Of a stretch of 64,000 nucleotides of DNA, positions 1-64,000 are shown one piece after another; position 1 is the first letter of the stretch; the number at the start of each line of letters is the position of its first letter. The translations under genes and the position numbers were made by a program. The notes under the pieces were generated by a model that saw only the letters and a program-made list of their open reading frames with translations, was not told the DNA's origin and made no database searches. Location of the stretch: positions 434,001-498,000 of the forward strand of contig NZ_SGWV01000008.1 in the NCBI RefSeq assembly GCF_004216565.1. The letters are read 5' to 3'. This DNA is from Sphaerotilus mobilis (GTDB lineage Bacteria; Pseudomonadota; Gammaproteobacteria; Burkholderiales; Burkholderiaceae_C).

Positions 1-396
1 GCGGGCCGCCGCCAGCAGCATCGCCGTGTGGCCGTCGTGACCGCAGGCATGCATCAGGCCGGGCCGGGCGCTGGCCCAGGCCACGCCGCTGGCCTCCTGG
101 ATCGGCAGCGCATCCATGTCGGCCCGCAGGCCCAGGCGCTTGGCGCCGGGCGCGCACGCATCGCCCCGCACCAAGGTGCCGACCACGCCGGTGCCGCCGA
201 CGCCACGTTCGACCGCATAGCCCCAGGCCTGCAGGCGCTCGGCCACCAGCGCGGCGGTGCGGTGCTCGTCGAAGGCCAGTTCCGGGTGCTGGTGGATGTC
301 GCGGCGCAGCGCGATGAACTCACCCACCCGCGGCGTCATCGCCGCGAGCAGGTAGCGGCCAGAGACCGGCCTGTCGGTGCAGGCGTCGACACTCAC
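1..396 (-). CDS. M20-family amidohydrolase, 3' end outside the window
   Basis: This is a metal-dependent amidohydrolase of the M20D (hippurate hydrolase/IAA-amino acid hydrolase) type, which cleaves N-acyl amino acids or similar amides in the cytoplasm. About 132 codons are present. The frame reads IALRRDIHQHPELAFDEHRT near the start and ends with the metal-binding HACGHDGHTAMLL block, both typical of the family. I chose the GTG at 396, which lies 9 nt after the stop of the upstream Bug receptor gene; an ATG at 339 in the same frame is an alternative start nearer the usual family N terminus. The gene follows the Bug receptor in the same direction, so the pair probably takes up and hydrolyses one amide or ester compound. 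The substrate cannot be told. Confidence 0.85.
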   Translation of the reverse strand, partial: MSVDACTDRPVSGRYLLAAMTPRVGEFIALRRDIHQHPELAFDEHRTAALVAERLQAWGYAVERGVGGTGVVGTLVRGDACAPGAKRLGLRADMDALPIQEASGVAWASARPGLMHACGHDGHTAMLLAAAR

Positions 397-404
397 GCCC
401 GCCC

Positions 405-1388
405 TCACTGCGGCTGCAGCTTGATCGACGCGGCGATGGCGCGGTAGCGCGCCGTCTCCGCCGCATAGAACTTCGCCGCATCGGCCAGCGACATGGCCGG
501 CGAGGCCAGTTGAGTCTGCGCCGCCAGCTGGCTACGCACCGCCGGGTCCTGCAGGGTCTTGGCGATGGTCTCGTGCAGCCGCGCAACGATGGGCTCGGGC
601 GTGTTCTTGGGCACCATCAGGCCGGTCCAGATCTTGTAGGCAAAGCCCTTGAGCGCCTGGCCTTCGGAGGCGGTCGGCAGGTTCTTCAGCAGCTCCGAGC
701 GTTGTTCACCGAGCTGGGCGATGACCTTGAGCTTGCCCTGATCGGCCAGCGCGCCCATGCCGGCGCTGTAGACCAGCACCGCGAAGTCGACCTGGCCACC
801 GGCGATGTCCTGCAGCAGCGGCGCGTTGCCCTTGTAGGGCACGTGCTGGAGCTGGATGCCGGTGAGCTGCTGGGCGTTCTCCAGGATCAGGTGGTAGAGC
901 GAGCCGATGCCCACGCTGCCATAGGTCAGCGGACGGTCCGGCGTCTTGCGGGCCAGCGCGATCAGCTCGTCGACGGTGTTGGCGCCCAGGTCCTTGCGGG
1001 TCACGAAGACCATCACCGCGTCGGCGATCGGGTGGACCAGCCGGAAGTCTTCCGACTTCAGCTTGACGGCGGCGTTCGCCAGCGGCGACAGGATCACCTC
1101 ATTGGGCGAACCCTGGAAGATGTACTGGCCGTCGGTCGGCGCGGCCAGCACCTTCTGCGCGGCCAGTGCGCCGCTGACGCCACCCAGGTTCTCGACCAGC
1201 ACCTGCTGGCCCAGCGCCTGGCCCAGCGGCGTCGCGAAGATGCGCCCGATTGCGTCGGACGGCCCACCGGCCGGGTACGGGACCATCAGGTTGACCGGCT
1301 TGCTCGGCCAGGTCTGCGCCAGCGTGCTGCCGCAGGTCATCAGCAGCGCGGCGGCCAGCAGCAGCGGGCGTCGAAGGATGGGGTGCAT
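405..1388 (-). CDS. Bug/TctC-family periplasmic substrate-binding protein
   Basis: A periplasmic receptor of 327 residues from the tripartite tricarboxylate transporter (Bug) family. It starts with a clear signal peptide (MHPILRRPLLLAAALLMTCG, cleavage after about residue 25) followed by WPSKPVNLMVPYPAGGPSD, the usual first strand and ligand loop. The start at 1388 is preceded by GGAGACA at good spacing; an open frame continues upstream but runs through low-complexity DPDPDPGPD coding over a 6-bp repeat and is unlikely to be translated. No TctA/TctB membrane genes lie nearby, which is common for Bug receptors in Burkholderiales. The LysR gene to the right is divergent and probably controls this unit. 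The ligand is unknown. Confidence 0.9.
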   Translation of the reverse strand: MHPILRRPLLLAAALLMTCGSTLAQTWPSKPVNLMVPYPAGGPSDAIGRIFATPLGQALGQQVLVENLGGVSGALAAQKVLAAPTDGQYIFQGSPNEVILSPLANAAVKLKSEDFRLVHPIADAVMVFVTRKDLGANTVDELIALARKTPDRPLTYGSVGIGSLYHLILENAQQLTGIQLQHVPYKGNAPLLQDIAGGQVDFAVLVYSAGMGALADQGKLKVIAQLGEQRSELLKNLPTASEGQALKGFAYKIWTGLMVPKNTPEPIVARLHETIAKTLQDPAVRSQLAAQTQLASPAMSLADAAKFYAAETARYRAIAASIKLQPQ

Positions 1389-1430
1389 GTCTTTGTCTCC
1401 TGTGCCGTCGTCGCGGCGGTGGGTGTCGGG

Positions 1431-1454
1431 ACCGGGATCGGGATCGGGATCGCG
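1431..1454. repeat. Short tandem repeat, 6-bp unit about 4 copies
   Basis: A run of near-identical 6-mers (ACCGGG, ATCGGG, ATCGGG, ATCGCG) lies in the gap between the divergent Bug receptor and LysR genes. It is one of many small tandem arrays at gene boundaries in this window. Confidence 0.7.
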
Positions 1455-1545
1455 TGAACCCATCGTATGGACGGCCTTGCCCGCAGTCCAATGCATTGTT
1501 CTTTCCGATAGCATGAGTTCCACTCATCCATTTCAGGAGTCCCGC

Positions 1546-2430
1546 ATGACCCTGGTCCAGTTGCGTCACCTGATCGCGGTGGCCGAGAGTGGCTCGTTCA
1601 GCCGCTCGGCCGAGGCGCTGTTCCTGACCCAGCCGGCGCTCAGCCGCAGCATCCGGGCGCTGGAGGACGGCCTGGGCCAGCCGCTGTTCGACCGCATCGG
1701 CCGCCGCAACGAGCTGACGCCCTTCGGCCGCGAGGTGCTGCAGCGCGCCCGGCAACTGGTCTTCGATGCCGACGAGCTGGGCGCCAGCGGCCGCCAGATG
1801 CGCGACGGTGAGGCCGGCCGGCTGCGCATCGGCCTGGGCTCGGGCCCCGGCGCGCTCCTGATGACGCCGCTGCTGCAGCACATGGCGACACACCATCCCA
1901 AGGTGCAGGTCGAGGTCGCCCGCGGCCAGACCGCCTTGCTGGTCGAACAGCTGCGCGAACGCCGGCTCGATGCGCTGGTGGTCGACGCCCGCTCGGTCGA
2001 GCCGGCGGCCGACCTGCAGGTCGAGGCGGTGGCGCAGCTGCGCGGCGCCTTCCTGTGCCGGCCCGGGCACCCGCTGTCCCGGCGCCGCAAGGCCATCACC
2101 TTCGCCGACCTGCAGGCCTGGCCGATCGCGTCGACGCCGCTGAGCGACGAGGTCGCCCGCATCCTGATCGAACGCTACGGCCCCGCCGCGCACCCGGCCC
2201 GCTGCGTGACCCTGCGCTGCGAAGAGATCGCCAGCCTGGTCGACGTCGTCGAACACAGCGACGCGGTGCTGCTGGCCATCCGCAAGGCCGCGCCGGGCCT
2301 GGTCGAGCTGAACCTGAGCCCGCCGCTGGACGCCGCCGCGCGCTTCGGCCTGGTCGTGCTGGCCGGCCGGGCCGAGGCGCCCGCGCTGGCCATCGTCCGG
2401 CAGGTGATGACCGCCCTGCTGCACGACTGA
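1546..2430 (+). CDS. LysR-family transcriptional regulator
   Basis: A LysR-type regulator of 294 residues. The N-terminal winged helix-turn-helix is plain (LRHLIAVAESGSFSRSAEAL, then TQPALSRSIRALEDGLGQPLFDR, residues 5-53). It is followed by the two-lobed effector domain, beginning near residue 95 (GRLRIGLGSGPGALL). The ATG at 1546 has CAGGAG about 8 nt upstream; an in-frame ATG at 1513 is a weaker choice. The gene diverges from the Bug receptor/amidohydrolase pair, the usual LysR arrangement, so it is the likely activator of that pair. The effector is probably the transported compound or a product of it, which is inference. Confidence 0.92.
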   Translation: MTLVQLRHLIAVAESGSFSRSAEALFLTQPALSRSIRALEDGLGQPLFDRIGRRNELTPFGREVLQRARQLVFDADELGASGRQMRDGEAGRLRIGLGSGPGALLMTPLLQHMATHHPKVQVEVARGQTALLVEQLRERRLDALVVDARSVEPAADLQVEAVAQLRGAFLCRPGHPLSRRRKAITFADLQAWPIASTPLSDEVARILIERYGPAAHPARCVTLRCEEIASLVDVVEHSDAVLLAIRKAAPGLVELNLSPPLDAAARFGLVVLAGRAEAPALAIVRQVMTALLHD

Positions 2431-2489
2431 AGGCCCGCCGCCAGAATCGTCGCCACGGCAAACCGCCCGTGTCCACCGATCGAGATGCC

Positions 2490-3095
2490 ATGACTGCCCT
2501 GCGCCCCACCCTTGCTGCCGCCCTCGCCGCCCTGCTGGTCGCTGCGGGGTCCGCCACGCTGCCCACCCCGGCGGCCGCCCAGACCGCCAAGCCCGCCCCG
2601 GCTCAGGCCGCCAACTGCCCGGCTCTGCTCAAGCACACGTTCCCGCGCCTGCAGGACGAGAAGGACCAGTCGCTCTGCCAGTACGCCGGCAAGGTCCTGC
2701 TGGTCGTCAACACCGCCAGCTTCTGCGGCTACACCGGCCAGTACGAGGGCCTGGAGGCGCTGCACGCGCGCTACAAGGACAAGGGCCTGGTGGTGCTGGG
2801 CTTCCCGTCCAACGACTTCAACCAGGAAGGCGGCGACAACAAGGCCATCGCCGAGTTCTGCGCCAACACCTTCGACGTCAAGTTCCCGATGTTTGCCAAG
2901 AGCAGCGTCAAGGGCGCGCAAGCCTCGCCCTTCTACCGCGAGCTGGCTGCCAAGACCGGCCAGGCACCGCGCTGGAACTTCCACAAATACCTGATCGGCC
3001 GCGACGGCCAGGTCATCGATCAGTACGTCAGCAACGTCGCCCCGGACGACCGCAAGCTGGTCGCGGCCATCGAGAAGCAGCTGGCGGTGCGCTGA
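2490..3095 (+). CDS. Exported glutathione peroxidase family protein
   Basis: A thiol peroxidase of the glutathione peroxidase family, 201 residues, reducing hydroperoxides with a catalytic cysteine. The first 31 residues form an alanine-rich signal peptide ending PAAAQ, so the enzyme should act in the periplasm, unlike the commoner cytoplasmic BtuE type. The peroxidatic motif is NTASFCGYTGQYEGLEAL (Cys near residue 78), followed by GFPSNDFNQEGGDN with the conserved glutamine, and WNFHKYLIGRDG near the C terminus with the conserved Trp-Asn. Cysteine replaces the selenocysteine of the animal enzymes, as in most bacteria. The start is the ATG before TALRP; an ATG 5 nt earlier is out of frame. 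The gene stands alone and converges on the ketopantoate reductase-like gene. Confidence 0.92.
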   Translation: MTALRPTLAAALAALLVAAGSATLPTPAAAQTAKPAPAQAANCPALLKHTFPRLQDEKDQSLCQYAGKVLLVVNTASFCGYTGQYEGLEALHARYKDKGLVVLGFPSNDFNQEGGDNKAIAEFCANTFDVKFPMFAKSSVKGAQASPFYRELAAKTGQAPRWNFHKYLIGRDGQVIDQYVSNVAPDDRKLVAAIEKQLAVR

Positions 3096-3107
3096 GTTCC
3101 TTGGACC

Positions 3108-3146
3108 CGGTCAGCGGGTCCGGTCAGCGGGCACGGTCAGCGTCAC
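3108..3146. repeat. Tandem repeat, 13-bp unit x3, containing a stop codon
   Basis: Three copies of a 13-mer beginning CGGTCAGCGGG fill the gap between two convergent genes. The third, diverged copy carries the stop codon of the ketopantoate reductase-like gene. The array lies where a terminator would be expected. Confidence 0.8.
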
Positions 3147-4246
3147 GCGACGGACGCGACCGGATACAGCCCCCGGCCCTGCGCCAACAGGCGCACCAGG
3201 CCCAGCATCGCGTCGATGTTGGGCGTGGCCAGGCCCAGGCGCAGCCCGATCTCGCGCACCGCGCCGACCAGGCCGTCGATCTCGAGCGGACGACCCGCTT
3301 CGAGGTCCTGCAGCATCGAGGTCTTGAAGGCACCCAGCCCACGCGTGATCGCATGGCGGTCGTCGGGTTGCTGGTCTATCGCGCAGCCGATGCGGGCACC
3401 GATGGCCTGGGCTTCACGCATCACCGCGCTGCAGAAGCCGCGCACCAGCGGGTCGTCCAGGATGCGGTCGCAGGTGACGCCGGTCAGCGCCGAGACCGGG
3501 TTCATGGTCATGTTGCCCCACAGCTTGAACCAGATGTCGCGCTGGATGCGCTCGCTGCACGTCAGCGCGAATCCCGCCGCGCCAAGCAGCGCGGCCAGCG
3601 CGTCGACCCGGTCAGATCGCCCGCCGGCCGGCTCGCCGATCACCAGGGCGTTGTGACGGATGCGGGCCACCACGCCCGGCTCGGGCGTGGCGCTGCTCAG
3701 GTGCACGACGCAGCCCAGCACATGAGCGGTCGGGATGGCCGCCGCGATCACGCCGCCGGGATCGACCGCCTCGATCGACCAGCCGGCCGCCTCACCCGGC
3801 AGGCCGTCGAAGAACCACCATGGCACGCCGTTCATGGCGACCAGCACGGTGGTCTGTGGCCCCAGCAGCGCGCGCACGCCCGCTGCCATGGCCGGCAAGG
3901 CCGGGCCCTTGGCCGCCAGGATGACGAGGTCTTGCGGGCCGAGCGTGGCCGGGTCGTCGCTGGCGTGCAGGGGCACGGCCAGCTCGCTGCCATCGTCTTG
4001 CCGCAGCCGCAGACCGTGTGTGCGCAGCGCCTGCAAGGTCGTGCCACGGGCCCAGGCCGACAAGGCGATGCGGCCGGGCGGCAGGCGCGAGCCCAGCCAG
4101 CCGGCGAACACGCCGCCGACCGCGCCGATGCCGGCGATGGCGACCTTCAAGGGGGCCGATGACTGCGTGGAAAGCGTGGAAAGCGTCGAACGCGTGGAGG
4201 GCACTGGCATGCCGCGATCTTCGCAGCCCTGGCCGGCAACGGCCAT
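3143..4246 (-). CDS. Ketopantoate reductase (PanE/ApbA) family protein
   Basis: An NADPH-dependent 2-dehydropantoate 2-reductase family enzyme of 367 residues. The Rossmann motif KVAIAGIGAVGGVFAGWLG is followed by LVILAAKGPAL, and the C-terminal half carries ERIQRDIWFKLWGNMTMNPVSALTG with the conserved catalytic lysine region. Bacteria of this group often hold several such paralogues that are not the housekeeping pantothenate enzyme, so the substrate is left open. The N terminus is unusual: a 9-bp direct repeat encodes a Ser-Thr-Leu-rich extension (STRSTLSTLSTQSS) before the Rossmann fold. Possible starts are the ATG at 4246, which lies 2 nt after the upstream stop, the ATG at 4210, or a TTG at 4150 exactly at the fold. 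None has a strong ribosome binding site. Confidence 0.85.
   Translation of the reverse strand: MAVAGQGCEDRGMPVPSTRSTLSTLSTQSSAPLKVAIAGIGAVGGVFAGWLGSRLPPGRIALSAWARGTTLQALRTHGLRLRQDDGSELAVPLHASDDPATLGPQDLVILAAKGPALPAMAAGVRALLGPQTTVLVAMNGVPWWFFDGLPGEAAGWSIEAVDPGGVIAAAIPTAHVLGCVVHLSSATPEPGVVARIRHNALVIGEPAGGRSDRVDALAALLGAAGFALTCSERIQRDIWFKLWGNMTMNPVSALTGVTCDRILDDPLVRGFCSAVMREAQAIGARIGCAIDQQPDDRHAITRGLGAFKTSMLQDLEAGRPLEIDGLVGAVREIGLRLGLATPNIDAMLGLVRLLAQGRGLYPVASVA
4165..4200. repeat. Tandem repeat, 9-bp unit x4, near the start of a gene
   Basis: Four copies of a 9-mer (GCGTGGAAA, GCGTGGAAA, GCGTCGAAC, GCGTGGAGG) encode the serine/threonine/leucine stretch at the N terminus of the ketopantoate reductase-like protein, if translation starts upstream of it. 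The unit length keeps the reading frame. Confidence 0.75.
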
Positions 4247-4248
4247 GT

Positions 4249-5979
4249 TCAGGCCGTCACGGCGACCTGCAGACCGGCGCGGCGGGCGGCAGCCCAGTCT
4301 TCGATCTGTGCCGCCGGCATGGGCCGCCCGAACAGATAGCCCTGCAAGGCGTCGCAGCCCAGGTCCCTCAGGAAAGCGAGCTGCTCGGCGGTCTCGATGC
4401 CTTCGGCGATGCTGCGGTAGCCCAGCGCACGAGCCATGCTCAGAATGGCCCGGATGATGGCTTCGCTCTTCTCGCTGCGGCCGATGGCAGCGATCAGCGA
4501 GCGGTCGATCTTCAGCTCATCCATCGGCAGGCGGGCCAGCTGCGACAGGTTGGAGTAGCCGATGCCGAAATCATCGATCGCCACCCTCACACCCGCCGCC
4601 CGCAGGCTGCCCAGGCGCAGCACATTCATCTCGAAGTCGGTCATCGCGATCGACTCGGTGATCTCGATGGACAGCAAGCGGGCCGGCACGCCGGATTGCG
4701 ACAGCAGCTTCAGCAGGCCCGGCACAAAGTCGGGCTCGACGAACTGGGACGGTGACACGTTCACGGCCACCGGTCGTTCAATGCCCTGGTCCAGCCAGCG
4801 TCTGCACTGCGCCAGCGCCAACACCATCACCTGTTGGCCCAAGGGCGACATCAGGCCGCTTTGTTCGGCCACATCGATGAAATCGGCCGGCATCAGCAGG
4901 CCGCGCATCGGGTGTTGCCAACGCACCAGCGCCTCAACGCAGCCGATCTCCAGCGTCTGGGTGTCGACCTTGGGCTGGAAGTGCAGCAGCAGTTCGTCAC
5001 GCTGCAGCGCCAGTCGCAGGTCGGCTTCGACACGGGCACGCGCGACCAGCGTCTCGCGGATCTTCTTGTCAAAGAACATGCATCGCGCCTTGCCAGCCTG
5101 CTTGGAGCTGTACATCGCCAGATCGGCAAACGTGAGGAGCTCCTCTGCGCAGTCGGTGTCGTCCGGTGCGATCGCGATGCCGATGCTGGCGCCGACCACC
5201 ACATCCTGGTTCTTGATGTGGAAGGGCTCGCGCAGCGCCTCGATGATGGCCTCGCCCACACCGGCCAGGCGGGTGCGATCGGTCTGGCCGGGCAGCACGG
5301 CGACAAACTCGTCACCGGCAAAACGGGCGAACACGATGTCCTCGGGCAGCCGTTCACACGGGTTGCCGAACGGGTCCATGCAGGTGTCCAGCGTCGCATG
5401 GGTGCGCTGCAGCCCTCGTTCCAGGATGCGCTGGCTGGCCAGCCGCAGCAGCTGATCGCCACCCGCGTGACCGAGCGTGTCGTTGATGCGCTTGAAGCCG
5501 TCGAGGTCGATGAACACGATGGCCGCCCGGAAGCGCCCCTCGCGCTCGCTGTCCAGTGCGTAGCGCAGCAAATGGTCGATGACACTGCGGTTGGGCAGGC
5601 CGGTGATCGCGTCGACATGGGCCAGCGCGTTCATGCGCAAGATGTTGGCGTTCAGCCGCGAGGTCATCTGGCGGAAGCTGTGTGCGAGGCCGCCGACCTC
5701 GCACGCGCAGTCGACATCGACCGGCGCATCGAAGTCACCCGCAGCGATCGCGTCGGTGCTGCGCTTGAGCGAAGCGATCAGGCCGGTCAGCCGGCTGGCC
5801 ATCCAGAACGTTGCCGCCGCGATCGCCAGCGTCAGCAGCGCCAGGGTCAGCAGCCAGGCCGCATCGGGCCGCCAGTCCGGGTCCAGCCCGGCGTCTCGCA
5901 GCGTGACGCCCGCCAGGGTCAGGATGATGCTGGCCAGCGTGAAGCGCCAGCGGATGCTGTTGAGTCCTCTGCCGTGCAT
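4249..5979 (-). CDS. Membrane GGDEF-EAL protein, degenerate cyclase and intact phosphodiesterase
   Basis: A c-di-GMP turnover protein of 576 residues. Two hydrophobic segments (about residues 11-28 and 42-65) flank a very short loop, so there is almost no periplasmic sensor. A HAMP-like linker ([19 protein letters not shown]) leads to a GGDEF domain (about 125-290) whose signature reads ARFAGDEF, the first glycine replaced by alanine, with no RxxD inhibitory site. The EAL domain follows (about 300-560) with [38 protein letters not shown] and AEGIE all present. I infer an active phosphodiesterase with a weak or regulatory GGDEF domain. It is preceded by a five-copy 13-bp repeat. The stop lies just upstream of the ketopantoate reductase-like gene, so both may share a transcript. 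Confidence 0.92.
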
Positions 5980-6078
5980 GGCGTGCCGCTCTCATGGGAC
6001 CGTCGCGGGATCAGCGCGGTCGTGGGTCGGTGTTCCGGGCCAGCGGGTGCATGCCCACCGGGGTTATCGGCGGGTGGC

Positions 6079-6143
6079 AGGGGAAGTTGAAAGGGGACGT
6101 TGAGAGGGGACGTTGAGAGGGGTCGGTGAGCGGGGACGTTGAG
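6079..6143. repeat. Tandem repeat, 13-bp unit x5
   Basis: Five 13-mers with the pattern AGGGGACGTTGAG run without gaps between the stop of the LacI gene and the start of the GGDEF-EAL gene. The two central copies are identical and the outer ones differ by a few bases. It sits in the 5' region of the GGDEF-EAL gene. Confidence 0.85.
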
Positions 6144-6151
6144 GCCAGGCC

Positions 6152-7198
6152 TCAGCTGCTGCCGCGCACCACGATGCGGTAGCCGACGTCGACGCCGGCC
6201 GGCGACACCGGCTCCTTGCGCATCAGGCTCAGCAGCATGCGCGCGGCGGCCACCCCGATCTCGGCGCGCGGGGTGTGCACGGTGGTCAGCGGCGGGATCA
6301 TCTGGTCGCTGCCGGCAAGGTCGTTGAAGCCGGCCACCGCCACCTGCTCCGGCACCGGGACGCCCAGCCGCAGCGCCGCCAGCAGGCCGCCCTGGGCCAG
6401 GTCGTCGTTGCAGAAGAAGACCGCGTCGACGTCCGGCCGTGTGCGCAACAGGTCCTCAAACAGACTGGCGCCCAGCGCCATGGACGAGCTTTCCGGATGC
6501 AGCAGTTCGAGCCGGGCGTCGTACAGGCCGGCCTCACGCAGACAGCGCCGGTAGCCTTCGGCGCGTTGCAGCACCCGCGGGTCCAGCTGGGCGGCGACAA
6601 AGGCGATGCGACGCCGGCCCCGGGCGACCAGATGCGCCGTGATCGCATGGCCGGCATCGACCTGCGAGAAGCCGACCCAGTGGACGCCCGGCGCCGAGGT
6701 GGTCTCCATCAGGTGCACGCAGGGCACGCCGCTGGCGGCGATCAGCTGGCGGCTGGCCTCGCTGCGGTCAAAGCCGGTGACGATCAGGCCGGCCGGCCGG
6801 TGCGCCAGATAGCCCTGCAGCAGCTGGCCCTCCTCGACCGGGTCGTAGTGCGTCACGCCGATCAGGGTCTGGTAGCCGGCCGGTTGCAGCGTGCGTTGCG
6901 CGGCTTCGAGCAGGTCGACGAACAGCGCGTTCGACAGCAGCGGCACCAGCACCACAACGTTGGCGCTGCGCTGTGACGCCAGCGCGCGTGCGGCCGGATC
7001 GGGCACATAGCCGAGCTGGTCGGCAGCGGCACGCACCCGCTCGACCAGATCGGCCGAGACGCTGCGCTCGCCGCGCAAGGCGCGCGAGACCGTGATCGGG
7101 CTGACGCCGGCCGCCGCCGCGACCGCATCGAGCGTGACGCGGCCGGTGGCGCGCGATCGGCGCGGCTTGTCGGTTGACTCGGGTTTTCCCTGGTTCAT
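6152..7198 (-). CDS. LacI-family repressor of the gluconate genes
   Basis: A LacI/GalR-type regulator of 348 residues. The DNA-binding domain (VTLDAVAAAAGVSPITVSRALRG, residues 22-44) is followed by the hinge helix (DPAARALASQRS) and a periplasmic-binding-protein-like sugar domain to the C terminus. It is divergent from gluconokinase and a TRAP transporter, the layout of gluconate repressors of the GntR/PtxS group. Two copies of a near-perfect palindrome, GATAGCGCTGTC, lie in the intergenic region: one 21 nt from this gene's start and one 36 nt before gntK. I infer that it represses both itself and the gluconate operon and is released by gluconate or a phosphorylated derivative. Confidence 0.9.
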   Translation of the reverse strand: MNQGKPESTDKPRRSRATGRVTLDAVAAAAGVSPITVSRALRGERSVSADLVERVRAAADQLGYVPDPAARALASQRSANVVVLVPLLSNALFVDLLEAAQRTLQPAGYQTLIGVTHYDPVEEGQLLQGYLAHRPAGLIVTGFDRSEASRQLIAASGVPCVHLMETTSAPGVHWVGFSQVDAGHAITAHLVARGRRRIAFVAAQLDPRVLQRAEGYRRCLREAGLYDARLELLHPESSSMALGASLFEDLLRTRPDVDAVFFCNDDLAQGGLLAALRLGVPVPEQVAVAGFNDLAGSDQMIPPLTTVHTPRAEIGVAAARMLLSLMRKEPVSPAGVDVGYRIVVRGSS

Positions 7199-7218
7199 AA
7201 GGGTTTGAAGCTGTTTAG

Positions 7219-7233
7219 GATAGCGCTGTCCAA
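7219..7233. promoter_or_regulatory. Candidate LacI-type operator, copy 1
   Basis: The 15-mer GATAGCGCTGTCCAA occurs here and again at 7371-7385. Its core GATAGCGCTGTC is palindromic at 10 of 12 positions and has the central CG usual for LacI-family sites. This copy lies just upstream of the repressor gene. Confidence 0.65.
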
Positions 7234-7370
7234 ACGCTGAAAGCCCCGGAAGGTGGCCTCAGCGCCACGCTGTTCGCAGCCGTGCATCCACCTATGTCAG
7301 CCCGCATGTTTGTCCCCTTGACCGTCGTTGCCATGGCGCATTGTTGCAGGCCCTTTTTTTGTCCGTCGAT

Positions 7371-7385
7371 GATAGCGCTGTCCAA
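7371..7385. promoter_or_regulatory. Candidate LacI-type operator, copy 2
   Basis: Exact repeat of the 15-mer GATAGCGCTGTCCAA, 152 bp from copy 1 and just before the gluconokinase gene. Two sites at this distance could allow DNA looping by a tetrameric repressor. The region between them holds a T7 run and no gene. Confidence 0.65.
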
Positions 7386-7417
7386 GCCGCAACCCGCACC
7401 CACGGAGGCCTGCTGAC

Positions 7418-7933
7418 ATGCCCGCGCTGGTCGTGATGGGCGTGTCCGGCTGCGGCAAGTCCAGCCTCGGCGAGGCGGTGGCCCGGGAACTGGGCTGGAC
7501 CCTGATCGAGGGCGACGACTTTCACCCGCCGGCCAACAAGACCAAGATGGCGACCGGCCAGCCCTTGGTCGATGCCGACCGGATCGGCTGGCTCGACCGC
7601 CTTGGCCGCGAGGTGCAGGCCCATCCGGACGGCGCCGTGCTGACCTGCTCGGCGCTCAAGCGCAGCTACCGCGAGCGCCTGCGCGCGGCCGCACCGGGTC
7701 TGCGCTTCGCCTTCCTGGACCTGGACATCGCCACGGCCCAGGCGCGGGTCTCCGGCCGCAACGCCCACTTCTTCTCGCCCACGCTGGTCAGCAGCCAGTT
7801 CGAGGCGCTGGAGCCCCCGAGCGGCGAACCCGGCGTGTTGACGCTGGACGCCACCTTGCCGCTGCACACGCTGGTCGCGGCCGCCGCCACCCACGCCCTG
7901 CACGGCCCGACCGCCACGAAGGAAGCGACATGA
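7418..7933 (+). CDS. gntK: Gluconokinase
   Basis: A cytoplasmic gluconate kinase of 171 residues that makes 6-phosphogluconate for the Entner-Doudoroff or pentose phosphate route. The P-loop is VMGVSGCGKSSLG (residues 6-18), followed by the family block EGDDFHPPANKTKMATGQPLVDADRIGWLDRL and by VLTCSALKRSYRERLR, all diagnostic of GntK. It opens the operon and overlaps the small TRAP permease gene by 4 nt (ATGA), so uptake and phosphorylation are coupled. A likely operator for the divergent LacI repressor lies just upstream. Length matches the family. Confidence 0.95.
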   Translation: MPALVVMGVSGCGKSSLGEAVARELGWTLIEGDDFHPPANKTKMATGQPLVDADRIGWLDRLGREVQAHPDGAVLTCSALKRSYRERLRAAAPGLRFAFLDLDIATAQARVSGRNAHFFSPTLVSSQFEALEPPSGEPGVLTLDATLPLHTLVAAAATHALHGPTATKEAT

Positions 7934-8436
7934 GCCCGTCGACGCCCACCCGTGTCTCGCGCTTCCAGCGCATCACCCAGCTGCTGATGGCGACCTGCCT
8001 GGGCGTCATGGCGCTGGCCGTGTTCGTCAACGTCGTGCTGCGCTACGGCTTTGGCAGCGGCATCGCGGCCAGCGAGGAGCTGTCGCGCCTGCTGTTCGTC
8101 TGGATGGTCTTCATCGGCGCGACCGCCGCTTACCCGGCGGGCGAGCACATGGCCTTCACCAGCCTGGTGGGCCTGCTCAAGCACCGCCGCGTGCCGATGC
8201 TGGCGATGAGCGCGCTGATCCGCCTGCTGGTCATCCTGGCGTGCGCGCTGATGGGCTGGGGCGCCTGGCAGCAGGTCATCGTCGGGCTGAACAGCCACTC
8301 GGTGGTGCTCGGCTACCCAACCGCGCTGCTGCCCTTGCCGGCCTTCCTGTGTGCGGTTGCGATCGGCCTGACGGCCTGCGTCGAGCTGCTGCGCATGCAA
8401 CCCCTGGATCTCGGCCACAGCGCCGAGGTGGAGTGA
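7930..8436 (+). CDS. TRAP transporter small permease (DctQ type), probable gluconate uptake
   Basis: The small membrane subunit of a TRAP transporter, 168 residues with four predicted membrane segments (about 18-37, 55-75, 93-115 and 132-152). The family block RYGFGSGIAASEELSRLLFVWMVFIGAT is present. It joins the receptor-loaded large permease and probably serves assembly and coupling. It overlaps gntK by 4 nt and stops 2 nt before the dctM start. The gluconate assignment rests only on the neighbours gntK and the LacI repressor. Confidence 0.9.
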   Translation: MSPSTPTRVSRFQRITQLLMATCLGVMALAVFVNVVLRYGFGSGIAASEELSRLLFVWMVFIGATAAYPAGEHMAFTSLVGLLKHRRVPMLAMSALIRLLVILACALMGWGAWQQVIVGLNSHSVVLGYPTALLPLPAFLCAVAIGLTACVELLRMQPLDLGHSAEVE

Positions 8437-8438
8437 CC

Positions 8439-9743
8439 ATGATGTTCGGCATGACGCCCGAGGCCAGCGCCTTCGTCGTTTTCTCGCTGGGGATGCTGGT
8501 GCTGATGGGCATCGGCATGAACATGGCCTTTGCCCTGCTGCTGACCGGTGCCGGCATGGCCTGGGTGCTGGACTTCTGGGACACCCAGCTGCTGGCCCAG
8601 AACATGGTGGCCGGCGTCGACAGCTTCCCGCTGCTGGCGGTGCCCTTCTTCATCCTGGCCGGCGAGCTGATGAACTCGGGCGGCATCAGCCGCCGGATCA
8701 TCGCGATGTCGCAGGCCTGGGTCGGCCACATCCGCGGCGGCCTGGGCTACGTCGCGATCGGCGCGGCCGTGCTGATGGCCAGCATGAGCGGCTCGGCCCT
8801 GGCCGACACCGCCGCGCTGGCGACCATCCTGCTGCCGATGATGAAGCAGCACGGCTACCCGATGCACACCTCCGCCGGGCTGCTGGCCTCGGGCGGGATC
8901 ATCGCGCCCATCATCCCGCCGAGCATGCCGTTCGTGATCTACGGCGTGACGACCAACACCTCGATCTCGGCGCTGTTCGTCTCGGGCATCGTGCCCGGCC
9001 TGATCATGGGTGCCGGCCTGATCGTGGCCTGGCGCCTGGTGCTGCGCGACATGGACCTGGCCGGCTCGGCGCCCGTGCCGATGGTCGAGCGACTGCGCAA
9101 GACGGCGCAGGCCTTCTGGGCCCTGCTGATGCCCATCATCATCATCGGCGGCATGAAGTCGGGCGTCTTCACGCCGACCGAGGCCGCCGTGGTGGCCGCC
9201 TTCTATGCGCTGGTGATCGCCCTGTTCGTGCACCGCGAGATGACGCCCGGCGAGATCGGTGGCGTGCTGGTGCGGGCCGCCCGGACCACGTCCATCGTGA
9301 TGTTCCTGTGCGCCGGGGCAGCCGTGGCCAGCTACATGATCACGCTGGCCGACCTGCCTGCGACGCTGAGCGGCTGGCTCGGTCCGCTGGTCGAGAGCCC
9401 GCGTCTGCTGATGGCGGTGATGATGGTCGTGCTGGTGCTGATCGGCACCGCGCTGGACCTGACCCCGACCATCCTGATCTTCGCGCCGGTGATGCTGCCG
9501 ATCGCGGTCAAGGCCGGCATCGACCCGGTGTACTTCGGCCTGATGTTCGTGCTCAACAGCGCGATCGGCCTGATCACCCCGCCGGTCGGCACGGTGCTCA
9601 ACGTCGTCGCCAGCGTCGGCCGGCTGTCGCTGCACCAGGTCATCAAGGGCGTGAACCCCTTCTTGCTGACCTACACGCTGATCCTGGCGCTGTTCGTCGT
9701 CTTCCCGCAGATCGTGACCGCGCCGGTCGCGTGGCTGCGCTGA
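8439..9743 (+). CDS. TRAP transporter large permease (DctM type), probable gluconate uptake
   Basis: The channel subunit of the TRAP transporter, 434 residues with about twelve membrane segments, driven by a sodium or proton gradient. Family landmarks are LLAVPFFILAGELMNSGGISRRI, ASMSGSALADTAALATILLP, GGIIAPIIPPSMPFVIYG, FTPTEAAVVAAFYAL and GLITPPVGTVLNVV. The start follows the dctQ stop by 2 nt and has GGTGGAG as ribosome binding site inside the end of dctQ; a second ATG follows at once. It is part of the gntK-dctQMP unit. Confidence 0.93.
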   Translation: MMFGMTPEASAFVVFSLGMLVLMGIGMNMAFALLLTGAGMAWVLDFWDTQLLAQNMVAGVDSFPLLAVPFFILAGELMNSGGISRRIIAMSQAWVGHIRGGLGYVAIGAAVLMASMSGSALADTAALATILLPMMKQHGYPMHTSAGLLASGGIIAPIIPPSMPFVIYGVTTNTSISALFVSGIVPGLIMGAGLIVAWRLVLRDMDLAGSAPVPMVERLRKTAQAFWALLMPIIIIGGMKSGVFTPTEAAVVAAFYALVIALFVHREMTPGEIGGVLVRAARTTSIVMFLCAGAAVASYMITLADLPATLSGWLGPLVESPRLLMAVMMVVLVLIGTALDLTPTILIFAPVMLPIAVKAGIDPVYFGLMFVLNSAIGLITPPVGTVLNVVASVGRLSLHQVIKGVNPFLLTYTLILALFVVFPQIVTAPVAWLR

Positions 9744-9760
9744 TCGGTGGATGGGTGGCC

Positions 9761-9790
9761 CCTGCCTGCCCCTGCCTGCCCCTGCCTGCC
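9761..9790. repeat. Tandem repeat, 10-bp unit x3
   Basis: Three identical copies of CCTGCCTGCC fill part of the 104-bp gap between dctM and dctP. The gap also holds the ribosome binding site of dctP. The array could slow the polymerase or adjust relative expression, but nothing shows this. Confidence 0.8.
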
Positions 9791-9847
9791 CCTCCCCGAA
9801 CCTCCACTTTCCCTTCCCCAACCGTCCCACTGAAAACGGAGACAACC

Positions 9848-10867
9848 ATGTCCATGCTTCGCCGCACCCTGCTCGCCACCGCCGCTGTCGCCGCGCTGGC
9901 CGCGCCCTTCGCCAGCCTGGCGCAGGACTTCAAGCCGCGCCTGATCCGCTTCGGCTACGGCCTGAACGAGCAGTCCAACCAGGGCCGTGCGGTCAAGGTC
10001 TTTGCCGAGGCGGTCGAGAAGGCCAGCGGCGGCAAGATGAAGGTGCGTGCCATCGGCGCGGCCGCGCTCGGCCCTGACACGCAGATGCAGCAGGCGCTGA
10101 TCGGCGGTGCCCAGGAAATGATGGTCGGCTCGACCGCCACGCTGGTGGGCATCAGCAAGGAAATGGCGCTGTGGGACACGCCCTTCCTGTTCAACAACGC
10201 CAAGGAAGCGGACGCGGTGCTGGACGGCCCGATCGGCCAGAAGGTGATGGACAAGCTGCAGGACAAGGGCCTGGTCGGCCTGGCCTATTGGGAGAACGGC
10301 TTCCGCAACCTGACCAACACCAAGCGCCCTGTGACGAAGCTGGAAGACCTGGACGGCATCAAGCTGCGCGTGATGCAGAACAACGTCTACCTCGACAGCT
10401 TCAAGCTGCTGGGCGCCAACGCCGTGCCGCTGCCCTTCTCGGAGCTGTTCAGCGCGCTCGAGACCAAGACGGTCGACGGCCAGGAGAACCCGTACAACAC
10501 GATCCTGTCGAGCAAGTTCTACGAGGTGCAGAAGTACCTGTCGGTGACCAACCACGTCTACAGCCCGTGGATCGTCACGGTCAGCAAGAAGTGGTGGGAC
10601 GGCCTGAGCAAGGACGAGCAGAAGGTGCTGCTCGACGCCGCCCGCAGCGCCCGTGACTTCGAGCGCAAGGACACCCGCGACGAAGCCGCCAAGGCGCTGG
10701 CCGAGCTGAAGGCCAAGGGCATGCAGATCAACGAACTGCCGGCGACCGAATCGGCCCGCATGCGCGAGAAGCTCGCCAGCGTGAACACCGCCATCGCCGC
10801 CAACGTGGGTGCCGAGCTGTGGAGCGAGACCCAGGCAGCGCTGGGCAAGCTGCGCGGCGGGAAGTGA
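9848..10867 (+). CDS. TRAP transporter substrate-binding protein (DctP type), probable gluconate receptor
   Basis: The periplasmic receptor of the TRAP system, 339 residues. A signal peptide (MSMLRRTLLATAAVAALAAP, cleaved near residue 26 at LAQD) precedes the mature protein. The family features FGYGLNEQSNQGRAVKVFAE, KLRVMQNNVYLDSFKLLGAN (arginine that binds the ligand carboxylate) and ETKTVDGQENPYNTI are clear. The ribosome binding site GGAGACA stands 5 nt before the start. It ends the gluconate operon and is followed by a strong hairpin. A gluconate ligand is inferred from the operon. Confidence 0.93.
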   Translation: MSMLRRTLLATAAVAALAAPFASLAQDFKPRLIRFGYGLNEQSNQGRAVKVFAEAVEKASGGKMKVRAIGAAALGPDTQMQQALIGGAQEMMVGSTATLVGISKEMALWDTPFLFNNAKEADAVLDGPIGQKVMDKLQDKGLVGLAYWENGFRNLTNTKRPVTKLEDLDGIKLRVMQNNVYLDSFKLLGANAVPLPFSELFSALETKTVDGQENPYNTILSSKFYEVQKYLSVTNHVYSPWIVTVSKKWWDGLSKDEQKVLLDAARSARDFERKDTRDEAAKALAELKAKGMQINELPATESARMREKLASVNTAIAANVGAELWSETQAALGKLRGGK

Positions 10868-10874
10868 CGCGCGA

Positions 10875-10906
10875 GACGGGGTGCGGGCAGATGCCCCAAC
10901 CCCGTC
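10875..10906. terminator. Bidirectional hairpin terminator between convergent genes
   Basis: A compound hairpin: outer stem GACGGGGT/ACCCCGTC (8 bp, perfect) and inner stem GGGCA/TGCCC with a GA loop. It lies between the stops of dctP and the convergent lyase gene. There is no T-run, as is common in such GC-rich genomes. Confidence 0.75.
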
Positions 10907-10913
10907 CGTGCGC

Positions 10914-12260
10914 TCAAGCCATTTGCGCCAGCACCCGGTCGACCATCAACCCGGACTGACCCAGGTAGTTGGCCGGATCGAGCATCTGTTCGAGCCCGGC
11001 CCGGTCGACGTGCGGCGTGATTTCCGGGTGGCTGGCCAGCAGGTCCAGCAGCGGCACCCGGCGGGCGAGCGATTCGCGGCAGAGGTCGTAGACCAGGTCG
11101 TGCGCATGTTCGCGACCGATGTGGTGGCCCAGGCCCATCATGACCGCCTCGCTCATCACCAGACCGCCGGTCAGGTCGATGTTGCGACGCATCGCGACCG
11201 GGTCGACCTCCAGGCCTTCGAGCACGGCGCGTGACTGGCGCAACGCGCCGGCGAGCAGGCAGAAGGCCTCCGGCAGCACGATCCACTCGATTTCCCACGG
11301 GCCCGTGCTGCGCTCGTGGTCGGCCACCATCGCGTCCATCAGCGCGGCGGCATGCTGGCGCACCACGCTGATCGCGGCATGGATGTAGCAGCTGCTGATC
11401 GGGTTGCGCTTCTGCGGCATCGTGCTGCTGGAGCCGCGGCCGTGGTGATAGGGCTCGTAGACCTCGCCGACCTCGGTCTGCATCATCAGCTTGACGTCCA
11501 TGCTGAGCTTGCCCAGCGTGCCCCCGATCAGGCCCAGCACCGCACCGACCTCGGCGATGTTGTCGCGGATGGTGTGCCAGGCGATCACCGGCTGGCCCAG
11601 GCCCAGTTCGGCGCACAGCGCGGCCTGGGTCTCCATCGCGCCGGTCTGCAGCGAGGCCAGCGTGCCGGCGGCGCCGGCGAACTCACCCACCAGCACCCGT
11701 TCGCGCAGCTGCGCCAGTCGCTCACGGTGGCGCAGCACGGCCGACAGCAGACCGGCGATCTTGTAGCCGAAGGTCACGGGAATGGCCTGCTGCAGATTGC
11801 TGCGGCCGATCATCGGCGTGAGGCGGTGTTCGCGGGCCAGTTGGGCCATGGCCTGGGCGATCGCGGCCAGTTCGTCGTCGACCAGCTGCAAGGCCTGGCG
11901 GATCTGCAGCACCGTCGCGGTGTCGGTGATGTCCTGGGTGGTCGCGCCCCAGTGCACGTACTCGCCCAGGCCGTCGCGGCAGAGCTGGTTGATCTGCGTG
12001 ACCACGCCCAGGATGGGGTAGCCGATGCGCTCGGTCTGCTCGCGCAGCCGGGCCATGTCGATCTGGCCGATCTCGCAGTGGCTGACGATCTCGTCGGCCG
12101 CCTCTTGCGGGATCAGGCCAAGCCGGCCCTGCACGATCGCCAGTGCGCGCTCGACGGCAACGTACTGCGCGGTGCGGTTCTCGTCGGACCAGACCTGGCG
12201 CATGGCCTCGGTGCCGAAGATGCCCTGGAAGATCTGCGAGTCAATGATGCTGGCGGCCAT
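10914..12260 (-). CDS. Fumarase/aspartase superfamily lyase, candidate trans-aconitate decarboxylase
   Basis: A 448-residue enzyme of the superfamily holding fumarase, adenylosuccinate lyase and 3-carboxy-cis,cis-muconate cycloisomerase. The catalytic loop signature reads GSSSTMPQKRNPIS (around residue 275), and the other two conserved blocks are visible as HWGATTQDITDT and GRSNLQQAIPVTFGYK. The start at 12260 has GAGGAGG 6-7 nt upstream. Automatic annotation would call it adenylosuccinate lyase or PcaB, but no purine or protocatechuate genes are near. It is the last gene of an operon with a PrpF isomerase, CoA-transferase, MaoC hydratase and CitE lyase. In Ustilago the PrpF-family Adi1 and this superfamily's Tad1 turn cis-aconitate into itaconate via trans-aconitate, so I infer a trans-aconitate decarboxylase. 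An N-substituted aspartate lyase remains possible. Confidence 0.8.
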   Translation of the reverse strand: MAASIIDSQIFQGIFGTEAMRQVWSDENRTAQYVAVERALAIVQGRLGLIPQEAADEIVSHCEIGQIDMARLREQTERIGYPILGVVTQINQLCRDGLGEYVHWGATTQDITDTATVLQIRQALQLVDDELAAIAQAMAQLAREHRLTPMIGRSNLQQAIPVTFGYKIAGLLSAVLRHRERLAQLRERVLVGEFAGAAGTLASLQTGAMETQAALCAELGLGQPVIAWHTIRDNIAEVGAVLGLIGGTLGKLSMDVKLMMQTEVGEVYEPYHHGRGSSSTMPQKRNPISSCYIHAAISVVRQHAAALMDAMVADHERSTGPWEIEWIVLPEAFCLLAGALRQSRAVLEGLEVDPVAMRRNIDLTGGLVMSEAVMMGLGHHIGREHAHDLVYDLCRESLARRVPLLDLLASHPEITPHVDRAGLEQMLDPANYLGQSGLMVDRVLAQMA

Positions 12261-12366
12261 GGGGTTTCCTCCTCGTGGGGTGTTGCTTGTGTGATGTGAA
12301 TGGATGCGAATGGAAGCGGGTGGGATGCGTTCGGCGTGGATGGACGCGGCACGTCTCGGGCAAGCA

Positions 12367-13218
12367 TCAGCCCGGCGCACGGGCGAGCAGGCGGCGGGCA
12401 CGTTCGATCACCGGTCGGTCGACCATGCGGCCGTCAAGTTGCACGACCCCGGCCTGGTCGCCAGCCTCGGCGATGGCTTGCAGCACGCGCCGCGCCCAGG
12501 CCAGCGTGGCGGCATCGGGCGTCAACGCGGCATGCACGGCCGCAATCTGGCGCGGGTGGATGCACAGCTTGGCGCCGTAGCCGTGCGCACGCTGGCGGGC
12601 CAGGTCGCGCTGCAGCGGGGCCTCGTCGTCGATCTGCACGGTGACCCCGGCCACCGGTGAAACCAGGCCTGCCGAGCGCGAGGCCTGCGCCAGCGTCGCG
12701 GCTGCGGCGTCCAGTGCCAGCGGCTCGGGCCAGGCGTCCAGGTCCAGATCGAGGTCGAGCGCGTAGTCGAGCGTGCCAAACACCAGCCGCTGCACGCCCG
12801 GCGCTGCCGCGATCGCGCCAGCCTGCAGCACGCCACGGGCGCTCTCGATCAAGGCCAGCACCGGCAAGGTGCCGATGCCCATGCGCAGCGCGGCGATGTC
12901 GTCGGCCGACTCTGCCTTGGGCAACATGACGCCAGCCAGCGAGATGTCCGCCTGGGCCAGCCGGGCCAGCCATGCCAGGTCCTCGGCATGGTGGGGACTG
13001 GACCGATCGTTGATGCGCACGACGCATCGCCCGGCCGCATCGCTGGCCGCTGCAAGCGTCGACAGGGCCTCGAACATCGCCTCTCGCGCCATGGCCTTGC
13101 GGGTCGGCGCCACCGCGTCTTCGAGATCCAGCACGACCGCGTCGGCGCCGCTGGCCAAGGCCTTGGCCAGGCGCTCGGGACGGTCGCCCGGCACGAACAG
13201 GTAGCTGCGCGGCGACAT
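12367..13218 (-). CDS. CitE-like (S)-citramalyl-CoA / malyl-CoA lyase
   Basis: A HpcH/HpaI-CitE family lyase of 283 residues that splits a hydroxyacyl-CoA into acetyl-CoA and a 2-oxoacid. The family start MSPRSYLFVPGDRPERLAKAL is followed by AVVLDLEDAV (metal-binding acidic region), VRINDR (CoA-binding arginine), VMLPKAESADDI, LIESARGV (metal-binding Glu), FGTLDYALDL and GAKLCIHPRQI. Translation starts 2 nt after the CoA-transferase stop, so the two are coupled. With the hydratase and CoA-transferase beside it, it matches Ccl, the last step of itaconate breakdown, giving acetyl-CoA and pyruvate. Beta-methylmalyl-CoA or malyl-CoA lyase activity is an alternative. Confidence 0.85.
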   Translation of the reverse strand: MSPRSYLFVPGDRPERLAKALASGADAVVLDLEDAVAPTRKAMAREAMFEALSTLAAASDAAGRCVVRINDRSSPHHAEDLAWLARLAQADISLAGVMLPKAESADDIAALRMGIGTLPVLALIESARGVLQAGAIAAAPGVQRLVFGTLDYALDLDLDLDAWPEPLALDAAAATLAQASRSAGLVSPVAGVTVQIDDEAPLQRDLARQRAHGYGAKLCIHPRQIAAVHAALTPDAATLAWARRVLQAIAEAGDQAGVVQLDGRMVDRPVIERARRLLARAPG

Positions 13219-13220
13219 GC

Positions 13221-14405
13221 TCAGATCGCTCCGTCGGCGCGCAGGGCGGCGATGTCGGCGGGGTTCAGGCCCAGCGCGCCCAACACGGCGTCGGTGTGTT
13301 GACCCAGCGCGGGGACCGGGTCCATGCGTGGTCCTTCGCCATCGTTCCAGCTGCCCGGTGGCAAGAGCGCCGGCACCGGTCCGGCGGGGGTGTCGACCTC
13401 GCGCCAGCGATCCCGGGCGCGCAGCTGCGGGTGGTCCCAGACCTCGGCCATGGTGTTGACACGGGCGTTGGCGATCTGCGCGGCCTCGATGCGTTCGAGC
13501 ACCTGGGCCGTGCTCAGGGCCGCAAAGACCTCGACGATCAACGCACGCAGGGCGACCCGTTCGGCGCTGCGCTTCGGGTTGGCGTCGAAGCGGGGATCGC
13601 GTGCCAGGTCCGGCATCTGCAGCACGACCGCGCAGAAGGCGGCCCATTCACGTTCGTTCTGCAGACCCAGCATGACGGTGCCGCCATCGCCCGCCGGGAA
13701 GGGTCCGTAGGGGTAGATGGTGGCGTGGCTGGCACCGGTGCGGGCCGGTGGCGCTGCGCCGTCGAAGGCGTAGTACAGCGGGTAGCTGGTCCATTCGGTC
13801 AGCGCCTCCAGCATCGACAGGTCGATGTGGGCGCCCTGCCCTGTGCGCCCCCGCTGCAGCAGCGCGGCCAGGATCTGGCTGTGGGCGTACATGCCCGCCG
13901 CGATGTCGGCGATCGACGGCCCGGCCTTGCAGGGCTCGTCGGCCGTGCCGGTGACGGACAAGAAGCCGGCCTCGCTCTGGATCAGCAGGTCGTAGGCCTT
14001 CTTGTCGCGATAGGGGCCGTCCGAGCCGTAGCCGGAGATGTCGCAGACGATCAGCGAGGGCTTGAGCGGCTTGAGCTCGTCCCAGCCCAGGCCCAGCCGG
14101 GCAGCGGCGCCGGGGGCCAGGTTCTGGATCAGCACATCGGCCTGCTCCAGCACCAGGCGCTGCAGCAGCGCCCGGGCTGCTGGGTGCTTGACGTCGAGCG
14201 TCACACTTTCCTTGGAGCGGTTGGTCCAGACGAAGTGCGACGCCAGGCCGCGCACCCGCGTGTCATAGCCCCGGGCGAAGTCGCCCACGCCGGGTCGTTC
14301 GATCTTGATGACCCGTGCGCCCAGGTCGGCGAGCTGGCGGCTCGCAAATGGCGCGGCAATCGCGTGTTCGAGCGTGACGACGGTGATGCCTTGCAAAGGT
14401 TGCAT
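13221..14405 (-). CDS. Class III (CaiB/BaiF) CoA-transferase, probably itaconate or mesaconate
   Basis: A family III CoA-transferase of 394 residues that moves CoA from a donor such as succinyl-CoA to a carboxylic acid through an aspartyl intermediate. The N terminus MQPLQGITVVTLEHAIAAPF and the block RSKESVTLDVKHPAARAL are typical. The catalytic aspartate lies in KKAYDLLIQSEAGFLSVTG (near residue 155). It resembles succinyl-CoA:mesaconate and itaconate CoA-transferases more than formyl-CoA transferase in its short linker, but this is judged by eye. A 98-bp gap with short GAGACGGGCT repeats separates it from the hydratase gene upstream. In context it activates the C5 diacid. Confidence 0.88.
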   Translation of the reverse strand: MQPLQGITVVTLEHAIAAPFASRQLADLGARVIKIERPGVGDFARGYDTRVRGLASHFVWTNRSKESVTLDVKHPAARALLQRLVLEQADVLIQNLAPGAAARLGLGWDELKPLKPSLIVCDISGYGSDGPYRDKKAYDLLIQSEAGFLSVTGTADEPCKAGPSIADIAAGMYAHSQILAALLQRGRTGQGAHIDLSMLEALTEWTSYPLYYAFDGAAPPARTGASHATIYPYGPFPAGDGGTVMLGLQNEREWAAFCAVVLQMPDLARDPRFDANPKRSAERVALRALIVEVFAALSTAQVLERIEAAQIANARVNTMAEVWDHPQLRARDRWREVDTPAGPVPALLPPGSWNDGEGPRMDPVPALGQHTDAVLGALGLNPADIAALRADGAI

Positions 14406-14440
14406 GTCGGTGGGTTCCGGCGGTGGGTGACGGGCAGGCG

Positions 14441-14470
14441 TTAGCGGGCTGAGACGGGCTGAGACGGGCT
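14441..14470. repeat. Tandem repeat, 10-bp unit x3
   Basis: Three consecutive 10-mers ending CGGGCT (TTAGCGGGCT, GAGACGGGCT, GAGACGGGCT) lie between the hydratase and CoA-transferase genes of the proposed aconitate/itaconate operon, followed by a more diverged copy. Confidence 0.65.
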
Positions 14471-14502
14471 GCTGCAGGCTGCGACGGGCGTTCCGGTCCG
14501 GA

Positions 14503-15351
14503 TCAGCGCAACGTGGCCACGGCGTCCATCGTCAGCCAGCCCTCGTGATCGCTGGCCCACAGCCGCACGCTGCGACCGTCGGCGTCGGGCTGGCCATGCA
14601 CGGCCATCGGCCTGCCATCGAAGGTCGGGCGGACCGCCTTGAAGCGGAAGCTGGCCACGTCGGCCTCAGGCCACTCGCGGCGCAGCAGGTCCATCAGCAA
14701 GGTGGCGATCAGCGGGCCGTGCACGATCAGTCCGGGGTAGCCCTCGACCTCGGTGACATAGCGCCGGTCGTAGTGGATGCGGTGGCCGTTGAAGGTCAGC
14801 GCCGAATAGCGGAACAGCAGCACGTCGTCGGGCAGCAGCTCGCGCCGCCAGGCTGCCCCGGTCGGCGCGGGCTGCGGTGGCGGCTCGATGTCGTCGGGCC
14901 GGCGCGCCTCGCGGTAGACGATGTCGTGATGCTCGACCAGCGCCGGCTCGGTCGCGTCGGCGGTGTACAGCTCGTGGCGCACCTTCACGAAGACCAGCGC
15001 GCCGGTGCGACCGTCCTTGCGGCTCACGTTCTCGATGGTCGAGCGGCGTTCGACCGCGTCACCGACCCGCAGCGCTCGGCGGAAATCGAACTGGCTGCCG
15101 GCCCACATGCGGCGCGGCAGCGGCACCGGCGGCAGGAAGCCGCCGCGACGGGCGTGGCCGTCCGGCCCGATCTCGCTCTGGCGGTGCATCGGCAGGAAGT
15201 AGAGCCAGTGCCACAGCGGTGGCAGGGGCGATCCGGCGGCATCGGGCGCCTCGGCATGGTCAAGCGTGGCGCTCAACGCCCGAACGGGAGCGGCGGTGAA
15301 GGTGTCGTGCAGCGTCTCGCTGCGGCCGATCCAGGTGCTGAGATCCTGCAT
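14503..15351 (-). CDS. MaoC/hot-dog acyl-CoA hydratase, probably itaconyl- or mesaconyl-CoA hydratase
   Basis: A double hot-dog hydratase of 282 residues of the FAS1-like dehydratase group. The N-terminal part has PPLWHWLYFLPMHRQSEIGPDGH, a block I associate with mesaconyl-C4-CoA hydratase and itaconyl-CoA hydratase. The second domain carries the catalytic hydratase motif as LFRYSALTFNGHRIHYDRRYV followed by GLIVHGPLIATLLMDLL. I chose the ATG before QDLSTW because GGAG lies 9 nt upstream; another ATG three codons earlier has no room for a ribosome binding site. In the proposed pathway it hydrates itaconyl-CoA to citramalyl-CoA for the CitE lyase. Confidence 0.87.
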   Translation of the reverse strand: MQDLSTWIGRSETLHDTFTAAPVRALSATLDHAEAPDAAGSPLPPLWHWLYFLPMHRQSEIGPDGHARRGGFLPPVPLPRRMWAGSQFDFRRALRVGDAVERRSTIENVSRKDGRTGALVFVKVRHELYTADATEPALVEHHDIVYREARRPDDIEPPPQPAPTGAAWRRELLPDDVLLFRYSALTFNGHRIHYDRRYVTEVEGYPGLIVHGPLIATLLMDLLRREWPEADVASFRFKAVRPTFDGRPMAVHGQPDADGRSVRLWASDHEGWLTMDAVATLR

Positions 15352-15388
15352 GGGAGTCATCTCCGGGGTGGTCGCGTGACGGGTGTCG

Positions 15389-16351
15389 TCATTCGGCCGA
15401 CAGCTTGGCACGCTGAACCACGGCCTTCCACTTGGTCAGCTCGGTCTTGACCATGTTGCCCAGTTCGGCCGGCGTGCTGGTCTCGACGTCGGCGCCGTGG
15501 TCCTCGATGCGCTTGACGATGTCCTTGTCCGTCAGGACCTGGTTGAGCGCCTTGTTGAGCTGATCGATCACCGCCTTGGGCGTCTTGGCCGGCGCGAACA
15601 CGCCGTACCACTGCTGCACCTCGACGCCCTCGACGCCAGCCTCCCGCAGGGTCGGCACATCCGGCAGCAGGGCCGCGCGTTTCGGGCCTGCGACGGCCAG
15701 CGCGCGCAGCTTGCCGGACTTGACGTGCGGATAGGCGGTGAACAGGCTGGGGAACATGAACTGCGTTTGTCCGCCGATGGTGTCGGTCACCGCAGGGGCG
15801 GAGCCCTTGTAGGGAATGCCGGTCATCTCGACCCCGGCCGCCAGCTTGAACAGCTCGGCGGCGTAGTGAGGCGCCGTGCCATTGCCGGCCGAGGCATAGG
15901 TGTAGGCATCGGGCTTGGCCTTGAGTTGGCTGACCAGCTCGCGCACGTCCTTCACCGGGGTCTTGGCGTGCGCCACCATCAGCGTGGCCGAGTAGCCCAC
16001 CAGGCCGACCGGCTCGAAGTCGGCCACCGGGTCGTAGCGCAGCTTCTGCAGCGCCGGGTTCATCGCGTGGGTGGCGATGTAGCCGAACATCAGCGTGTGG
16101 CCGTCGGCCGGCGCACGGGCGACGTATTCGCTGGCGATCGAGCCGTTGGCGCCGGCCCGGTTGTCGATCACGATGGTCTGGCCCAGCAGCGGCCCGAGCT
16201 TCTGGGCAATGGTGCGGGCCATGGCGTCATTGCCGCCACCGGCAGCGGTGGGCACCACCAGCGTGATGGTCTTGTCGGGCCAGGCCAGGGCGGCAGGGGC
16301 GGATGCGGCCAGCACAGCGGCGGCGAGCACAGGGGCGATCAACGGCTTCAT
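15389..16351 (-). CDS. Bug/TctC-family periplasmic receptor, joined in frame to prpF
   Basis: A periplasmic tricarboxylate-type receptor of 320 residues with its own signal peptide (MKPLIAPVLAAAVLAASAPA, cleaved near ALAWPDK) and the usual DKTITLVVPTAAGGGNDAMARTIAQKL start. GAAGGAGA lies 6 nt before the ATG, so it can be translated by itself. In the sequence as given, however, the upstream prpF frame has no stop and runs straight into this protein. A single C fewer in the preceding run of six would give PrpF a TGA overlapping this ATG (ATGA), the normal operon arrangement. Within the aconitate/itaconate cluster its ligand is probably a tri- or dicarboxylate such as trans-aconitate or itaconate, which is inference. 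Confidence 0.9.
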   Translation of the reverse strand: MKPLIAPVLAAAVLAASAPAALAWPDKTITLVVPTAAGGGNDAMARTIAQKLGPLLGQTIVIDNRAGANGSIASEYVARAPADGHTLMFGYIATHAMNPALQKLRYDPVADFEPVGLVGYSATLMVAHAKTPVKDVRELVSQLKAKPDAYTYASAGNGTAPHYAAELFKLAAGVEMTGIPYKGSAPAVTDTIGGQTQFMFPSLFTAYPHVKSGKLRALAVAGPKRAALLPDVPTLREAGVEGVEVQQWYGVFAPAKTPKAVIDQLNKALNQVLTDKDIVKRIEDHGADVETSTPAELGNMVKTELTKWKAVVQRAKLSAE

Positions 16352-17452
16352 CGGTTTGTCTCCTTCGGGGGGCTTCGAGAACACGTAGGCAGGGATGTGC
16401 AGGTCGCCCTGCAGGATCTTGCGGGCCGTGCGGACCAGCGCGGCTCGGGTGATGCGCGCATCGGCGCCGTGGCCGTCGATGACGACCTCGACCTCGATGC
16501 GGCCTTGTGGGTGCAGCACGGCGATGCGGCGCGGGCCATCGGTGACAGCGGGTTGGCTGGCCACCGTGCCCGGCAGGGCGAACGCGGTCGCCACGCCGAT
16601 CGCACCGGTCACCGCATGCGAGGCGTGACAGCGGCGCGGCGTGAAGTAGCGCGAGGTCACGCTGTCGGCGTCTTCGCCCGGACTGACCAGCACCGGCTTG
16701 GGGATGACGCTGGTGGACACGTCGCCCAGGCCCATGCGCTCGCCAGCAATGCGGCGCAGCGACTCGATGCGTTCGAGCAGCGCGCGGTTGGCATCGATCT
16801 CGGCCGGCGCCTCGCGTCCGGCCAGGCCGAGATCACGGGCGCGGACGATCATCAGCGGCATGGCCGCATCGATGCAGCTGACCTCCACGCCGTCGATGAC
16901 GTCGATGCGCTGGCCGGTCGGGAAGATCGAGCCGGTGACGGAACCCCAGGCATCGAGGAAGTTCAGCCGGATCGGCGCGGCGGTGCCCGCCACGCCGTCG
17001 ATGGCGGTCAGCCCGTCGTAGGTGATGCGCCGGCCCGGCGTCATCACGGTCACGTCGATGCGTGCGCGGGTGTTGACGTTGTAGACCCGCACGGTGGTCT
17101 CGCCGTCGTCGGCGTCGATCAGGCCCTGCTCGATCGCAAAGGGCACGACACCCGAAAGCATGTTGCCGCAGTTGGGCCGCGTGTCGACCGAGGTCTGGCC
17201 GACGCCGACCTGGGCGAAGAGGTAATCCAGCTGGCAGTCCGGCTGGCTCGAACGCGACACGATCGCGACCTTGCTGGTCAGCGTGCTGCCGCCGCCCACG
17301 CCGTCGACCTGCAGCAGATCGGATGCGCCGATCGCGCCGATCAGCGCCTCGTCACGCGCCGCCTCGTCGGCCGGCAACCATTCCCGCAAGAAAAACGGAC
17401 CGCGCGAGGTGCCGGCTCGCATCAGGACGCAGGGGACGGTGAGGGATTGCAT
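16352..17452 (-). CDS. PrpF-family isomerase, candidate aconitate isomerase
   Basis: A PrpF/DUF453 family protein, about 367 residues up to the next gene's start. This fold catalyses proton shifts on unsaturated carboxylic acids: cis-trans aconitate isomerisation, methylitaconate delta-isomerisation and 4-oxalomesaconate tautomerisation are known. The N terminus PCVLMRAGTSRGPFFLREWLP and the block DTRPNCGNMLSGVVPFAIEQGL (catalytic cysteine) are diagnostic, with RRCHASHAVTGAIGVA near the C terminus. It is first in the operon and faces a LysR gene. As given, it lacks a stop codon and fuses with the Bug receptor; a run of six G on the plus strand at 16367-16372 is the likely site of an indel. 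Its proposed role is to make trans-aconitate or to move the double bond to reach itaconate. Confidence 0.85.
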
Positions 17453-17506
17453 GGGTCGGCATGATGGTGAGCCCCCAAGCTTTCGTGAATTGCATTGTCG
17501 CGATCA

Positions 17507-17529
17507 ATTGATAGCCTATCGGCATCAAT
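17507..17529. promoter_or_regulatory. Candidate LysR-type operator (ATTGAT-N11-ATCAAT)
   Basis: A perfect 6-bp inverted repeat with an 11-bp centre fits the T-N11-A rule of LysR-type regulators. It lies 14 nt before the LysR start and 54 nt from prpF, in the only AT-rich patch of the divergent region. A second small palindrome, ATCAATTGAT, overlaps its left arm. Confidence 0.65.
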
Positions 17530-17543
17530 GACGGGAGCCGCTC

Positions 17544-18455
17544 ATGGCCATCAACTTCGACCTCAATGACCTGATGGCCTTTCGCGCCGTTGCCGAACTG
17601 GCCAACTTTCGCAAGGCGGCGGAGTCGGTCCACCTCTCGCAGCCCGCCTTCAGCCGGCGCATCGACAAGCTCGAACAGGCGCTGGGCGTGCGGCTGCTCG
17701 AACGCACCACGCGCCGGGTCACGCTGACCACCGTCGGCCGCGAGTTCGAACGCCAGGTGCGCGCGCTGCTCGACGACCTCGACGTGACGCTGCTGAGCAT
17801 CCGCGGTGTGGCGGCCACGCGCATGGGCGAGGTCACCGTCGCCTGCGTGCCGTCGACGGTCAACTACTACCTCTCGCAGGTCATCCTGCGCTACCGCGAG
17901 ACCCATCCCAAGGTGCGGGTCAGGGTCCTCGATGCCGGAGCCAACGAGGCGCTGGACGCGGTCTCGCGCGGGGCCGCCGACTTCGGACTGAACTTCATCG
18001 GCGCACAGGAAGGCGACCTCGAGTTCCGCGCCCTGGTGGAGGAACGCTTCGTGGCCGCCTGCCGGCGCGACCATCCGATCGCGGCGATGAAGCGGGTCAG
18101 CTGGAGCCAGCTGGGCGAACACGACGTCATCGCCGTCAACCGCAGCTCGGGCAACCGGCTGTTGCTGGACCAGGCGCTGGCGGGCGTGGCCCGGGCGCCG
18201 CAGGCCATTTACGAGACCCAGCACGTCACCACGCTGCTGGGTCTGGTCGAGGCCGGCCTCGGCGTGGCGGCTGTGCCGTCCATGGCGATGCCGGGGCGCG
18301 ACCACCCACTGCTGGTCAGCGTGCCGCTGGTCGATCCGGTGGTGACCCGCAAGGTCGGCCTGATCCGCAAACGTGGCCGCACGCTGTCGCCGGCCGCGCA
18401 ACACCTTTACGACCTGTTGGTCGGGGTGCGGGCCCGCAAAACCCGGTCGGGCTGA
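17544..18455 (+). CDS. LysR-family regulator of the aconitate/itaconate-type operon
   Basis: A LysR-type regulator of 303 residues. The DNA-binding domain is NDLMAFRAVAELANFRKAAESVHLSQPAFSRRIDKLEQALGVRLLER (residues 8-54), followed by the effector domain starting near GEVTVACVPSTVNYYLSQVI. It diverges from the prpF-led operon with only 91 bp between starts and a good LysR-type inverted repeat within it. I infer that it activates that operon in response to the pathway substrate and represses itself. The C terminus is short and basic. Confidence 0.92.
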   Translation: MAINFDLNDLMAFRAVAELANFRKAAESVHLSQPAFSRRIDKLEQALGVRLLERTTRRVTLTTVGREFERQVRALLDDLDVTLLSIRGVAATRMGEVTVACVPSTVNYYLSQVILRYRETHPKVRVRVLDAGANEALDAVSRGAADFGLNFIGAQEGDLEFRALVEERFVAACRRDHPIAAMKRVSWSQLGEHDVIAVNRSSGNRLLLDQALAGVARAPQAIYETQHVTTLLGLVEAGLGVAAVPSMAMPGRDHPLLVSVPLVDPVVTRKVGLIRKRGRTLSPAAQHLYDLLVGVRARKTRSG

Positions 18456-18625
18456 CGCGCATCAAGTGCCGTGCCACATGGGACGCCAACGCAAGGTCCT
18501 GTCTTCCTGTCTTCGCTTGGGTAGCGCAGAATCAGCCAGGCGACCGTCACCCGGACGTGGCTGCGCCGGCCACGTCCGGCGTCGTCGGCGAACCGGTCGG
18601 TCAAGACCAGGACAGGGACGGAACC

Positions 18626-19654
18626 TTGGGGCGTAACCTGCTGCGACGCCGTCTGAGCGTCTGTTTGGCACTCTCGCCGCTGCTGCCGGCGGGTGCCGGT
18701 GTGGCCGCTGTGCAGGCCGGTGAACGCAAGCGGCATCTGGTCGTGATCCCGAAGGCCAGCGACCAGTTGTTCTGGGATCTGGTCCGCAGCGGCGTCGAGC
18801 AGGCGGTGGCCGAGGCCGGGCGGGCCGGCCGCGATGTCGGGCTGACCTGGCGCGGGCCGGCCTACAGCGGCGATGCGCTGGCGCAGATCCGCATCCTGCA
18901 GTCCTACATCCGGCCCGATGTCGACGCGATCGTGCTGGCCGCCAACGACCGCACGCGGCTGCTCGAACCGGTGCAGGCCGCCGTCGCCGCCGGCATTCCC
19001 GTGATCATCCTGGACTCGGCGCTGGACGGCGACGCGCACAGCGCCCTGGTGGCCACCGACAACCTCGCCGCCGGGCGACAAGCGGCCCGGGAAATGGCAC
19101 GTCGGCTCGGTGGCAAGGGCGATGTGTTGGTGCTGCGCACGCTGGCCGGCAGTGCCTCCACCTTCGACCGCGGCCGAGGCTTCGTCGAGGAACTGGGCCG
19201 CATCGCGCCCACCGTGCGCGTGGTGGCCGATGTCTTTGGCGGCGGCGCACCCGGGGACCTGCGGGCCCGGGCCGGCGAACTGCTGCGCAACCATCCGGAC
19301 GTCGACGGCATCTTCAGCGTCAACGAGTCGTCGACCGACGGCATGCTGCGCGCGCTGCGCAGCGTCGCCCGGCCTCGGCGGCACATCTTCATCGGTTTCG
19401 ATGCAACGCCCTTTCTGCTCGACGCGGTGGGCTCGGGCGAGATCGACGCCCTGGTGATCCAGGACCCGCGCCACATGGGCCTGCTGGGTGCACGGCTGGC
19501 GATCAGCCTGATGAGCGATGTCCGGCCCGCACCCGCATCGGCTCCGTTGCCACCGGGCATGGCCAACAAGAAGTTCACCATCGAGACCCGGCTGGTGACG
19601 CGCGAGAACATGGCCCAGCCCGACATCCGTCAGCTCATGTGCCTGACATGCTGA
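18626..19654 (+). CDS. Periplasmic sugar-binding-like sensor protein
   Basis: A periplasmic binding protein of the ribose/galactose (type 1) fold, about 342 residues from the TTG at 18626. I preferred this start because RNLLRRRLSVCLALSPLLPA directly forms a signal peptide and AGGGACGG lies 5-10 nt upstream; a GTG at 18557 adds 23 polar residues. The mature part has KASDQLFWDLVRSGVEQAVAEAG, YIRPDVDAIVLAANDRTRL, VATDNLAAGRQAAREMARRL and DGIFSVNESSTDGMLRAL, the usual ligand-cleft strands. No ABC permease genes follow. Instead the gene overlaps a membrane GGDEF-EAL gene by 16 nt, so it probably signals a sugar or autoinducer to that protein rather than feeding a transporter. Confidence 0.85.
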   Translation: MGRNLLRRRLSVCLALSPLLPAGAGVAAVQAGERKRHLVVIPKASDQLFWDLVRSGVEQAVAEAGRAGRDVGLTWRGPAYSGDALAQIRILQSYIRPDVDAIVLAANDRTRLLEPVQAAVAAGIPVIILDSALDGDAHSALVATDNLAAGRQAAREMARRLGGKGDVLVLRTLAGSASTFDRGRGFVEELGRIAPTVRVVADVFGGGAPGDLRARAGELLRNHPDVDGIFSVNESSTDGMLRALRSVARPRRHIFIGFDATPFLLDAVGSGEIDALVIQDPRHMGLLGARLAISLMSDVRPAPASAPLPPGMANKKFTIETRLVTRENMAQPDIRQLMCLTC

Positions 19655-22011
19655 AGCGGCTCCAGCGACTGCGGGACCTGCAGGGGCGACTGGCCCGTCG
19701 TGGTCTCACCATCGGCATCGTGCTGGGCATCCTCGTTGGCCTGCTGGTGCCGGCCGGCATCGGTGGCTGGATGCTGTCGCGACTGCGCACCCAGCAGGTT
19801 GCCGTCGATGCGGCCAGCCAGCTCGACGAACGGGCCGCGCTGCTGGCGTCTGCGCTGGCCGTGCCGGCCTGGAACTTTGACCGCAATGGCCTGGACCGGA
19901 TCGCCTCGGCGGCCATGCTCGACGACCGCGTGATCCGCATCGAGGTCCGCGACGCGCAGTGGCTGCCCTTGCTGGAGCTGACGCGTCAACCGGGCGATCA
20001 GGTGCTCAGGCTCGCCACCGCACGGCGCGAGCTGCGCTTCAACGCCAAGACCGATCCGGCGGGCCATTCCGGCGAACTCGCAGGCTGGGTCGAACTGACG
20101 GTGAACACCGCCGCCGCGCAGCAGCAGGTTCAGAACGAGCTGCGCTCGCTGGGGCTGGTGCTGCTGATGCAGCTGGGGCTGTCGACGCTGTTGCTGCTGT
20201 GGACCTTCCGGGCCCGCGTGCTGCAGCCGCTGTCGGCCCTGACCCGTTTCTCGGACCAGCTGGCCAGCGGCAACCTCGAACGGGCCCTGCCCTGGCAGCG
20301 ATCGGACGAGATCGGCCAGCTCGCCAGCCAGATGGAGCGCATGCGCAGCGACCTGAGGGACTTGTTCGCGCAGCAGCGCGCGATCCTGGACAACGTCGAC
20401 GTTGGCATCGTGTTCGAGCAGGACGGCGTCGTGCGCCTGGCCAATCCGCAGGCCGATCAGGTCTTCGGTCGACCGCGCGGTGGCCTGATCGGCTTGCAGC
20501 TGCGCGAGCTGTTGCCCGATCTTCCGGACACCCGCGAGGCCGAGATCGAGCTGCGGCTTCCGGACGGACACCCGTTCTGGGCCCATCTGCGGGTCTGCCG
20601 GCTGGATCAGCAGTCAGCCGGTGCCGGCAGCATCTGGGTGATCGAGGACATCTCCGAGCGCAAGGCCACCGAGCGCGAGATCCACCAGCTGGCCTACTAC
20701 GACCCGCTGACGCGCCTGCCCAACCGCCGCCTGTTGCTCGATCGGCTGCGCGATGCCCTGGCCACCGCCACGGCCGATGGCCGGCATGGCGCCTTGCTGT
20801 TCATCGACCTGGACAACTTCAAGAACCTCAACGACACGCTGGGCCATGAGGTCGGCGACCGCCTGCTGCGCCAGGTGGCCGGCCGGCTCAGTGCCTGCCT
20901 GCGTCGCGAGGACACGGTGGCCCGTTTCGGTGGCGACGAGTTCGCGGTCGTGCTGGACCCGATCGCCCGTAGCGCCGCCGATGCGGTGGCGATGGCCCAG
21001 GTCGTCGGCGACAAGATGATGGCCGCGCTGGGTCAGCCCTACCCGCTTGGCGACGTCGTGCGCACCAGCACGCCCAGCATCGGCGTGGTGCCGTTTGGGT
21101 CGACCTCGGACACGGTCGATGGCCTGCTGCGCAAGGCCGATCTGGCGATGTACAACGCCAAGGCAGCCGGGCGCAACGCGCTGCGCTTCTTTGACGCCCC
21201 GATGCAGGCCGCGCTGATCGACCGCTCGACGCTCGAAGATGACCTGCGCCGCGCGATCGACCTCGGCCAGCTTTCCTTGCACTACCAGCCTCAGGTGGTC
21301 GACCACGACGCACAGGGCACCCGGATCACCGGCGCGGAAGCGCTGCTGCGCTGGCAGCATCCGCAGCGCGGCTGGGTCTCGCCGGCCACCTTCATCCCGC
21401 TGGCAGAACAGTCCGGCCTGATCCTGTCGCTCGGCGCCTGGGTGCTGCGCACCGCCTGCGCCCAGCTGGCGCGCTGGTCGCGTGATCCGGCCACGGCCGA
21501 ACTGGACCTGTCGGTCAACGTCAGCGCGATCCAGTTCCGCCGGCCCGATTTCGCCAGCGGCGTGCTCGACGAACTGGCACGCAGCGGCGCGAAACCGAAA
21601 CGCCTGAAGCTCGAGCTGACCGAGAGCGTGCTGGTCGACGACTTCGACGACATCGTGCCGAAGATGGTGGCGCTGCGCTCGGCGGGCGTGCGCTTCTCGC
21701 TCGACGACTTCGGCACCGGTTATTCGTCCTTGGCCTACCTCAAGCGCCTGCCGCTGGACCAGCTCAAGATCGACCGCCTCTTTGTCGACCACCTGCTCAA
21801 GGACGACGACGATGCCGCCATCGCCCGCACCATCATCGCGCTGGCCGACAGCCTGGGCCTGGGCGTGCTGGCCGAGGGCGTCGAACAGGAGTCGCAGCGC
21901 GTGCGTCTGGCCGACATGGGTTGTCGGGCCTACCAGGGCTACCTGTTCAGCCGGCCCTTGCCCTTGCCGGCATTCATGAATTTGCTGGAGCAGACCGTGA
22001 CGAACCCCTGA
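19639..22011 (+). CDS. Membrane HAMP-PAS-GGDEF-EAL c-di-GMP protein
   Basis: A bifunctional c-di-GMP signalling protein of 790 residues. A first membrane helix (about 22-46) and a second (about 168-192) enclose a periplasmic domain of some 120 residues. HAMP follows (to about 245), then a PAS domain (RAILDNVDVGIVFEQDGVVRLANPQADQVFG), GGDEF with intact VARFGGDEFAVVL and an RxxD inhibitory site (RRED), and EAL with EALLRWQHP, VNVSAIQF, ELTES, DDFGTGYSSL, DQLKIDRLF and LAEGVEQ. Both activities look intact. The start overlaps the upstream periplasmic binding protein gene by 16 nt, which suggests co-translation and a sensor-effector pair. An ATG three codons further is a possible alternative start. 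Confidence 0.93.
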   Translation: MPDMLKRLQRLRDLQGRLARRGLTIGIVLGILVGLLVPAGIGGWMLSRLRTQQVAVDAASQLDERAALLASALAVPAWNFDRNGLDRIASAAMLDDRVIRIEVRDAQWLPLLELTRQPGDQVLRLATARRELRFNAKTDPAGHSGELAGWVELTVNTAAAQQQVQNELRSLGLVLLMQLGLSTLLLLWTFRARVLQPLSALTRFSDQLASGNLERALPWQRSDEIGQLASQMERMRSDLRDLFAQQRAILDNVDVGIVFEQDGVVRLANPQADQVFGRPRGGLIGLQLRELLPDLPDTREAEIELRLPDGHPFWAHLRVCRLDQQSAGAGSIWVIEDISERKATEREIHQLAYYDPLTRLPNRRLLLDRLRDALATATADGRHGALLFIDLDNFKNLNDTLGHEVGDRLLRQVAGRLSACLRREDTVARFGGDEFAVVLDPIARSAADAVAMAQVVGDKMMAALGQPYPLGDVVRTSTPSIGVVPFGSTSDTVDGLLRKADLAMYNAKAAGRNALRFFDAPMQAALIDRSTLEDDLRRAIDLGQLSLHYQPQVVDHDAQGTRITGAEALLRWQHPQRGWVSPATFIPLAEQSGLILSLGAWVLRTACAQLARWSRDPATAELDLSVNVSAIQFRRPDFASGVLDELARSGAKPKRLKLELTESVLVDDFDDIVPKMVALRSAGVRFSLDDFGTGYSSLAYLKRLPLDQLKIDRLFVDHLLKDDDDAAIARTIIALADSLGLGVLAEGVEQESQRVRLADMGCRAYQGYLFSRPLPLPAFMNLLEQTVTNP

Positions 22012-22069
22012 TTCAGGCGGTCGCACACACTCAAGTCGCATCGGACCCCGCCGACAACCCGTCCAAGCC

Positions 22070-23224
22070 ATGTCGATCCACCGCCCGCCTCCGACAAACA
22101 CCCGCACCGAGTCACCGATGCCGGAGACCGTCGCACGGGTCCTGCACATCCTGCTGTTCATCGGCGCGACGGTGATCCTGTGCGTCTGGCAGATCGAACT
22201 CCACCAAGGGGTCATCACACCCTGGGACATCTGGATGGAGCCACTGCTGGCGGTGATCGTCGGCGGCACCGGCCTGGTGATGGTGCGGCGACCCGATCTC
22301 GACGCACGACTCCGACCGATCCCGGTCTCTGCCTTCAACCTCTACCTGATCGCCGCGCTGCACCTGACGCTGCTTGAGAGCCCCGGGCCCGAGCAGTGGT
22401 ACCAGACCCTGACAACGCTCTACTGGGTGCCGCTGGCCTATGGCTGCGCCTTCGTGTTCCTGACCCTGCCAGTGGCGCTGGTGGTCTGCAGCATCACCGC
22501 ATCGGCGATCTTCGTGCCCATGGTCTTGTGGTGGCACCAGGATCAGCTGCCCACCTGGACCTGGGAGTCCGGCCCGCTGCTGGTGGTCATCGCCCTGTCG
22601 CATGCGATGTATGTCTTGCTGCTGTGGGCCGTGGTCAAGCTGCGCGACAGCCATGCCGATGCCAGCGCCAGCGCCGAGCGCATGCGCACGCTGGCGGCGA
22701 CGGACGTGCTGACCGGCCTGCCCAATCGCCGGTCGATGCTGGACACGCTCCACAGCACGCTGGATTCGTCGCGCCGGGCCGACCTGCCGCTGGCGATCGT
22801 GCTGGTCGATGCGGACCACTTCAAGGCCGTCAACGACCGCCACGGCCATGCCGTCGGCGACGCCGTGCTGATCCACCTGGGCGCGCTGATGCGGACCCAT
22901 CTGCGCAGCAGCGACACGCTGGCGCGCTGGGGCGGCGAAGAGTTCCTGATCTGCGCGCCCGGCACCCCGCAGGAGGCTGCGCGCGAGATCGCCGAACGGG
23001 TGCGCGAAGCCGTCGCCAGCAGCCCGACGCCGCACGGCGAGCCTCTGACCGTCAGCCTCGGCGTGGCGGTCTGCCGCGACCATGACGACGTCGACAGCCT
23101 GTTGCTGCGCGCTGACCGGGCGCTCTACACGGCCAAGTCCGCGGGTCGTGACCGGGTGGTGCTGGCGGCGGAACAGGACCTCGCCGCGCCCGGCGACACA
23201 CGGACCGCGCCCTTGTTCGACTGA
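22070..23224 (+). CDS. Membrane diguanylate cyclase
   Basis: A diguanylate cyclase of 384 residues. The N-terminal half has about six membrane helices (between residues 20 and 195) with little loop sequence, resembling the MASE-type integral sensors, but I do not recognise the exact class. The GGDEF domain (about 210-370) begins with AATDVLTGLPNRRSMLDTL and carries ARWGGEEFLIC with an RxxD inhibitory site (RSSD) five residues before. It should be active. It lies 58 bp after the GGDEF-EAL gene and is probably in the same transcript, giving a cluster with one regulated cyclase/phosphodiesterase and one dedicated cyclase. An in-frame ATG at 22118 is an alternative start. Confidence 0.9.
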   Translation: MSIHRPPPTNTRTESPMPETVARVLHILLFIGATVILCVWQIELHQGVITPWDIWMEPLLAVIVGGTGLVMVRRPDLDARLRPIPVSAFNLYLIAALHLTLLESPGPEQWYQTLTTLYWVPLAYGCAFVFLTLPVALVVCSITASAIFVPMVLWWHQDQLPTWTWESGPLLVVIALSHAMYVLLLWAVVKLRDSHADASASAERMRTLAATDVLTGLPNRRSMLDTLHSTLDSSRRADLPLAIVLVDADHFKAVNDRHGHAVGDAVLIHLGALMRTHLRSSDTLARWGGEEFLICAPGTPQEAAREIAERVREAVASSPTPHGEPLTVSLGVAVCRDHDDVDSLLLRADRALYTAKSAGRDRVVLAAEQDLAAPGDTRTAPLFD

Positions 23225-23299
23225 GCCTCGGAACATGATCGAGATCATGTGATTTCCACGCCCCCGGAACATACTGAACCGGGTACCCAAGGAGATCCC

Positions 23300-24070
23300 G
23301 TGAACCCGTTCATCCCGCACCGCCGGACCCTCGTCGCCCTGCTCGCCGGCAGCCTGCTGGCCGGCCCTCTGCTGGCCGCCACGACGCTGTCCGCCACAAC
23401 GCTGTCAGCTGATGCCCGCCAGGCCATGCTGGCCTTCGATGCCCACTACATCCCGCGGCTGTTCCTGACCGGCAGCGCGCCCAAGAGCGAGACCGGCCCG
23501 GCCAAGGCCCGCGCCGCACTGAAGCGGCTGGTGGACGGCTGGCCGGCCCGCCGGGCGGCGCTGGCTGCGGCGGTGCCGGGCGATGCGCGCTGGACCCAGG
23601 CGCTGGAGGCCGTGCAAGGCCACCTGATGCGCGCGTCCACCCAGGTCGCCAGCGCCGACTGGGCCGGCTCGCACGAGACCCTCGAACACGTGCGCGAGGT
23701 GCTGTTCGAGGCCCGTCGAGCCATTGGCATTGACTACCCGCTGGATGCCTACACGGCCTACCACGGTGCGATGGAGACGCTGGCCAACGCGACGCGGCTC
23801 GACCGCAGCGCCTTCCAGGCGGATCTGGCCACCGCCCGCCAGCTCTGGCGGGTGCTGGACGAGATGCCTGTCGACGCCACCGCTCACGGCCTGGATGCAG
23901 AACGCTCGGCTCAGCTGACCAAAGCCCGGCAGGACGAGACCGCTGCCCTGGCCCAACTGACCCAGGCCCTGGCCGCACAAGCCCCGGACGCTGAGGTGCT
24001 GAAGGCTGCCGCCGCGCTCAAGCCGCCTTTCATCCGGGCCTACCTGAGCTTCGGCGCGGCGATGCCGTGA
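23300..24070 (+). CDS. Exported protein of unknown function
   Basis: I do not recognise this 256-residue protein. The GTG at 23300 is chosen because AAGGAGA lies 8 nt upstream and a signal peptide follows directly (HRRTLVALLAGSLLAGPLLA, cleavage near residue 27). The mature part is alanine- and leucine-rich and predicted all-helical. Features are FDAHYIPRLFLTGS, an ETLEHVREVLFEARRAIGIDYPLDAYTAYHGAMETL stretch in which His and Glu recur, and a C-terminal PPFIRAYLSFGA. The pattern recalls exported four-helix-bundle proteins such as imelysin- or cytochrome-like folds, without a haem motif. A 12-bp duplication encodes TTLSATTLSA at the mature N terminus. It stands alone between the cyclase gene and a strong terminator. 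Confidence 0.7.
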   Translation: MNPFIPHRRTLVALLAGSLLAGPLLAATTLSATTLSADARQAMLAFDAHYIPRLFLTGSAPKSETGPAKARAALKRLVDGWPARRAALAAAVPGDARWTQALEAVQGHLMRASTQVASADWAGSHETLEHVREVLFEARRAIGIDYPLDAYTAYHGAMETLANATRLDRSAFQADLATARQLWRVLDEMPVDATAHGLDAERSAQLTKARQDETAALAQLTQALAAQAPDAEVLKAAAALKPPFIRAYLSFGAAMP

Positions 24071-24144
24071 AGCTGTGAAGCCGCCTGTCCCTGTCGAGGT
24101 CCAGTTGTTCGATGCCAAGGGCGCACGCCTGACCTGACGTGGAC

Positions 24145-24170
24145 CTGCCGAGGCCTTTCGGCCTCGGCAG
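24145..24170. terminator. Bidirectional hairpin terminator
   Basis: A perfect 11-bp stem, CTGCCGAGGCC with GGCCTCGGCAG, and a TTTC loop. It lies between the convergent unknown exported protein gene and the SulP gene and should stop both. Confidence 0.85.
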
Positions 24171-24174
24171 AGGC

Positions 24175-25902
24175 TCAGCCCAGCGTCTCGGGCGCCAGCG
24201 CCATCACGGCCTGGTGGTGGGTCAGGTGGACCGAGTGGACCTGGTCCTTCAGGAAGTGCGTGGTCTGCAGCCGGTCCATCACCGGGCCCTTGACCTCGCT
24301 GAGCGACAGCGCGATGCCGGCCTCCTTCAGACGGTGGGCGATGGCTTCGAGGCTTTCGAGCGCGCTGGCATCGATGTCGTTGATCGCCGAGCACTGCAGC
24401 ACCAGATGGACCATGGCCGGGTGCTGCGCGACGGCGTCGTTGATGCGGTCTTCCAGCACCCGGGCGTTGGCGAAGTACAGGCTCTCGTCGACCCGCAGGC
24501 TGACCAGCCGCTCGCTGGTGCGCACCGCGTGGCGCTGCACGTTGCGGTAGTGCTCGGTGCCGGGCACCAGCCCGACCTCGGCGATGTGCGGCCGGCTGCT
24601 GCGCCACAGGTGCAGGGCCAGCGAGACGCCGACGCCGACCATCAGCCCGGTTTCGACACCCGTTGCCAGCGTGGCCAGCAAGGTCGCCGCGACGGCCGCG
24701 AAGTCGGCCTTTGAATAGGCCCAGGTGCGCGCGAGGATGCCCAGGTCGACCAGCGACAGCACGGCCACCACGATGGTCGCGGCCAGCGTCGCCTGCGGCA
24801 GGAAATAGAGCGCGGGCGTCAGCAGCAGCGAGGCCAGCAAGATGCCGACCGCCGTGTAGACGCCAGCGGCCGGCGTGCGCGCACCGGCGTCGAAGTTGAC
24901 GACCGACCGCGAGAAGCCACCCGTCACCGGGAAGCCGCCGGTCAGGGCCGCGCCAACGTTGCTGGCACCGAGCGCCACGAGTTCCTGGTCCGGTGTGATG
25001 CGTTCACGCCGCTTGGCCGCCAGGGTCTGGCCCACCGACACCGACTCGACAAAGCCGACCACACCGATCAACAGCGCGGGCATCGCCAGTTCGCGCCACA
25101 GCGCCATGTCCAAGCTTGGCAGCGTCAGTGGCGGCAGGCCCTGCGGGATGCTGCCCACGACCTTGACGCCGGACTGCTGCCAGTCCAGCGCCCAGGTCAG
25201 GCCGGTGGTGACGGCAATCGCCGCCACCGGACCGGCCTTGGCCACGACATCGGCCAGCAAGGGCCCCAAGCCCCAGCGCCGCAGCAGCGGCTTGAGCTGG
25301 CGGCGGGTCCAGAACAACCAGACCATGGCGGCCACGCCGATCCCCAGCGTCAGCAGGTGCGTGTGCGGTGCCTGGGCGACCAACGCGGTGAGCAATTCGA
25401 GCAGGTCATGCCCGCTGGCCGACACGCCCATCAGCGTCTTCATCTGGCTGGCCGCGATGATCAGCGCCGAGGCGCTGATGAAGCCCGAGATCACCGAATG
25501 GCTCAGGAAGTTGGCCAGGAAGCCGAGCTTGAACAAGCCCATCGCCAGCAGCATCAGACCGGACACGAAGGCCAGCGTGATCGCGGCCTGCCAATAGGCC
25601 GGCGTGCCGACCGCGAAGCTTGAACCGAGGCCGCCGATCGCGGTGGCGGTCATCAGCGAGGCCACGGCCACCGGCCCGACCGCCAGCGCGCTGCTGGTGC
25701 CCAGCAAGGCGTAGAGCAGCAAGGGCGCGACGCTGGCGTACAGGCCGACCTCGGCCGGCAGCCCCGCCAGCAGCGCATAGGCCAGGCTCTGTGGGATCAG
25801 CATGATCGTCACGATCAGGGCCGCCACGCCGTCGCTCACCAGCGTGGCGCGGTCGTAGCGACGACCCCAATCGAGGATGGGCAGCGTCGGCAGCCAGCTC
25901 AC
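24175..25902 (-). CDS. SulP-family anion permease with STAS domain
   Basis: A SulP/SLC26 transporter of 575 residues, moving sulfate or another anion across the inner membrane. It has about twelve to fourteen membrane segments to residue 420, with IMLIPQSLAYALLAGLPAEVGLYAS as the signature, ATAIGGLGSSFAVGTPAYWQ and GGFPVTGGFSRSVVNFDAGARTPAAG in the core. A STAS domain follows (about 450-560), with LQCSAINDIDASALESLEAI. The start is a GTG 2 nt after the preceding stop. It ends the sulfide/persulfide operon, so exporting or importing sulfur oxyanions produced there is the likely role. Confidence 0.92.
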   Translation of the reverse strand: MSWLPTLPILDWGRRYDRATLVSDGVAALIVTIMLIPQSLAYALLAGLPAEVGLYASVAPLLLYALLGTSSALAVGPVAVASLMTATAIGGLGSSFAVGTPAYWQAAITLAFVSGLMLLAMGLFKLGFLANFLSHSVISGFISASALIIAASQMKTLMGVSASGHDLLELLTALVAQAPHTHLLTLGIGVAAMVWLFWTRRQLKPLLRRWGLGPLLADVVAKAGPVAAIAVTTGLTWALDWQQSGVKVVGSIPQGLPPLTLPSLDMALWRELAMPALLIGVVGFVESVSVGQTLAAKRRERITPDQELVALGASNVGAALTGGFPVTGGFSRSVVNFDAGARTPAAGVYTAVGILLASLLLTPALYFLPQATLAATIVVAVLSLVDLGILARTWAYSKADFAAVAATLLATLATGVETGLMVGVGVSLALHLWRSSRPHIAEVGLVPGTEHYRNVQRHAVRTSERLVSLRVDESLYFANARVLEDRINDAVAQHPAMVHLVLQCSAINDIDASALESLEAIAHRLKEAGIALSLSEVKGPVMDRLQTTHFLKDQVHSVHLTHHQAVMALAPETLG

Positions 25903-25904
25903 CT

Positions 25905-27572
25905 TCAGCCCACCTGCTCAGGTTGGGCCAGCCACTCGCGGCCCTTGAGCATGGCCTGCCAGTAAAGCGGCGGCAGGATGCGTTCCTTGAGCCACCAGGC
26001 CAGCCGCGACGGCTGGGTGCCGTCGATCAGCCAGGCCGGGAAGCTGGGGGCGACCTTGCCGCCATAGGTGAACTCGGCCAGCACGATCTTGCCGCGCTCG
26101 ACCGTCAGGGGGCAGGAGCCATAGCCGTCGTAGGCGGCATCGCCTTTGAGCACGCCGCGCGCGACCAGCAGGTTGTGCGCGACCACCGGTGCCTGCTTGC
26201 GGGCCGCCGCCGCCGTCTTGGCGTTGGTGGTGTTGCCCACGTCGCCGAGCGCGTAGACATCGGCATGGACCTTGTGGCGCAACGTGGCCGCATCCACATC
26301 GACCCAGCCGGCCGCATCGGCGAGCGGGCTGACGCGGATGAAGTCCGGTGCGCGCTGGGGCGGCACCACGTGCAGCATGTCGAATTCCTTGACCACGCTC
26401 TCCTTCGTGCCATCGGGCAGGGCGCGCGTGAAGGTGGCGCGGCGGGCCGGGCCGTCGACGGCCGTCAGGGTGTGGCCGAAGTTCAGGTTGACGCCATAGA
26501 GCTCGATGTACTTCATCAGCGCCGGCACGTAGTCGGCCACGCCGAACAGCACCGCGCCGGCGTTGCAGAAGTCGATCTCGATCGCATCGAGCACACCGTT
26601 GCGGCGCCAGTGGTCGGCCGACAGGTACATCGCCTTCTGCGGCGCGCCAGCGCACTTGATCGGCATCGGCGGCTGCGTGAAGACCGCGCGGCCACGGTGC
26701 AGCTGCTGCACGAGGTGCCAGGTGTAGGGCGCCAGGTCATAGCGGTAGTTGGAGGTCACGCCATGGCGGCCCAGCGTGTCGCTCAGGCCCTCGATCGCGC
26801 CCCAGTCCAGCTTGAGGCCCGGGCAGACCACCAACTGCTCGTAGGTCACGACCCGGCAACCGTCGAGGATGACCGCATGGCGCTCGGGCTCGAAGGCGGC
26901 CACGGCCGACTTGATCCACTTCACGCCGCGCGGCAGCACGCTGGCCATGGTGCGTGCGGTGGTGGCGGCGTCGAACACGCCGCCGCCCACCAGGGTCCAG
27001 CCCGGCTGGTAGTAGTGCACGTCGGCCGGATCGATGATGGCGATGTCCAGGTCCGGCTGGCGGGCCAACAGGCTCGACGCCACCGAGATGCCGGCCGCCC
27101 CGCCACCGACGATGACGATGGCGTGTTTTGCATCAGCCACCTCGACGGGCGTGCGTCCGCCGTTGAGGATGCGGCGCACGACACCCTTGAGGTCAAAGCC
27201 GGCCTTGCCCGCGCCTTCGACCAGTTCAGCCATGGGCCGCTGGCTGGCTTGCGACAGCGCCCACATCGTCACCGAACGCATGCCGCTGCGGCAGTAGGCG
27301 AACACCGGCTTGGGGCTGGCGGCCAGCAACTCACCGAAGGCCTGCCCCTGCTCGTCGGTGACCTTGCCGGAGATGGCCGGCAGGTGGTGCGTGGTCAGTC
27401 CGAAGTCGCGTGCCCGGGTCTCGATCTCGGACCAGTTCGGCTGGTCCCCAGCCTCGCCGTCCGGCCGGTTGCAGATCAGCGTGCGGTAGCCGGCTTCGGC
27501 GATCGCCTTGACGTCGTCGACGGTGATCTGTCCACCCACGCCGATGTCGCGGCGCAGCTTCTTGATGTCCAT
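25905..27572 (-). CDS. DUF442 phosphatase-like domain fused to sulfide:quinone oxidoreductase-like flavoprotein
   Basis: A two-domain protein of 555 residues. Residues 1-110 are the DUF442/Blh-type domain (MDIKKLRRDIGVGGQITVDD, then VFAYCRSGMRSVTMWAL with a rhodanese/PTP-like active cysteine). From about residue 148 a flavoprotein begins (HAIVIVGGGAAGISVASSLLAR) with the sulfide:quinone oxidoreductase landmarks HYYQPGWTLVGGG, PPMPIKCAGAPQKAMYLSAD and ALGDVGNTTNAKTAAAARKQAPVVA. It should oxidise sulfide to persulfide or polysulfide at the membrane and pass electrons to quinone, with the N-terminal domain perhaps handling the persulfide. Good ribosome binding site (GAGGAGA). It lies in an operon with two persulfide-processing metallo-beta-lactamase proteins. 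Confidence 0.9.
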   Translation of the reverse strand: MDIKKLRRDIGVGGQITVDDVKAIAEAGYRTLICNRPDGEAGDQPNWSEIETRARDFGLTTHHLPAISGKVTDEQGQAFGELLAASPKPVFAYCRSGMRSVTMWALSQASQRPMAELVEGAGKAGFDLKGVVRRILNGGRTPVEVADAKHAIVIVGGGAAGISVASSLLARQPDLDIAIIDPADVHYYQPGWTLVGGGVFDAATTARTMASVLPRGVKWIKSAVAAFEPERHAVILDGCRVVTYEQLVVCPGLKLDWGAIEGLSDTLGRHGVTSNYRYDLAPYTWHLVQQLHRGRAVFTQPPMPIKCAGAPQKAMYLSADHWRRNGVLDAIEIDFCNAGAVLFGVADYVPALMKYIELYGVNLNFGHTLTAVDGPARRATFTRALPDGTKESVVKEFDMLHVVPPQRAPDFIRVSPLADAAGWVDVDAATLRHKVHADVYALGDVGNTTNAKTAAAARKQAPVVAHNLLVARGVLKGDAAYDGYGSCPLTVERGKIVLAEFTYGGKVAPSFPAWLIDGTQPSRLAWWLKERILPPLYWQAMLKGREWLAQPEQVG

Positions 27573-27655
27573 GGTGTTGTCTCCTCGTGAGGCTCTTGCT
27601 TGTTTTTGCTGGCGTGTGCCTGGGCTTGTATGACCAAGGCGCGCCGCAGGTCGGC

Positions 27656-28657
27656 TCAGACCGCGTTCAGCGGGATCTTGATGTAGCGCACGCCGTTGTC
27701 CTCAGGCTCAGGCAATGAGCCTGCGCGCATGTTGACCTGCACCGACGGCAGGATCAGCACCGGCATGTCCAGCGTCGCATCACGGGCGCTGCGCATCGCC
27801 ACGAAGGCGTCCTCGCTGATGCCATCGCGCACATGGATGTTGTGGGCCCGTTCATCGGCCACCGTGCTGATGTACTGCACCTCGCGCCCGCCGGGCTGGT
27901 AGTCGTGGCACATGTAGAGCCGGGTCTGCGGCGGCAGGCTCAGCACCTTGTTGATCGAGCGGTAGAGCGTGCGCGCATCGCCGCCGGGGAAGTCGCAGCG
28001 GGCGGTGCCGTAGTCGGGCATGAACAGCGTGTCACCGACGAAGGCGACGCGGTCTTCACCGGCCTCCACCACATAGGTCATGCAGGCCGGCGTGTGGCCG
28101 GGCGTGTGCAGCGCACGCGCTGGCAGTCCACCGATCGCGAAGGTCTCGCCATCGGCGAACAGGTGGTCGAACTGGCTGCCGTCGCGGGCAAAGGACGCGT
28201 CCGCGTTGAACAGGCCACCGAACACCTTCTGCACCGTGCGGATGTGGTCGCCAATGGCGATGCGACCGCCCAGGTGCTGCTTCAGATAGGGCGCGGCCGT
28301 CAGGTGATCGGCATGCACATGGGTCTCGAGGATCCAGTCGACCTGCACATCAAGTGCGCGGACACGCGCGATCAGCGCATCGGCGCTGGCGGTGCGGGTG
28401 CGGCCGGACTTGGGGTCGTAGTCCAGCACGCTGTCGACGATCGCTGCACGGCGCGTCTCGCGGTCAATGACCAGGTAGCTGACGGTCCAGGTGGCGGCGT
28501 CGAAATGACCTTCGACCAGAAGGCGGGTGACGGGGCTGGCCGCGGTGTGGGCGGCAGTGTGGGCGACAGGGAGGGCGACAGGGAGGGCGACAGGGAGGGC
28601 GACAGGGAGGGCGACAGGGAGGGCGACAGGGAGGGCGACAGGGAGGGCGGACGACAT
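27656..28657 (-). CDS. Blh-type metallo-beta-lactamase protein with N-terminal ALPV repeat
   Basis: A metallo-beta-lactamase fold protein of 333 residues of the persulfide dioxygenase-like (Blh) group. Metal ligands are visible in ETHVHADHLTAAPYLK, ALHTPGHTPACMTYVV, FVGDTLFMPDYGTARCDFPGGDAR and LYMCHDYQPGGREV. It probably oxidises glutathione persulfide to sulfite. The first 31 residues are MSS followed by seven exact ALPV units, encoded by a 12-bp tandem repeat, then AHTAAHTAAS, before the normal family start. The ATG has AGGAGC 6 nt upstream, so the repeat is translated. It could act as a crude hydrophobic leader or be functionless. An AT-rich candidate operator lies 24 nt upstream. Confidence 0.9.
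   Translation of the reverse strand: MSSALPVALPVALPVALPVALPVALPVALPVAHTAAHTAASPVTRLLVEGHFDAATWTVSYLVIDRETRRAAIVDSVLDYDPKSGRTRTASADALIARVRALDVQVDWILETHVHADHLTAAPYLKQHLGGRIAIGDHIRTVQKVFGGLFNADASFARDGSQFDHLFADGETFAIGGLPARALHTPGHTPACMTYVVEAGEDRVAFVGDTLFMPDYGTARCDFPGGDARTLYRSINKVLSLPPQTRLYMCHDYQPGGREVQYISTVADERAHNIHVRDGISEDAFVAMRSARDATLDMPVLILPSVQVNMRAGSLPEPEDNGVRYIKIPLNAV
28561..28649. repeat. In-frame coding tandem repeat, 12-bp unit x7
   Basis: Seven identical copies of GGGCGACAGGGA (plus-strand reading) and a partial eighth encode (ALPV)7 at the N terminus of the Blh-type protein. More diverged units continue further into the gene. Copies are exact to the base, so the array is probably young and variable in number. 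Confidence 0.92.
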
Positions 28658-28680
28658 GAGGGGCTCCTGGACAATCAGAC

Positions 28681-28705
28681 GTTATATTCGCATAAACTGA
28701 TATTT
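28681..28705. promoter_or_regulatory. AT-rich candidate operator upstream of the Blh-type gene
   Basis: Read on the minus strand this 25-mer shares ATATCAG-N3-ATG-N3-ATAT with the site at 30889-30913 (16 of 25 positions). Both lie upstream of leftward genes of the sulfur operon and are the only AT-rich patches nearby. An ArsR-type repressor such as BigR is a likely binder, but no such gene is in the window. Confidence 0.5.
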
Positions 28706-28821
28706 AGAGCGAGTGGGCACAAGCGCAGATCGTCTTGCCGTTCAACGCCCATCCACCTCGGGCATCTGGCGATGAGCCCGAACACCCCCCGTTCGACCCC
28801 CCACCCGCCGCCCCACGCGGC

Positions 28822-29904
28822 TCAATCGCCCGAGCCAACGACCGGATGACCCTGCCCGCGCCAGCGCAGCAGGCCGCCCGCGAGGTTGGCGACGCGGCTC
28901 AGGCCTGCCTTCTGCAGCAGCACGGCAGCCTGGGCCGAACGGGCGCCTGATCGGCAGACGGTGACCACCGGCCGGGCCGCATCAAGCTCGGCCACACGTG
29001 CGGGCAATTCACCAAGCGGCAGGTTGATCGAGCCGGCGATGTGGCCCAGGGCATCGGCGTGCTCGCCCACCTCGCTGGCCTCCCGCACGTCGACCACCTG
29101 CACCAGCGGGCCGAGGTCTTCCAGCACAGCCGGCTGGACCTCCCAATAGCCGCCGAAGGCCCAGGTCAGCGAGGCCCAGTCCGGATCGGCCGGCGGCTGG
29201 CGTTCGCCTTCGGGTCGACCGCACTGCAGGTTGGCCGGCACCGCCACCGCCATCTGCTTGGGGTGCGGCAAGGCCAGGTTGAGCATGTGGCCGGTGAAGT
29301 CGCCTTCGCTGGCATCACCGCCCAGGCGCGGGTTGAGGCGGCGCTCTTCGGCGACGCTGCTGACCGACAGGCCGCGGTAGTCGTGGCCGGGGTAGATCGC
29401 GCAGTCGTCGGGCAGGCTCAGCAACTGCTCATGGACCGAGCGGTAGAGCCGCTGCGGGCTGCCCTGCTGGAAGTCGGTGCGGCCACAACCGCGGATCAGC
29501 AGCGCGTCACCGGTGAAGACCATCGAGCGGTCGTCCAGCACGTAGCTCAGGCAACCATCGGTGTGGCCCGGTGTGGCGCGCACCTCCAGCCAGCGGGTGC
29601 CCAAGCTGATGCGCTCGCCGTGGCGCAGCGCCAGGTCGGTCCCGGCCGCGCCAGCCACCGCCGCAACCGCGATGCGGCTGCCCAGTCGTTCGCGCAGCAA
29701 CCAGGCGGCGGTGACATGGTCGGCATGCACGTGGGTGTCGAGCGTGGCCACCAGGCGCAGACCCAGCTCGCGCAGCAGCGTCGTGTCGCGCCGCAGTTGC
29801 TCAAAGACCGGATCGATCAGCACCGCCTCGCCGCTGTCGCGGTCGGCCAGCAGGTAGGTGTAGGTCGACGAGGTGGTGTCGAAGAGCTGGCGGAAGATCA
29901 GCAT
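28822..29904 (-). CDS. Persulfide dioxygenase-rhodanese fusion
   Basis: A two-domain enzyme of 360 residues. The N-terminal ETHE1-type persulfide dioxygenase (1-245) shows MLIFRQLFDTTSSTYTYLLAD, TLDTHVHADHVTAAWLL, RATPGHTDGCLSYVL, FTGDALLIRGCGRTDFQQG and IYPGHDYRG, the mononuclear iron site. A rhodanese domain (about 255-355) ends with TVCRSGARSAQAAVLL, containing the active cysteine. The dioxygenase oxidises glutathione persulfide to sulfite, and the rhodanese can make thiosulfate or regenerate persulfide. The start is the ATG before LIFRQ with CAGGAGC 6-7 nt upstream; an open frame upstream is not protein-like. It is the catalytic core of the sulfur operon. Confidence 0.93.
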   Translation of the reverse strand: MLIFRQLFDTTSSTYTYLLADRDSGEAVLIDPVFEQLRRDTTLLRELGLRLVATLDTHVHADHVTAAWLLRERLGSRIAVAAVAGAAGTDLALRHGERISLGTRWLEVRATPGHTDGCLSYVLDDRSMVFTGDALLIRGCGRTDFQQGSPQRLYRSVHEQLLSLPDDCAIYPGHDYRGLSVSSVAEERRLNPRLGGDASEGDFTGHMLNLALPHPKQMAVAVPANLQCGRPEGERQPPADPDWASLTWAFGGYWEVQPAVLEDLGPLVQVVDVREASEVGEHADALGHIAGSINLPLGELPARVAELDAARPVVTVCRSGARSAQAAVLLQKAGLSRVANLAGGLLRWRGQGHPVVGSGD

Positions 29905-29938
29905 GGCGGTGCTCCTGGGTGATCTGACTGAGGTGGCT

Positions 29939-30379
29939 TCAGCGGGCCAGCCAACGGTCATGCACCAGCATGCCGGCCAGCATCGCGACGATGAAGATCC
30001 AGGCCGACGACAAGCCCGAGCCCGCCGCCACGATGGCCGGCCCCGGGCAGAAGCCACCGACGCCCCAGCCGGCACCGAACAAGACGCCGCCGATCAGCAG
30101 GCGGGCGTCGATCACCGTGCTGCTGGGGATCTCCATCGGGTCGCCACTGAGCGAACGGCTGCGCCGACGGGCAGCGGCGAAGGCGAACACGCCCACGGCG
30201 ATGGCCCCGCCCATGACAAAGGCGAGGCTGGGGTCCCAGGCACCGGCCAGATCGAGGAAGGCCTTGACCTTGGCCGGATCGGTCATGCCGCCGGCGATCA
30301 GGCCGAGCCCGAAGAGCAGGCCGGACAGCAGCGCGTAGACATGGCGCAGGGTTGGGTTGGGGTGCTTCAGGGTGTTCAT
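29939..30379 (-). CDS. YeeE/YedE-family half transporter, second copy
   Basis: A small membrane protein of 146 residues with about four membrane helices and the DUF395 (YeeE/YedE) motif GGVLFGAGWGVGGFCPGPAIVAAGSG, whose cysteine belongs to the sulfur-relay path seen in thiosulfate transporters of this family. It pairs with the next half-size gene upstream; together they make the equivalent of one full-length YeeE. The C terminus is HDRWLAR. The likely task is uptake or release of thiosulfate or a persulfide compound for the operon enzymes. Confidence 0.88.
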   Translation of the reverse strand: MNTLKHPNPTLRHVYALLSGLLFGLGLIAGGMTDPAKVKAFLDLAGAWDPSLAFVMGGAIAVGVFAFAAARRRSRSLSGDPMEIPSSTVIDARLLIGGVLFGAGWGVGGFCPGPAIVAAGSGLSSAWIFIVAMLAGMLVHDRWLAR

Positions 30380-30398
30380 GTCGTGCTTCCTTGCAGAC

Positions 30399-30845
30399 TC
30401 AGCCGACCAGATGGCGCAGCACGTAGACGGTCACGAAGCCCGCGCCCATGAAGGCCAGCACATTGGCCAGCGAGCGCAGCGACAGGCGGCTGAGACCACA
30501 CACGCCATGGCCGCTGGTGCAGCCGTTGCCCATGCGCACGCCCACGCCCACCAGCAGCCCGGCGACCGCCAGGCCCGCCATGCCCACATCGACGCTGGCC
30601 GCCGGCAGCGGCGCCACCATCTGCCACAACCAGGGCGCCAGCAGCAGGCCGAGGATGAACACCAGTCGGGTGCTTTCCGGCCGCAAGGACCGGCCACTGG
30701 TGAGCGCCCGCAAGGGGCTGGCCACGATGCCGGCGATGCCCGCGATGCGGCCATTGCCGATCAGGAACAGGGCCGATGCCAGGCCGATCAGCAGGCCGCC
30801 GATCAACGAGGCCCAAGGGGTGAAGGTGTCCCAGGCGATGGTCAT
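30399..30845 (-). CDS. YeeE/YedE-family half transporter, first copy
   Basis: A small membrane protein of 148 residues, the first gene of the sulfur operon. It has about four helices and the motif GVGVRMGNGCTSGHGVCGLSRLSLRSL, the cysteine-containing DUF395 signature. The ATG at 30845 follows GGAGA at 8 nt. It ends 20 nt before the second half transporter, whose own DUF395 motif differs (GFCPGP), so the pair are complementary halves and not recent duplicates. An AT-rich candidate operator and a TATAAT promoter element lie upstream. Confidence 0.88.
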   Translation of the reverse strand: MTIAWDTFTPWASLIGGLLIGLASALFLIGNGRIAGIAGIVASPLRALTSGRSLRPESTRLVFILGLLLAPWLWQMVAPLPAASVDVGMAGLAVAGLLVGVGVRMGNGCTSGHGVCGLSRLSLRSLANVLAFMGAGFVTVYVLRHLVG

Positions 30846-30888
30846 GCAGAGGTCTCCAGGTCTGGCGCCACCGTGCCGGCTGCGCCGC

Positions 30889-30913
30889 ATATATCAGAGA
30901 ATGATTATATGTA
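30889..30913. promoter_or_regulatory. AT-rich promoter/operator of the sulfur operon
   Basis: An imperfect palindrome (CATATA and TATATG arms) in otherwise GC-rich DNA, 44-68 nt upstream of the first half transporter. On the minus strand it contains TATAAT, a perfect -10 box. It resembles the site at 28681-28705, so the same regulator could control both promoters. Confidence 0.55.
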
Positions 30914-30968
30914 GAACCTGGCGTCCTCGCCTGGGTTTGCGCCGTCTCAAGGACGGGCGCAGCGCAGA

Positions 30969-30994
30969 GGCCCCATCAGGGCGCTGATGGGGCC
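30969..30994. terminator. Hairpin terminator overlapping the end of the cytochrome c gene
   Basis: A perfect 11-bp stem (GGCCCCATCAG/CTGATGGGGCC) with a GGCG loop. The stop codon of the cytochrome gene lies inside the stem, so the last codons double as terminator. Confidence 0.75.
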
Positions 30995-31353
30995 GGCGCC
31001 GCCGTCGGTGGCGCGGCCTGCGCAGCCACCGCCCAGCCATTGACCGAGCCGATGTAGGCCCAGAGCTGGTTGAGCTGTCCTGGCTTGAGCGTGCCGCCCC
31101 AGGCGGGCATGGCGCGCACGCCCTGCAGGACCGACCGGTCGAAGCGTTCCCTGTCGTGCGCAGGGAAGGTGCGCAGGTCAAAGCCGATGCCGTTGGTCGC
31201 CAGGTTGATGCCGTGGCAGCGCTGGCAGGACATGACATAGACGCGCCGGCCGGCCTCGGCCTGTTCGGCCGGTGTGGCCGGGCCGGCCGTCTGGGCCTGC
31301 CCGTTCGTGGCCAGCAGCACCAGGCTGCTGGCCAGGAGGAGCGCCAACCTCAT
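30976..31353 (-). CDS. Periplasmic c-type cytochrome of the PQQ dehydrogenase
   Basis: A small monohaem cytochrome c of 125 residues. A signal peptide (MRLALLLASSLVLLATNGQA) precedes the mature protein; the haem site is VMSCQRCHGINL and a methionine ligand candidate is VRAMPAWGG. The C terminus is alanine/proline-rich. Its ATG overlaps the stop of the PQQ dehydrogenase gene (ATGA), so it is the likely direct electron acceptor of that enzyme in the periplasm. Confidence 0.92.
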   Translation of the reverse strand: MRLALLLASSLVLLATNGQAQTAGPATPAEQAEAGRRVYVMSCQRCHGINLATNGIGFDLRTFPAHDRERFDRSVLQGVRAMPAWGGTLKPGQLNQLWAYIGSVNGWAVAAQAAPPTAAPAPSAP

Positions 31354-33044
31354 CGCTGCGGCAGCGCGAAGGTCCAGACCGAGCCGCCGGCCGGCACGTT
31401 GGCCGTGTCGGGGTCGCCGGCGAGGGCGCCGTAGACATGGGCCGAGCCGCTCAGCACGGTCACGTACTGACGCCCGCCGCGCTCCCAGGCGATGGGCAGG
31501 CCGGAGATGCCCGAGCCGGTCTGGAAGGACCACAGCTTCTCGCCGCTCTTGGCATCGAAGGCCATGAACTGGCCGTTCTGCGCACCGGTGAAGACCACGC
31601 CGCTGGCGGTCGACAGCACGCCCGACCAGTAGGGTGACTTGTTGGGCGCCGTCCAGACCGGCTTGCCCGCCACCGGGTCCCAGGCCACCAGCGCGCCCCG
31701 GTTGCCATCGGCCGGGCTGACGAAGCCGCCGAGTTCCAGACCCAGGTACCAGTTCGGGCCGCCCGGGCGTTCCTGCTTGACGTAGCGGACCTTCATGCCC
31801 ACGTCGATGGTGTTCATGAAGACCAGCCGGCGCACCGGGTCGTAGCTCATCGGCATCCAGTTCTTGCCGCCGAAGGCGCTGGGCCAGACCTCGATGAAGT
31901 CCTTCATCTCCTCGGTCTTGCGCACCATGGCCGTCATCGGGGTGTCGATCGGCCGGCCGGTCTTCAGGTCTACGCCGCTGGCCCAGTTGACGGTGCGGGC
32001 GAAGGCCGTGGCCGACAGCAGCTTGCCGCTGCTGCGGTCGAGCACGTAGAAGAAGCCGTTGCGGTTGGCCTGCATCAGCACCTTGGTGGGCTTGCCGCCG
32101 ATCGGGAGGTCCGCCAGCACCAACTCGTTGACGCCGTCGTAGTCATACGGGTCGCCGGGCGAGAACTGGTAGTGCCAGACGACCTCGCCGGTGGCCGGCC
32201 GCAAGGCCAGCACGCTGTTGATGTAGAGCGAATCACCGCCGCGCGTGGCCGCGTTCCACGGGCCGCCGTTGCCGACGCCCCAGTAGACGAGGTCCAGCTC
32301 GGGGTCGAAGCTGCCGGTCAGCCAGGTCGGGCCACCGCCGGTCTTGTGAGCGTCGCCCTTCCAGGTGTCGCCGCCGGGTTCGCCGGGCGCGGCGGTGGTC
32401 CAGCGGTGCCACTTCTTGGCACCGGTCTTGAGGTCCCAGCCGTTGATGAAGCCGCGGGTGCCGTATTCGCCACCGGACACACCGGTGATCAGCGCACCCC
32501 CGGCGATCAGCGGCGCGGCGGTCATCGAATAGCCGTCCTTGTAGTCGGCCGCCTTCTGCTTCCACAGCACCTTGCCATCGGCCATGGAGATGGCCAGCAC
32601 ATGGGCGTCGATGGTGGTGCGGTAGAGCACGCCGTCCAGGGCGGCCATGCCGCGGGTGTGGATGCCGCAGCACAGGTAGCCGGCGATGTCGGCCGGCAGG
32701 TCCAGGCCGACCTTCCACTTCTGGCGACCGGTCACGGCGTCGATCGCGACGGTGTGGCTGTGCGAGGCGACATACATCGTGCCGTCGATCAGCAGCGGCT
32801 GGTTCGAGGCATTGGTCGAGTTGTCCAGGCTGAGGTTCCAGACCGGGCTCAGCGTCTTGACGTTGGCCGGCGTGATCTGCCCCAGCGTCGTGTGGCGTTG
32901 CAGGCCCCAGCCCATGCCGTAGGTGGTGACGTCGCCGGCCGTCGCCGCGTCATTGCGCAGGTCGGCCAGTCCCTGGGCGCCGGCCAGCGTCGCCGCTGTC
33001 GTCACGCTGCACACGGCCAGGCCGCGTGCGATGGTCTTGAACAT
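31350..33044 (-). CDS. PQQ-dependent alcohol dehydrogenase, probable lanthanide type
   Basis: A soluble periplasmic quinoprotein of 564 residues oxidising alcohols or aldehydes. A signal peptide (to about residue 23) is followed by eight beta-propeller blades with repeated W-motifs (WKVGLDLP, VLWKQKA, VVWHYQF, PVWTAPN, KLWSFQTG). The vicinal cysteines that contact PQQ are in AGYLCCGIHTRG. The catalytic aspartate region reads GDPYDYDGVNE: the extra Asp two residues after the catalytic one is the mark of lanthanide-dependent enzymes (XoxF, PedH), whereas calcium enzymes such as ExaA have Ser there. RBS GAGGAGA. The substrate is not clear from sequence. Divergent from an AcoR-like regulator. Confidence 0.92.
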   Translation of the reverse strand: MFKTIARGLAVCSVTTAATLAGAQGLADLRNDAATAGDVTTYGMGWGLQRHTTLGQITPANVKTLSPVWNLSLDNSTNASNQPLLIDGTMYVASHSHTVAIDAVTGRQKWKVGLDLPADIAGYLCCGIHTRGMAALDGVLYRTTIDAHVLAISMADGKVLWKQKAADYKDGYSMTAAPLIAGGALITGVSGGEYGTRGFINGWDLKTGAKKWHRWTTAAPGEPGGDTWKGDAHKTGGGPTWLTGSFDPELDLVYWGVGNGGPWNAATRGGDSLYINSVLALRPATGEVVWHYQFSPGDPYDYDGVNELVLADLPIGGKPTKVLMQANRNGFFYVLDRSSGKLLSATAFARTVNWASGVDLKTGRPIDTPMTAMVRKTEEMKDFIEVWPSAFGGKNWMPMSYDPVRRLVFMNTIDVGMKVRYVKQERPGGPNWYLGLELGGFVSPADGNRGALVAWDPVAGKPVWTAPNKSPYWSGVLSTASGVVFTGAQNGQFMAFDAKSGEKLWSFQTGSGISGLPIAWERGGRQYVTVLSGSAHVYGALAGDPDTANVPAGGSVWTFALPQR

Positions 33045-33234
33045 GCTGTCTCCTCTTGTGGTGACGTTGCCGTCTGTGGTGTCGCATCGGACAGGCAAAA
33101 CGATAGGTCGGCGACGCCGGCCGGCCACTTCCGGGCAAACCCGCGTCGGTGGTTGTTCCGCCGCGCGACACCTTGCCGCCCGCGGCATGCGCACCGCACA
33201 CTCGCGCCGGAACCGACCTTGTGGACGCGCGACG

Positions 33235-34443
33235 ATGACCCCCGGTGCCAACCTGCCCGCCAATCCCTTCTATGCCTCGGCCGAGCAGCGCATCGCGCTG
33301 GCCCGGCAACGTTTCTTCGAGGACGGCGTGCGGCCCTCGGGCATGGTCAGCGAGGCGGTGATCCAGTCCTGGGCCCGTTGCCTGCGGGCCGAGCCAGACC
33401 ACCGGCGTGCGGCGGTCTTCGAGCCGGTGACGCCCAGCCGCGTGCACAGCACGCTGCGCCAGAACCAGCAACTGCTGGCGGCGGCGGCCGAGGAGATGGA
33501 GCGCCTCAAGCTCACGCTGGCCGGCACCAGCAGCACGGCCATGCTGACCGATGCACAAGGCGTGATCGTCGGCAGCACCTTCACGCAGGCACGCAGCCAC
33601 GAACGCCTGATGCCCATCACCACGCGGGTCGGCGTCAACCTGTCGGAAGAGGCCGTGGGCACGACCGCGCCGGGCCTGACCGCCCGCACCGCGCAGGCCA
33701 GTGTGGTCAGCGGCGCCGAGCACTACTTCGGCAATGCGCAGCTGATGCATTGCGCGGCCGCGCCCATCCACGACATCCGTGGCCGGCTGGCCGGCGTGCT
33801 GGACCTGTCCAGCGAAGGTGTGCCCTTCGCCTTCGACGCCGCCACGGTGGTCGGCCACTACGCCGCCGAGATCGAGAACCGCTTGCTGTGCGCGCAATCG
33901 ACCGAGCACCTCGTCGTGCGCATGCAGATCGTGCCCAGCCTGCTGGACACGCCGATGGCCGGCCTGGCGGGCATCACCGGTGACGGCCGCATCGACTGGC
34001 TCAACGGCGCCGCCGCGCGGCTGCTCGGCATGGCCGGCGGCACGGCCCGGCCTGCCGCTGCACAGGTCGAGGACCACGTCGGCGTGCCGCTGGACACGCT
34101 GATCGCCTGGAGCAGCGGCCCCGCGCCGCAACCGCTGGCCCTGCCCAACGGCCTGATGCTCTGGGTGCGCTGCGACTGGCACAGCCGCGACGGCCACCGG
34201 CCGCTGCATGCGGTCGCGGCACCGGCGATCAGCGCCACGCCGCCGGTGCCCGCACCCGCCGAGGCGCCCGCGCCGCTGCGCGAGACCGAGCACCAGACCA
34301 TCGTGCGCGCGGTCGCGGAATGCGCCGGCAATGTCTCGCAGGCGGCGCGCCTGCTGGGCATTTCGCGCGGGCGGGTGTACCGGCATCTGCAGGCCGATGC
34401 GGCAGCTGCGCACCGGCCAGATCAGCCCCCCGAGACCGCTTGA
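33235..34443 (+). CDS. AcoR-like GAF/Fis regulator lacking the AAA+ domain
   Basis: A regulator of 402 residues related to AcoR-type activators. The N terminus (GMVSEAVIQSWARCLRAEPDHRR) and a GAF domain (about 75-220, STAMLTDAQGVIVGSTFTQA to IENRLLCAQSTEH) are typical. The C terminus has a Fis-type helix-turn-helix (QTIVRAVAECAGNVSQAARLLGISRGRVYRHL). Between them lies a PAS-like stretch (AGITGDGRIDWLNGAAARLLGM), but no Walker A, GAFTGA or Walker B motif, so it cannot activate sigma-54 promoters in the usual way. The reading frame is unbroken, so this is its natural form. It is divergent from the PQQ dehydrogenase and probably controls it. Confidence 0.88.
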   Translation: MTPGANLPANPFYASAEQRIALARQRFFEDGVRPSGMVSEAVIQSWARCLRAEPDHRRAAVFEPVTPSRVHSTLRQNQQLLAAAAEEMERLKLTLAGTSSTAMLTDAQGVIVGSTFTQARSHERLMPITTRVGVNLSEEAVGTTAPGLTARTAQASVVSGAEHYFGNAQLMHCAAAPIHDIRGRLAGVLDLSSEGVPFAFDAATVVGHYAAEIENRLLCAQSTEHLVVRMQIVPSLLDTPMAGLAGITGDGRIDWLNGAAARLLGMAGGTARPAAAQVEDHVGVPLDTLIAWSSGPAPQPLALPNGLMLWVRCDWHSRDGHRPLHAVAAPAISATPPVPAPAEAPAPLRETEHQTIVRAVAECAGNVSQAARLLGISRGRVYRHLQADAAAAHRPDQPPETA

Positions 34444-34800
34444 CGCCGCAGGCCCGGCACCCGCTCATCGGGTGTCGACCAGCCCCTGCACACGCCTGGC
34501 GACTAAAGCGCGTTACGTAATTTTCTGATCGAGCCTGGGTTGCGCGGCTACCAGATTTATTAGCAAGGCGACAACGCCCAGCCGCTTGCTGGATCTTGCG
34601 CACGCATCAGAGACATTCCGGGCTCGATGACGGGCTGCAGCGCCGAAGCGGCGCATGCGGGTTTTCACCAGTCATCGCTAATTTTATTAGCAACACAATC
34701 CAACCCGGCGCGGACATCGGTCGGCGCCGGTCGACAGCGATCCGTCCGCCCTTGCCGCTTGCCCCCTTTGCCACCCCTCGCCCGGAGCCCCACCCGCACC
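34444..34800. other. Intergenic region upstream of the galactoside operon
   Basis: No gene is visible in these 357 bases, which are clearly richer in AT than their surroundings. They hold the palindrome TTACGTAA (34513-34520), two copies of TTTATTAGCAA (34556-34566 and 34683-34693), and around the second copy the 15-bp inverted repeat GCTAAT-TTT-ATTAGC. This is most likely the promoter/operator region of the ABC ATPase-galactosidase operon. Confidence 0.6.
34677..34691. promoter_or_regulatory. Candidate operator GCTAAT-TTT-ATTAGC
   Basis: A perfect 6-bp inverted repeat with a 3-bp centre, 110 bp before the ABC ATPase start; a half-site copy (TTTATTAGCAA) lies 127 bp further upstream. The binding protein is not encoded nearby. 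Confidence 0.5.
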
Positions 34801-35976
<1,176 letters not shown>

Positions 35977-35999
35977 AGTCCCCAGACGCCCTCCAAGAC

Positions 36000-38195
36000 A
36001 TGACCGCCACGATCCTGCCCAGCATGTCCAGCACGCACGCGCAAGACCCGCACTTCATCGCCCTGCATGGCCGCGCCAGCAGCCTGGTCCTCGAAGTGAA
36101 TGACCATGAGGCGCCGCTGTGGCGCTACTGGGGTCCGCGACTGGGCGATGCCAGCGTGCCCGAGATGCCGCTGCGCGACAGCCGACCGCTGCCCAGCTTC
36201 ATGCTGGACGTCGACCAGCCCCTGACGGTCGCCCCGACCTTTGGCGTGGGCTGGTTCGGCCAGAGCGCCCTGCTCGCCCACCGCGACGGCCTGGACTTTG
36301 CACAGGCATGGACCCGCTGCGAGGTCGAGTGGCTGGTCGCCGGCTCGGCGATCTGCCTGCACCTGCATGACCACGTCGCCCGCCTGCGCCTGGACCTGAC
36401 GCTGCGCCTGGACGGCCCGAGCGACGTGCTGGTCGCACAAAGCGTGCTGCACAACCTGGGCGACACGCCGCTGGACGTGCAATGGCTGGCCGCCGCGACG
36501 CTGCGCCTGCCCAGCCACTGCGACACGGTGCGCTCGTTTGCCGGCCAGCATATGCATGAGTTCCTGCCACAGGTCGACCCGCTGACACGCAGCCTCTGGC
36601 GCAAGGAAAGCCGGCGCGGCCGGACCAGCCACGACTGCTTCCCCGGCGCGATCGCCACGACGCCGGGCACCACCGCGGACGCCGGCCTGTGCTTTGGCGC
36701 CCACCTGGCCTGGTCGGGCAACCACCAGCAGACCATCGAGTGGCTGCACGACGGCATCTACCAGTGGCAGATGGGCGAATGGCTGGCCCCAGGCGAAGGC
36801 CGCCTGCAGCCGGGCCAGAGCCTGCACACGCCCGAGCTGATCGCAACCTGTTCGTGCGCGGGCCTGAACGGCATCGCCGCCAACTTCCACGCCGAGTTGC
36901 GCCGCCGACTGAACTGGCCGGGCGGCGCGATGAAGCCGCGGCCGGTGCACCTCAACACCTGGGAAGGCTTCTACTTCGACGTGCATCCGGGGCCAGTCCA
37001 GGAACTCGCCACGGCGGCGGCCGAGGTGGGCATCGAGCGTTTCGTGCTGGACGACGGCTGGTTCCACGGCCGTCACCATGACCGCGCCGCGCTGGGCGAC
37101 TGGTGGCCCGACGAGACCAAGTTCCCACGCGGCCTGGGCGAGCTGATCGCCCACGTCAACGCCCTGGGCATGGAGTTCGGCCTGTGGGTCGAGCCCGAGA
37201 TGGTCAACCCCGACAGCGAGCTGTTCCGCGCCCATCCCGACTGGGCCCTGCAGGTCGCCGGCCGGCCGCTGTTGACCGCGCGCAACCAACTGGTGCTGGA
37301 CATCTCGCGGCCCGAGGCGGCCGACTACCTGTTCGACAAGATCTCGGCGCTGCTGGCCGCCCACCCGATCGCCTACCTGAAGTGGGACCACAACCGCGAC
37401 CTGTCGCCGGCCGGTCTGGGCGACGGGCGGCCCGGCTACCGCGCCCAGGTCCATGCCGCCTATGCGCTGATGGCGCGGCTGCGCGCGGCCCATCCGGGCG
37501 TCGAGATCGAGAGCTGCTCCGGTGGTGGCGGCCGCATCGACTTCGGCGTGCTGCGCCACACCCACCGGGTCTGGACCAGCGACTGCATCGACGCGCTCTC
37601 GCGCATCGAGATCCAGCGCGGCCTGCTGCAGTTCTTCCCGCCCGAAATCATGGGCGCGCACGTCGGCACGGCCCCGTCCCACACGACGGGCCGCAGCCAG
37701 ACCATGCCCTTCCGCGCCGCCGTCGCGCTGCCCGGGCACCTGGGCGTCGAGCTGGATGTGCGCCACCTCGGCGATGACGAGCGGCGCGTGCTGCGCGACT
37801 GGATCGCCATCTACAAACAACTGCGCGATCGCCTGCACCAAGGCCGCGTCTGGCTGGGCGAAGGCGAGGACCAGCTGGTCTGGCAGGCCCATGGCGACGA
37901 GGCCGCCAGCGACCTGGTGCTGATCGCCTACCGGCCGCAGCCCAGCAGCCTGCGCTACGCACCGACGCTGCGCCTGCCGATGCTCGATGCGGGCGCGCGC
38001 TACCGCGTCCGCGAGGTCCTGCCCAAGGGCACCGTGCGCTCGAAGGAACGCCACCACACGGCGGCCTTCTTCGACGCCATCAACACCGCAGACGGCCTGG
38101 TGGTCGACGGCGCCTGGCTGGCCCATGCCGGCCTGCCGATGCCGCGCGCCCAGGCTGAGACCGCCTTCATCGTGACGCTGCAACGCGTGGCCTGA
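36000..38195 (+). CDS. GH36 alpha-galactosidase
   Basis: An alpha-galactosidase of glycoside hydrolase family 36, 731 residues, cytoplasmic (no signal peptide). The catalytic barrel shows LDDGWFHGRHHDRAALGDW, FGLWVEPEMVNPDSELFRAHPDW, AYLKWDHNRDL with the nucleophile Asp, SCSGGGGRIDFGVLRHTHRVWTSDCIDAL with the acid/base Asp, and GAHVGTAPSHTTGR. The N-terminal beta-sandwich and C-terminal beta domain give a length normal for the family. It frees galactose from alpha-galactosides for galK and galT downstream. An ATG 8 codons further (36024) is an alternative start. It lies 23 nt after the ABC ATPase gene. Confidence 0.94.
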   Translation: MTATILPSMSSTHAQDPHFIALHGRASSLVLEVNDHEAPLWRYWGPRLGDASVPEMPLRDSRPLPSFMLDVDQPLTVAPTFGVGWFGQSALLAHRDGLDFAQAWTRCEVEWLVAGSAICLHLHDHVARLRLDLTLRLDGPSDVLVAQSVLHNLGDTPLDVQWLAAATLRLPSHCDTVRSFAGQHMHEFLPQVDPLTRSLWRKESRRGRTSHDCFPGAIATTPGTTADAGLCFGAHLAWSGNHQQTIEWLHDGIYQWQMGEWLAPGEGRLQPGQSLHTPELIATCSCAGLNGIAANFHAELRRRLNWPGGAMKPRPVHLNTWEGFYFDVHPGPVQELATAAAEVGIERFVLDDGWFHGRHHDRAALGDWWPDETKFPRGLGELIAHVNALGMEFGLWVEPEMVNPDSELFRAHPDWALQVAGRPLLTARNQLVLDISRPEAADYLFDKISALLAAHPIAYLKWDHNRDLSPAGLGDGRPGYRAQVHAAYALMARLRAAHPGVEIESCSGGGGRIDFGVLRHTHRVWTSDCIDALSRIEIQRGLLQFFPPEIMGAHVGTAPSHTTGRSQTMPFRAAVALPGHLGVELDVRHLGDDERRVLRDWIAIYKQLRDRLHQGRVWLGEGEDQLVWQAHGDEAASDLVLIAYRPQPSSLRYAPTLRLPMLDAGARYRVREVLPKGTVRSKERHHTAAFFDAINTADGLVVDGAWLAHAGLPMPRAQAETAFIVTLQRVA

Positions 38196-38201
38196 ACCGT
38201 C

Positions 38202-39266
38202 ATGAACGCCAACGCCCACACCTTCGACCCGACCGAACACTCGCACCGCCGCCGCAACCCGCTGACCGGTCAGTGGGTGCTGGTCTCGCCCCACCGCAGC
38301 AAGCGGCCGTGGCAAGGCAAGCAGGAAGAGGCCAGCGACGACGCCCTGCCCTCGCACGACCCGGGCTGCTACCTGTGTGCGGGCAACACACGCGTCAGCG
38401 GCGACGTCAACCCGGCCTACACCGGCACCTACGTCTTCACCAACGACCATGCCGCGTTGCTGCCGCAGGTGCCCGACGCGCCGGCGTCGTCCGACCCGCT
38501 GTTCACGGCGGCCTCGGCACGCGGCACCAGCCGGGTGATCTGCTTCTCGCCCGACCATGCCCGCACGCTGCCCGAGCTGCCGCTGGCCGCCATCGAGGGC
38601 GTGATCGAGACCTGGTGCAGCCAGTCCGCCGAACTCGGCCGTGACCATGCCTGGGTGCAGGTGTTCGAGAACAAGGGCGCCATCATGGGCTGCTCGCAGC
38701 CACACCCGCATGGCCAGATCTGGGCCACCGGCCACCTGCCCAACGAGGCCGCGACCGAGCACCGCGAGCAGATCGCCTACCGCGCCGAACACGGCCGCGC
38801 GATGCTGCTGGACTATGTCGAGCGCGAAGCCGCCAGCGGCGAGCGCACGGTGGTGCAGACGGCGCACTGGCTGGCGGTGGTGCCCTATTGGGCGACCTGG
38901 CCCTTCGAGACCCTGCTGCTGCCGCGCTTCCCGGTGCAGCGCCTGCCGCAGCTGAGCGCCGACCAGCGCAGCGACCTGGCCGTCGCGCTGAAGGCGCTGA
39001 CCTCGCGCTACGACAACCTGTTCCGCTGCAGCTTCCCGTATTCAATGGGCTGGCATGGCGCGCCGTTCGATGTGCACGGCGACCTCGGCGACGACGCGCA
39101 GGCCTGGCAACTGCATGCCCATTTCTATCCGCCGCTGCTGCGTTCGGCCACGGTGCGCAAGTTCATGGTCGGCTTCGAGATGCTGGCCGAGGCCCAGCGC
39201 GACCTGACGCCCGAACAGGCCGCCGCCCAGCTGCGCGCGGTCAGCGACCGACACCACAAGGCATGA
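38202..39266 (+). CDS. galT: Galactose-1-phosphate uridylyltransferase
   Basis: The Leloir-pathway enzyme that swaps UMP between UDP-glucose and galactose 1-phosphate, 354 residues. Family landmarks are [27 protein letters not shown], the zinc cysteines in [38 protein letters not shown] with the catalytic His-Pro-His, and [22 protein letters not shown]. It starts 6 nt after the alpha-galactosidase stop. Length matches E. coli GalT. No galE is present in the window. Confidence 0.96.
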
Positions 39267-39303
39267 GCCCCACCCAGGCCTGATCCTCACCGGGACCGAC
39301 ACG

Positions 39304-40485
39304 ATGACCTCCCCCCTGCTGACGCGCGTGCTGGCGTCCTTCGCCGACAGCTTCGACGCCGCGCCAACCACCGTGGTGCACGCGCCCGGCCGCGTCAACC
39401 TGATCGGCGAACACACCGACTACAACGACGGTTTTGTGCTGCCCTGCGCCATCGACTACCACACGCTGGTGGCCGCGCAGCCGCTGGACGAGCCGCTGGT
39501 GCGGGTGGTGGCGAGCGACTACGGCGACCAGCTCGACGAGTTCCGCATCGACGCGCCGATCGTGCCGGTCACCGGCCGGGCCGACCATGCCTGGATCAAC
39601 TACGTGCGCGGCACCGTCAAGGCCCTGATCGACGACGGCCTGGTGCTGCGCGGTGCCGAACTCGCGGTGGCCGGCAACGTGCCGCAGGGCGCGGGCCTGT
39701 CGTCGTCGGCGGCCCTCGAAGTCGCCATTGCCCAGGCCTTCAAGACGCTGCAGGACCTGGACCTCACGCAGACCCGCATCGCCCAGCTCGCGCAGATCGC
39801 CGAGAACCGCTTCGTCGGCTGCAACTGCGGGATCATGGATCAGCTCATCTCCGCGCGCAGCACGGCCGGCCATGCGCTGCTGATCGACTGCCGCAGCCTG
39901 GACGTCTCTGCCGTGCACCTGCCCGAAGACGTCGCCGTGCTGATCGTGCATTCGCGCGTCAAGCGTGGCCTGGTCGACAGCGAATACAACACCCGCCGCC
40001 AACAGTGCGAGGCCGCTGCGGCGCACTACGGCGTGCCGGCCTTGCGTGACCTGGACGAGGCCGGCCTGCTGGCGCGGCGCGGCACGCTCGACGAGGTCGT
40101 GTTCCGCCGCGCCCGCCACATCGTGACCGAAAACCAGCGCACGCTGGACGCCGCGCAGGCGCTGGCCGCCGGTGACCTGAAGCGCATGGGCGCGCTGATG
40201 GCGGCGTCGCATGTGTCCATGCGCGACGACTTCGAGATCACCGTGCCGCCGATCGACCACCTCGTCGAGATCCTGCAGCGGGTCATCGGCGAGGACGGTG
40301 GCGCGCGCATGACCGGTGGCGGCTTCGGCGGCTGCGTCGTCGCCCTCTTGCCCGAGTCGCGCATCGCGGCCGCCCGCGAGGCCATTGCCGCGCAGTACCG
40401 CGCCCCCAGCGGCGAGGCCGCCGCCGTCTACGTCTGCCACGCCAGCGCCGGGGCCGGACCGATCGCCCTGCACGCCCACGCCTGA
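39304..40485 (+). CDS. galK: Galactokinase
   Basis: A GHMP-family kinase of 393 residues that phosphorylates galactose at C1. The galactokinase signature [19 protein letters not shown] (residues 26-45), the ATP loop [17 protein letters not shown] and the C-terminal [15 protein letters not shown] are intact; catalytic Arg and Asp are expected in the first block and CGIMDQLIS. It follows galT by 37 nt and precedes the aldo/keto reductase by 23 nt in one operon. Confidence 0.96.
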
Positions 40486-40508
40486 GTCAGCTCTCCTCAA
40501 GGACCCCG

Positions 40509-41516
40509 ATGAACACGAGCCCCTGGCAAGCCGCCACCGACCGCTACGAGCGCCTGCCCTACCGGCGCTGCGGCGCCAGCGGCCTGAAGCTGGGCGCGGT
40601 CTCGCTCGGCCTGTGGCACAACTTTGGCGACGTCGACAGCCTGGCGACCCAGCGCGAGACGCTGCGCTGCGCCTTCGACCTTGGCGTCACCCACATCGAC
40701 CTGGCCAACAACTACGGTCCGCCGGCCGGCTCGGCCGAGGTCAACTTCGGGCGTCTGCTGCGCGAGGACTTCGCCGGCCTGCGCGACGAGCTGATCGTCT
40801 CCACCAAGGCCGGCTACCGGATGGGCCCGGGGCCCTATGGCGACGGCGGTTCGCGCAAGTATTTGCTCAGCAGCCTGGACCAGAGCCTGCAGCGCATGGG
40901 CCTGGCCTATGTCGACATCTTCTATCACCACCGGCCAGATCCGGACACGCCGCTGGAAGAGACGATGGCCGCGCTGGACCATGCGGTGCGCAGCGGCCGG
41001 GCCCTGTACGTTGGCCTGTCCAACTACCCGGCCGATCGGCTGCGCGAGGCCGCCGCGATCCTGCGCCAGCTCGGCACGCCCTGCCTGATCCACCAGCCGC
41101 GCTACAACCTGCTGGACCGGGCCTGCGAGCCCGCCTTGTTGCCGGCGCTGGCCGAACAAGGCATCGGCTGCATCGCCTTCTCGCCGCTGGCCCAGGGCCT
41201 GCTGACCGACCGCTACCTGGGCGGCGCGGTGCCGGGCGATTCACGGGCGGCCAAGGGCGTGGGCTTCCTCAAGCCCGCCGACCTGACGCCGCAGCGCCTG
41301 CGCACCATCGCCGCGCTGGACAACATCGCCCGGGCACGCGGCCAGAAGCTCGCGCAGATGGCGCTGACCTGGGTGCTGCGGCACGACGCCATGACCAGCG
41401 TGCTGATCGGCGCCAGCCGGCCGCAACAGGTGCGCGATGCCGTCGAGGCGGCCGGCGCAGTGGCCTTGTCGGCCGATGAACTGGCGGCGATCGAGGCGGT
41501 GCTGGCGTCGGCCTGA
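40509..41516 (+). CDS. Aldo/keto reductase, YghZ-like
   Basis: A cytoplasmic NADPH-dependent aldo/keto reductase of 335 residues, closest in look to YghZ/GPR (L-glyceraldehyde 3-phosphate reductase). The catalytic tetrad can be read as Asp in THIDLANNYGPPAGSAE with Tyr, Lys in IVSTKAGYRM, and His in DIFYHHRPD; the cofactor motif is SVLIGASRPQQVRDAV. It is the last gene of the galactoside operon. Its substrate there could be galactose or an aldehyde by-product, which is inference. Its stop codon lies in a hairpin shared with the convergent gene. Confidence 0.9.
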   Translation: MNTSPWQAATDRYERLPYRRCGASGLKLGAVSLGLWHNFGDVDSLATQRETLRCAFDLGVTHIDLANNYGPPAGSAEVNFGRLLREDFAGLRDELIVSTKAGYRMGPGPYGDGGSRKYLLSSLDQSLQRMGLAYVDIFYHHRPDPDTPLEETMAALDHAVRSGRALYVGLSNYPADRLREAAAILRQLGTPCLIHQPRYNLLDRACEPALLPALAEQGIGCIAFSPLAQGLLTDRYLGGAVPGDSRAAKGVGFLKPADLTPQRLRTIAALDNIARARGQKLAQMALTWVLRHDAMTSVLIGASRPQQVRDAVEAAGAVALSADELAAIEAVLASA

Positions 41517-41527
41517 CCCGTCAGGCC
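41510..41527. terminator. Compact hairpin containing both convergent stop codons
   Basis: GGCCTGAC-CC-GTCAGGCC is a perfect 8-bp stem. The stop codons of the aldo/keto reductase gene and of the convergent chemoreceptor-like gene each lie in one arm, so the genes are only 4 nt apart. A two-base loop is too tight, so a shorter stem probably forms. Confidence 0.55.
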
Positions 41528-42672
41528 GCGACGCGCGTGGCCTGCATGCCCGAGACCAGGTCCTGGCGCACGGCGCTCGCCAGGTGTGCCGGCGCCGTGA
41601 TCGCTGTCTCCGCGTCCGATGAGCCCTTGTCGGTCGGCGCGGGCGCCAGCACCACCATGCCGTACCAGCCCAGTCCCTTGTAGGTTTCGTAGCCGGGCGT
41701 GCGGGCATAGCCGATGTGGGTGCCGTCTGGCTCCAGGTAGGCGCCCAGCGTGCGGCCACGGCGCTTGATCTCGACCACCTCTTCGAGCACACCCACGCCG
41801 TCGGATGAGGCGATGACCCGCTGGCGCGCATCGAGCAGCAGGGCGCGTGCGCGCGGCTTTTCCTCGTCGTCGAACTTGACGCCGTCCACCACCGCGCGGG
41901 CTTGCGTCTGCCAGTCGAAGAAGATGGCCAGCACGCCGATCGGCTCGCCGTCGACGGCGCCGCCCCGTCGGATCGCCGTGCTGTAGGTGGCCACCGGCGC
42001 CTCGTCCAGGCAGGGGTTGGTCTCGATGTCGGTGGCGATGAAGCCCTGGCCATCGCGGGTGTGCAGGGCCCGGTCGAACCAGCTCTGGCCACGCACGCTG
42101 GCACCGGTCACCCGCGGGTAGCGGTCGGGCCGGCCACTGGCCACGACTCGGCCCAGCGGGTCGATCACCCAGAGGTCCAGGTAGACGGTGTAGCTGTCGA
42201 GGATCACGCCCAGCCGCTTCGAGGCATGGCGGGCCGTGGCCGAACCGGGCTGCTCCAGCGCATCGACCACCGCCGCGTCGGTGGCCCACCAGCGCACGTC
42301 GCAGGAACGCTCGTAGAGGTTGCGGTCGATGATGTCGATCATGTTGAGCGCCAGATCGGCCAGGCGCTGGCCCTGCTGGTCCTGCAGACGGGCCATGACC
42401 TGGTCACCCAGCTGCATCAGCCGCGTGATCTGGCTTTGCAGGTCCGCCGCCAGCTCGCGCGACAGCTCGTTGATCTGGGTCGAGACCTGCTTGACCTCGC
42501 GCGCGACGACGCCAAAGCCGTCACCGGCTGCACCGGCCCGCGAGGCTTCGATCAGCGCGTTCAAGGCCAGGTAGGAGGTCGATCGGTTGATCTTCTGGAT
42601 CTGGGCGATCTTCTGCTCGGCGATCTCGCCGACGCGCCGGGAGGCATCGATGATCTGGTGCGGATGAACCAT
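41521..42672 (-). CDS. Soluble chemoreceptor-like protein: N-terminal signalling tip, C-terminal cache-like sensor
   Basis: A protein of 383 residues with reversed chemoreceptor order. Residues 12-60 read like the conserved hairpin tip of a methyl-accepting chemotaxis protein (EIAEQKIAQIQKINRSTSYLALNALIEASRAGAAGDGFGVVAREVKQV), followed by a helical stretch to about 100. The rest resembles a dCache sensor (VYLDLWVIDPLGRVVASGRPDRYPRVTGASVRGQSWFDRAL, GFIATDIETNPCL, PIGVLAIFFDWQTQARAVV). No membrane helix or signal peptide is seen, so it should be cytoplasmic. It probably joins chemoreceptor or CheA/CheW arrays while sensing an internal ligand. Methylation helices seem short or missing. No chemotaxis genes lie nearby. 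Confidence 0.82.
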   Translation of the reverse strand: MVHPHQIIDASRRVGEIAEQKIAQIQKINRSTSYLALNALIEASRAGAAGDGFGVVAREVKQVSTQINELSRELAADLQSQITRLMQLGDQVMARLQDQQGQRLADLALNMIDIIDRNLYERSCDVRWWATDAAVVDALEQPGSATARHASKRLGVILDSYTVYLDLWVIDPLGRVVASGRPDRYPRVTGASVRGQSWFDRALHTRDGQGFIATDIETNPCLDEAPVATYSTAIRRGGAVDGEPIGVLAIFFDWQTQARAVVDGVKFDDEEKPRARALLLDARQRVIASSDGVGVLEEVVEIKRRGRTLGAYLEPDGTHIGYARTPGYETYKGLGWYGMVVLAPAPTDKGSSDAETAITAPAHLASAVRQDLVSGMQATRVAA

Positions 42673-42824
42673 GGTCGCGGTCTCGTGGGGCTGGGATGGC
42701 GACGAAGTTAGCTTGTCCTGGACACGCGATTCGGTCGATCAACAGGACGTTTGTGGCGATCCGCACCAGGACGGACCTGCCAGCGCCAGACTGGTGCGAT
42801 GCACCGATGGCCGACACCGCCCGC

Positions 42825-43856
42825 TCAGCCCGTGCGCCGCACCCGCACCGAGTAGTCACCCACGCCGCTGCGCTGGTTGTAGTGGCGCACCTGGACCCAG
42901 TACTGGCCGGGCACCAGCGCACGCGCGATGCGGGCGTTGCGGCCGATGCCCGAGTCGTCGTCCTCGGCGATCAGGGCGGTGGGCGAGGCGGGGCCGAACA
43001 GCTTCATCACCACGTCGGTCGGACCCTGGGTGTCGATGACGTGCAGGCCACGCTGCGCGACGGTGAAGGTGTAGAGGTCTTCCTCGCCGAACGTGCCGAT
43101 GGCCGCTGGCGTGCGCAGCCGCGCATTGACCGTCAGCGCGACCGCCGTGGCGACGGTCGGACCCTGAGCCTTCGGGTACATCTTTGCCCCGCCGATGAAG
43201 GACTTGTCCAGCGCCGACAGCACCTGGTTGGCCCGGGTGGCGATGCCGTTGGTGGTCCAGGCCGCCGGGAAGAAATACAACATGATCGAGGCGGGGTCGA
43301 ACTCGGTGCCGTTGACCTGATCGGCGCTGTAGCGCGAGAGCACGTTGTGGCGCGTCGTCGCCTCGTCCCAGAAGTTCGGCGCGCCCGCCAGTTCGCGGAT
43401 CACCACCGCCTCGTTCCACTGGATGCCGCCGGCCGGATTCTGGTGTTCGTGCGCCAGGCCGATCGCATGGCCGAACTCGTGCGCGGCCGTGCCGCCGTCC
43501 TCGAAGCCGAGGTTCATGGTCGGCTGATCGGCCGGGATCGACCGGGCGTCGGTGCCCACATAGGACCAGGCGCCGTCGTTGGCATTGAAGGCGATGCGGA
43601 TCTCAGCCTGCGGCGAGTCGTCGAACACGAAGCTCAGGTTGGCCACCGCCTGCCACCAGCCCGCCTGTGTCTGCGCATTGGCGCGCTCGGCGGCCGTCCC
43701 GCCGATGAAGCGCACACGCAGCGTCGAGCCGTTCATCCAGGCCTTGCCGATCGGCGATATCGCGCGGGTGCGGCCGGCGACCTGTTCCGTCCCAGCGGGC
43801 GCGAACAGTTCGCTCGGCAGGATGCGGTCAAAACAGACATGGGGACGCAGGTTCAT
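42825..43856 (-). CDS. Metzincin-type zinc metalloprotease with C-terminal PPC-like domain
   Basis: A predicted zinc protease of 343 residues. The metal site is HEFGHAIGLAHEHQNP (residues 126-141), the extended HExxHxxGxxH of metzincins, with GLAHEHQ like astacins; the downstream SIMLYFFP is a likely Met-turn. Residues 30-115 form the N-terminal half of the catalytic domain (AWMNGSTLRVRFIGG, AEIRIAFNANDGAWSYVGTDA). The last 90 residues (EEDLYTFTVAQRGLHVIDTQG to DYSVRVRR) look like a bacterial pre-peptidase C-terminal beta-sandwich. There is no signal peptide at the ATG with GAGGAGC upstream, so secretion, if any, must be non-classical. Target unknown. Confidence 0.88.
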   Translation of the reverse strand: MNLRPHVCFDRILPSELFAPAGTEQVAGRTRAISPIGKAWMNGSTLRVRFIGGTAAERANAQTQAGWWQAVANLSFVFDDSPQAEIRIAFNANDGAWSYVGTDARSIPADQPTMNLGFEDGGTAAHEFGHAIGLAHEHQNPAGGIQWNEAVVIRELAGAPNFWDEATTRHNVLSRYSADQVNGTEFDPASIMLYFFPAAWTTNGIATRANQVLSALDKSFIGGAKMYPKAQGPTVATAVALTVNARLRTPAAIGTFGEEDLYTFTVAQRGLHVIDTQGPTDVVMKLFGPASPTALIAEDDDSGIGRNARIARALVPGQYWVQVRHYNQRSGVGDYSVRVRRTG

Positions 43857-43956
43857 GGCGTGCTCCTCAGCGCCGGGGCGCAAGACGGGAAACCGGCGAT
43901 CTTGGACCCGTTGCGTGTCAGCTTGGGTTTCCATTGGTTTGCCAAAATGAACGATC

Positions 43957-43980
43957 TTTTGTTTTTCACGAAACACAAAC
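43957..43980. promoter_or_regulatory. Candidate operator of the SorC-type regulator
   Basis: A 24-bp pseudo-palindrome, TTTTGTTTTTCACGAAACACAAAC, symmetric at 18 of 24 positions, stands in an AT-rich patch 45-68 nt before the E1 gene. A -10-like TAGAAT lies at 43986-43991, so a bound repressor would block the promoter. It is also 101 bp from the divergent protease gene. Confidence 0.5.
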
Positions 43981-44024
43981 GTGCATAGAATCGGGATCAA
44001 CCCACCGCCCTGCACGGAAGCGCC

Positions 44025-46499
44025 ATGCCCAAGAGCCTGCACATCGACCCCGCCTTGACCCGCCAGCCCGGCCAGCTGGTGGTGCCCACCATCCCGGTGC
44101 ACGCCTATGCCCGGCCGCTGGCCGAGGAAAGGGCCCGGCGCGGTGACACGGCGCTGCGCGAGGTGCTGCGCCACATGCTGGTGATCCGCGAGTTCGAGAC
44201 CATGCTGGCGACCTTCAAGGCCAAGGGCGCCTACGCCGGCATCGCCTACAACTACAAGGGCCCTGCCCACCTGTCGATCGGTCAGGAGGGTGCCGCCGTC
44301 GGTCAGGCCCTGGGCCTGCAGGCCGAAGACCTGATCCTGGGCAGCCACCGCAGCCACGGCGAGTTCATCGCCAAGGGGCTGGCCGCCGTGCAGCGGCTCG
44401 GTGCCGACACGTTGGCCGGCATCCTGGCGGGCCACCAGGACGGCGCGCTGCTGCGCTCGGTGCGCCAACACCTGCCCGGCGCGACGCCGCGCGAGGAGGC
44501 CGAGCACTTTCTGCTGCTGGGCCTGCTGGCCGAGATCTTCATGCGCGCCAACGGCTTCAACGGCGGCATGGGCGGCTCGATGCACGCCTTCTTCCCGCCG
44601 TTTGGCGCCTACCCGAACAACGCCATCGTTGGAGCCTCGGCCGGCATCGCCACCGGCGTGGCCTTGCGCCTGAAGCTGTCGGGCCAGGATCGCATCGCGG
44701 TGGCCAACGCGGGCGATGGCTCGACCGGCTGCGGCCCCGTCTGGGAGGCCATGAACTTCGCCGCCATGGCCCAGGCCAAGGCGCTGTGGGGCGAACAGGA
44801 CGCCCGCAAGCGCGGCGGCCTGCCGGTGCTGTTCTTCTTCTCGAACAACTTCTACGCCATGGGCGGCCAGACCGCCGGCGAGACCATGGGCTGGGACCGC
44901 CTGTCGCGCATCGGCGCGGGCATCAATGCCGAGGCCATGCACGCCGAGACGGTCGACGGCGTCAACCCGCTGGCCGTCGCCGATGCGGTCGAACGCGCGC
45001 GCGCCAAGCTGCTCGCGGGGCAAGGCCCTGCCCTGCTGGACGTCGAGTGCTACCGCGTCAGCGGCCACTCCACCAGCGACGCCAACGCCTACCGCACCAA
45101 GGAAGAACTCGCGGCCTGGGAAGCCCACGACCCGATCACGCAGTACAGCACCGCGCTGGTCGACGCCGGCCTGATCGACGCCGAGGGCATCGCCGCGATG
45201 AAGGCGCAGGTGGCGGCCACGATCGCGGCGGTGACGGCCGCAGCGGTCGATCCGCGCATCTCGCCGGAGATCGACATCGCGGCCGACCCGACCCGCATCG
45301 GCCGGCTGATGTTCTCGGACGCCCTCAGCGACCTGCCGGCCACGCCGGCTGCGCTGCTGACCCCGCTGGAGAACTGTGCCCGCATCCGCCAGGACGCCAA
45401 GAAGGCCCGCTTCGGGCTGGATGCGGACGGCAAGAAGCTCTCGCCGATGCGCGCGATCACGCTGCGCGACGGCCTGTTCGAGGCCGTCCTGCACCACATG
45501 GTCCACGACGAGCGCCTGATCGCCTACGGCGAGGAGAACCGCGAGTGGGGCGGCGCCTTTGGCGTCTACAAGGGCCTGCATGAGCTGATGCCCTACCACC
45601 GGTTGTTCAACTCGCCGATCTCCGAGGCCGCGATCGTCGCCACCGCCGTGGGCCACGCCATGGCCGGCGGGCGTTCGCTGGTCGAGCTGATGTATGCCGA
45701 CTTCCTCGGTCGGGCCGGCGACGAGGTCTTCAACCAGATGGCCAAGTGGCACGCCATGTCGGCCGGCGCGCTGCGCCTGCCGGTGGTGCTGCGCTGCTCG
45801 GTGGGCAGCAAGTACGGAGCGCAGCACTCGCAGGACTGGACCGCGCTGGTCGCCCACATCCCCGGCCTCAAGGTGGTCTACCCCGCCACGCCGCACGATG
45901 CCAAGGGCCTGCTGGCAGCGGCGCTGGCCGGTGACGACCCGGTCGTGTTCTTCGAGAGCCAGCGCCTGTACGACAGCGTCGAGCAGTTCCAGCCCGACGG
46001 CGTCCCCGCCGCCTACTACCGCCTGCCGCTGGGCCAGCCCGACATCAAGCGCGCCGGCTCGGACGTCACCGTGCTGACCATCGGCCCATCGCTCTACCCG
46101 GCCATCGCGGCGGCCGAGCAGTTGCAGCGGGACTTCGGCCTGAGCGCCGAGGTGATCGACGCCCGCACCCTCGTGCCCTTCGACTACGACCTGCTGCTCG
46201 CCTCGGTGCGCAAGACCGGCCGGCTGCTGATCGTCTCGGAAGCCTCCGAGCGCGGCAGCTTCGCGATGACGCTGGCCGCCAACGTCACCCGATTTGCCTT
46301 TGCCGACCTGAAGGCGCCGCCGCGTGTGCTGGGCGCGCCCAACTGGATCGTGCCGGGCGCGGACCTGGAGTCGACCTATTTCCCGCAGGCCGAGGACATC
46401 GTCGACGTCGTCACCACCGAACTCCTGCCCGGCCGCCCCGAGGCCCGCGTCGGCGTGCGCGGCTGGGATGATCTGGCGCTCGCACGACGCGCGCTCTGA
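44025..46499 (+). CDS. 2-oxoacid/acetoin-type dehydrogenase E1, alpha and beta fused
   Basis: A thiamine diphosphate enzyme of 824 residues joining both E1 subunits. The alpha half (about 40-390) has HLSIGQEGAAVGQAL, GGMGGSMHAF and the TPP motif AGDGSTGCGPVWEAMNF ending FFSNNFYAMGG. The beta half (about 475-800) begins MRAITLRDGLFEAVLHHMVHDERLIAYGEENREWGGAFGVYKGLHE, with FADFLGRAGDEVFNQMAK-like sequence and DARTLVPFDYDLLLASV. It should decarboxylate a 2-oxoacid or cleave acetoin and load the acyl group on lipoate. A free lipoyl domain and a hydrolase-like acyltransferase follow. No E3 gene is in the window, so it would be shared. The resemblance to the aco systems rests on neighbours; the substrate is open. 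Confidence 0.9.
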   Translation: MPKSLHIDPALTRQPGQLVVPTIPVHAYARPLAEERARRGDTALREVLRHMLVIREFETMLATFKAKGAYAGIAYNYKGPAHLSIGQEGAAVGQALGLQAEDLILGSHRSHGEFIAKGLAAVQRLGADTLAGILAGHQDGALLRSVRQHLPGATPREEAEHFLLLGLLAEIFMRANGFNGGMGGSMHAFFPPFGAYPNNAIVGASAGIATGVALRLKLSGQDRIAVANAGDGSTGCGPVWEAMNFAAMAQAKALWGEQDARKRGGLPVLFFFSNNFYAMGGQTAGETMGWDRLSRIGAGINAEAMHAETVDGVNPLAVADAVERARAKLLAGQGPALLDVECYRVSGHSTSDANAYRTKEELAAWEAHDPITQYSTALVDAGLIDAEGIAAMKAQVAATIAAVTAAAVDPRISPEIDIAADPTRIGRLMFSDALSDLPATPAALLTPLENCARIRQDAKKARFGLDADGKKLSPMRAITLRDGLFEAVLHHMVHDERLIAYGEENREWGGAFGVYKGLHELMPYHRLFNSPISEAAIVATAVGHAMAGGRSLVELMYADFLGRAGDEVFNQMAKWHAMSAGALRLPVVLRCSVGSKYGAQHSQDWTALVAHIPGLKVVYPATPHDAKGLLAAALAGDDPVVFFESQRLYDSVEQFQPDGVPAAYYRLPLGQPDIKRAGSDVTVLTIGPSLYPAIAAAEQLQRDFGLSAEVIDARTLVPFDYDLLLASVRKTGRLLIVSEASERGSFAMTLAANVTRFAFADLKAPPRVLGAPNWIVPGADLESTYFPQAEDIVDVVTTELLPGRPEARVGVRGWDDLALARRAL

Positions 46500-46561
46500 G
46501 TCCGTTCCAGCACCCATCCAGCGCCCTTTTTGCTCCCTCTCAGCCCCGTCAAGGAAACCCC

Positions 46562-46801
46562 ATGGACACCCCCATCGTCATGCCCCAGCTCGGCAACGAG
46601 ATCGAGGAAGCGCTCATCCAGCAATGGCACAAGGCCGTCGGCGACCCCGTCGCGGCCGGCGAGGCGCTGCTGACCATCGAGACGCCCAAGGTCACCATCG
46701 ACATCGAGGCCCCGGCCGCCGGCGTGCTGGCCGAGATCCACGTGCCGGTCGACGACCTGGCGGCGGTCGGCGCGACGCTCGGCGTCATCCGCGCCGACTG
46801 A
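46562..46801 (+). CDS. Free-standing lipoyl-domain protein
   Basis: A protein of 79 residues made of one lipoyl/biotinyl domain (MDTPIVMPQLGNEIEEALIQ, then LLTIETPKVTIDIEAPAAGVLAEI), with Lys43 in ETPKVTI as the lipoate attachment site. Full E2 enzymes carry this domain at the N terminus with a catalytic domain behind it; here the gene stops after the lipoyl domain and the next gene encodes the would-be partner. AAGGAA precedes the start. It should act as the swinging arm for the fused E1. Confidence 0.9.
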   Translation: MDTPIVMPQLGNEIEEALIQQWHKAVGDPVAAGEALLTIETPKVTIDIEAPAAGVLAEIHVPVDDLAAVGATLGVIRAD

Positions 46802-46806
46802 GCACG

Positions 46807-47613
46807 ATGGCTGCACTCAAGCGCCTGGGCGGCGTCGATCAAGGTATTGGCACCGACACGCTGCTGCTGCACGGCTATGGCTCGGACAGCCTGTCGTGGT
46901 TGCTCAACCAACCCGCGCTGGAGCCGCTGGGTTCTCTGCATGCGGTCGACCTGCCGGGCCATGGCAGCGCCGGTGCAGACGTCGGCGATGGCCGCATCGA
47001 CACGCTGGCCGCGCGGGTCGCGCAGGCCGTCGACGCAGCCGGCCTGACGCGCCTGAACCTCGTCGGCCACTCGCTGGGCGGCGCGGTCGCGCTGCGGCTG
47101 GCGCAGGATCGCCCGGACCTGGTCGGCTCGCTCGCGCTGATCGCCCCGGCCGGCTTGGGCAAGGGCATCGACGCCGGCTTCCTCGACGGCTACCCCGAGC
47201 TGGACGACCCCGCACAGGCCACCGCGCTGATGCAGCGCCTGGTGGTGCAGCCGCGCCTGATCGGCCGTGTGCTGGTCGCCCGGGTGCTGGCCCAGCTGGC
47301 CGAACCCGCACGCCGCGACGCGCTGCGCCGCATCGCCCGTGCGCTGCGCGACGAGGCCGACACGCTGCAGGCCAGCGCCGATGCCGTCGCCCAGATCGAC
47401 CCCGGCACCCTGCCCCGCCTGGTTGTCTGGGGCGCACACGACGCCATCAACCCGCACGACGCCGCACGACTGGCCGGCTTCGGCGGCCAGACCGTGCTGG
47501 CACCCGAGGCCGGCCACCTGCCGCACATCGAGTCGGCCAAGTTCGTCAACGAGGCGCTGGTGGCTTTCCTGCAGGCTCGCGCCGCAACACGGCGCGACGC
47601 CGCCTTGCCATGA
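46807..47613 (+). CDS. Alpha/beta hydrolase, separate counterpart of the AcoC catalytic domain
   Basis: An alpha/beta hydrolase of 268 residues. Features are DTLLLHGYGSDSLSWLLNQPAL, the nucleophile elbow LVGHSLGGAVALRLA, the acid VVWGAHDAINPHDA and the catalytic histidine GHLPHIESAKFVNEAL. AcoC of acetoin dehydrogenase is a lipoyl domain fused to just such a hydrolase fold, which replaces the usual E2 acyltransferase; here the two parts are separate genes 5 nt apart. It likely moves the acyl group from the lipoyl arm to CoA. It overlaps the regulator gene by 4 nt (ATGA). Confidence 0.88.
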   Translation: MAALKRLGGVDQGIGTDTLLLHGYGSDSLSWLLNQPALEPLGSLHAVDLPGHGSAGADVGDGRIDTLAARVAQAVDAAGLTRLNLVGHSLGGAVALRLAQDRPDLVGSLALIAPAGLGKGIDAGFLDGYPELDDPAQATALMQRLVVQPRLIGRVLVARVLAQLAEPARRDALRRIARALRDEADTLQASADAVAQIDPGTLPRLVVWGAHDAINPHDAARLAGFGGQTVLAPEAGHLPHIESAKFVNEALVAFLQARAATRRDAALP

Positions 47614-48596
47614 CCCGGTTGCGCCGCGCCAACCCGGTCGCCCTGAGCGACACCGCCTCGCTGCGGCTGCGTGCGGCGCGGCTCTACTACCACCACGGCC
47701 TGACCCAGAAGGACATCGCCGAGCGCCTTGGCCTGGGCCGCAGCACGGTGGTGCGCATGCTCGAAGAGGCGCTGCGGCGTCACGAGGTCCGCATCTGGAT
47801 CGACGAGGGCGATGGCGAATGCATCGCTCTGGCCCTGCAGCTCGAACAGGCCCTGGGGCTGGACGAAGCGGTCGTCGTGCCCTCGCCGCCCGATCCGGCC
47901 GACACGCCCCGCGCCGTCGGCCTGGCGCTGGGCCAATTCCTGTCCGAGGCACTGGTCGACGGCCAGCGCATCGGCGTGGGCTGGGGCCGCACGCTGACCG
48001 CCTCGCTGGCCAGCTTCCGCCCGCCGCGTCACACGGGCATGCAGGTCATGTCGCTGCTGGGCGGCACGGTCCAGACCGATCACGCCAACCCGGTCGAGTT
48101 CGCCTGGCGCGTGAGCAGCCTGCTCGATGCCCGCTGCCACCTGTTCCCCGCGCCCGTGCTGGTCGACAGCCCGGCCACCCGCCGCTTGCTGATCGAGCAC
48201 GGCGGCCTGGCCGCGCTCTACCGGCTGGCCGAGTCGCTGGACCTCGCCATCCTCAGCGTCGGCGACGTCAGCCCGGACGCCACCGCGCTGGGCAGCCAGC
48301 TCGTCACGCCGGCCGAACGCCGCGAACTGAGCGCGGCCGGTGCGGTCGCCGACGTGATGTGCAACTTCATCGATGCCCACGGACGCAGCGTCGATCACCC
48401 CGTCAACGACCGCGTCATGTCGGTCGGCCTGGATGCCGTGCGACAAGCCCGCCACGTGCTGATCGCCGCCGGCGGCGCACACCGCGCCCCGGCCATCCTG
48501 GCCGCCCGCGCACGCATCGGCTGCCACACGCTGGTGACGGACGAGGCGGCCGCACGGGCCCTGCTGGCGCGGCCTGAAGCCAAGATCACGCCATGA
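47610..48596 (+). CDS. SorC/DeoR-type sugar-binding transcriptional regulator
   Basis: A SorC-family regulator of 328 residues. The N-terminal helix-turn-helix is AARLYYHHGLTQKDIAERLGLGRSTVVRMLEEALRRHEVRIWI (residues 21-64). The remainder is the SorC effector domain of NagB/ribose-isomerase-like fold (RIGVGWGRTLTASLASF, VMSLLGGTVQTDHANPVEF, DLAILSVGDVSPDATAL). This family usually binds phosphorylated sugars or polyols. It is co-transcribed with the E1 operon and overlaps genes at both sides by 4 nt. It likely binds the 24-bp palindrome upstream of E1. A phosphorylated effector hints at a sugar- or polyol-derived substrate for the E1. Confidence 0.92.
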   Translation: MTRLRRANPVALSDTASLRLRAARLYYHHGLTQKDIAERLGLGRSTVVRMLEEALRRHEVRIWIDEGDGECIALALQLEQALGLDEAVVVPSPPDPADTPRAVGLALGQFLSEALVDGQRIGVGWGRTLTASLASFRPPRHTGMQVMSLLGGTVQTDHANPVEFAWRVSSLLDARCHLFPAPVLVDSPATRRLLIEHGGLAALYRLAESLDLAILSVGDVSPDATALGSQLVTPAERRELSAAGAVADVMCNFIDAHGRSVDHPVNDRVMSVGLDAVRQARHVLIAAGGAHRAPAILAARARIGCHTLVTDEAAARALLARPEAKITP

Positions 48597-49027
48597 GCCA
48601 GCACCTGTTCGTCTACGGCACCCTCAAGGACGGTTTCCCCAACCGCCACCTCAACACTGGCCGCCCGATCGGTGGCCAGCACCGCACCGCGCAAGCCCTC
48701 CCGCTGCTGGTCGTGCAACTGCCCCACGAAAGCCGCGCGCCCTGGCTGCTCAACCAGCCGGGCAGCGGCCACCGCGTCATCGGCCAGGTCTTCGAGGTCG
48801 ACGACGACGCGCTGCTGGCAATGGATGCCTTCGAAGAAGTCGACCTGCCGACCGGCTACCAGCGGGTGTCGCTCGAACTGTCCCCGGCAGACGCTGACCA
48901 GCCCCGGCTCCAGGCCTGGGCCTACCTGAAAGCCCCCGACCAACTTGCCGCCGCGCTGGCGATCGAAGGGCCGTTCGAGGAATACACGCTGGCGCTGGCG
49001 CGCGGGTATTGCTTGGGGGTGGGGTAA
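48593..49027 (+). CDS. Gamma-glutamylcyclotransferase-like (AIG2) protein
   Basis: A small protein of 144 residues with the gamma-glutamylcyclotransferase/AIG2 fold: HLFVYGTLKDGFPNRHL at the start, and a catalytic Glu in LAMDAFEEVDLPTGYQRV. Enzymes of this family release 5-oxoproline from gamma-glutamyl amines or peptides. Its ATG overlaps the regulator stop (ATGA), so it belongs to the same operon, though its role there is not evident. Confidence 0.9.
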   Translation: MSQHLFVYGTLKDGFPNRHLNTGRPIGGQHRTAQALPLLVVQLPHESRAPWLLNQPGSGHRVIGQVFEVDDDALLAMDAFEEVDLPTGYQRVSLELSPADADQPRLQAWAYLKAPDQLAAALAIEGPFEEYTLALARGYCLGVG

Positions 49028-49050
49028 GTTTCTTTTAAATCTTGTCTGTC

Positions 49051-49473
49051 ATGAATGCATATATCACCTTCCTTGCCGCCTTGTTGTTCACCACCGCCTT
49101 CCCTGCTTGGGCCCAGATCAACAAATGCACGATCAACGGCACAGTCACGTTCCAGCAGGGTCCTTGCCCCACCAAGGAGGTTCGCAAGCCACCCAGCGCC
49201 GCAGAACTGAATGCAGCAAGGGCAAAGCAGCCTGTTGCGGGTCAGGATCGAACGGGGAATTGGGCATTGAAACCTTCAGGTCAAGCAGCACCTGCGCCCA
49301 TGGCAACACCCGTGTCCCCGACCGTCGCCGGGTTTCGATGTGATGGCCGGAGACACTGTTCGCAGATGTCGTCGTGTGAGGAAGCGAAGAGATTCCTGGC
49401 AAATTGTCCAGGCGTCGAAATGGACGGCGACGGCGACGGCATACCCTGCGAACAACAACACTGTGGTCATTGA
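49051..49473 (+). CDS. Exported Excalibur-domain protein
   Basis: A small exported protein of 140 residues. A signal peptide (MNAYITFLAALLFTTAFPAW) is followed by a short DUF4124-like stretch (QINKCTINGTVTFQQGPCPTKE). The C terminus has the Excalibur calcium-binding motif (FRCDGRRHCSQMSSCEEAK and NCPGVEMDGDGDGIPCEQQHC), with six cysteines and a DxDxDG loop. It probably sits in the periplasm or outside. The DNA here is less GC-rich than its neighbours. The ATG at 49051 fits the signal peptide; a TTG three codons earlier is less likely. Confidence 0.85.
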   Translation: MNAYITFLAALLFTTAFPAWAQINKCTINGTVTFQQGPCPTKEVRKPPSAAELNAARAKQPVAGQDRTGNWALKPSGQAAPAPMATPVSPTVAGFRCDGRRHCSQMSSCEEAKRFLANCPGVEMDGDGDGIPCEQQHCGH

Positions 49474-49479
49474 CCGGCG

Positions 49480-49872
49480 ATGCAAGCACACCCCCTGCGT
49501 CTGAACCCCGGCGACGACCTCCGTCTGGCGCTGGAATCGTTGGCCCGTCCGGCCTTCGTCGTCGCCGGCATCGGCAGCCTGCACGACGCACGGATTCGAT
49601 ACGCAGGAGCGGCTGAACCCGTCACCGTGCAAGGCCCGCTCGAAATCATCACCCTGGCTGGCAGCCTGAGCCCGGACGGCGCGCATCTGCACATCACCGT
49701 GGCCGATGCCCAAGGTCAGGTCGTTGGCGGCCACCTGGGTGTCGGCAGCCTGATCCGCACGACGGCCGAGGTGTTGCTGGTGGCATTGCCGGGATGGCAA
49801 TTGAATCGGGAACAGGATCCGGTGACGGGTTATCCGGAATTGATGGTGCGTCGAAACGCCGACCATCGTTGA
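49480..49872 (+). CDS. PPC/DUF296-domain protein
   Basis: A protein of 130 residues with the PPC (DUF296) fold found in AT-hook plant proteins and in stand-alone bacterial forms. The family pattern is visible as RLNPGDDLRLALESLA, VVAGIGSLHDARIRY, EIITLAGSLSPDGAHLHITVADAQGQVVGGHLGVG, including the conserved His-Leu-His and GGHL. Bacterial members are trimeric and of uncertain function; some are thought to bind DNA or metal. It lies 6 nt after the Excalibur gene. Confidence 0.85.
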   Translation: MQAHPLRLNPGDDLRLALESLARPAFVVAGIGSLHDARIRYAGAAEPVTVQGPLEIITLAGSLSPDGAHLHITVADAQGQVVGGHLGVGSLIRTTAEVLLVALPGWQLNREQDPVTGYPELMVRRNADHR

Positions 49873-49918
49873 GGCCTGTCGCGTTCAAACAGGTTTTGAT
49901 TTGGAGGCCCATCGGCAC

Positions 49919-50064
49919 CAGCCCGTCGGACACGGGGTGTCCGACCTACCGAATACATGACCGAAACAGCGGCATGAATAAACCCATCACCACCACACCG
50001 CCGCGCACCCAACTCGCCCCGTGACCTCCTTCGGTAGGTCGGACACCCCGTGTCCGACGGGCTG
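49919..50064. repeat. Inverted pair of REP-like palindromes (REPIN-type element)
   Basis: Two perfect 35-bp arms (49919-49953 and 50030-50064) in inverted orientation flank 76 bp. Each arm holds its own hairpin, GTCGGACAC-NNN-GTGTCCGAC, next to GTAG, the tetranucleotide typical of REP elements that are moved by REP-associated tyrosine transposases. No transposase is in the window. The element lies between the PPC-domain gene and the LOG-family gene. Confidence 0.85.
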
Positions 50065-50162
50065 TCGACCGCAGACGCTTTGGGGCTGACGAACGAAGAA
50101 GCCGTTGTTGAAGCCGCCGGCCCGATTTGCAACTGCCCCTTCGTGGGCCCATGCTCCGGGTC

Positions 50163-50693
50163 ATGAACCCATCCAAGCCCACCCCCATGCGCCGTCCCCA
50201 GGTCTGCATCCTCGGCAGCGCCGAGCCCGGATCGACCGCCTATGAACTCGCCGGTCAGGCCGGCGAGTTGCTCGCCCGCCATGGCGTCACCGTCGTCAGC
50301 GGTTGCGGCAGTCCCGCGACGCGGGTGGCGGCCGAACGGGCCATGGCGGCGGGCGGGTTGGTGCTGAGCATCGTCCCGCCCGACGAGATGCCGCCGCCGG
50401 ACTGGCCTGCCACCGTCGTCGTGCCGTGCGGCATGGGCGATGCACGCAACCTGCTGATGGCGCTGTCGGGCGATGCCTGCCTGGTGATCGGCGGGCGGGC
50501 CGGCACGATCTCGGAGGTCTGCCTGGCGTGGCTGCACCGGCGTCCGCTGCTGCCGCTGGTGGGCTGTGGCGGCTGGTCGAACGACCTGCCCACGAACCCG
50601 CCTGACGAACGCCAGAACTCGCCCATCCTGCCGTGGCACGACATCGACGCGCTGGCCGGGCAGTTGCGGCAGCTGGGCCTGATCCCGGCCTGA
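50163..50693 (+). CDS. LOG-family (TIGR00725-type) Rossmann protein
   Basis: A protein of about 176 residues with the Rossmann-like fold of the LOG/lysine decarboxylase-like family. It has the nucleotide block as CLVIGGRAGTISEVCLAWLHRRPLLPL, in place of the PGGxGTxxE motif of true cytokinin-activating LOG enzymes. The N terminus is VCILGSAEPGSTAYELAGQAGELLARHGVTVVSGC. Its substrate may be a nucleotide but is unknown. Several starts are possible (50151, 50163, 50187); none has a clear ribosome binding site. Confidence 0.8.
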   Translation: MNPSKPTPMRRPQVCILGSAEPGSTAYELAGQAGELLARHGVTVVSGCGSPATRVAAERAMAAGGLVLSIVPPDEMPPPDWPATVVVPCGMGDARNLLMALSGDACLVIGGRAGTISEVCLAWLHRRPLLPLVGCGGWSNDLPTNPPDERQNSPILPWHDIDALAGQLRQLGLIPA

Positions 50694-50738
50694 AGGTGCG
50701 GCGCTAGGATCGTCGCCCCTGGATCTGCCTGGCCTGCC

Positions 50739-51209
50739 GTGCCCAACTTCAAGACCCTCGACGCACGGATACCCGCGCCCGTCATCGCGCTGACCATCGG
50801 CCTGGCCATGAAGGGCGCCGTGCTGGCGATCGGTCTGCGGGTCGATCCGAGCACCTGGCGCATGCAGTTGGGCGTGGCCCTGTCACAGCTCAGCGCGCTG
50901 ATCGCGCTGGCCGCCTTGTGGACGCTGTGGCGGGCCCGCACGACGATCAATCCGATGCAGCCGCACAGGGCCTCGCGGCTGGTCACCGCCGGCATCTACC
51001 GGCTGTCGCGCAACCCGATGTACCTGAGCCTGTTGCTGCTGCTGTCGGCCTATGCGCTGCGCATCGACGCCGTGCTGACGTGGCTTGGGCCGCTGGCCTT
51101 CTGGGCCTACGTGACACGCTTCCAGATCCTGCCGGAGGAACGTGTGCTGGCCGACAAGTTCGGCCCCGCCTACCGGGACTACCGGCACCGCACCCGCCGC
51201 TGGCTTTGA
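50739..51209 (+). CDS. ICMT/PEMT-like membrane methyltransferase
   Basis: A small membrane protein of 156 residues from the isoprenylcysteine methyltransferase/phospholipid methyltransferase-like group. It has about four helices and the C-terminal signature RLVTAGIYRLSRNPMYLSLLLLL with FQILPEERVLADKFGPAYRDYRHRTRRW, which binds S-adenosylmethionine. Start codon is GTG. The methyl acceptor is unknown. It is followed by an SRPBCC protein gene in the same direction. Confidence 0.88.
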   Translation: MPNFKTLDARIPAPVIALTIGLAMKGAVLAIGLRVDPSTWRMQLGVALSQLSALIALAALWTLWRARTTINPMQPHRASRLVTAGIYRLSRNPMYLSLLLLLSAYALRIDAVLTWLGPLAFWAYVTRFQILPEERVLADKFGPAYRDYRHRTRRWL

Positions 51210-51315
51210 GTCGGCTGCACGCCGGCAACCTGCCGAGGGGAAGGGACAAGCCGGGCGCCCGCCCCCACCTTGCGCCAGACTGTCCGCCCGACCACCCCAC
51301 GACGCGAGGACCGCC

Positions 51316-51774
51316 ATGAAGACCACGCTCGAATTCAGCTTGCACATCGCCGCGCCACGTTCGGTGGTGTGGCAACACATGCTGACGGATGCGGGCTACC
51401 GGGACTGGACCTCGGTCTTCTGCGCCGGGTCCTACTTCTTGGGATCGTGGCACGTGGGTGCCGAGATCCGCTTCCTGTCCCCGGGAGGCGACGGCATGGT
51501 GGCGGAGATCGCCGAGCACCGCTTGCACGAGCGGGTGTCGATCCGGCACCTGGGCGACATCGTGGCCGGCGTCGAGGACCGCGACAGCGAGCGGGCGCGC
51601 AGCATCTACCCGGCCTACGAGACCTACGAGACCTTCGACATGGCAAACGACGGCGAGGGCACGCTGCTGCGGGTCTGCGTCGATGCCGTCCCCGAGTTCG
51701 AGGCCTTCCTGAGCGACACCTACCCGAAGGCCCTGCAGCGCCTGAAGGCGATCTGCGAAGGCCTGCCACACTGA
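51316..51774 (+). CDS. SRPBCC-family (START-like) protein
   Basis: A protein of 152 residues of the SRPBCC/polyketide cyclase-like fold, with FSLHIAAPRSVVWQHMLTDAGYRDWTSVFCAGSYFLGSWHVGAEIRFLSPGGDGMVAEI as the typical start and a long C-terminal helix (PEFEAFLSDTYPKALQRLKAICE). Such proteins hold a hydrophobic ligand; AHSA1-like members are of unknown function. GAGGA lies 8 nt before the ATG. Two more small genes follow or precede in the same direction. Confidence 0.85.
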   Translation: MKTTLEFSLHIAAPRSVVWQHMLTDAGYRDWTSVFCAGSYFLGSWHVGAEIRFLSPGGDGMVAEIAEHRLHERVSIRHLGDIVAGVEDRDSERARSIYPAYETYETFDMANDGEGTLLRVCVDAVPEFEAFLSDTYPKALQRLKAICEGLPH

Positions 51775-51804
51775 GCGGCCCGACACCGAGAAAGCACGAC
51801 ACCC

Positions 51805-52116
51805 ATGGGACAAGCCCGCCAACGTGGCAGCCTGGCACAGCGCCAGCAAGCCGCGATCGACCAGAAACTGGCTCTGCGGCCGAAGTTCATCACCTGCAAC
51901 CATTGCCAGGCCACCTTGACGGCGATGGACGCGGTCGACGTGTCGGCCTTGCCCGGCATCACCGCCGCCTTCGAGGCGCATTGCCCGCACTGCGAGCACG
52001 ACACCTATGCGATCAAGGGCGAGCCCGAGGCGGTGGCGCGCCTGCACGCCGCGATCGAGCAGGCGGCCGGCGGCAGCAGCGGCGCCGGCACGGTGCCGGC
52101 GGCGAACAAGGGCTGA
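51805..52116 (+). CDS. Small protein with two CxxC motifs, unknown function
   Basis: I do not recognise this 103-residue protein. CNHC (about residue 31) and CPHC (about residue 60) could form one zinc ribbon. The N terminus is glutamine- and arginine-rich (MGQARQRGSLAQRQQAAIDQK), and the C terminus is low in complexity. It follows the SRPBCC gene by 30 nt. Confidence 0.7.
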   Translation: MGQARQRGSLAQRQQAAIDQKLALRPKFITCNHCQATLTAMDAVDVSALPGITAAFEAHCPHCEHDTYAIKGEPEAVARLHAAIEQAAGGSSGAGTVPAANKG

Positions 52117-52239
52117 ACCGGCTCAGGCACGCGGGGCCGCCGCACGGCCCAGCACGGCGGCGCTGTAACACCCTGCCGCATAGCCCTCGGCACATGCGGC
52201 GATGGCGTTCGGGATGGGCCGCGCCCCAGCCGACGCGCC

Positions 52240-53076
52240 TCAGTACTTCAAGGTCGCCACCGAACGCAGCATCTCGGGCGTCGTGCTCGGGAAGCCGAAG
52301 TATTCGAGGTAGGCGGGGATCTGCTCGAACAGCATGTCCGAGCCGATCTGGTAGGGGCAGCCACGCGCCGCGGCGGCGCTCAGGAAGGCGGTCATCTCGG
52401 TCTTCATGACAACCTCGCCCACGAAGGTGGTCGGCGCGATGCGCGAGACGTCCATCGGCATCGCGTCGCCGTCGTTCATGCCCATGGGCGTGGCATTGAC
52501 GACGACGTCGTGGCCGGCCGGGTCGTTGCTGCCGGTGACGACCTGCAGCATCGGGTAGTGCGTGCGCAGGCGCTCGCCCAGGGCCTCGCCCGATTCGGCG
52601 CGGGCGTCGAACAGCGTGATCGCGGCGACGCCTGCGGCGGCCAGCGACGCGGCGATCGCCGAGCCCACGCCGCCGCAGCCGACCACCAGCACACGCGCGC
52701 CCTTGAGCACACGGCCCTTGCGCAGCACGCCGCGCACAAAGCCCTCGCCGTCGAACATGTCGCCCTGCAAGCGGCCGTCGGGCAGGCGCCGCACGGCGTT
52801 GCAGGCCCCGGCGATCGCGGCGGTGGGGAGCACCTCGTCGACCAGCGCGGTGGTGACGACCTTGTGCGGCATCGTGATCAGCGCGCCGCGGATGTTGGCA
52901 AGCTGGAAGACCGAGCGCAGGAAGGTCGCGTAGTCGTCGCTCTGGCAACCCATGGGCACGACGATGGCGTTGACGCCGGCCTTCTCGAACCACGGGTTGT
53001 AGATCATCGGCGCCTTGAAGGCATGGGTCGGGAAGCCGATATGGGCAACGATCTCGGTGTGGCCGTTGATGATCAT
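52240..53076 (-). CDS. Shikimate dehydrogenase family protein with unusual substrate pocket
   Basis: An AroE-like NAD(P)-dependent dehydrogenase of 278 residues. The catalytic lysine is in GALITMPHKVVTTALVDEV and the cofactor loop is VLVVGCGGVGSAIAASLAAAG (about 124-144). In standard AroE the substrate carboxylate is held by two serines of an SxS motif before the first helix; here that place reads IGFPTHAFKAPMIYNPWF, without them. It is therefore probably a catabolic quinate/shikimate dehydrogenase or an enzyme for a related compound. It follows the QuiC-like gene by 31 nt at the end of a TRAP operon. Confidence 0.88.
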   Translation of the reverse strand: MIINGHTEIVAHIGFPTHAFKAPMIYNPWFEKAGVNAIVVPMGCQSDDYATFLRSVFQLANIRGALITMPHKVVTTALVDEVLPTAAIAGACNAVRRLPDGRLQGDMFDGEGFVRGVLRKGRVLKGARVLVVGCGGVGSAIAASLAAAGVAAITLFDARAESGEALGERLRTHYPMLQVVTGSNDPAGHDVVVNATPMGMNDGDAMPMDVSRIAPTTFVGEVVMKTEMTAFLSAAAARGCPYQIGSDMLFEQIPAYLEYFGFPSTTPEMLRSVATLKY

Positions 53077-53107
53077 GGTCAGGTTCTGCGCAGAGGGGTT
53101 GTGAAGC

Positions 53108-55045
53108 TCAGGCGGCCACGGCCAGACGCGGCAGGCCGTCGCGCCACTGGGCCATGGCGGCGAGACGGAATGGCGCGTTGGCCGTGCCATAGCCGGCATA
53201 GCCGCCGCGTCGCTCGACCAGCTCGATGTGGAAGCGTTCCTCGTAGGGCAGCAGGTAGAGCTGCAGGAACTCGGCCCCATCGGGCTCGCGGTCATAGAGG
53301 ATGCCCAGCTCGCGCATGGCGGCGAGCAGGCCGGGCTCGACGTCGTGTTTGGCCAGCACGTCGTCGTAGTAGTTGTCGGGGATGGGCAGCAGCGGCGCGC
53401 CCAGGGCCTTGAGACGGCGCGCGGTGGCGACCAGATCGGGCACGGCCACGGCGATCTGCTGCAGGCCGGCACCGCGCTGGCGCGCCACGCTGCGGGCCAC
53501 CGAGGTGTTCTCGCGCTCGGACATCGTCACCGCCAGCCGGACGGCCTTGTCGGCTGACTCGAACTCGCGGCTGCGGATCACGCCATAGGGGTCGTGCAGC
53601 ACGACGTTGCGCTCGGGCACCAGGCCCAGCACGGCGCGGCTGAACAGCGTCCAGGGCTCGACCTGACCGGCCGGCACGGCATGCACCAGGTGATCGACGG
53701 CGGCGCCGGGCCCGAAGGCACCGGCCACGTCGACACCGGCGTCCAGCACGAAGTCGGCCTCGAAGGGCGGGTGGCCGTCCTGCGTGGTGCCGCAGAAATA
53801 GATCAGGCTGCCATCGGGCGCCCGAACCGCCGGAATGGCCAGCTCGTTCTGCCCGATGCGGCCGATGGCACGCGGGCACAGCAGCGCCTCCGCACGGGCC
53901 ACGGCAACGGCCGGATCGGCCCCGGCCAGCGCCACCGCGCAGACCGAGGGGCCATGGGCCTCGAAGTGGCTGCGGGCGAAGGAATCGGCTTCCAGGTTGA
54001 GCACGATGCGCACATCGCCCTGGCCGTAGAGGTCGACCTGCTTGGAGCGGTGCCGGCCCATGCGCACGAAGCCGGCACGCGCCAGCCACTGCGCCAGCAC
54101 CACGCCGGCCGCCGGATCGACCGCGAACTCGATGAAGGACCAGCCGTCGAGCCGGGCCGGCGGCGGTGGGTCAAACAGCGCGACCTTGCGGGTCGGCGCC
54201 AGCAGCGGCTTCCGGGCGGCTTCGGCGGCGCGGTCCAGCCGCACCTGCTCTTCCAGCCAGAGCAATGAACGCATCGCATCGACCGCGTTGGAGCGGGCCG
54301 GCGCGGCGCGGAACTCGTCGTTGAAGATCTCCAGCGACAGCGGGCCGTCATAGCCCGCATCGAGCGCAGCGCGTGTGAAGCGCGCGACCTCCAGCTCGCC
54401 CTGGCCGGGGAAGCAGCGGTAGTGGCGGCTGTGGGTCAGCACGTCGGTGGCGACCCAGGGCGCATCGGCCAGCTGCATGAAGAAGATCTTGTCGCCGGGC
54501 AGTTGTGCGATGTCGGTCGGGTCATCGCGCAGGGCCAGCGTGTGGAAGCTGTCGAGGGCCAGACCCAGGTGCGGATGGTCGACGCGGCGGACGACGTCCC
54601 AGGCCTGTTTCCAGAGCTTGACCTGCGTGCCCCAGGCCAGCGCCTCGTAGGCGATGCGCATGCCGCGTCGGCCCGCCCGTTCGGCCAGCTGCGCGAACTG
54701 CTCGGCCAGCACCGCCGGGTCGGCCACGGCATCGGGCTGCACGTTCGAGCAGACCAGGATCATCTGGGTGCCCAGCTCCTGCATCAGGTCGAACTTGCGC
54801 TCGGCCCGGTCGAGGTTGCGGGCCAGTTGTGTCGCGCCCGGCGCGTCGTAGTCGCGGAAGGGCTGAAACAGGTCGATGCCCAGGCCCAGGTCCTCGCAGA
54901 TGCTGCGCACATCACGCGGCGAGCCGGGGAACTGCAGCAGGTCGTTCTCGAAGATCTCGACCGCGTCGAAGCGGGCGGCGGCGGCGGCCTGCAGCTTCTC
55001 GCGCAGCATGCCGGAGAGGGAGACGGTGGCGATGGCGCGACGCAT
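53108..55045 (-). CDS. QuiC-like 3-dehydroshikimate dehydratase, TIM barrel fused to HPPD-like domain
   Basis: A two-domain enzyme of 645 residues. Residues 1-285 form a xylose isomerase-like TIM barrel (RRAIATVSLSGMLREKLQAAAAARFDAVEIFENDLL, VCSNVQPDAV, YEALAWGTQ, ALDSFHTLA, LEIFNDEF), with metal-binding Glu, Asp and Glu positions visible. The C-terminal part (about 315-640) resembles 4-hydroxyphenylpyruvate dioxygenase (WSFIEFAVDPAAGVVLAQWLARAGFVRMGRHRSKQVDLYGQGDVRIVLN). This architecture is known for 3-dehydroshikimate dehydratases that make protocatechuate. Start chosen at the ATG before RRAIA. With the shikimate dehydrogenase family gene and TRAP transporter, it forms a quinate/shikimate catabolic unit. 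Confidence 0.9.
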   Translation of the reverse strand: MRRAIATVSLSGMLREKLQAAAAARFDAVEIFENDLLQFPGSPRDVRSICEDLGLGIDLFQPFRDYDAPGATQLARNLDRAERKFDLMQELGTQMILVCSNVQPDAVADPAVLAEQFAQLAERAGRRGMRIAYEALAWGTQVKLWKQAWDVVRRVDHPHLGLALDSFHTLALRDDPTDIAQLPGDKIFFMQLADAPWVATDVLTHSRHYRCFPGQGELEVARFTRAALDAGYDGPLSLEIFNDEFRAAPARSNAVDAMRSLLWLEEQVRLDRAAEAARKPLLAPTRKVALFDPPPPARLDGWSFIEFAVDPAAGVVLAQWLARAGFVRMGRHRSKQVDLYGQGDVRIVLNLEADSFARSHFEAHGPSVCAVALAGADPAVAVARAEALLCPRAIGRIGQNELAIPAVRAPDGSLIYFCGTTQDGHPPFEADFVLDAGVDVAGAFGPGAAVDHLVHAVPAGQVEPWTLFSRAVLGLVPERNVVLHDPYGVIRSREFESADKAVRLAVTMSERENTSVARSVARQRGAGLQQIAVAVPDLVATARRLKALGAPLLPIPDNYYDDVLAKHDVEPGLLAAMRELGILYDREPDGAEFLQLYLLPYEERFHIELVERRGGYAGYGTANAPFRLAAMAQWRDGLPRLAVAA

Positions 55046-55072
55046 GGACAGCCTCAGGGGATCGGGAGGGAT

Positions 55073-55098
55073 GCGGGCCGGACCGAGGTCCGGCCCGC
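55073..55098. terminator. Intra-operon hairpin between dctP and the QuiC-like gene
   Basis: A perfect 11-bp stem (GCGGGCCGGAC/GTCCGGCCCGC) with a CGAG loop, lying after the dctP stop in the direction of transcription. It probably ends part of the transcripts, giving more receptor than enzyme mRNA, or protects the dctP message end. Confidence 0.65.
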
Positions 55099-55156
55099 GA
55101 GACCACAACGGGTCTTGGGGCTTGGCGCTTGGCGCTTCGGCCTTGAGCCTTGGGCC

Positions 55157-56161
55157 TTACTTGCGCAGCTTGGCCAGTTCGGCCTGCACCTCGGCCACGA
55201 TCGGGCCGGCCGAGACGCTGTGCTTGTCGAGCACCGGCTTCATCTTCTCGCGCAGCTTGACCAGCTCGGCGGCCGGCAGCGAGGTCACGGTCATGCCGTT
55301 CTTCTTGAGCAGTTCGAGGTTGGCGGCGACGGCAGCACGGGCGCCTTCACGCTGGGCCTTGACGGCCTCGTCGGCGGCCTCGTCGATGATCTTGCGTTCG
55401 GCGGCGTTGAGCTGGTCCCAGACGCGCTTGCTGAAGATGACCGACTGCGGGTTGTACTGGTGGTTGGTCAGCGCGATGAACTTCTGGACTTCCCAGAACT
55501 TGTTGGCGGCGATCACCGAGACCGGGTTCTCCTGGCCGTCGATCGCGCCCTGCTCCAGTGCCGCGTAGACCTCGGGGAAAGGCATCGGCGTGGGGTTGGC
55601 GCTCAGGGCCTTGACCCAGTCGACGTTGATGGCGTTGGGGATCACGCGCAGCTTCAGGCCGGCGATGTCATCGACCTTGTTGATCGCGCGCTTGCCGGTG
55701 GTGATGTTGCGAAAGCCCAGCTCCCAGTAGGACAGGCCGACGATGCCCTTGTCGGCCAGCGCCGCGTGCATCTTCTGGCCGAGGGGGCCGTCGACGATGG
55801 CGTCGGCTTCCTTCTCGTTGTTGAACAGGAAGGGGAAGTCGAAGACTTCGAGCGCCTTGACCTCGGAGGCCAGGATGCCGGAGTTCATCACCGCCATCTC
55901 GACCGTGCCGCCCTTGACGGCCGACAGCGTCGCCTGGTCACTGCCCAGCGTGCCGTTGAGGAAGAGCTGGACCTTCATCTTGCCGCCCGAGCGGGCTTCC
56001 ACCGCCGCCTGGAACTTCTTCATGCCCACCACGGCCGGGTGGCCTTCGGGGCTGTTGAGGCCGAACTTGATGGTGCGCTCGCGGATCTCCTGGGCCGAGA
56101 CGGCGCCGACGGCAGCCAGGGCCACGGTGGCCAGCAGGGTCTTGATGAACAGTCGCTTCAT
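55157..56161 (-). CDS. TRAP transporter substrate-binding protein (DctP type)
   Basis: A periplasmic TRAP receptor of 334 residues. A signal peptide (MKRLFIKTLLATVALAAVGA, cleavage near VSAQE) precedes FGLNSPEGHPAVVGMKKFQAAVEARSGGKMKVQLF, LKLRVIPNAINVDWVKALSANP with the carboxylate-binding arginine, and LEQGAIDGQENPVSVI. GGAGACA lies 5 nt before the start. It is transcribed after dctM, in a unit with a QuiC-like dehydratase, so shikimate, quinate or dehydroshikimate is the probable ligand. Confidence 0.93.
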   Translation of the reverse strand: MKRLFIKTLLATVALAAVGAVSAQEIRERTIKFGLNSPEGHPAVVGMKKFQAAVEARSGGKMKVQLFLNGTLGSDQATLSAVKGGTVEMAVMNSGILASEVKALEVFDFPFLFNNEKEADAIVDGPLGQKMHAALADKGIVGLSYWELGFRNITTGKRAINKVDDIAGLKLRVIPNAINVDWVKALSANPTPMPFPEVYAALEQGAIDGQENPVSVIAANKFWEVQKFIALTNHQYNPQSVIFSKRVWDQLNAAERKIIDEAADEAVKAQREGARAAVAANLELLKKNGMTVTSLPAAELVKLREKMKPVLDKHSVSAGPIVAEVQAELAKLRK

Positions 56162-56258
56162 GGTCTTGTCTCCGAAGAGTTGGGGGTGGGTCAGGGAACG
56201 GTGAACGGTGAACGGCAAGAGGACGGGGAAGGGAGAACGACGACCGGTGACAGACAAC

Positions 56259-56335
56259 GTGCGTCGTGCGTCGTGCGTCGTGCGTCGTGCGTCGTGCGTC
56301 GTGCGTCGTGCGTCGTGCGTCGTGCGTCGTGCGTC
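56259..56335. repeat. Perfect tandem repeat, 7-bp unit x11
   Basis: Eleven exact copies of GTGCGTC run to 2 bp before the stop of dctM in the gap before dctP. All copies are identical, so the array is young or actively corrected, and its length probably varies between strains. Confidence 0.95.
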
Positions 56336-56337
56336 GA

Positions 56338-57615
56338 TCAGTAGAACCAGCGGGCGGGCACCATCACCAGCTGCGGGAAGGCAATCATCAGGAACATGGC
56401 GATGAACTGGGCAATCATGAAAGGCACGACGCCCTTGGTGACCTGGTCCATCGACAGCTTGCCGGCACCCGCCACCGCGTTGAGCACGGTGCCCACGGGC
56501 GGGGTGATCAGGCCGATCGCGTTGTTGATGATGAAGAGCACGCCAAAGTAGACCGGGTCGATGCCAGCGGCCTTGACGACCGGCATCAGCACGGGGGTCA
56601 GCAGCAGGATGGTCGGGGTCATGTCCAGGGCGGTGCCCACCACCATGGTCAGCACCATGATGGCCAGCATCAGCAGGCGCGGGCTGTCCAGCAGCGGCTG
56701 CAGCAGCTCGACGATCTGGCCCGGCAGGTTGGCCACCGTGATCAGCCAGGCCGAGACCATCGCCGCAGCGACCAGGAACATCACCACGGCGCTGGTCTTG
56801 GATGCCGAGATGAACAGCGGCACCAGCTTCTTGATGTTCAGCTCGCCATAGATGACGGTCGACACAAACAGCGAATACATCGCGGCGACGACGGCGGCCT
56901 CGGTCGGCGTGAAGATGCCGAACTTCAGGCCGAAGACGATGATCAGCGGCAGCACCAGCGCCCAGCCGGCCTTGCGCATGGCGGCGAACACCTCGGCCGT
57001 CGTCTTGCGCGGCGGCGGGGTGATCTGTTCCTTGCGGCACAGCCACCACCAGGTCACGACCAGCGACAGGGCCAGCCAGACGCCCGGGAAGATCCCGGCC
57101 ATGAACAGCTTGGTGATCGAGACCCCACCGGCGACGCCGAAGATCACGAAGCCGATCGACGGCGGAATGATCGGGGCAATGATGCCGCCGGCGGCGATCA
57201 GGCCAGCCGAGCGCGCCTTGTCGTGGCCCGCATTGACCATCATCGGCAGCAGCAGCGCGGCGAGCGCGGCGGCATCGGCCACGGCCGATCCAGACAGCGA
57301 GGCCATGATGACGGCCGCCAGGATGGTCACGTAGCCCAGGCCGCCCTTGATGTGGCCGACCAGGGACATCGCGAAGTTCACGATCCGGCGCGACAGGCCA
57401 CCAGCGTTCATGATTTCGCCGGCCAGCATGAAGAAGGGCACCGCCAGCAGCGGGAAGCTGTTGGCACCTTCGAGGAGGTTCTGGGCCAGGATCTGGGCGT
57501 CGAAGTTGCCCATATGCAGCATCAGCGCGACGCCACACAGCAGCAACGCAAACGCGATGGGGACGCCCAGCGCCATGGCGGCGATCAGGGAGCCCAGGAA
57601 GACGATGACGGTCAT
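56338..57615 (-). CDS. TRAP transporter large permease (DctM type)
   Basis: The channel subunit, 425 residues and about twelve membrane helices, with LLAVPFFMLAGEIMNAGGLSRRIV, IMASLSGSAVADAAALAALLLP, GGIIAPIIPPSIGFVIFG, FTPTEAAVVAAMYSL and AIGLITPPVGTVLNAV. It differs clearly from the other DctM in this window, so the two systems are not a recent duplication. It lies 57 nt after dctQ and before dctP with the 7-bp array in between. Probable cargo is a shikimate-type hydroaromatic acid. Confidence 0.93.
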   Translation of the reverse strand: MTVIVFLGSLIAAMALGVPIAFALLLCGVALMLHMGNFDAQILAQNLLEGANSFPLLAVPFFMLAGEIMNAGGLSRRIVNFAMSLVGHIKGGLGYVTILAAVIMASLSGSAVADAAALAALLLPMMVNAGHDKARSAGLIAAGGIIAPIIPPSIGFVIFGVAGGVSITKLFMAGIFPGVWLALSLVVTWWWLCRKEQITPPPRKTTAEVFAAMRKAGWALVLPLIIVFGLKFGIFTPTEAAVVAAMYSLFVSTVIYGELNIKKLVPLFISASKTSAVVMFLVAAAMVSAWLITVANLPGQIVELLQPLLDSPRLLMLAIMVLTMVVGTALDMTPTILLLTPVLMPVVKAAGIDPVYFGVLFIINNAIGLITPPVGTVLNAVAGAGKLSMDQVTKGVVPFMIAQFIAMFLMIAFPQLVMVPARWFY

Positions 57616-57651
57616 GTCGTTGCCTTGTTGTCGGATAGTGGGAGCGGACGC

Positions 57652-57697
57652 GCGGCTCAGCGGCTCAGCGGCTCAGCGGCTCAGCGGCTCAGCGGCT
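57652..57697. repeat. Tandem repeat, 8-bp unit x5.75, overlapping the end of dctQ
   Basis: Five exact copies of GCGGCTCA and a partial sixth. The stop codon of dctQ lies within the array and its last codons (EPLSR) are encoded by it. A related GGCTGGTG duplication follows further in the gene. Confidence 0.9.
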
Positions 57698-58251
57698 GGT
57701 GGCTGGTGGCTGTTGGCGGGCGCGTCGGCCTCACCGTGCGGCACGTCTTCCGATTCCTGGATCAGCACCAGATGGTCGTCGTCGATCTTGCCGGTCAGCA
57801 GACGCACGAGATCCATGATCAGGATGGGCGCACCCAGCACCGCGAAGGTCATGCCGCTGGCGTAGAACCAGCCCATCGACGCTTCCATGACGGGGCTCTG
57901 GGATTCGACGTTGATCTTGAACTGCTCCAGGCTGCCGGCAAACAGCAGCCAGAGGATGTAGAGCATCAGCACCAGCGACAGGCCCATGCACAAGCGCTTG
58001 CCGGTCGGGCCCAGCTTGCCCACCAGCATGTCGGTGCCGAGGTGGGCGTTCTCGCGCAAGGCGATGACCGCGCCCAGAAAGGTCAGCCAGACAAACAGCC
58101 AGCGCGACAGTTCCTCTGAAATGGTGAAACCGGAGTTGAAGCCATAGCGCATCACCACATTGCCGAACACCAGCACCACCATCACCGCCATCGCGGCGGC
58201 GATCAGGTAGCCGATGAGGCGGCAATAAGCGCTGATCAGCTTGTCAATCAT
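57673..58251 (-). CDS. TRAP transporter small permease (DctQ type)
   Basis: A small membrane subunit of 192 residues with four helices (about 10-30, 48-66, 90-110 and 132-155) and RYGFNSGFTISEELSRWLFVWLTFLGAVIALRENAHLGTD. The C-terminal tail (EADAPANSHQPPAAEPLSR) is longer and more variable than usual and is encoded by tandem repeats, so its end has probably been changed by repeat expansion. It is the first gene of the leftward TRAP-quiC operon, divergent from an IclR regulator. Confidence 0.9.
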   Translation of the reverse strand: MIDKLISAYCRLIGYLIAAAMAVMVVLVFGNVVMRYGFNSGFTISEELSRWLFVWLTFLGAVIALRENAHLGTDMLVGKLGPTGKRLCMGLSLVLMLYILWLLFAGSLEQFKINVESQSPVMEASMGWFYASGMTFAVLGAPILIMDLVRLLTGKIDDDHLVLIQESEDVPHGEADAPANSHQPPAAEPLSR

Positions 58252-58333
58252 CGTTGTCTCCTCGTTTCAAGCGCGGGATGCAGTGGATTCAATGTAGGTC
58301 GGTGCCCGACACGACACCAGCCAAAGATGGGCC

Positions 58334-58356
58334 CCGCGATCGATCACCGATCGCGG
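58334..58356. promoter_or_regulatory. Candidate IclR-type operator, 9-bp perfect inverted repeat
   Basis: CCGCGATCG-ATCAC-CGATCGCGG lies midway between the divergent dctQ and IclR genes (82 nt and 74 nt from their starts). It is the only long symmetric site in that gap, so it is the best candidate for the IclR regulator. Confidence 0.6.
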
Positions 58357-58429
58357 CCTATCATCCAACGACCGCATTAGTGGTTATCCCTAGATTCATC
58401 CCCCGCCGGCAAGACACCGAGGCCACGCC

Positions 58430-59203
58430 ATGACGACCGAACGACAGCCCGTCGACCGCTCCCTGCTGATCGAAGGCCTGGGCAAGGGCCTGCGCGTGAT
58501 CGAGGCCTTCAGCGACGAATGGCCGCGCATGACGGCCACCGAATGTGGCGAGCGCACCGGCATGACCCGCACCGCCGCGCGCCGCTACCTGATGACGCTG
58601 GTCCACGACGGTTACGCCGACACCGACGGTAAACATTACTGGCTGATGCCCAGCGTGCTGCGCCTGGGCCAGAGCTATCTGGAGGCGGCCCGGCTGCCAC
58701 GCCTGGTCCAGCCTTTCCTGCAACGCCTGTCGATGACGACCGGCGAGACGGCCAACTTCAGCGTGCTGGACGGCCACGAGGTGGTCTATCTGGTGCGCAG
58801 CAATTCCCCCCGGGTGGTGTCCATTGGTTTTCAGGTCGGCGCCCGGATGCCCGCCCATGCGGTTTCCCCGGGCACTGCCGTGCTGTCGACCTGGCCTGAA
58901 CAAGCGCTGGAGTCGTGGCTGGCGACACACGACTTCCTGAAATTCAATGCCAGCACCGTGGCCGATGCCGATCACCTGCGCGAACGGGTTGAACGGGCGC
59001 GCCTGCAAGGCCATATCCGCATCGAACAGCAAGTCGATGTGGGATTGGGGGGTTTGGCTGTGCCACTGCTGGACCGCAAAGGCCGTTGCGTCGGCGCGCT
59101 CAGCATCACCTTCCAGGCCCAGGCCTATCCCGAGGACACCTGCCTTCAACGGTTGCTGCCGCCCTTGCTGGAAGCCGCGCAGGTGTTGCGGGCGATCGTC
59201 TGA
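58430..59203 (+). CDS. IclR-family regulator of the shikimate-type operon
   Basis: An IclR-family regulator of 257 residues of the PcaR/PobR subgroup. The winged helix-turn-helix is GLGKGLRVIEAFSDEWPRMTATECGERTGMTRTAARRYLMTLVHDGYADTDG (residues 16-67). The effector domain follows (LGQSYLEAARLPRLVQPFLQRLS to SITFQAQAY). Regulators of this subgroup usually answer to protocatechuate-pathway aromatic or hydroaromatic acids, which fits the QuiC-like gene opposite. A terminator-like hairpin lies downstream. Confidence 0.92.
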   Translation: MTTERQPVDRSLLIEGLGKGLRVIEAFSDEWPRMTATECGERTGMTRTAARRYLMTLVHDGYADTDGKHYWLMPSVLRLGQSYLEAARLPRLVQPFLQRLSMTTGETANFSVLDGHEVVYLVRSNSPRVVSIGFQVGARMPAHAVSPGTAVLSTWPEQALESWLATHDFLKFNASTVADADHLRERVERARLQGHIRIEQQVDVGLGGLAVPLLDRKGRCVGALSITFQAQAYPEDTCLQRLLPPLLEAAQVLRAIV

Positions 59204-59226
59204 AAACTGAAAACGTCCTGACGAAG

Positions 59227-59262
59227 CGCACCACAAACGACAAACGCACCACAAACGACAAG
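59227..59262. repeat. Direct repeat, 18-bp unit x2
   Basis: Two copies of CGCACCACAAACGACAAR stand just after the IclR gene and run into a hairpin. This is another short duplication at a gene end. Confidence 0.8.
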
Positions 59263-59288
59263 GGCCCCGACCTGCGCCGGAGCCCTTG
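59259..59288. terminator. Hairpin terminator after the IclR gene
   Basis: CAAGGGCCCC pairs with GGAGCCCTTG (one mismatch in 10) across a 10-nt loop. It lies between the convergent IclR and H-NS genes and can serve both directions. Confidence 0.7.
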
Positions 59289-59367
59289 TGACAGAAACAT
59301 GATTCAACGCTGGCCCGGACTATCCGGGCGACCCGCTCAACCTGCTCAAGCGGGTCTGTCGGCGATC

Positions 59368-59423
59368 AGGCCGAAGTGCTAAGGCCGAAGCGTTCAGGCC
59401 GAAGCGTTCAGGCCGCGACGATC
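59368..59423. repeat. Tandem repeat, 14-bp unit x4, containing the hns stop codon
   Basis: Four 14-mers of the pattern AGGCCGAAGCGTTC, the middle two identical. The stop codon of the H-NS gene lies in the last unit, so the array has grown from the gene end outward. Confidence 0.85.
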
Positions 59424-59770
59424 AGGAAATCCTCGATCTTGGCGCCGCCTTCGAGGGCCGCCGTCAGCCACTTCGGCTTCAGGCCGCGGCCGCTCCAGGT
59501 TTCCTGGGTGGCCGGGTGACGGTACTTGGCCGCCACCGTCTTGCCGGTGCGGCCGTCGGTGCCCTTGGCCTTGTTCGGGCCGCGGGTCTTGCGACCTTCG
59601 ACGGACGCGATGTCCGACACGGTCAGGCCATGTTCGGCCATCAGCGCGCGAACCTTGTCGATCGCCGACTGGCGCTCGGCGTTCTGGAGTTCCTTGAGCG
59701 CTTGTTCCAGGGCGGCTTGTTGGGCGGCCAGGGCTTCGCGTTGCTTGATCAGTTCGGAAATGCTCGACAT
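59408..59770 (-). CDS. H-NS family nucleoid-associated protein
   Basis: A histone-like silencer of 120 residues. The N-terminal half is a coiled-coil oligomerisation segment (SELIKQREALAAQQAALEQALKELQNAERQSAIDKVRALM). The C-terminal DNA-binding domain is KYRHPATQETWSGRGLKPKWLTAALEGG, the short BpH3/MvaT-unlike H-NS form of betaproteobacteria; the AT-hook-like loop is WSGRGLKPKW. It binds AT-rich DNA and silences it. The second ATG is chosen because GAAGGA lies 9 nt before it. A promoter candidate is at 59866-59893. Confidence 0.93.
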   Translation of the reverse strand: MSSISELIKQREALAAQQAALEQALKELQNAERQSAIDKVRALMAEHGLTVSDIASVEGRKTRGPNKAKGTDGRTGKTVAAKYRHPATQETWSGRGLKPKWLTAALEGGAKIEDFLIVAA

Positions 59771-60225
59771 GGCGTCCATCCTTCGAATATCAGGGAAGCG
59801 TGTCCACCATGAAGCGGTGGGTTTCGGTTGCAGTCAACGGACTGCGGAAAAAACTGCTGCAGCGGAGTATAGCGATACCTCAGGGGCTGCAAACGGTGGT
59901 GTCGCAACTTTAATCTTCGAACCACACGCGCGACAACCGTCGGGGCGTTCAAGGTCTGGTTCATGGGCAAAACGCGTGGCGCCACCCTTGCAAACCCGGA
60001 GGTTTGAGCGGGGCCAGACTCGGCGTTGTTGACGGCAGCCGCCAATCCCGGCAATCCCGACCGAGCCGGATTTGCGACATTCGTGTCGAGCGGCCCCCAA
60101 GTGACACCCAAGTGAGCTGCTTGTGGCCCCCGAGTGGCCCACTCAGCAAGCGGCGGTCAACATTTGTTCACGCCTGCGGCGCCGGCCGGGGCGGGTTCGG
60201 GAGTGGCCACGGAGATACTTTGCGC
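59771..60225. other. Intergenic region between divergent hns and CAP-lipoprotein genes
   Basis: No gene is convincing in these 455 bases. The part next to hns is less GC-rich and holds its likely promoter. The part next to the lipoprotein has an open frame without protein-like sequence. A small regulatory RNA or a long 5' untranslated leader of hns cannot be excluded. Confidence 0.5.
59866..59893 (-). promoter_or_regulatory. Candidate sigma-70 promoter of hns
   Basis: On the minus strand TTTGCA (59888-59893), 16 bp, then TATACT (59866-59871), about 96 nt before the hns start. The -10 box is good, the -35 box moderate. Confidence 0.4.
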
Positions 60226-60978
60226 ATGCCACCACGCCGTCTGCCCTGCCTTGCCATCGCCCTGCTGCTGAGCGCCTGCGCCGGCCCCAAGATGCCCGCC
60301 GACACCGATCCGGCGAACCTCAACGATGCCTCATCGCGCGGCATGAGCGGCCGCCCGGAGGTGCCCGTCACCCGCCTCAAGGACTGCACCCTGACGCCCG
60401 CCCAGCGGACCACGCAGCAGGCCATGCTCGACGAGCTGAACTTCGCCCGCACCCAACCGGCTCGATATGCGGCGGTGGTCGAGGCGAACTACGCCGGTCT
60501 CGGCGACGACCGCATCTACCTGCGTGACGGCGTGCGCATCCGCATGAACGAGGGCCTGCCCGCCGTGCGCGAGGCGGTGGCCTTTCTCCGCCAGGCCCGG
60601 CCGGTGCCGCCGCTGCGCGCCTTCGGCTGCCTGTCAAGCGCAGCACAGAGCCACGTCAAGGACCAGGGACCGCGCGGCGCCATCGGCCATGCCGGCAGCG
60701 ACGGCAGCGATCCGGCGCGGCGCGCCGCCAAGGCGCTGGGTCGCAAGGCCGCGTGTGGCGAGAACATCAGCTACGGCCCCGACAACCCGCGCGATCATGT
60801 GATCGGCCTGATCGTCGACGACGGCGTGGCCAACCGGGGCCACCGCGAGAACATCTTCCTGGCCGAATACCGCAGCTTCGGCGCGGCCGTCGGCCCACAC
60901 AAGGTCTACCGCCAGATGGCCGTGCACATGATGTGCTTCGAGGATTTCCGCGACGTGGCCACGCCCGCCGGGCGCTGA
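60226..60978 (+). CDS. CAP/SCP-domain lipoprotein
   Basis: A lipoprotein of 250 residues with a CAP (SCP/YkwD-like) domain. The lipobox is LLLSACAG near residue 18, so it is probably anchored in the outer membrane facing the periplasm. The CAP domain covers about 65-240, with MLDELNFARTQPARYA, a catalytic-like His in GAIGHAGSDGSD, CGENISYG and DGVANRGHRENIFLAEYRSFGAAVG. Function of bacterial CAP proteins is largely unknown. GGAGA lies 10 nt before the chosen ATG. Confidence 0.9.
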   Translation: MPPRRLPCLAIALLLSACAGPKMPADTDPANLNDASSRGMSGRPEVPVTRLKDCTLTPAQRTTQQAMLDELNFARTQPARYAAVVEANYAGLGDDRIYLRDGVRIRMNEGLPAVREAVAFLRQARPVPPLRAFGCLSSAAQSHVKDQGPRGAIGHAGSDGSDPARRAAKALGRKAACGENISYGPDNPRDHVIGLIVDDGVANRGHRENIFLAEYRSFGAAVGPHKVYRQMAVHMMCFEDFRDVATPAGR

Positions 60979-60985
60979 TCCGCGC

Positions 60986-61948
60986 TCACGTCGAGCGGCA
61001 GGCCGCGTAGAGCGCGCCCTCGTCGATCACGAACTGCCGGAAGGCCGCGTTGACGCCGCCAAGCTGGGTGTCGCGGCGCTGCACGAAACACCAGTCGATG
61101 TGCTTGGGCATGCCGCGCACGTCGAGCAGTGCCATGCGGCCCGCTTCGAGTTCGACCTGGAAGGTGTGGGCCGACAGGAAGCTGATGCCCATGCCGCACA
61201 TCACCGCCTGCTTGATGGTCTCGTTGCCGGCCAGTTCCAGCCCGGCGCGGACCTGGATGGACTGCTGCTGCAGCAGGTGTTCGAGGAACTGGCGGGTGGC
61301 CGAGCCGGCCTCGCGGAAGATGAAGTGCTCGTCACGCAGGTCGGCCCAGTCCAGGCCGCGGCGTCCGACCAGCGGATGCGACGGGTGGGCCACGATGCAG
61401 TGCGGGTGGCGCGCGAAGCTGGTCGCCTCCAGGTCGGCCTCGGACGGCGGGTAGCCGCTGATCGCCAGATCCAGCCGGTGCTCGTTGAGCATGGCCAGCA
61501 CCTCGCTGCGCTTGGCCACGGTGAGCTTCAGGCGCACATCGGGATGGCGCTGGTGGAAGGCGTGCATCAGGCGTGGCGCGAAGTAGTGCGCGGTCGACAC
61601 GACACCCAGGTGCAGCAGGCCCCGAAAGCCGCGCGCGGCGCCCGCCGCCTCATCTCCCGCGCCGCCTGTCCCGCCGGTACCGCGCAAGGCGTCGAGCGCC
61701 TCGTCGGCGACCCGCGCCTGAGCCAGCAGGATGCGGGCGTGCTGCAGCAGTTCCTGCCCCGCAGCGGTCAGGCGCTGGCGCTGCGGGCGTTCGAACAGCG
61801 TGGTGTCGAGATCGGTCTCGAGCTGGCGGATCTGCATCGACACGGCCGGCTGGCTCATGCCCAGCGTTTCGGCCGCGCGCGAGAAGCTGCCGCTGGCAAC
61901 GACGGTCTCGAACAGGTGCAGGTGGCGCAGGTTGAAGTGGATGCTCAT
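60986..61948 (-). CDS. LysR-family regulator (CbbR-like)
   Basis: A LysR-type regulator of 320 residues. The helix-turn-helix domain is LRHLHLFETVVASGSFSRAAETLGMSQPAVSMQIRQLETDLDTTLFER (residues 7-54). A glycine-rich linker (GTGGTGGAGDEAAGAARG) joins it to the effector domain; it is encoded by short direct repeats and is unusual for the family. The gene is divergent from the aldolase/dehydrogenase gene, so it may control it. The ATG at 61948 is chosen from family alignment; a longer frame to 61981 exists. Confidence 0.9.
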   Translation of the reverse strand: MSIHFNLRHLHLFETVVASGSFSRAAETLGMSQPAVSMQIRQLETDLDTTLFERPQRQRLTAAGQELLQHARILLAQARVADEALDALRGTGGTGGAGDEAAGAARGFRGLLHLGVVSTAHYFAPRLMHAFHQRHPDVRLKLTVAKRSEVLAMLNEHRLDLAISGYPPSEADLEATSFARHPHCIVAHPSHPLVGRRGLDWADLRDEHFIFREAGSATRQFLEHLLQQQSIQVRAGLELAGNETIKQAVMCGMGISFLSAHTFQVELEAGRMALLDVRGMPKHIDWCFVQRRDTQLGGVNAAFRQFVIDEGALYAACRST

Positions 61949-62263
61949 GGCGTTGCCGGAGGACGGACCCGGGTCCGACACGGGTCGTGGACATGATGCT
62001 GCGGCGCGTCATCTGCCCTGCTGGGAATGGCCTTCCGGGGACTTTCCCGGATCCGAAGCGAGGTTCTTGCCGCTGGCGCGCCGCCAACCCCGGGCAAGGC
62101 CGGAGCAGGCACGGCGGATCGCCAAGATCATAAGCATCTCCTGATCAACTTCATCAAGCTTCATCAATTGCTCTTGAAGGCATGCCTCACTAACCTGACG
62201 GCATCGACATCGCCCTGCGCTGTCCCGACACGAAGCCTGAACGCCTGACCCAGAGACCCGAAC
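61949..62263. other. Divergent promoter region of LysR and aldolase/dehydrogenase genes
   Basis: No gene is seen in these 315 bases. The stretch 62120-62185 is AT-rich and has the direct repeat CTTCATCAAG/CTTCATCAAT (62149-62168) and the inverted repeat CTTCA-N11-TGAAG (62159-62179), a plausible LysR binding region. The spacing and overlap fit a typical activator site plus promoter. Confidence 0.5.
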
Positions 62264-64000
62264 ATGACCACCACCACCGCCCCCTTCCCGCGCTGGGACG
62301 ACGCCCGCGCCGCCACGCTCGACGAGCCGGGCCTGCTGCTGTACCGATCCAACCTGCTGGGTTCGGACCTGCGCATCACCAACTACGGTGGCGGCAACAC
62401 CTCGGCCAAGATCATGCAGAAGGACCCGCTGAGCGGCCAGGACGTGGAGGTGCTGTGGGTCAAGGGCTCCGGCGGCGATGTCGGCTCGATGAAGCTGGAC
62501 GGCTTCTCCACCCTCTACATGGACAAGCTGCGGGCCCTCAAGGGCCTCTACCGCGGCCGCGAGCATGAGGACGAGATGGTCGGCTACCTGCCGCACTGCA
62601 CCTTCAACCTCAACAGCCGCGCCGCCTCGATCGACACGCCGCTGCATGCGTCGCTGCCCTACCTGCACGTCGACCACATGCACCCCGATGCGGTGATCGC
62701 GATCGCGGCCATGGCCAACTCGGAGGCGATCACCCGGCAGGTCTTCGAAGGCACCGTCGGCTGGCTGCCCTGGCTGCGTCCGGGCTACGAGCTGGGCCAG
62801 CAACTGGCCGCACACGATGCCGCCCACCCGGGTCTGCGCGGCATCGTGCTGGGCGGCCATGGCCTGTTCAGCTGGGGCGACAGCGCCAAGGCCTGCTACG
62901 AGAACACGGTCGACCTGATCGAGCGGGCCCAGACCTGGCTGACCAGCGAACGGGCGCGCCGCCATGTCCAGGTCTTCGGCGGCACCGCCTTCGCAGCCCT
63001 GCCGGAGGCCGAACGGGACCGCACGCTGGCCCGTGTGCTGCCGGTGCTGCGCGGGCTGAGCGCCGAAGGTGCCGCAAGCGCCGGGTCGTCCGCAGCGGAC
63101 GGCAGCCCTCGCGGCGGGCAGATCGTGCCCAAGTTGCTGCACCTGAACACGTCGCCGGAAGTGCTCGAGTTCGTCAACTCGAAGGACCTCGCGCCGCTGG
63201 CCGCGCTGGGCACCTCCTGCCCCGATCATTTCCTGCGCACCAAGATCCGTCCGCTGGTGGTGCCCGAGTCGGTCTATGGCCTGAGCGGTGCCGATCTGAA
63301 GGACAAGCTGGGCGAGCTGCTGGCCGCCTACCGGGCCGACTACGCGGCTTACCACGCACGCTGCAAGCGCCCCAACAGCCCGGCGCTGCGCGACCCGAAT
63401 CCGGTCGTGGTCCTGCTGCCGCGCATCGGCATGGTGACGATCGCCAAGGACAAGGCCACCGCCCGCATCGCCGGCGAGTTCTATGTCAACGCGATCAACG
63501 TGATGCGCGAGGCCAATGCGGTCGACCAGTACGTCGGCCTGCCCGAGCAGGAAGCCTTCGACATCGAGTACTGGCTGCTCGAAGAGGCCAAGCTGCAGCG
63601 CATGCCCAAGCCCAAGCCCATGGTCGGCAAGGTCGCACTGGTGACCGGCGGCGCGGGTGGCATCGGCCAGGCGATCGCCCGGCGCATGCTGGCCGATGGC
63701 GGCTGCGTGGTGCTGGCCGACATCGACCAGGAAGCGCTCGACAGCGTCAGCGCCGAACTGGCCAAGGCCCATGGCCGTGACCATGTCCGTGGCGTGCGCT
63801 GCGACGTGACCGACGAGGCCAGCGTGATCGCCGCCTTCGACCGCGCCGCGATCGAGTTCGGCGGCGTCGACATCCTGGTGAGCAATGCCGGCATCGCCTC
63901 GGCCGCACCGATCGAGGAGACCACGCTGGCACTTTGGATGCGCAACCAGAGCATCCTCGCCACCGGCTATTTCCTGGTCGGCCGCGAAGCCTTCAAGCAG
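62264..64000 (+). CDS. Bifunctional sugar-phosphate aldolase/short-chain dehydrogenase, 3' end outside the window
   Basis: A fused enzyme; 579 codons are present. Residues 1-430 are a class II aldolase (LLLYRSNLLGSDLRITNYGGGNTSAKI, HCTFNLNSRAASIDTPLHASLPYLHVDHMHPDAVIAIAAM, GIVLGGHGLFSWGDSAKACYENTVDLIERA), with the zinc histidines of HVDHMHPD and GGHG. From about residue 455 a short-chain dehydrogenase starts (GKVALVTGGAGGIGQAIARRMLADGG, ILVSNAGIASAAP). This pair is annotated elsewhere as rhamnulose-1-phosphate aldolase/lactaldehyde dehydrogenase and probably works on a deoxyketose phosphate. No other rhamnose genes are visible before the window ends. It is divergent from a LysR gene. Confidence 0.92.
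   Translation, partial: MTTTTAPFPRWDDARAATLDEPGLLLYRSNLLGSDLRITNYGGGNTSAKIMQKDPLSGQDVEVLWVKGSGGDVGSMKLDGFSTLYMDKLRALKGLYRGREHEDEMVGYLPHCTFNLNSRAASIDTPLHASLPYLHVDHMHPDAVIAIAAMANSEAITRQVFEGTVGWLPWLRPGYELGQQLAAHDAAHPGLRGIVLGGHGLFSWGDSAKACYENTVDLIERAQTWLTSERARRHVQVFGGTAFAALPEAERDRTLARVLPVLRGLSAEGAASAGSSAADGSPRGGQIVPKLLHLNTSPEVLEFVNSKDLAPLAALGTSCPDHFLRTKIRPLVVPESVYGLSGADLKDKLGELLAAYRADYAAYHARCKRPNSPALRDPNPVVVLLPRIGMVTIAKDKATARIAGEFYVNAINVMREANAVDQYVGLPEQEAFDIEYWLLEEAKLQRMPKPKPMVGKVALVTGGAGGIGQAIARRMLADGGCVVLADIDQEALDSVSAELAKAHGRDHVRGVRCDVTDEASVIAAFDRAAIEFGGVDILVSNAGIASAAPIEETTLALWMRNQSILATGYFLVGREAFKQ

Follow-up and report, generated by a model that had tools for sequence, protein, structure and literature searches.

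The locus described here raises the question whether a bacterial operon can carry aconitate through itaconate as a catabolic intermediate. In the window, that is the whole stretch of 64,000 nucleotides of Sphaerotilus mobilis DNA that was analysed, the genes from the lyase to the PrpF isomerase (positions 10914–17452, minus strand) form a genuine operon. The sequence-only reading had seen six leftward genes in this region. Pfam and the reading frames confirm the coordinates, the families and the order, namely PrpF, TctC (Bug), FAS1_DH_region (hydratase), CoA_transf_3, HpcH_HpaI (CitE) and Lyase_1 with ADSL_C, but the gene count has to be corrected, as PrpF and Bug occupy one uninterrupted frame (Table 1). 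The Bug stop codon and the ATG of the hydratase are separated by 37 nt, the CoA-transferase stop codon and the ATG of the CitE gene by 2 nt, and a GAGGAGG motif lies ahead of the ATG of the lyase. A promoter and terminator scan found no promoter-like sites; two terminator-like sites, against an expectation of 1.8, both lie on the plus strand. Homologues of the divergent LysR regulator with 63–83% identity are present in many betaproteobacterial loci.

Table 1. Features of the operon and of the adjacent regulator gene.
Feature	Position	Strand	Basis
Trans-aconitate decarboxylase-like lyase (Tad clade, aspartase/fumarase superfamily), 448 aa	10914..12260	-	Tad1 is the best solved relative
CitE-family lyase, probable citramalyl-CoA lyase (Ccl-like working), 283 aa	12367..13218	-	PF03328
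Class III CoA-transferase, probable itaconate CoA-transferase, 394 aa	13221..14405	-	PF02515
MaoC-type hydratase, probable itaconyl-CoA hydratase (Ich), 282 aa	14503..15351	-	similarity to 8huc/8khg
PrpF-Bug fusion frame, 687 aa: isomerase domain, then Bug/TctC solute receptor	15389..17452	-	PF04303 + PF03401
PrpF domain, probable aconitate isomerase	16352..17452	-	NF033377
Bug domain with own ATG and signal-peptide-like segment	15389..16351	-	translation, junction
Shine-Dalgarno-like GAAGGAGAC in front of the Bug ATG, within the fusion frame	16358..16366	-	GGAGAC in relatives
LysR-family regulator, divergent	17544..18455	+	PF03466 + PF00126

The best solved match of the lyase is the trans-aconitate decarboxylase Tad1 of Ustilago (528 bits, 436 residues aligned without a gap, 56% identity), followed by an unassigned fumarate lyase (439 bits) and PcaB (362 bits); adenylosuccinate lyases, which were compared by score and are not among the tree rows, reach at most 190 bits. 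In the phylogenetic tree the lyase and Tad1 share one 100/100 clade (32 rows; with a long-branch warning for Tad1), and the solved PcaB proteins 1re5 and 1q5n form a separate 100/100 clade, so that the grouping with true PcaB, which the sequence-only reading had named among the outcomes speaking against it, is not observed. In an AU test with groups defined after inspection of the tree, trees uniting Tad1 with PcaB (p-AU 8.7e-5) or with the clade of 3c8t (p-AU 4.5e-5) fit worse. In a Foldseek search Tad1 chains take the first ten places, with TM-scores for PcaB that are nearly as high as those for Tad1.

By alignment, S277, R317 and Q283 of the window lyase correspond to S320, R360 and Q326 of Tad1, of which two have been mutated in deposited Tad1 structures (S320A, 9h4h; R360A, 9h4g). 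The equivalents of S277 and R317 are each conserved in 100% of 85 bacterial Tad rows. In the 3c8t clade the position of S320 is occupied by alanine in 95% of the 20 rows, and in PcaB by glycine in 92% of 12 rows; the R360 equivalent is universal and has no discriminating value. When positions are taken as diagnostic if the Tad1 residue agrees with at least 95% of the 85 bacterial rows, 26 of them depart from the consensus of the PcaB clade (12 rows) and 18 from that of the 3c8t clade (20 rows), a consensus residue being one shared by at least 80% of the rows; S320 is included in both sets. We regard the lyase as most likely a trans-aconitate decarboxylase of the Tad1 type, a type that forms itaconate from trans-aconitate and not from the cis isomer.

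Itaconate degradation by the Ict-Ich-Ccl or Rip enzymes is known from Pseudomonas and Yersinia, with a class III CoA-transferase in Pseudomonas. The operon resembles these systems in its Ich-like hydratase, its CitE-like lyase and its CoA-transferase, which PF02515 places in class III (E 1.5e-107, 360 bits). Strong solved relatives of the hydratase are only 8huc and 8khg (233 bits; next match 16 bits), and with 8khg, which is named itaconyl-CoA hydratase, it shares 47% identity over nearly the whole length including a RYSAxTFNGHRIHYD stretch; it is thus probably an itaconyl-CoA hydratase by similarity. Among solved structures the CitE protein comes closest to 8khl (47% identity), an entry named probable acyl-CoA lyase beta chain, and it is 35% identical to 3qll. 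It misses the cut-off of the NCBIfam model RipC_Ccl (153 of 375 bits). In its favour, the second RipC_Ccl match in the genome is partial and weak (47 bits vs 153). With 44–62% identity to the window across relatives it is also the least conserved member of the operon. Judging from 8khl and the gene context, it probably works like a citramalyl-CoA lyase. The substrate of the CoA-transferase is probably itaconate, an assignment taken only from the neighbouring genes.

The linkage of these genes was assessed in loci selected by the lyase alone, the main count comprising the 58 loci that span 18 kb or more (L211 left out). Hydratase is a neighbour in 53, CoA-transferase in 49, CitE in 41 and the complete set in 39 of them, compared with none, singly or together, for 16 non-Tad lyases of the superfamily. 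In 50 of 80 lyase-chosen loci, hydratase, CoA-transferase, CitE and lyase follow in this order within 5 kb and on the same strand, and therefore the arrangement is not due to chance. Exceptions exist: CitE was not seen at L040, L041, L070 and L083, none of the three genes was found at L065, L072, L079 and L123 or on the short contigs of L057 and L094, and a hydratase match was not found in 12 of 87 Tad-clade loci. Related operons occur in Azospirillum brasilense and Variovorax sp. SRS16. In Bradyrhizobium sp. CB82, dctA, hydratase, CoA-transferase, CitE and lyase follow one another, and 31 kb of sequence gave no PrpF match. Seventeen of the 58 long loci likewise yielded no PrpF. The isomerase hence looks accessory, and the core pathway more likely starts at trans-aconitate. 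With this shift of the entry point, the earlier proposal that the operon joins an itaconate-forming and an itaconate-degrading half is supported.

Sixteen of the 58 loci have homologues of both tricarballylate utilisation proteins, TcuA and TcuB, close to the core, three TcuA representatives and one TcuB representative passing the NCBIfam cut-offs. TcuAB is known for supplying the TCA cycle with cis-aconitate. PrpF accompanies TcuAB in 14 of these 16 loci and is found in 27 of the 42 others, which we do not call an association. In the genome of the window no TcuA above the cut-off was found, and therefore tricarballylate input does not hold here.

The PrpF domain scores 481 bits against NF033377 (cut-off 440) and lies above the NCBI cut-off for 4-oxalomesaconate tautomerase, which according to the available text of PMC4720413 is the closest characterised homologue of Adi1 as well. 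Its K61 and C95, taken as the catalytic lysine and cysteine of the family, are invariant in 27 aligned fusions and were equated by motif with K73 and C107 of SoPrpF, of which mutants are described (PMC5690661, in part). The domain is a probable aconitate isomerase. The join to Bug is in frame in 29 of 29 relatives with adjacent PrpF and Bug, more than 60% identity and plus strand; a local sequencing slip is thus ruled out. Among near-complete PrpF homologues the Bug domain is found in all 33 that reach 65% identity, one of them the window's own, and in 0/52 below this level, a count that omits incomplete matches such as L069 and L071, both fused in the former count, and L078 at a contig end. 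Twenty-seven of the 33 fusions contain a hydrophobic segment, and all 27 have GGAGAC and an in-frame ATG or GTG (L039 read by eye). The structure model shows two folded domains with a disordered linker between them. No PrpF-Bug fusion was recognised in the literature search, to which we give little weight as the dedicated query was dominated by the unrelated human PRPF.

From gene order, homology, clade, active-site residues and linkage we infer the catalytic steps, substrates, transport and regulation as follows. The Bug receptor would capture a tricarboxylate, its partner probably being a TctA-type permease from another locus; two TctA proteins are encoded in the genome. A TRAP transporter at 7930–10867 was set aside as aconitate importer; it is 31–38% identical to TRAP proteins of Thauera and Aromatoleum loci, and its best name is of the diketogulonate type, yet it scores below the cut-offs for those families. 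The lyase would decarboxylate trans-aconitate to itaconate, which the CoA-transferase would activate to itaconyl-CoA; the hydratase would convert this to citramalyl-CoA and the CitE protein would cleave the latter to acetyl-CoA and pyruvate. By interconverting cis- and trans-aconitate, the PrpF domain could admit cis-aconitate, either imported or, in other species, derived from tricarballylate, or could instead let surplus trans-aconitate leave to the TCA cycle. The LysR protein probably senses a pathway compound. We consider it quite probable that the operon is such a catabolic aconitate pathway running through itaconate.

The operon shares with the itaconate cluster of Ustilago maydis (Adi1 and Tad1) the combination of a PrpF-family isomerase with a Tad-type lyase. 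However, the fungus makes and exports itaconate, and the table of its cluster, as far as available, contains carriers of the MFS and mitochondrial types but lacks CoA genes (PMC4720413), whereas here the linked genes would activate and cleave itaconate. The pseudomonad itaconate cluster differs in also containing methylsuccinate genes, among them one for an MmgE/PrpD isomerase inactive on aconitates, and the excerpted text mentions no trans-aconitate decarboxylase (PMC12290011). The TarA/TarB/TarR system of Bacillus likewise has a PrpF-family aconitate isomerase with dedicated importer and regulator; unlike the pathway proposed here, it isomerises trans-aconitate to cis-aconitate for central metabolism according to the parts of the paper available, and neither "itaconate" nor "itaconic" occurs in its text (PMC11495376).

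Does the lyase instead belong to aromatic breakdown? Databases name its gene after a different reaction, and PcaB (3-carboxy-cis,cis-muconate cycloisomerase) with 4-oxalomesaconate tautomerase comes from the same superfamilies and carries the same present database names. The top NCBIfam match of the lyase is PRK09053 (487.7 of 595 bits needed), TIGR02426 is narrowly missed (353.1 bits, cut-off 355.75), and among seven plasmid records with 60–80% identity one is annotated as pcaB and two as adenylosuccinate lyase family; the PrpF domain passes the tautomerase cut-off. Yet the lyase misses the cut-offs of all 18 models listed, it lies in another clade, the AU test and the 26 differing positions speak against PcaB, and its neighbours in the operon are CoA enzymes, with no aromatic-pathway partner. 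PcaG and PcaH would give two intradiol dioxygenase domains, and the genome has one; an NCBIfam scan of one frame at that locus gave no family. On tree, cut-offs, residues and the single dioxygenase domain we rejected the PcaB or adenylosuccinate lyase function as highly improbable. A gallate/4-oxalomesaconate route, for which nothing beyond the tautomerase cut-off speaks, was rejected too.

Somewhat less remote, though unlikely, is a lyase for another substituted succinate or tricarboxylate whose product the CoA genes degrade. The superfamily is catalytically diverse, and we know of no function for the 3c8t clade, which has 48–54% identity to the window lyase; the gap-free match to Tad1, the retained S320 and R360 equivalents and the linked itaconyl-CoA-hydratase-like gene point, however, to itaconate as the product. 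The operon might also serve itaconate, mesaconate or methylsuccinate, with lyase and PrpF in a side function such as the disposal of toxic trans-aconitate. Hydratase and CitE do resemble an itaconate set, and trans-aconitate inhibits aconitase and fumarase (PMC4720413, text available in part). But hydratase homologues without a Tad lyase are common (78 of 398 genomes of the phylum at E 1e-40), whereas an equally large sample of the phylum yields a lyase with more than 54% identity only from the genome of the window itself; the lyase is thus a marked addition, to which the itaconate-type genes are linked in most loci, and we hold such a side function to be very unlikely.

Trans-aconitate is one of the leading organic acids in maize and is also found in sugarcane and sorghum (PMC11495376, PMC13188880, both in part). 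For its bacterial use, the trans-aconitate literature surveyed, as far as available, describes only isomerisation to cis-aconitate and entry into the TCA cycle, and no bacterial Tad-itaconate operon was recognised in a search mostly outside subscription journals. As a tentative wider reading we suggest that beta-, alpha- and a few gammaproteobacteria may break down trans-aconitate (with TcuAB, tricarballylate) via itaconate, unrecognised under pcaB-type labels, that the pair of smut-fungus genes may descend from such an operon, and that in one lineage the fusion with its nested start may yield a tethered or cytosolic isomerase-receptor together with a free periplasmic receptor. If the pathway is true, the operon would be a second route for trans-aconitate, bypassing aconitase, an enzyme which trans-aconitate inhibits, and itaconate would be an ordinary catabolic intermediate in environmental bacteria. 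It would also correct a family of misnamed genes and provide a source of bacterial trans-aconitate decarboxylases for bioproduction, and the origin of the smut-fungus itaconate pathway would become testable.

The sequence evidence gives good support to the central idea of the sequence-only reading, namely that this is a catabolic operon leading from aconitate through itaconate. Its coordinates and gene order were correct, with the frames lying at the positions listed in the table; its count of six genes was wrong, as a single stop-free frame spans PrpF and Bug. The genome (4.65 Mb, 15 contigs) has a stated completeness of 100, and the G+C content of the window is 69%. The TRAP transporter genes convergent with the operon, by name closest to diketogulonate TRAP, probably have no relation to it. 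Three genes near the region match cyclic-di-GMP (GGDEF/EAL-type) families.

Positions of the operon genes and of neighbouring genes in the window
Feature	Position	Strand	Remark
PrpF–Bug frame	15389–17452	minus	first in transcription order
MaoC-type hydratase	14503–15351	minus	second in transcription order; counted from its ATG
Class III CoA-transferase	13221–14405	minus	third in transcription order
CitE-family protein	12367–13218	minus	fourth in transcription order
Fumarase-superfamily lyase	10914–12260	minus	last in transcription order
LysR gene	start 17544		divergent from operon
TRAP small permease, large permease, DctP	7930–10867	plus	convergent with operon
Cyclic-di-GMP family match	4249–5979	minus	
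Cyclic-di-GMP family match	19639–22011	plus	
Cyclic-di-GMP family match	22070–23224	plus	

Among all solved chains the top matches of the window lyase are five distinct sequences of Tad1, the trans-aconitate decarboxylase of Ustilago (519–528 bits), followed by the unassigned fumarate lyase 3c8t (439 bits), the PcaB chains 1re5 (362 bits) and 1q5n (327 bits), CreD (252 bits), and adenylosuccinate lyases (at most 190 bits). The alignment with Tad1 is gap-free over 436 residues; the identity is 56% to Tad1, 48% to 3c8t, and 42% and 40% to these two PcaB chains. We calculated a tree of 51 rows, comprising 26 of 80 named relatives, 20 lyases of the order, four solved enzymes, and the window lyase, with adenylosuccinate lyases left out. 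One clade of 32 rows (support 100/100) unites the window lyase, the 26 relatives, four order rows of 69–72% identity, and Tad1. The two PcaB chains and six order rows form a second clade (100/100), and 3c8t and six rows a third (100/98). Thus, the window lyase does not group with true PcaB. The tree program flags long branches, Tad1 among them. Trees in which Tad1 is constrained to join the 3c8t clade or the PcaB rows fit less well (p-AU 4.5e-5 and 8.7e-5, respectively), values which are weakened because the constrained groups were chosen once the tree was known. By tree path the lyases of Rubrivivax and Ideonella (Sphaerotilaceae) are the closest, and the host is therefore probably related to these genera. 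The neighbouring clade on the 3c8t side (loci L124–L129, L171–L183, and PDB 3c8t) is 48–54% identical to the window lyase, and several of its lyases adjoin a GntR-like gene, of which one (L127) was scanned.

According to their titles, the deposited Tad1 structures include S320A as well as R360A with trans-aconitate. The equivalent residues of the window lyase, S277 and R317, do not vary across 85 bacterial Tad rows. At the serine position the groups differ, as 95% of the 20 3c8t-clade rows have alanine and 92% of the 12 PcaB rows have glycine; R317 is not a discriminator because the arginine is universal. The ten best Foldseek matches of the AlphaFold model (pLDDT 88.3) are all Tad1 chains, a result which alone is not decisive because the TM-scores of PcaB are almost equal. 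According to Geiser et al. (PMC4720413), Tad1 makes itaconate from trans- but not from cis-aconitate.

The window lyase stays below the cut-off of all 18 NCBIfam models listed, in case of TIGR02426 by a narrow margin. In seven plasmid records 60–80% identical to it (L188–L190 included) the Tad-clade genes, where annotated, are named pcaB (one) or adenylosuccinate lyase family (two), and four records are featureless under the match. Such database labels may hide the pathway. In the genome no PcaB passes the cut-off, and a single intradiol dioxygenase domain is present.

Among solved structures the hydratase strongly matches only two, the itaconyl-CoA hydratases 8huc and 8khg (233 bits, 47% identity), and the stretch around RYSAxTFNGHRIHYD is almost identical in them. 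The CitE-family protein shows 47% identity to 8khl, which carries the name probable acyl-CoA lyase beta chain, and 35% identity to 3qll, which is entered as a citrate lyase. As it reaches 153 of the 375 bits required, it is not placed in RipC_Ccl, the NCBIfam citramalyl-CoA lyase family; our claim is that it would function like RipC_Ccl without belonging to this family. The other RipC_Ccl match in the genome is partial and weak (47 bits). The putative substrate of the class III CoA-transferase is assigned from the gene context only.

By scanning the contigs of 84,980 species we found 281 stretches encoding a relative of the lyase, and the locus set is biased to close relatives because the best 80 were retained. 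These 80, four order genomes, and three plasmids give 87 loci whose lyase identity is 65% or higher, and in these loci neighbouring genes were matched by tblastn (E 1e-20 plus identity floors). The hydratase was found in 75 of the 87 (53 of the 58 loci that span 18 kb or more), the CoA-transferase in 69 (49), CitE in 58 (41), all three in 52 (39), and PrpF in 53 (41). None of the three, singly or together, was found beside the 16 lyases that fall in other clades (stretch length at least 18 kb for 13 of these), and PrpF was found beside two. The order hydratase, CoA-transferase, CitE, lyase is kept inside 5 kb in 50 of the best 80 of 281, belonging to Sphaerotilaceae (15), Zoogloeaceae (8), Rhodocyclaceae (4), and seven further families with one or two each, with 14 lacking a family name. 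No hydratase match exists in 12 of the 87 loci, short contigs among them, and all three genes are absent within reach at L065, L072, L079, and L123. L065 and L072 carry a shortened version made up of LysR, PrpF–Bug, and a Tad-type lyase, with no match to the three genes in the 21 kb fetched. The Tad-type lyase clade is uncommon. A lyase of at least 70% identity occurs in six of 300 genomes of the order, own genome included; in a phylum sample of 398 genomes only the own genome has one above 54%, with 29 matching at E 1e-100, and a hydratase homologue (E 1e-40) occurs in 78.

A PrpF match is missing in 17 of the 58 loci spanning 18 kb or more, and in Bradyrhizobium sp. CB82, where dctA, hydratase, CoA-transferase, CitE, and lyase are consecutive, it is absent over 31 kb. 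Therefore, trans-aconitate seems to be the entry point of the core pathway. TcuA and TcuB were found in 16 of the 58 loci, and three TcuA and one TcuB representative passed the NCBIfam cut-offs. Their position beside the core suggests a combined tricarballylate pathway, in which TcuA/TcuB would deliver cis-aconitate and PrpF would be required before the lyase step. PrpF occurs in 14 of these 16 loci and in 27 of the remaining 42; we do not call this difference significant. Genes for TcuA/TcuB (tricarballylate dehydrogenase) lie near the core at L035, L037, L040, L043, L073, L087–L089, L092, L095–L098, L102, L103, L109–L111, L114, and L120. The window's genome has no TcuA over the cut-off (best 115 of 369 bits). 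The transporter type differs by locus (Bug, DctA, TRAP, TctA, MFS), and two TctA proteins are encoded elsewhere in the window's genome.

PrpF and Bug are joined in frame and stop-free in all 29 relatives having both adjacent at more than 60% identity. Among the near-complete PrpF homologues of the loci then collected, incomplete matches excluded, all 33 with an identity of 65% or more, the one in the window among them, and none of the 52 below carry the C-terminal Bug domain. In the order search the top four PrpF matches (73–100% identity, own included) sit in frames of 688–753 aa; 36 of the remaining 38 sit in frames of 366–452 aa, the exceptions measuring 489 and 559 aa. The linker varies in length (23–77 aa where measured) and the frame is always kept. 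A hydrophobic segment resembling a signal peptide is present in 27 of the 33 fusions (for example L035 and L049), and exactly these 27 have GGAGAC before an in-frame ATG or GTG (assigned by eye at L039); the GGA codon used in this motif accounts for 123 of 2247 glycine codons in the fusion genes. Both elements are missing in six fusions (L090, L190 from Variovorax sp. SRS16, L192, L193, L194, and L211 from Cupriavidus oxalaticus), and Variovorax and C. oxalaticus possess a separate Bug gene immediately upstream of the fusion. From this pattern and the upstream Bug gene we therefore infer a dual product: the fusion may retain Bug as a cytosolic partner for the isomerase, and at loci without an adjacent separate Bug gene an internal start may additionally yield it as a free periplasmic receptor. 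The model of the fusion has two folded domains and permits no claim on their packing, because the linker is of low confidence (pLDDT below 50 at 354–389) and the overall pTM is low (0.53). A protein with weak matches to PrpD models (21–67 bits) is encoded less than 3 kb from the fusion at L213 (4612–5988), L214 (6126–7607), and L215 (5354–6742), in three fusion-bearing genomes for which the order search gave no lyase match at E 1e-100. The PrpD family also includes cis-aconitate decarboxylase.

In the literature searched we found no bacterial Tad–itaconate operon, and we claim its absence no further than that search. Assimilation of trans-aconitate via a PrpF-family isomerase to cis-aconitate has been described (Zheng et al. 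2024, PMC11495376); the words itaconate and itaconic do not occur in the available portion of that paper, nor in that of a 2026 study of trans-aconitate-assimilating bacteria (PMC13188880). In the available portion of a 2025 study of itaconate clusters (PMC12290011), trans-aconitate was tested on the methylsuccinate isomerase and proved inactive as a substrate; otherwise it occurs there in the title of a cited work. The reverse direction, from itaconate to aconitate, is hypothesized for purple bacteria in a review (PMC8307300), and a Pseudomonas dicarboxylate study, as far as its text was available, mentions aconitate in passing only (PMC9875883). The conserved PrpF–Bug gene is an extra feature. 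Each enzyme of the operon is of a known kind, and the novelty is their joining into a proposed catabolic route.
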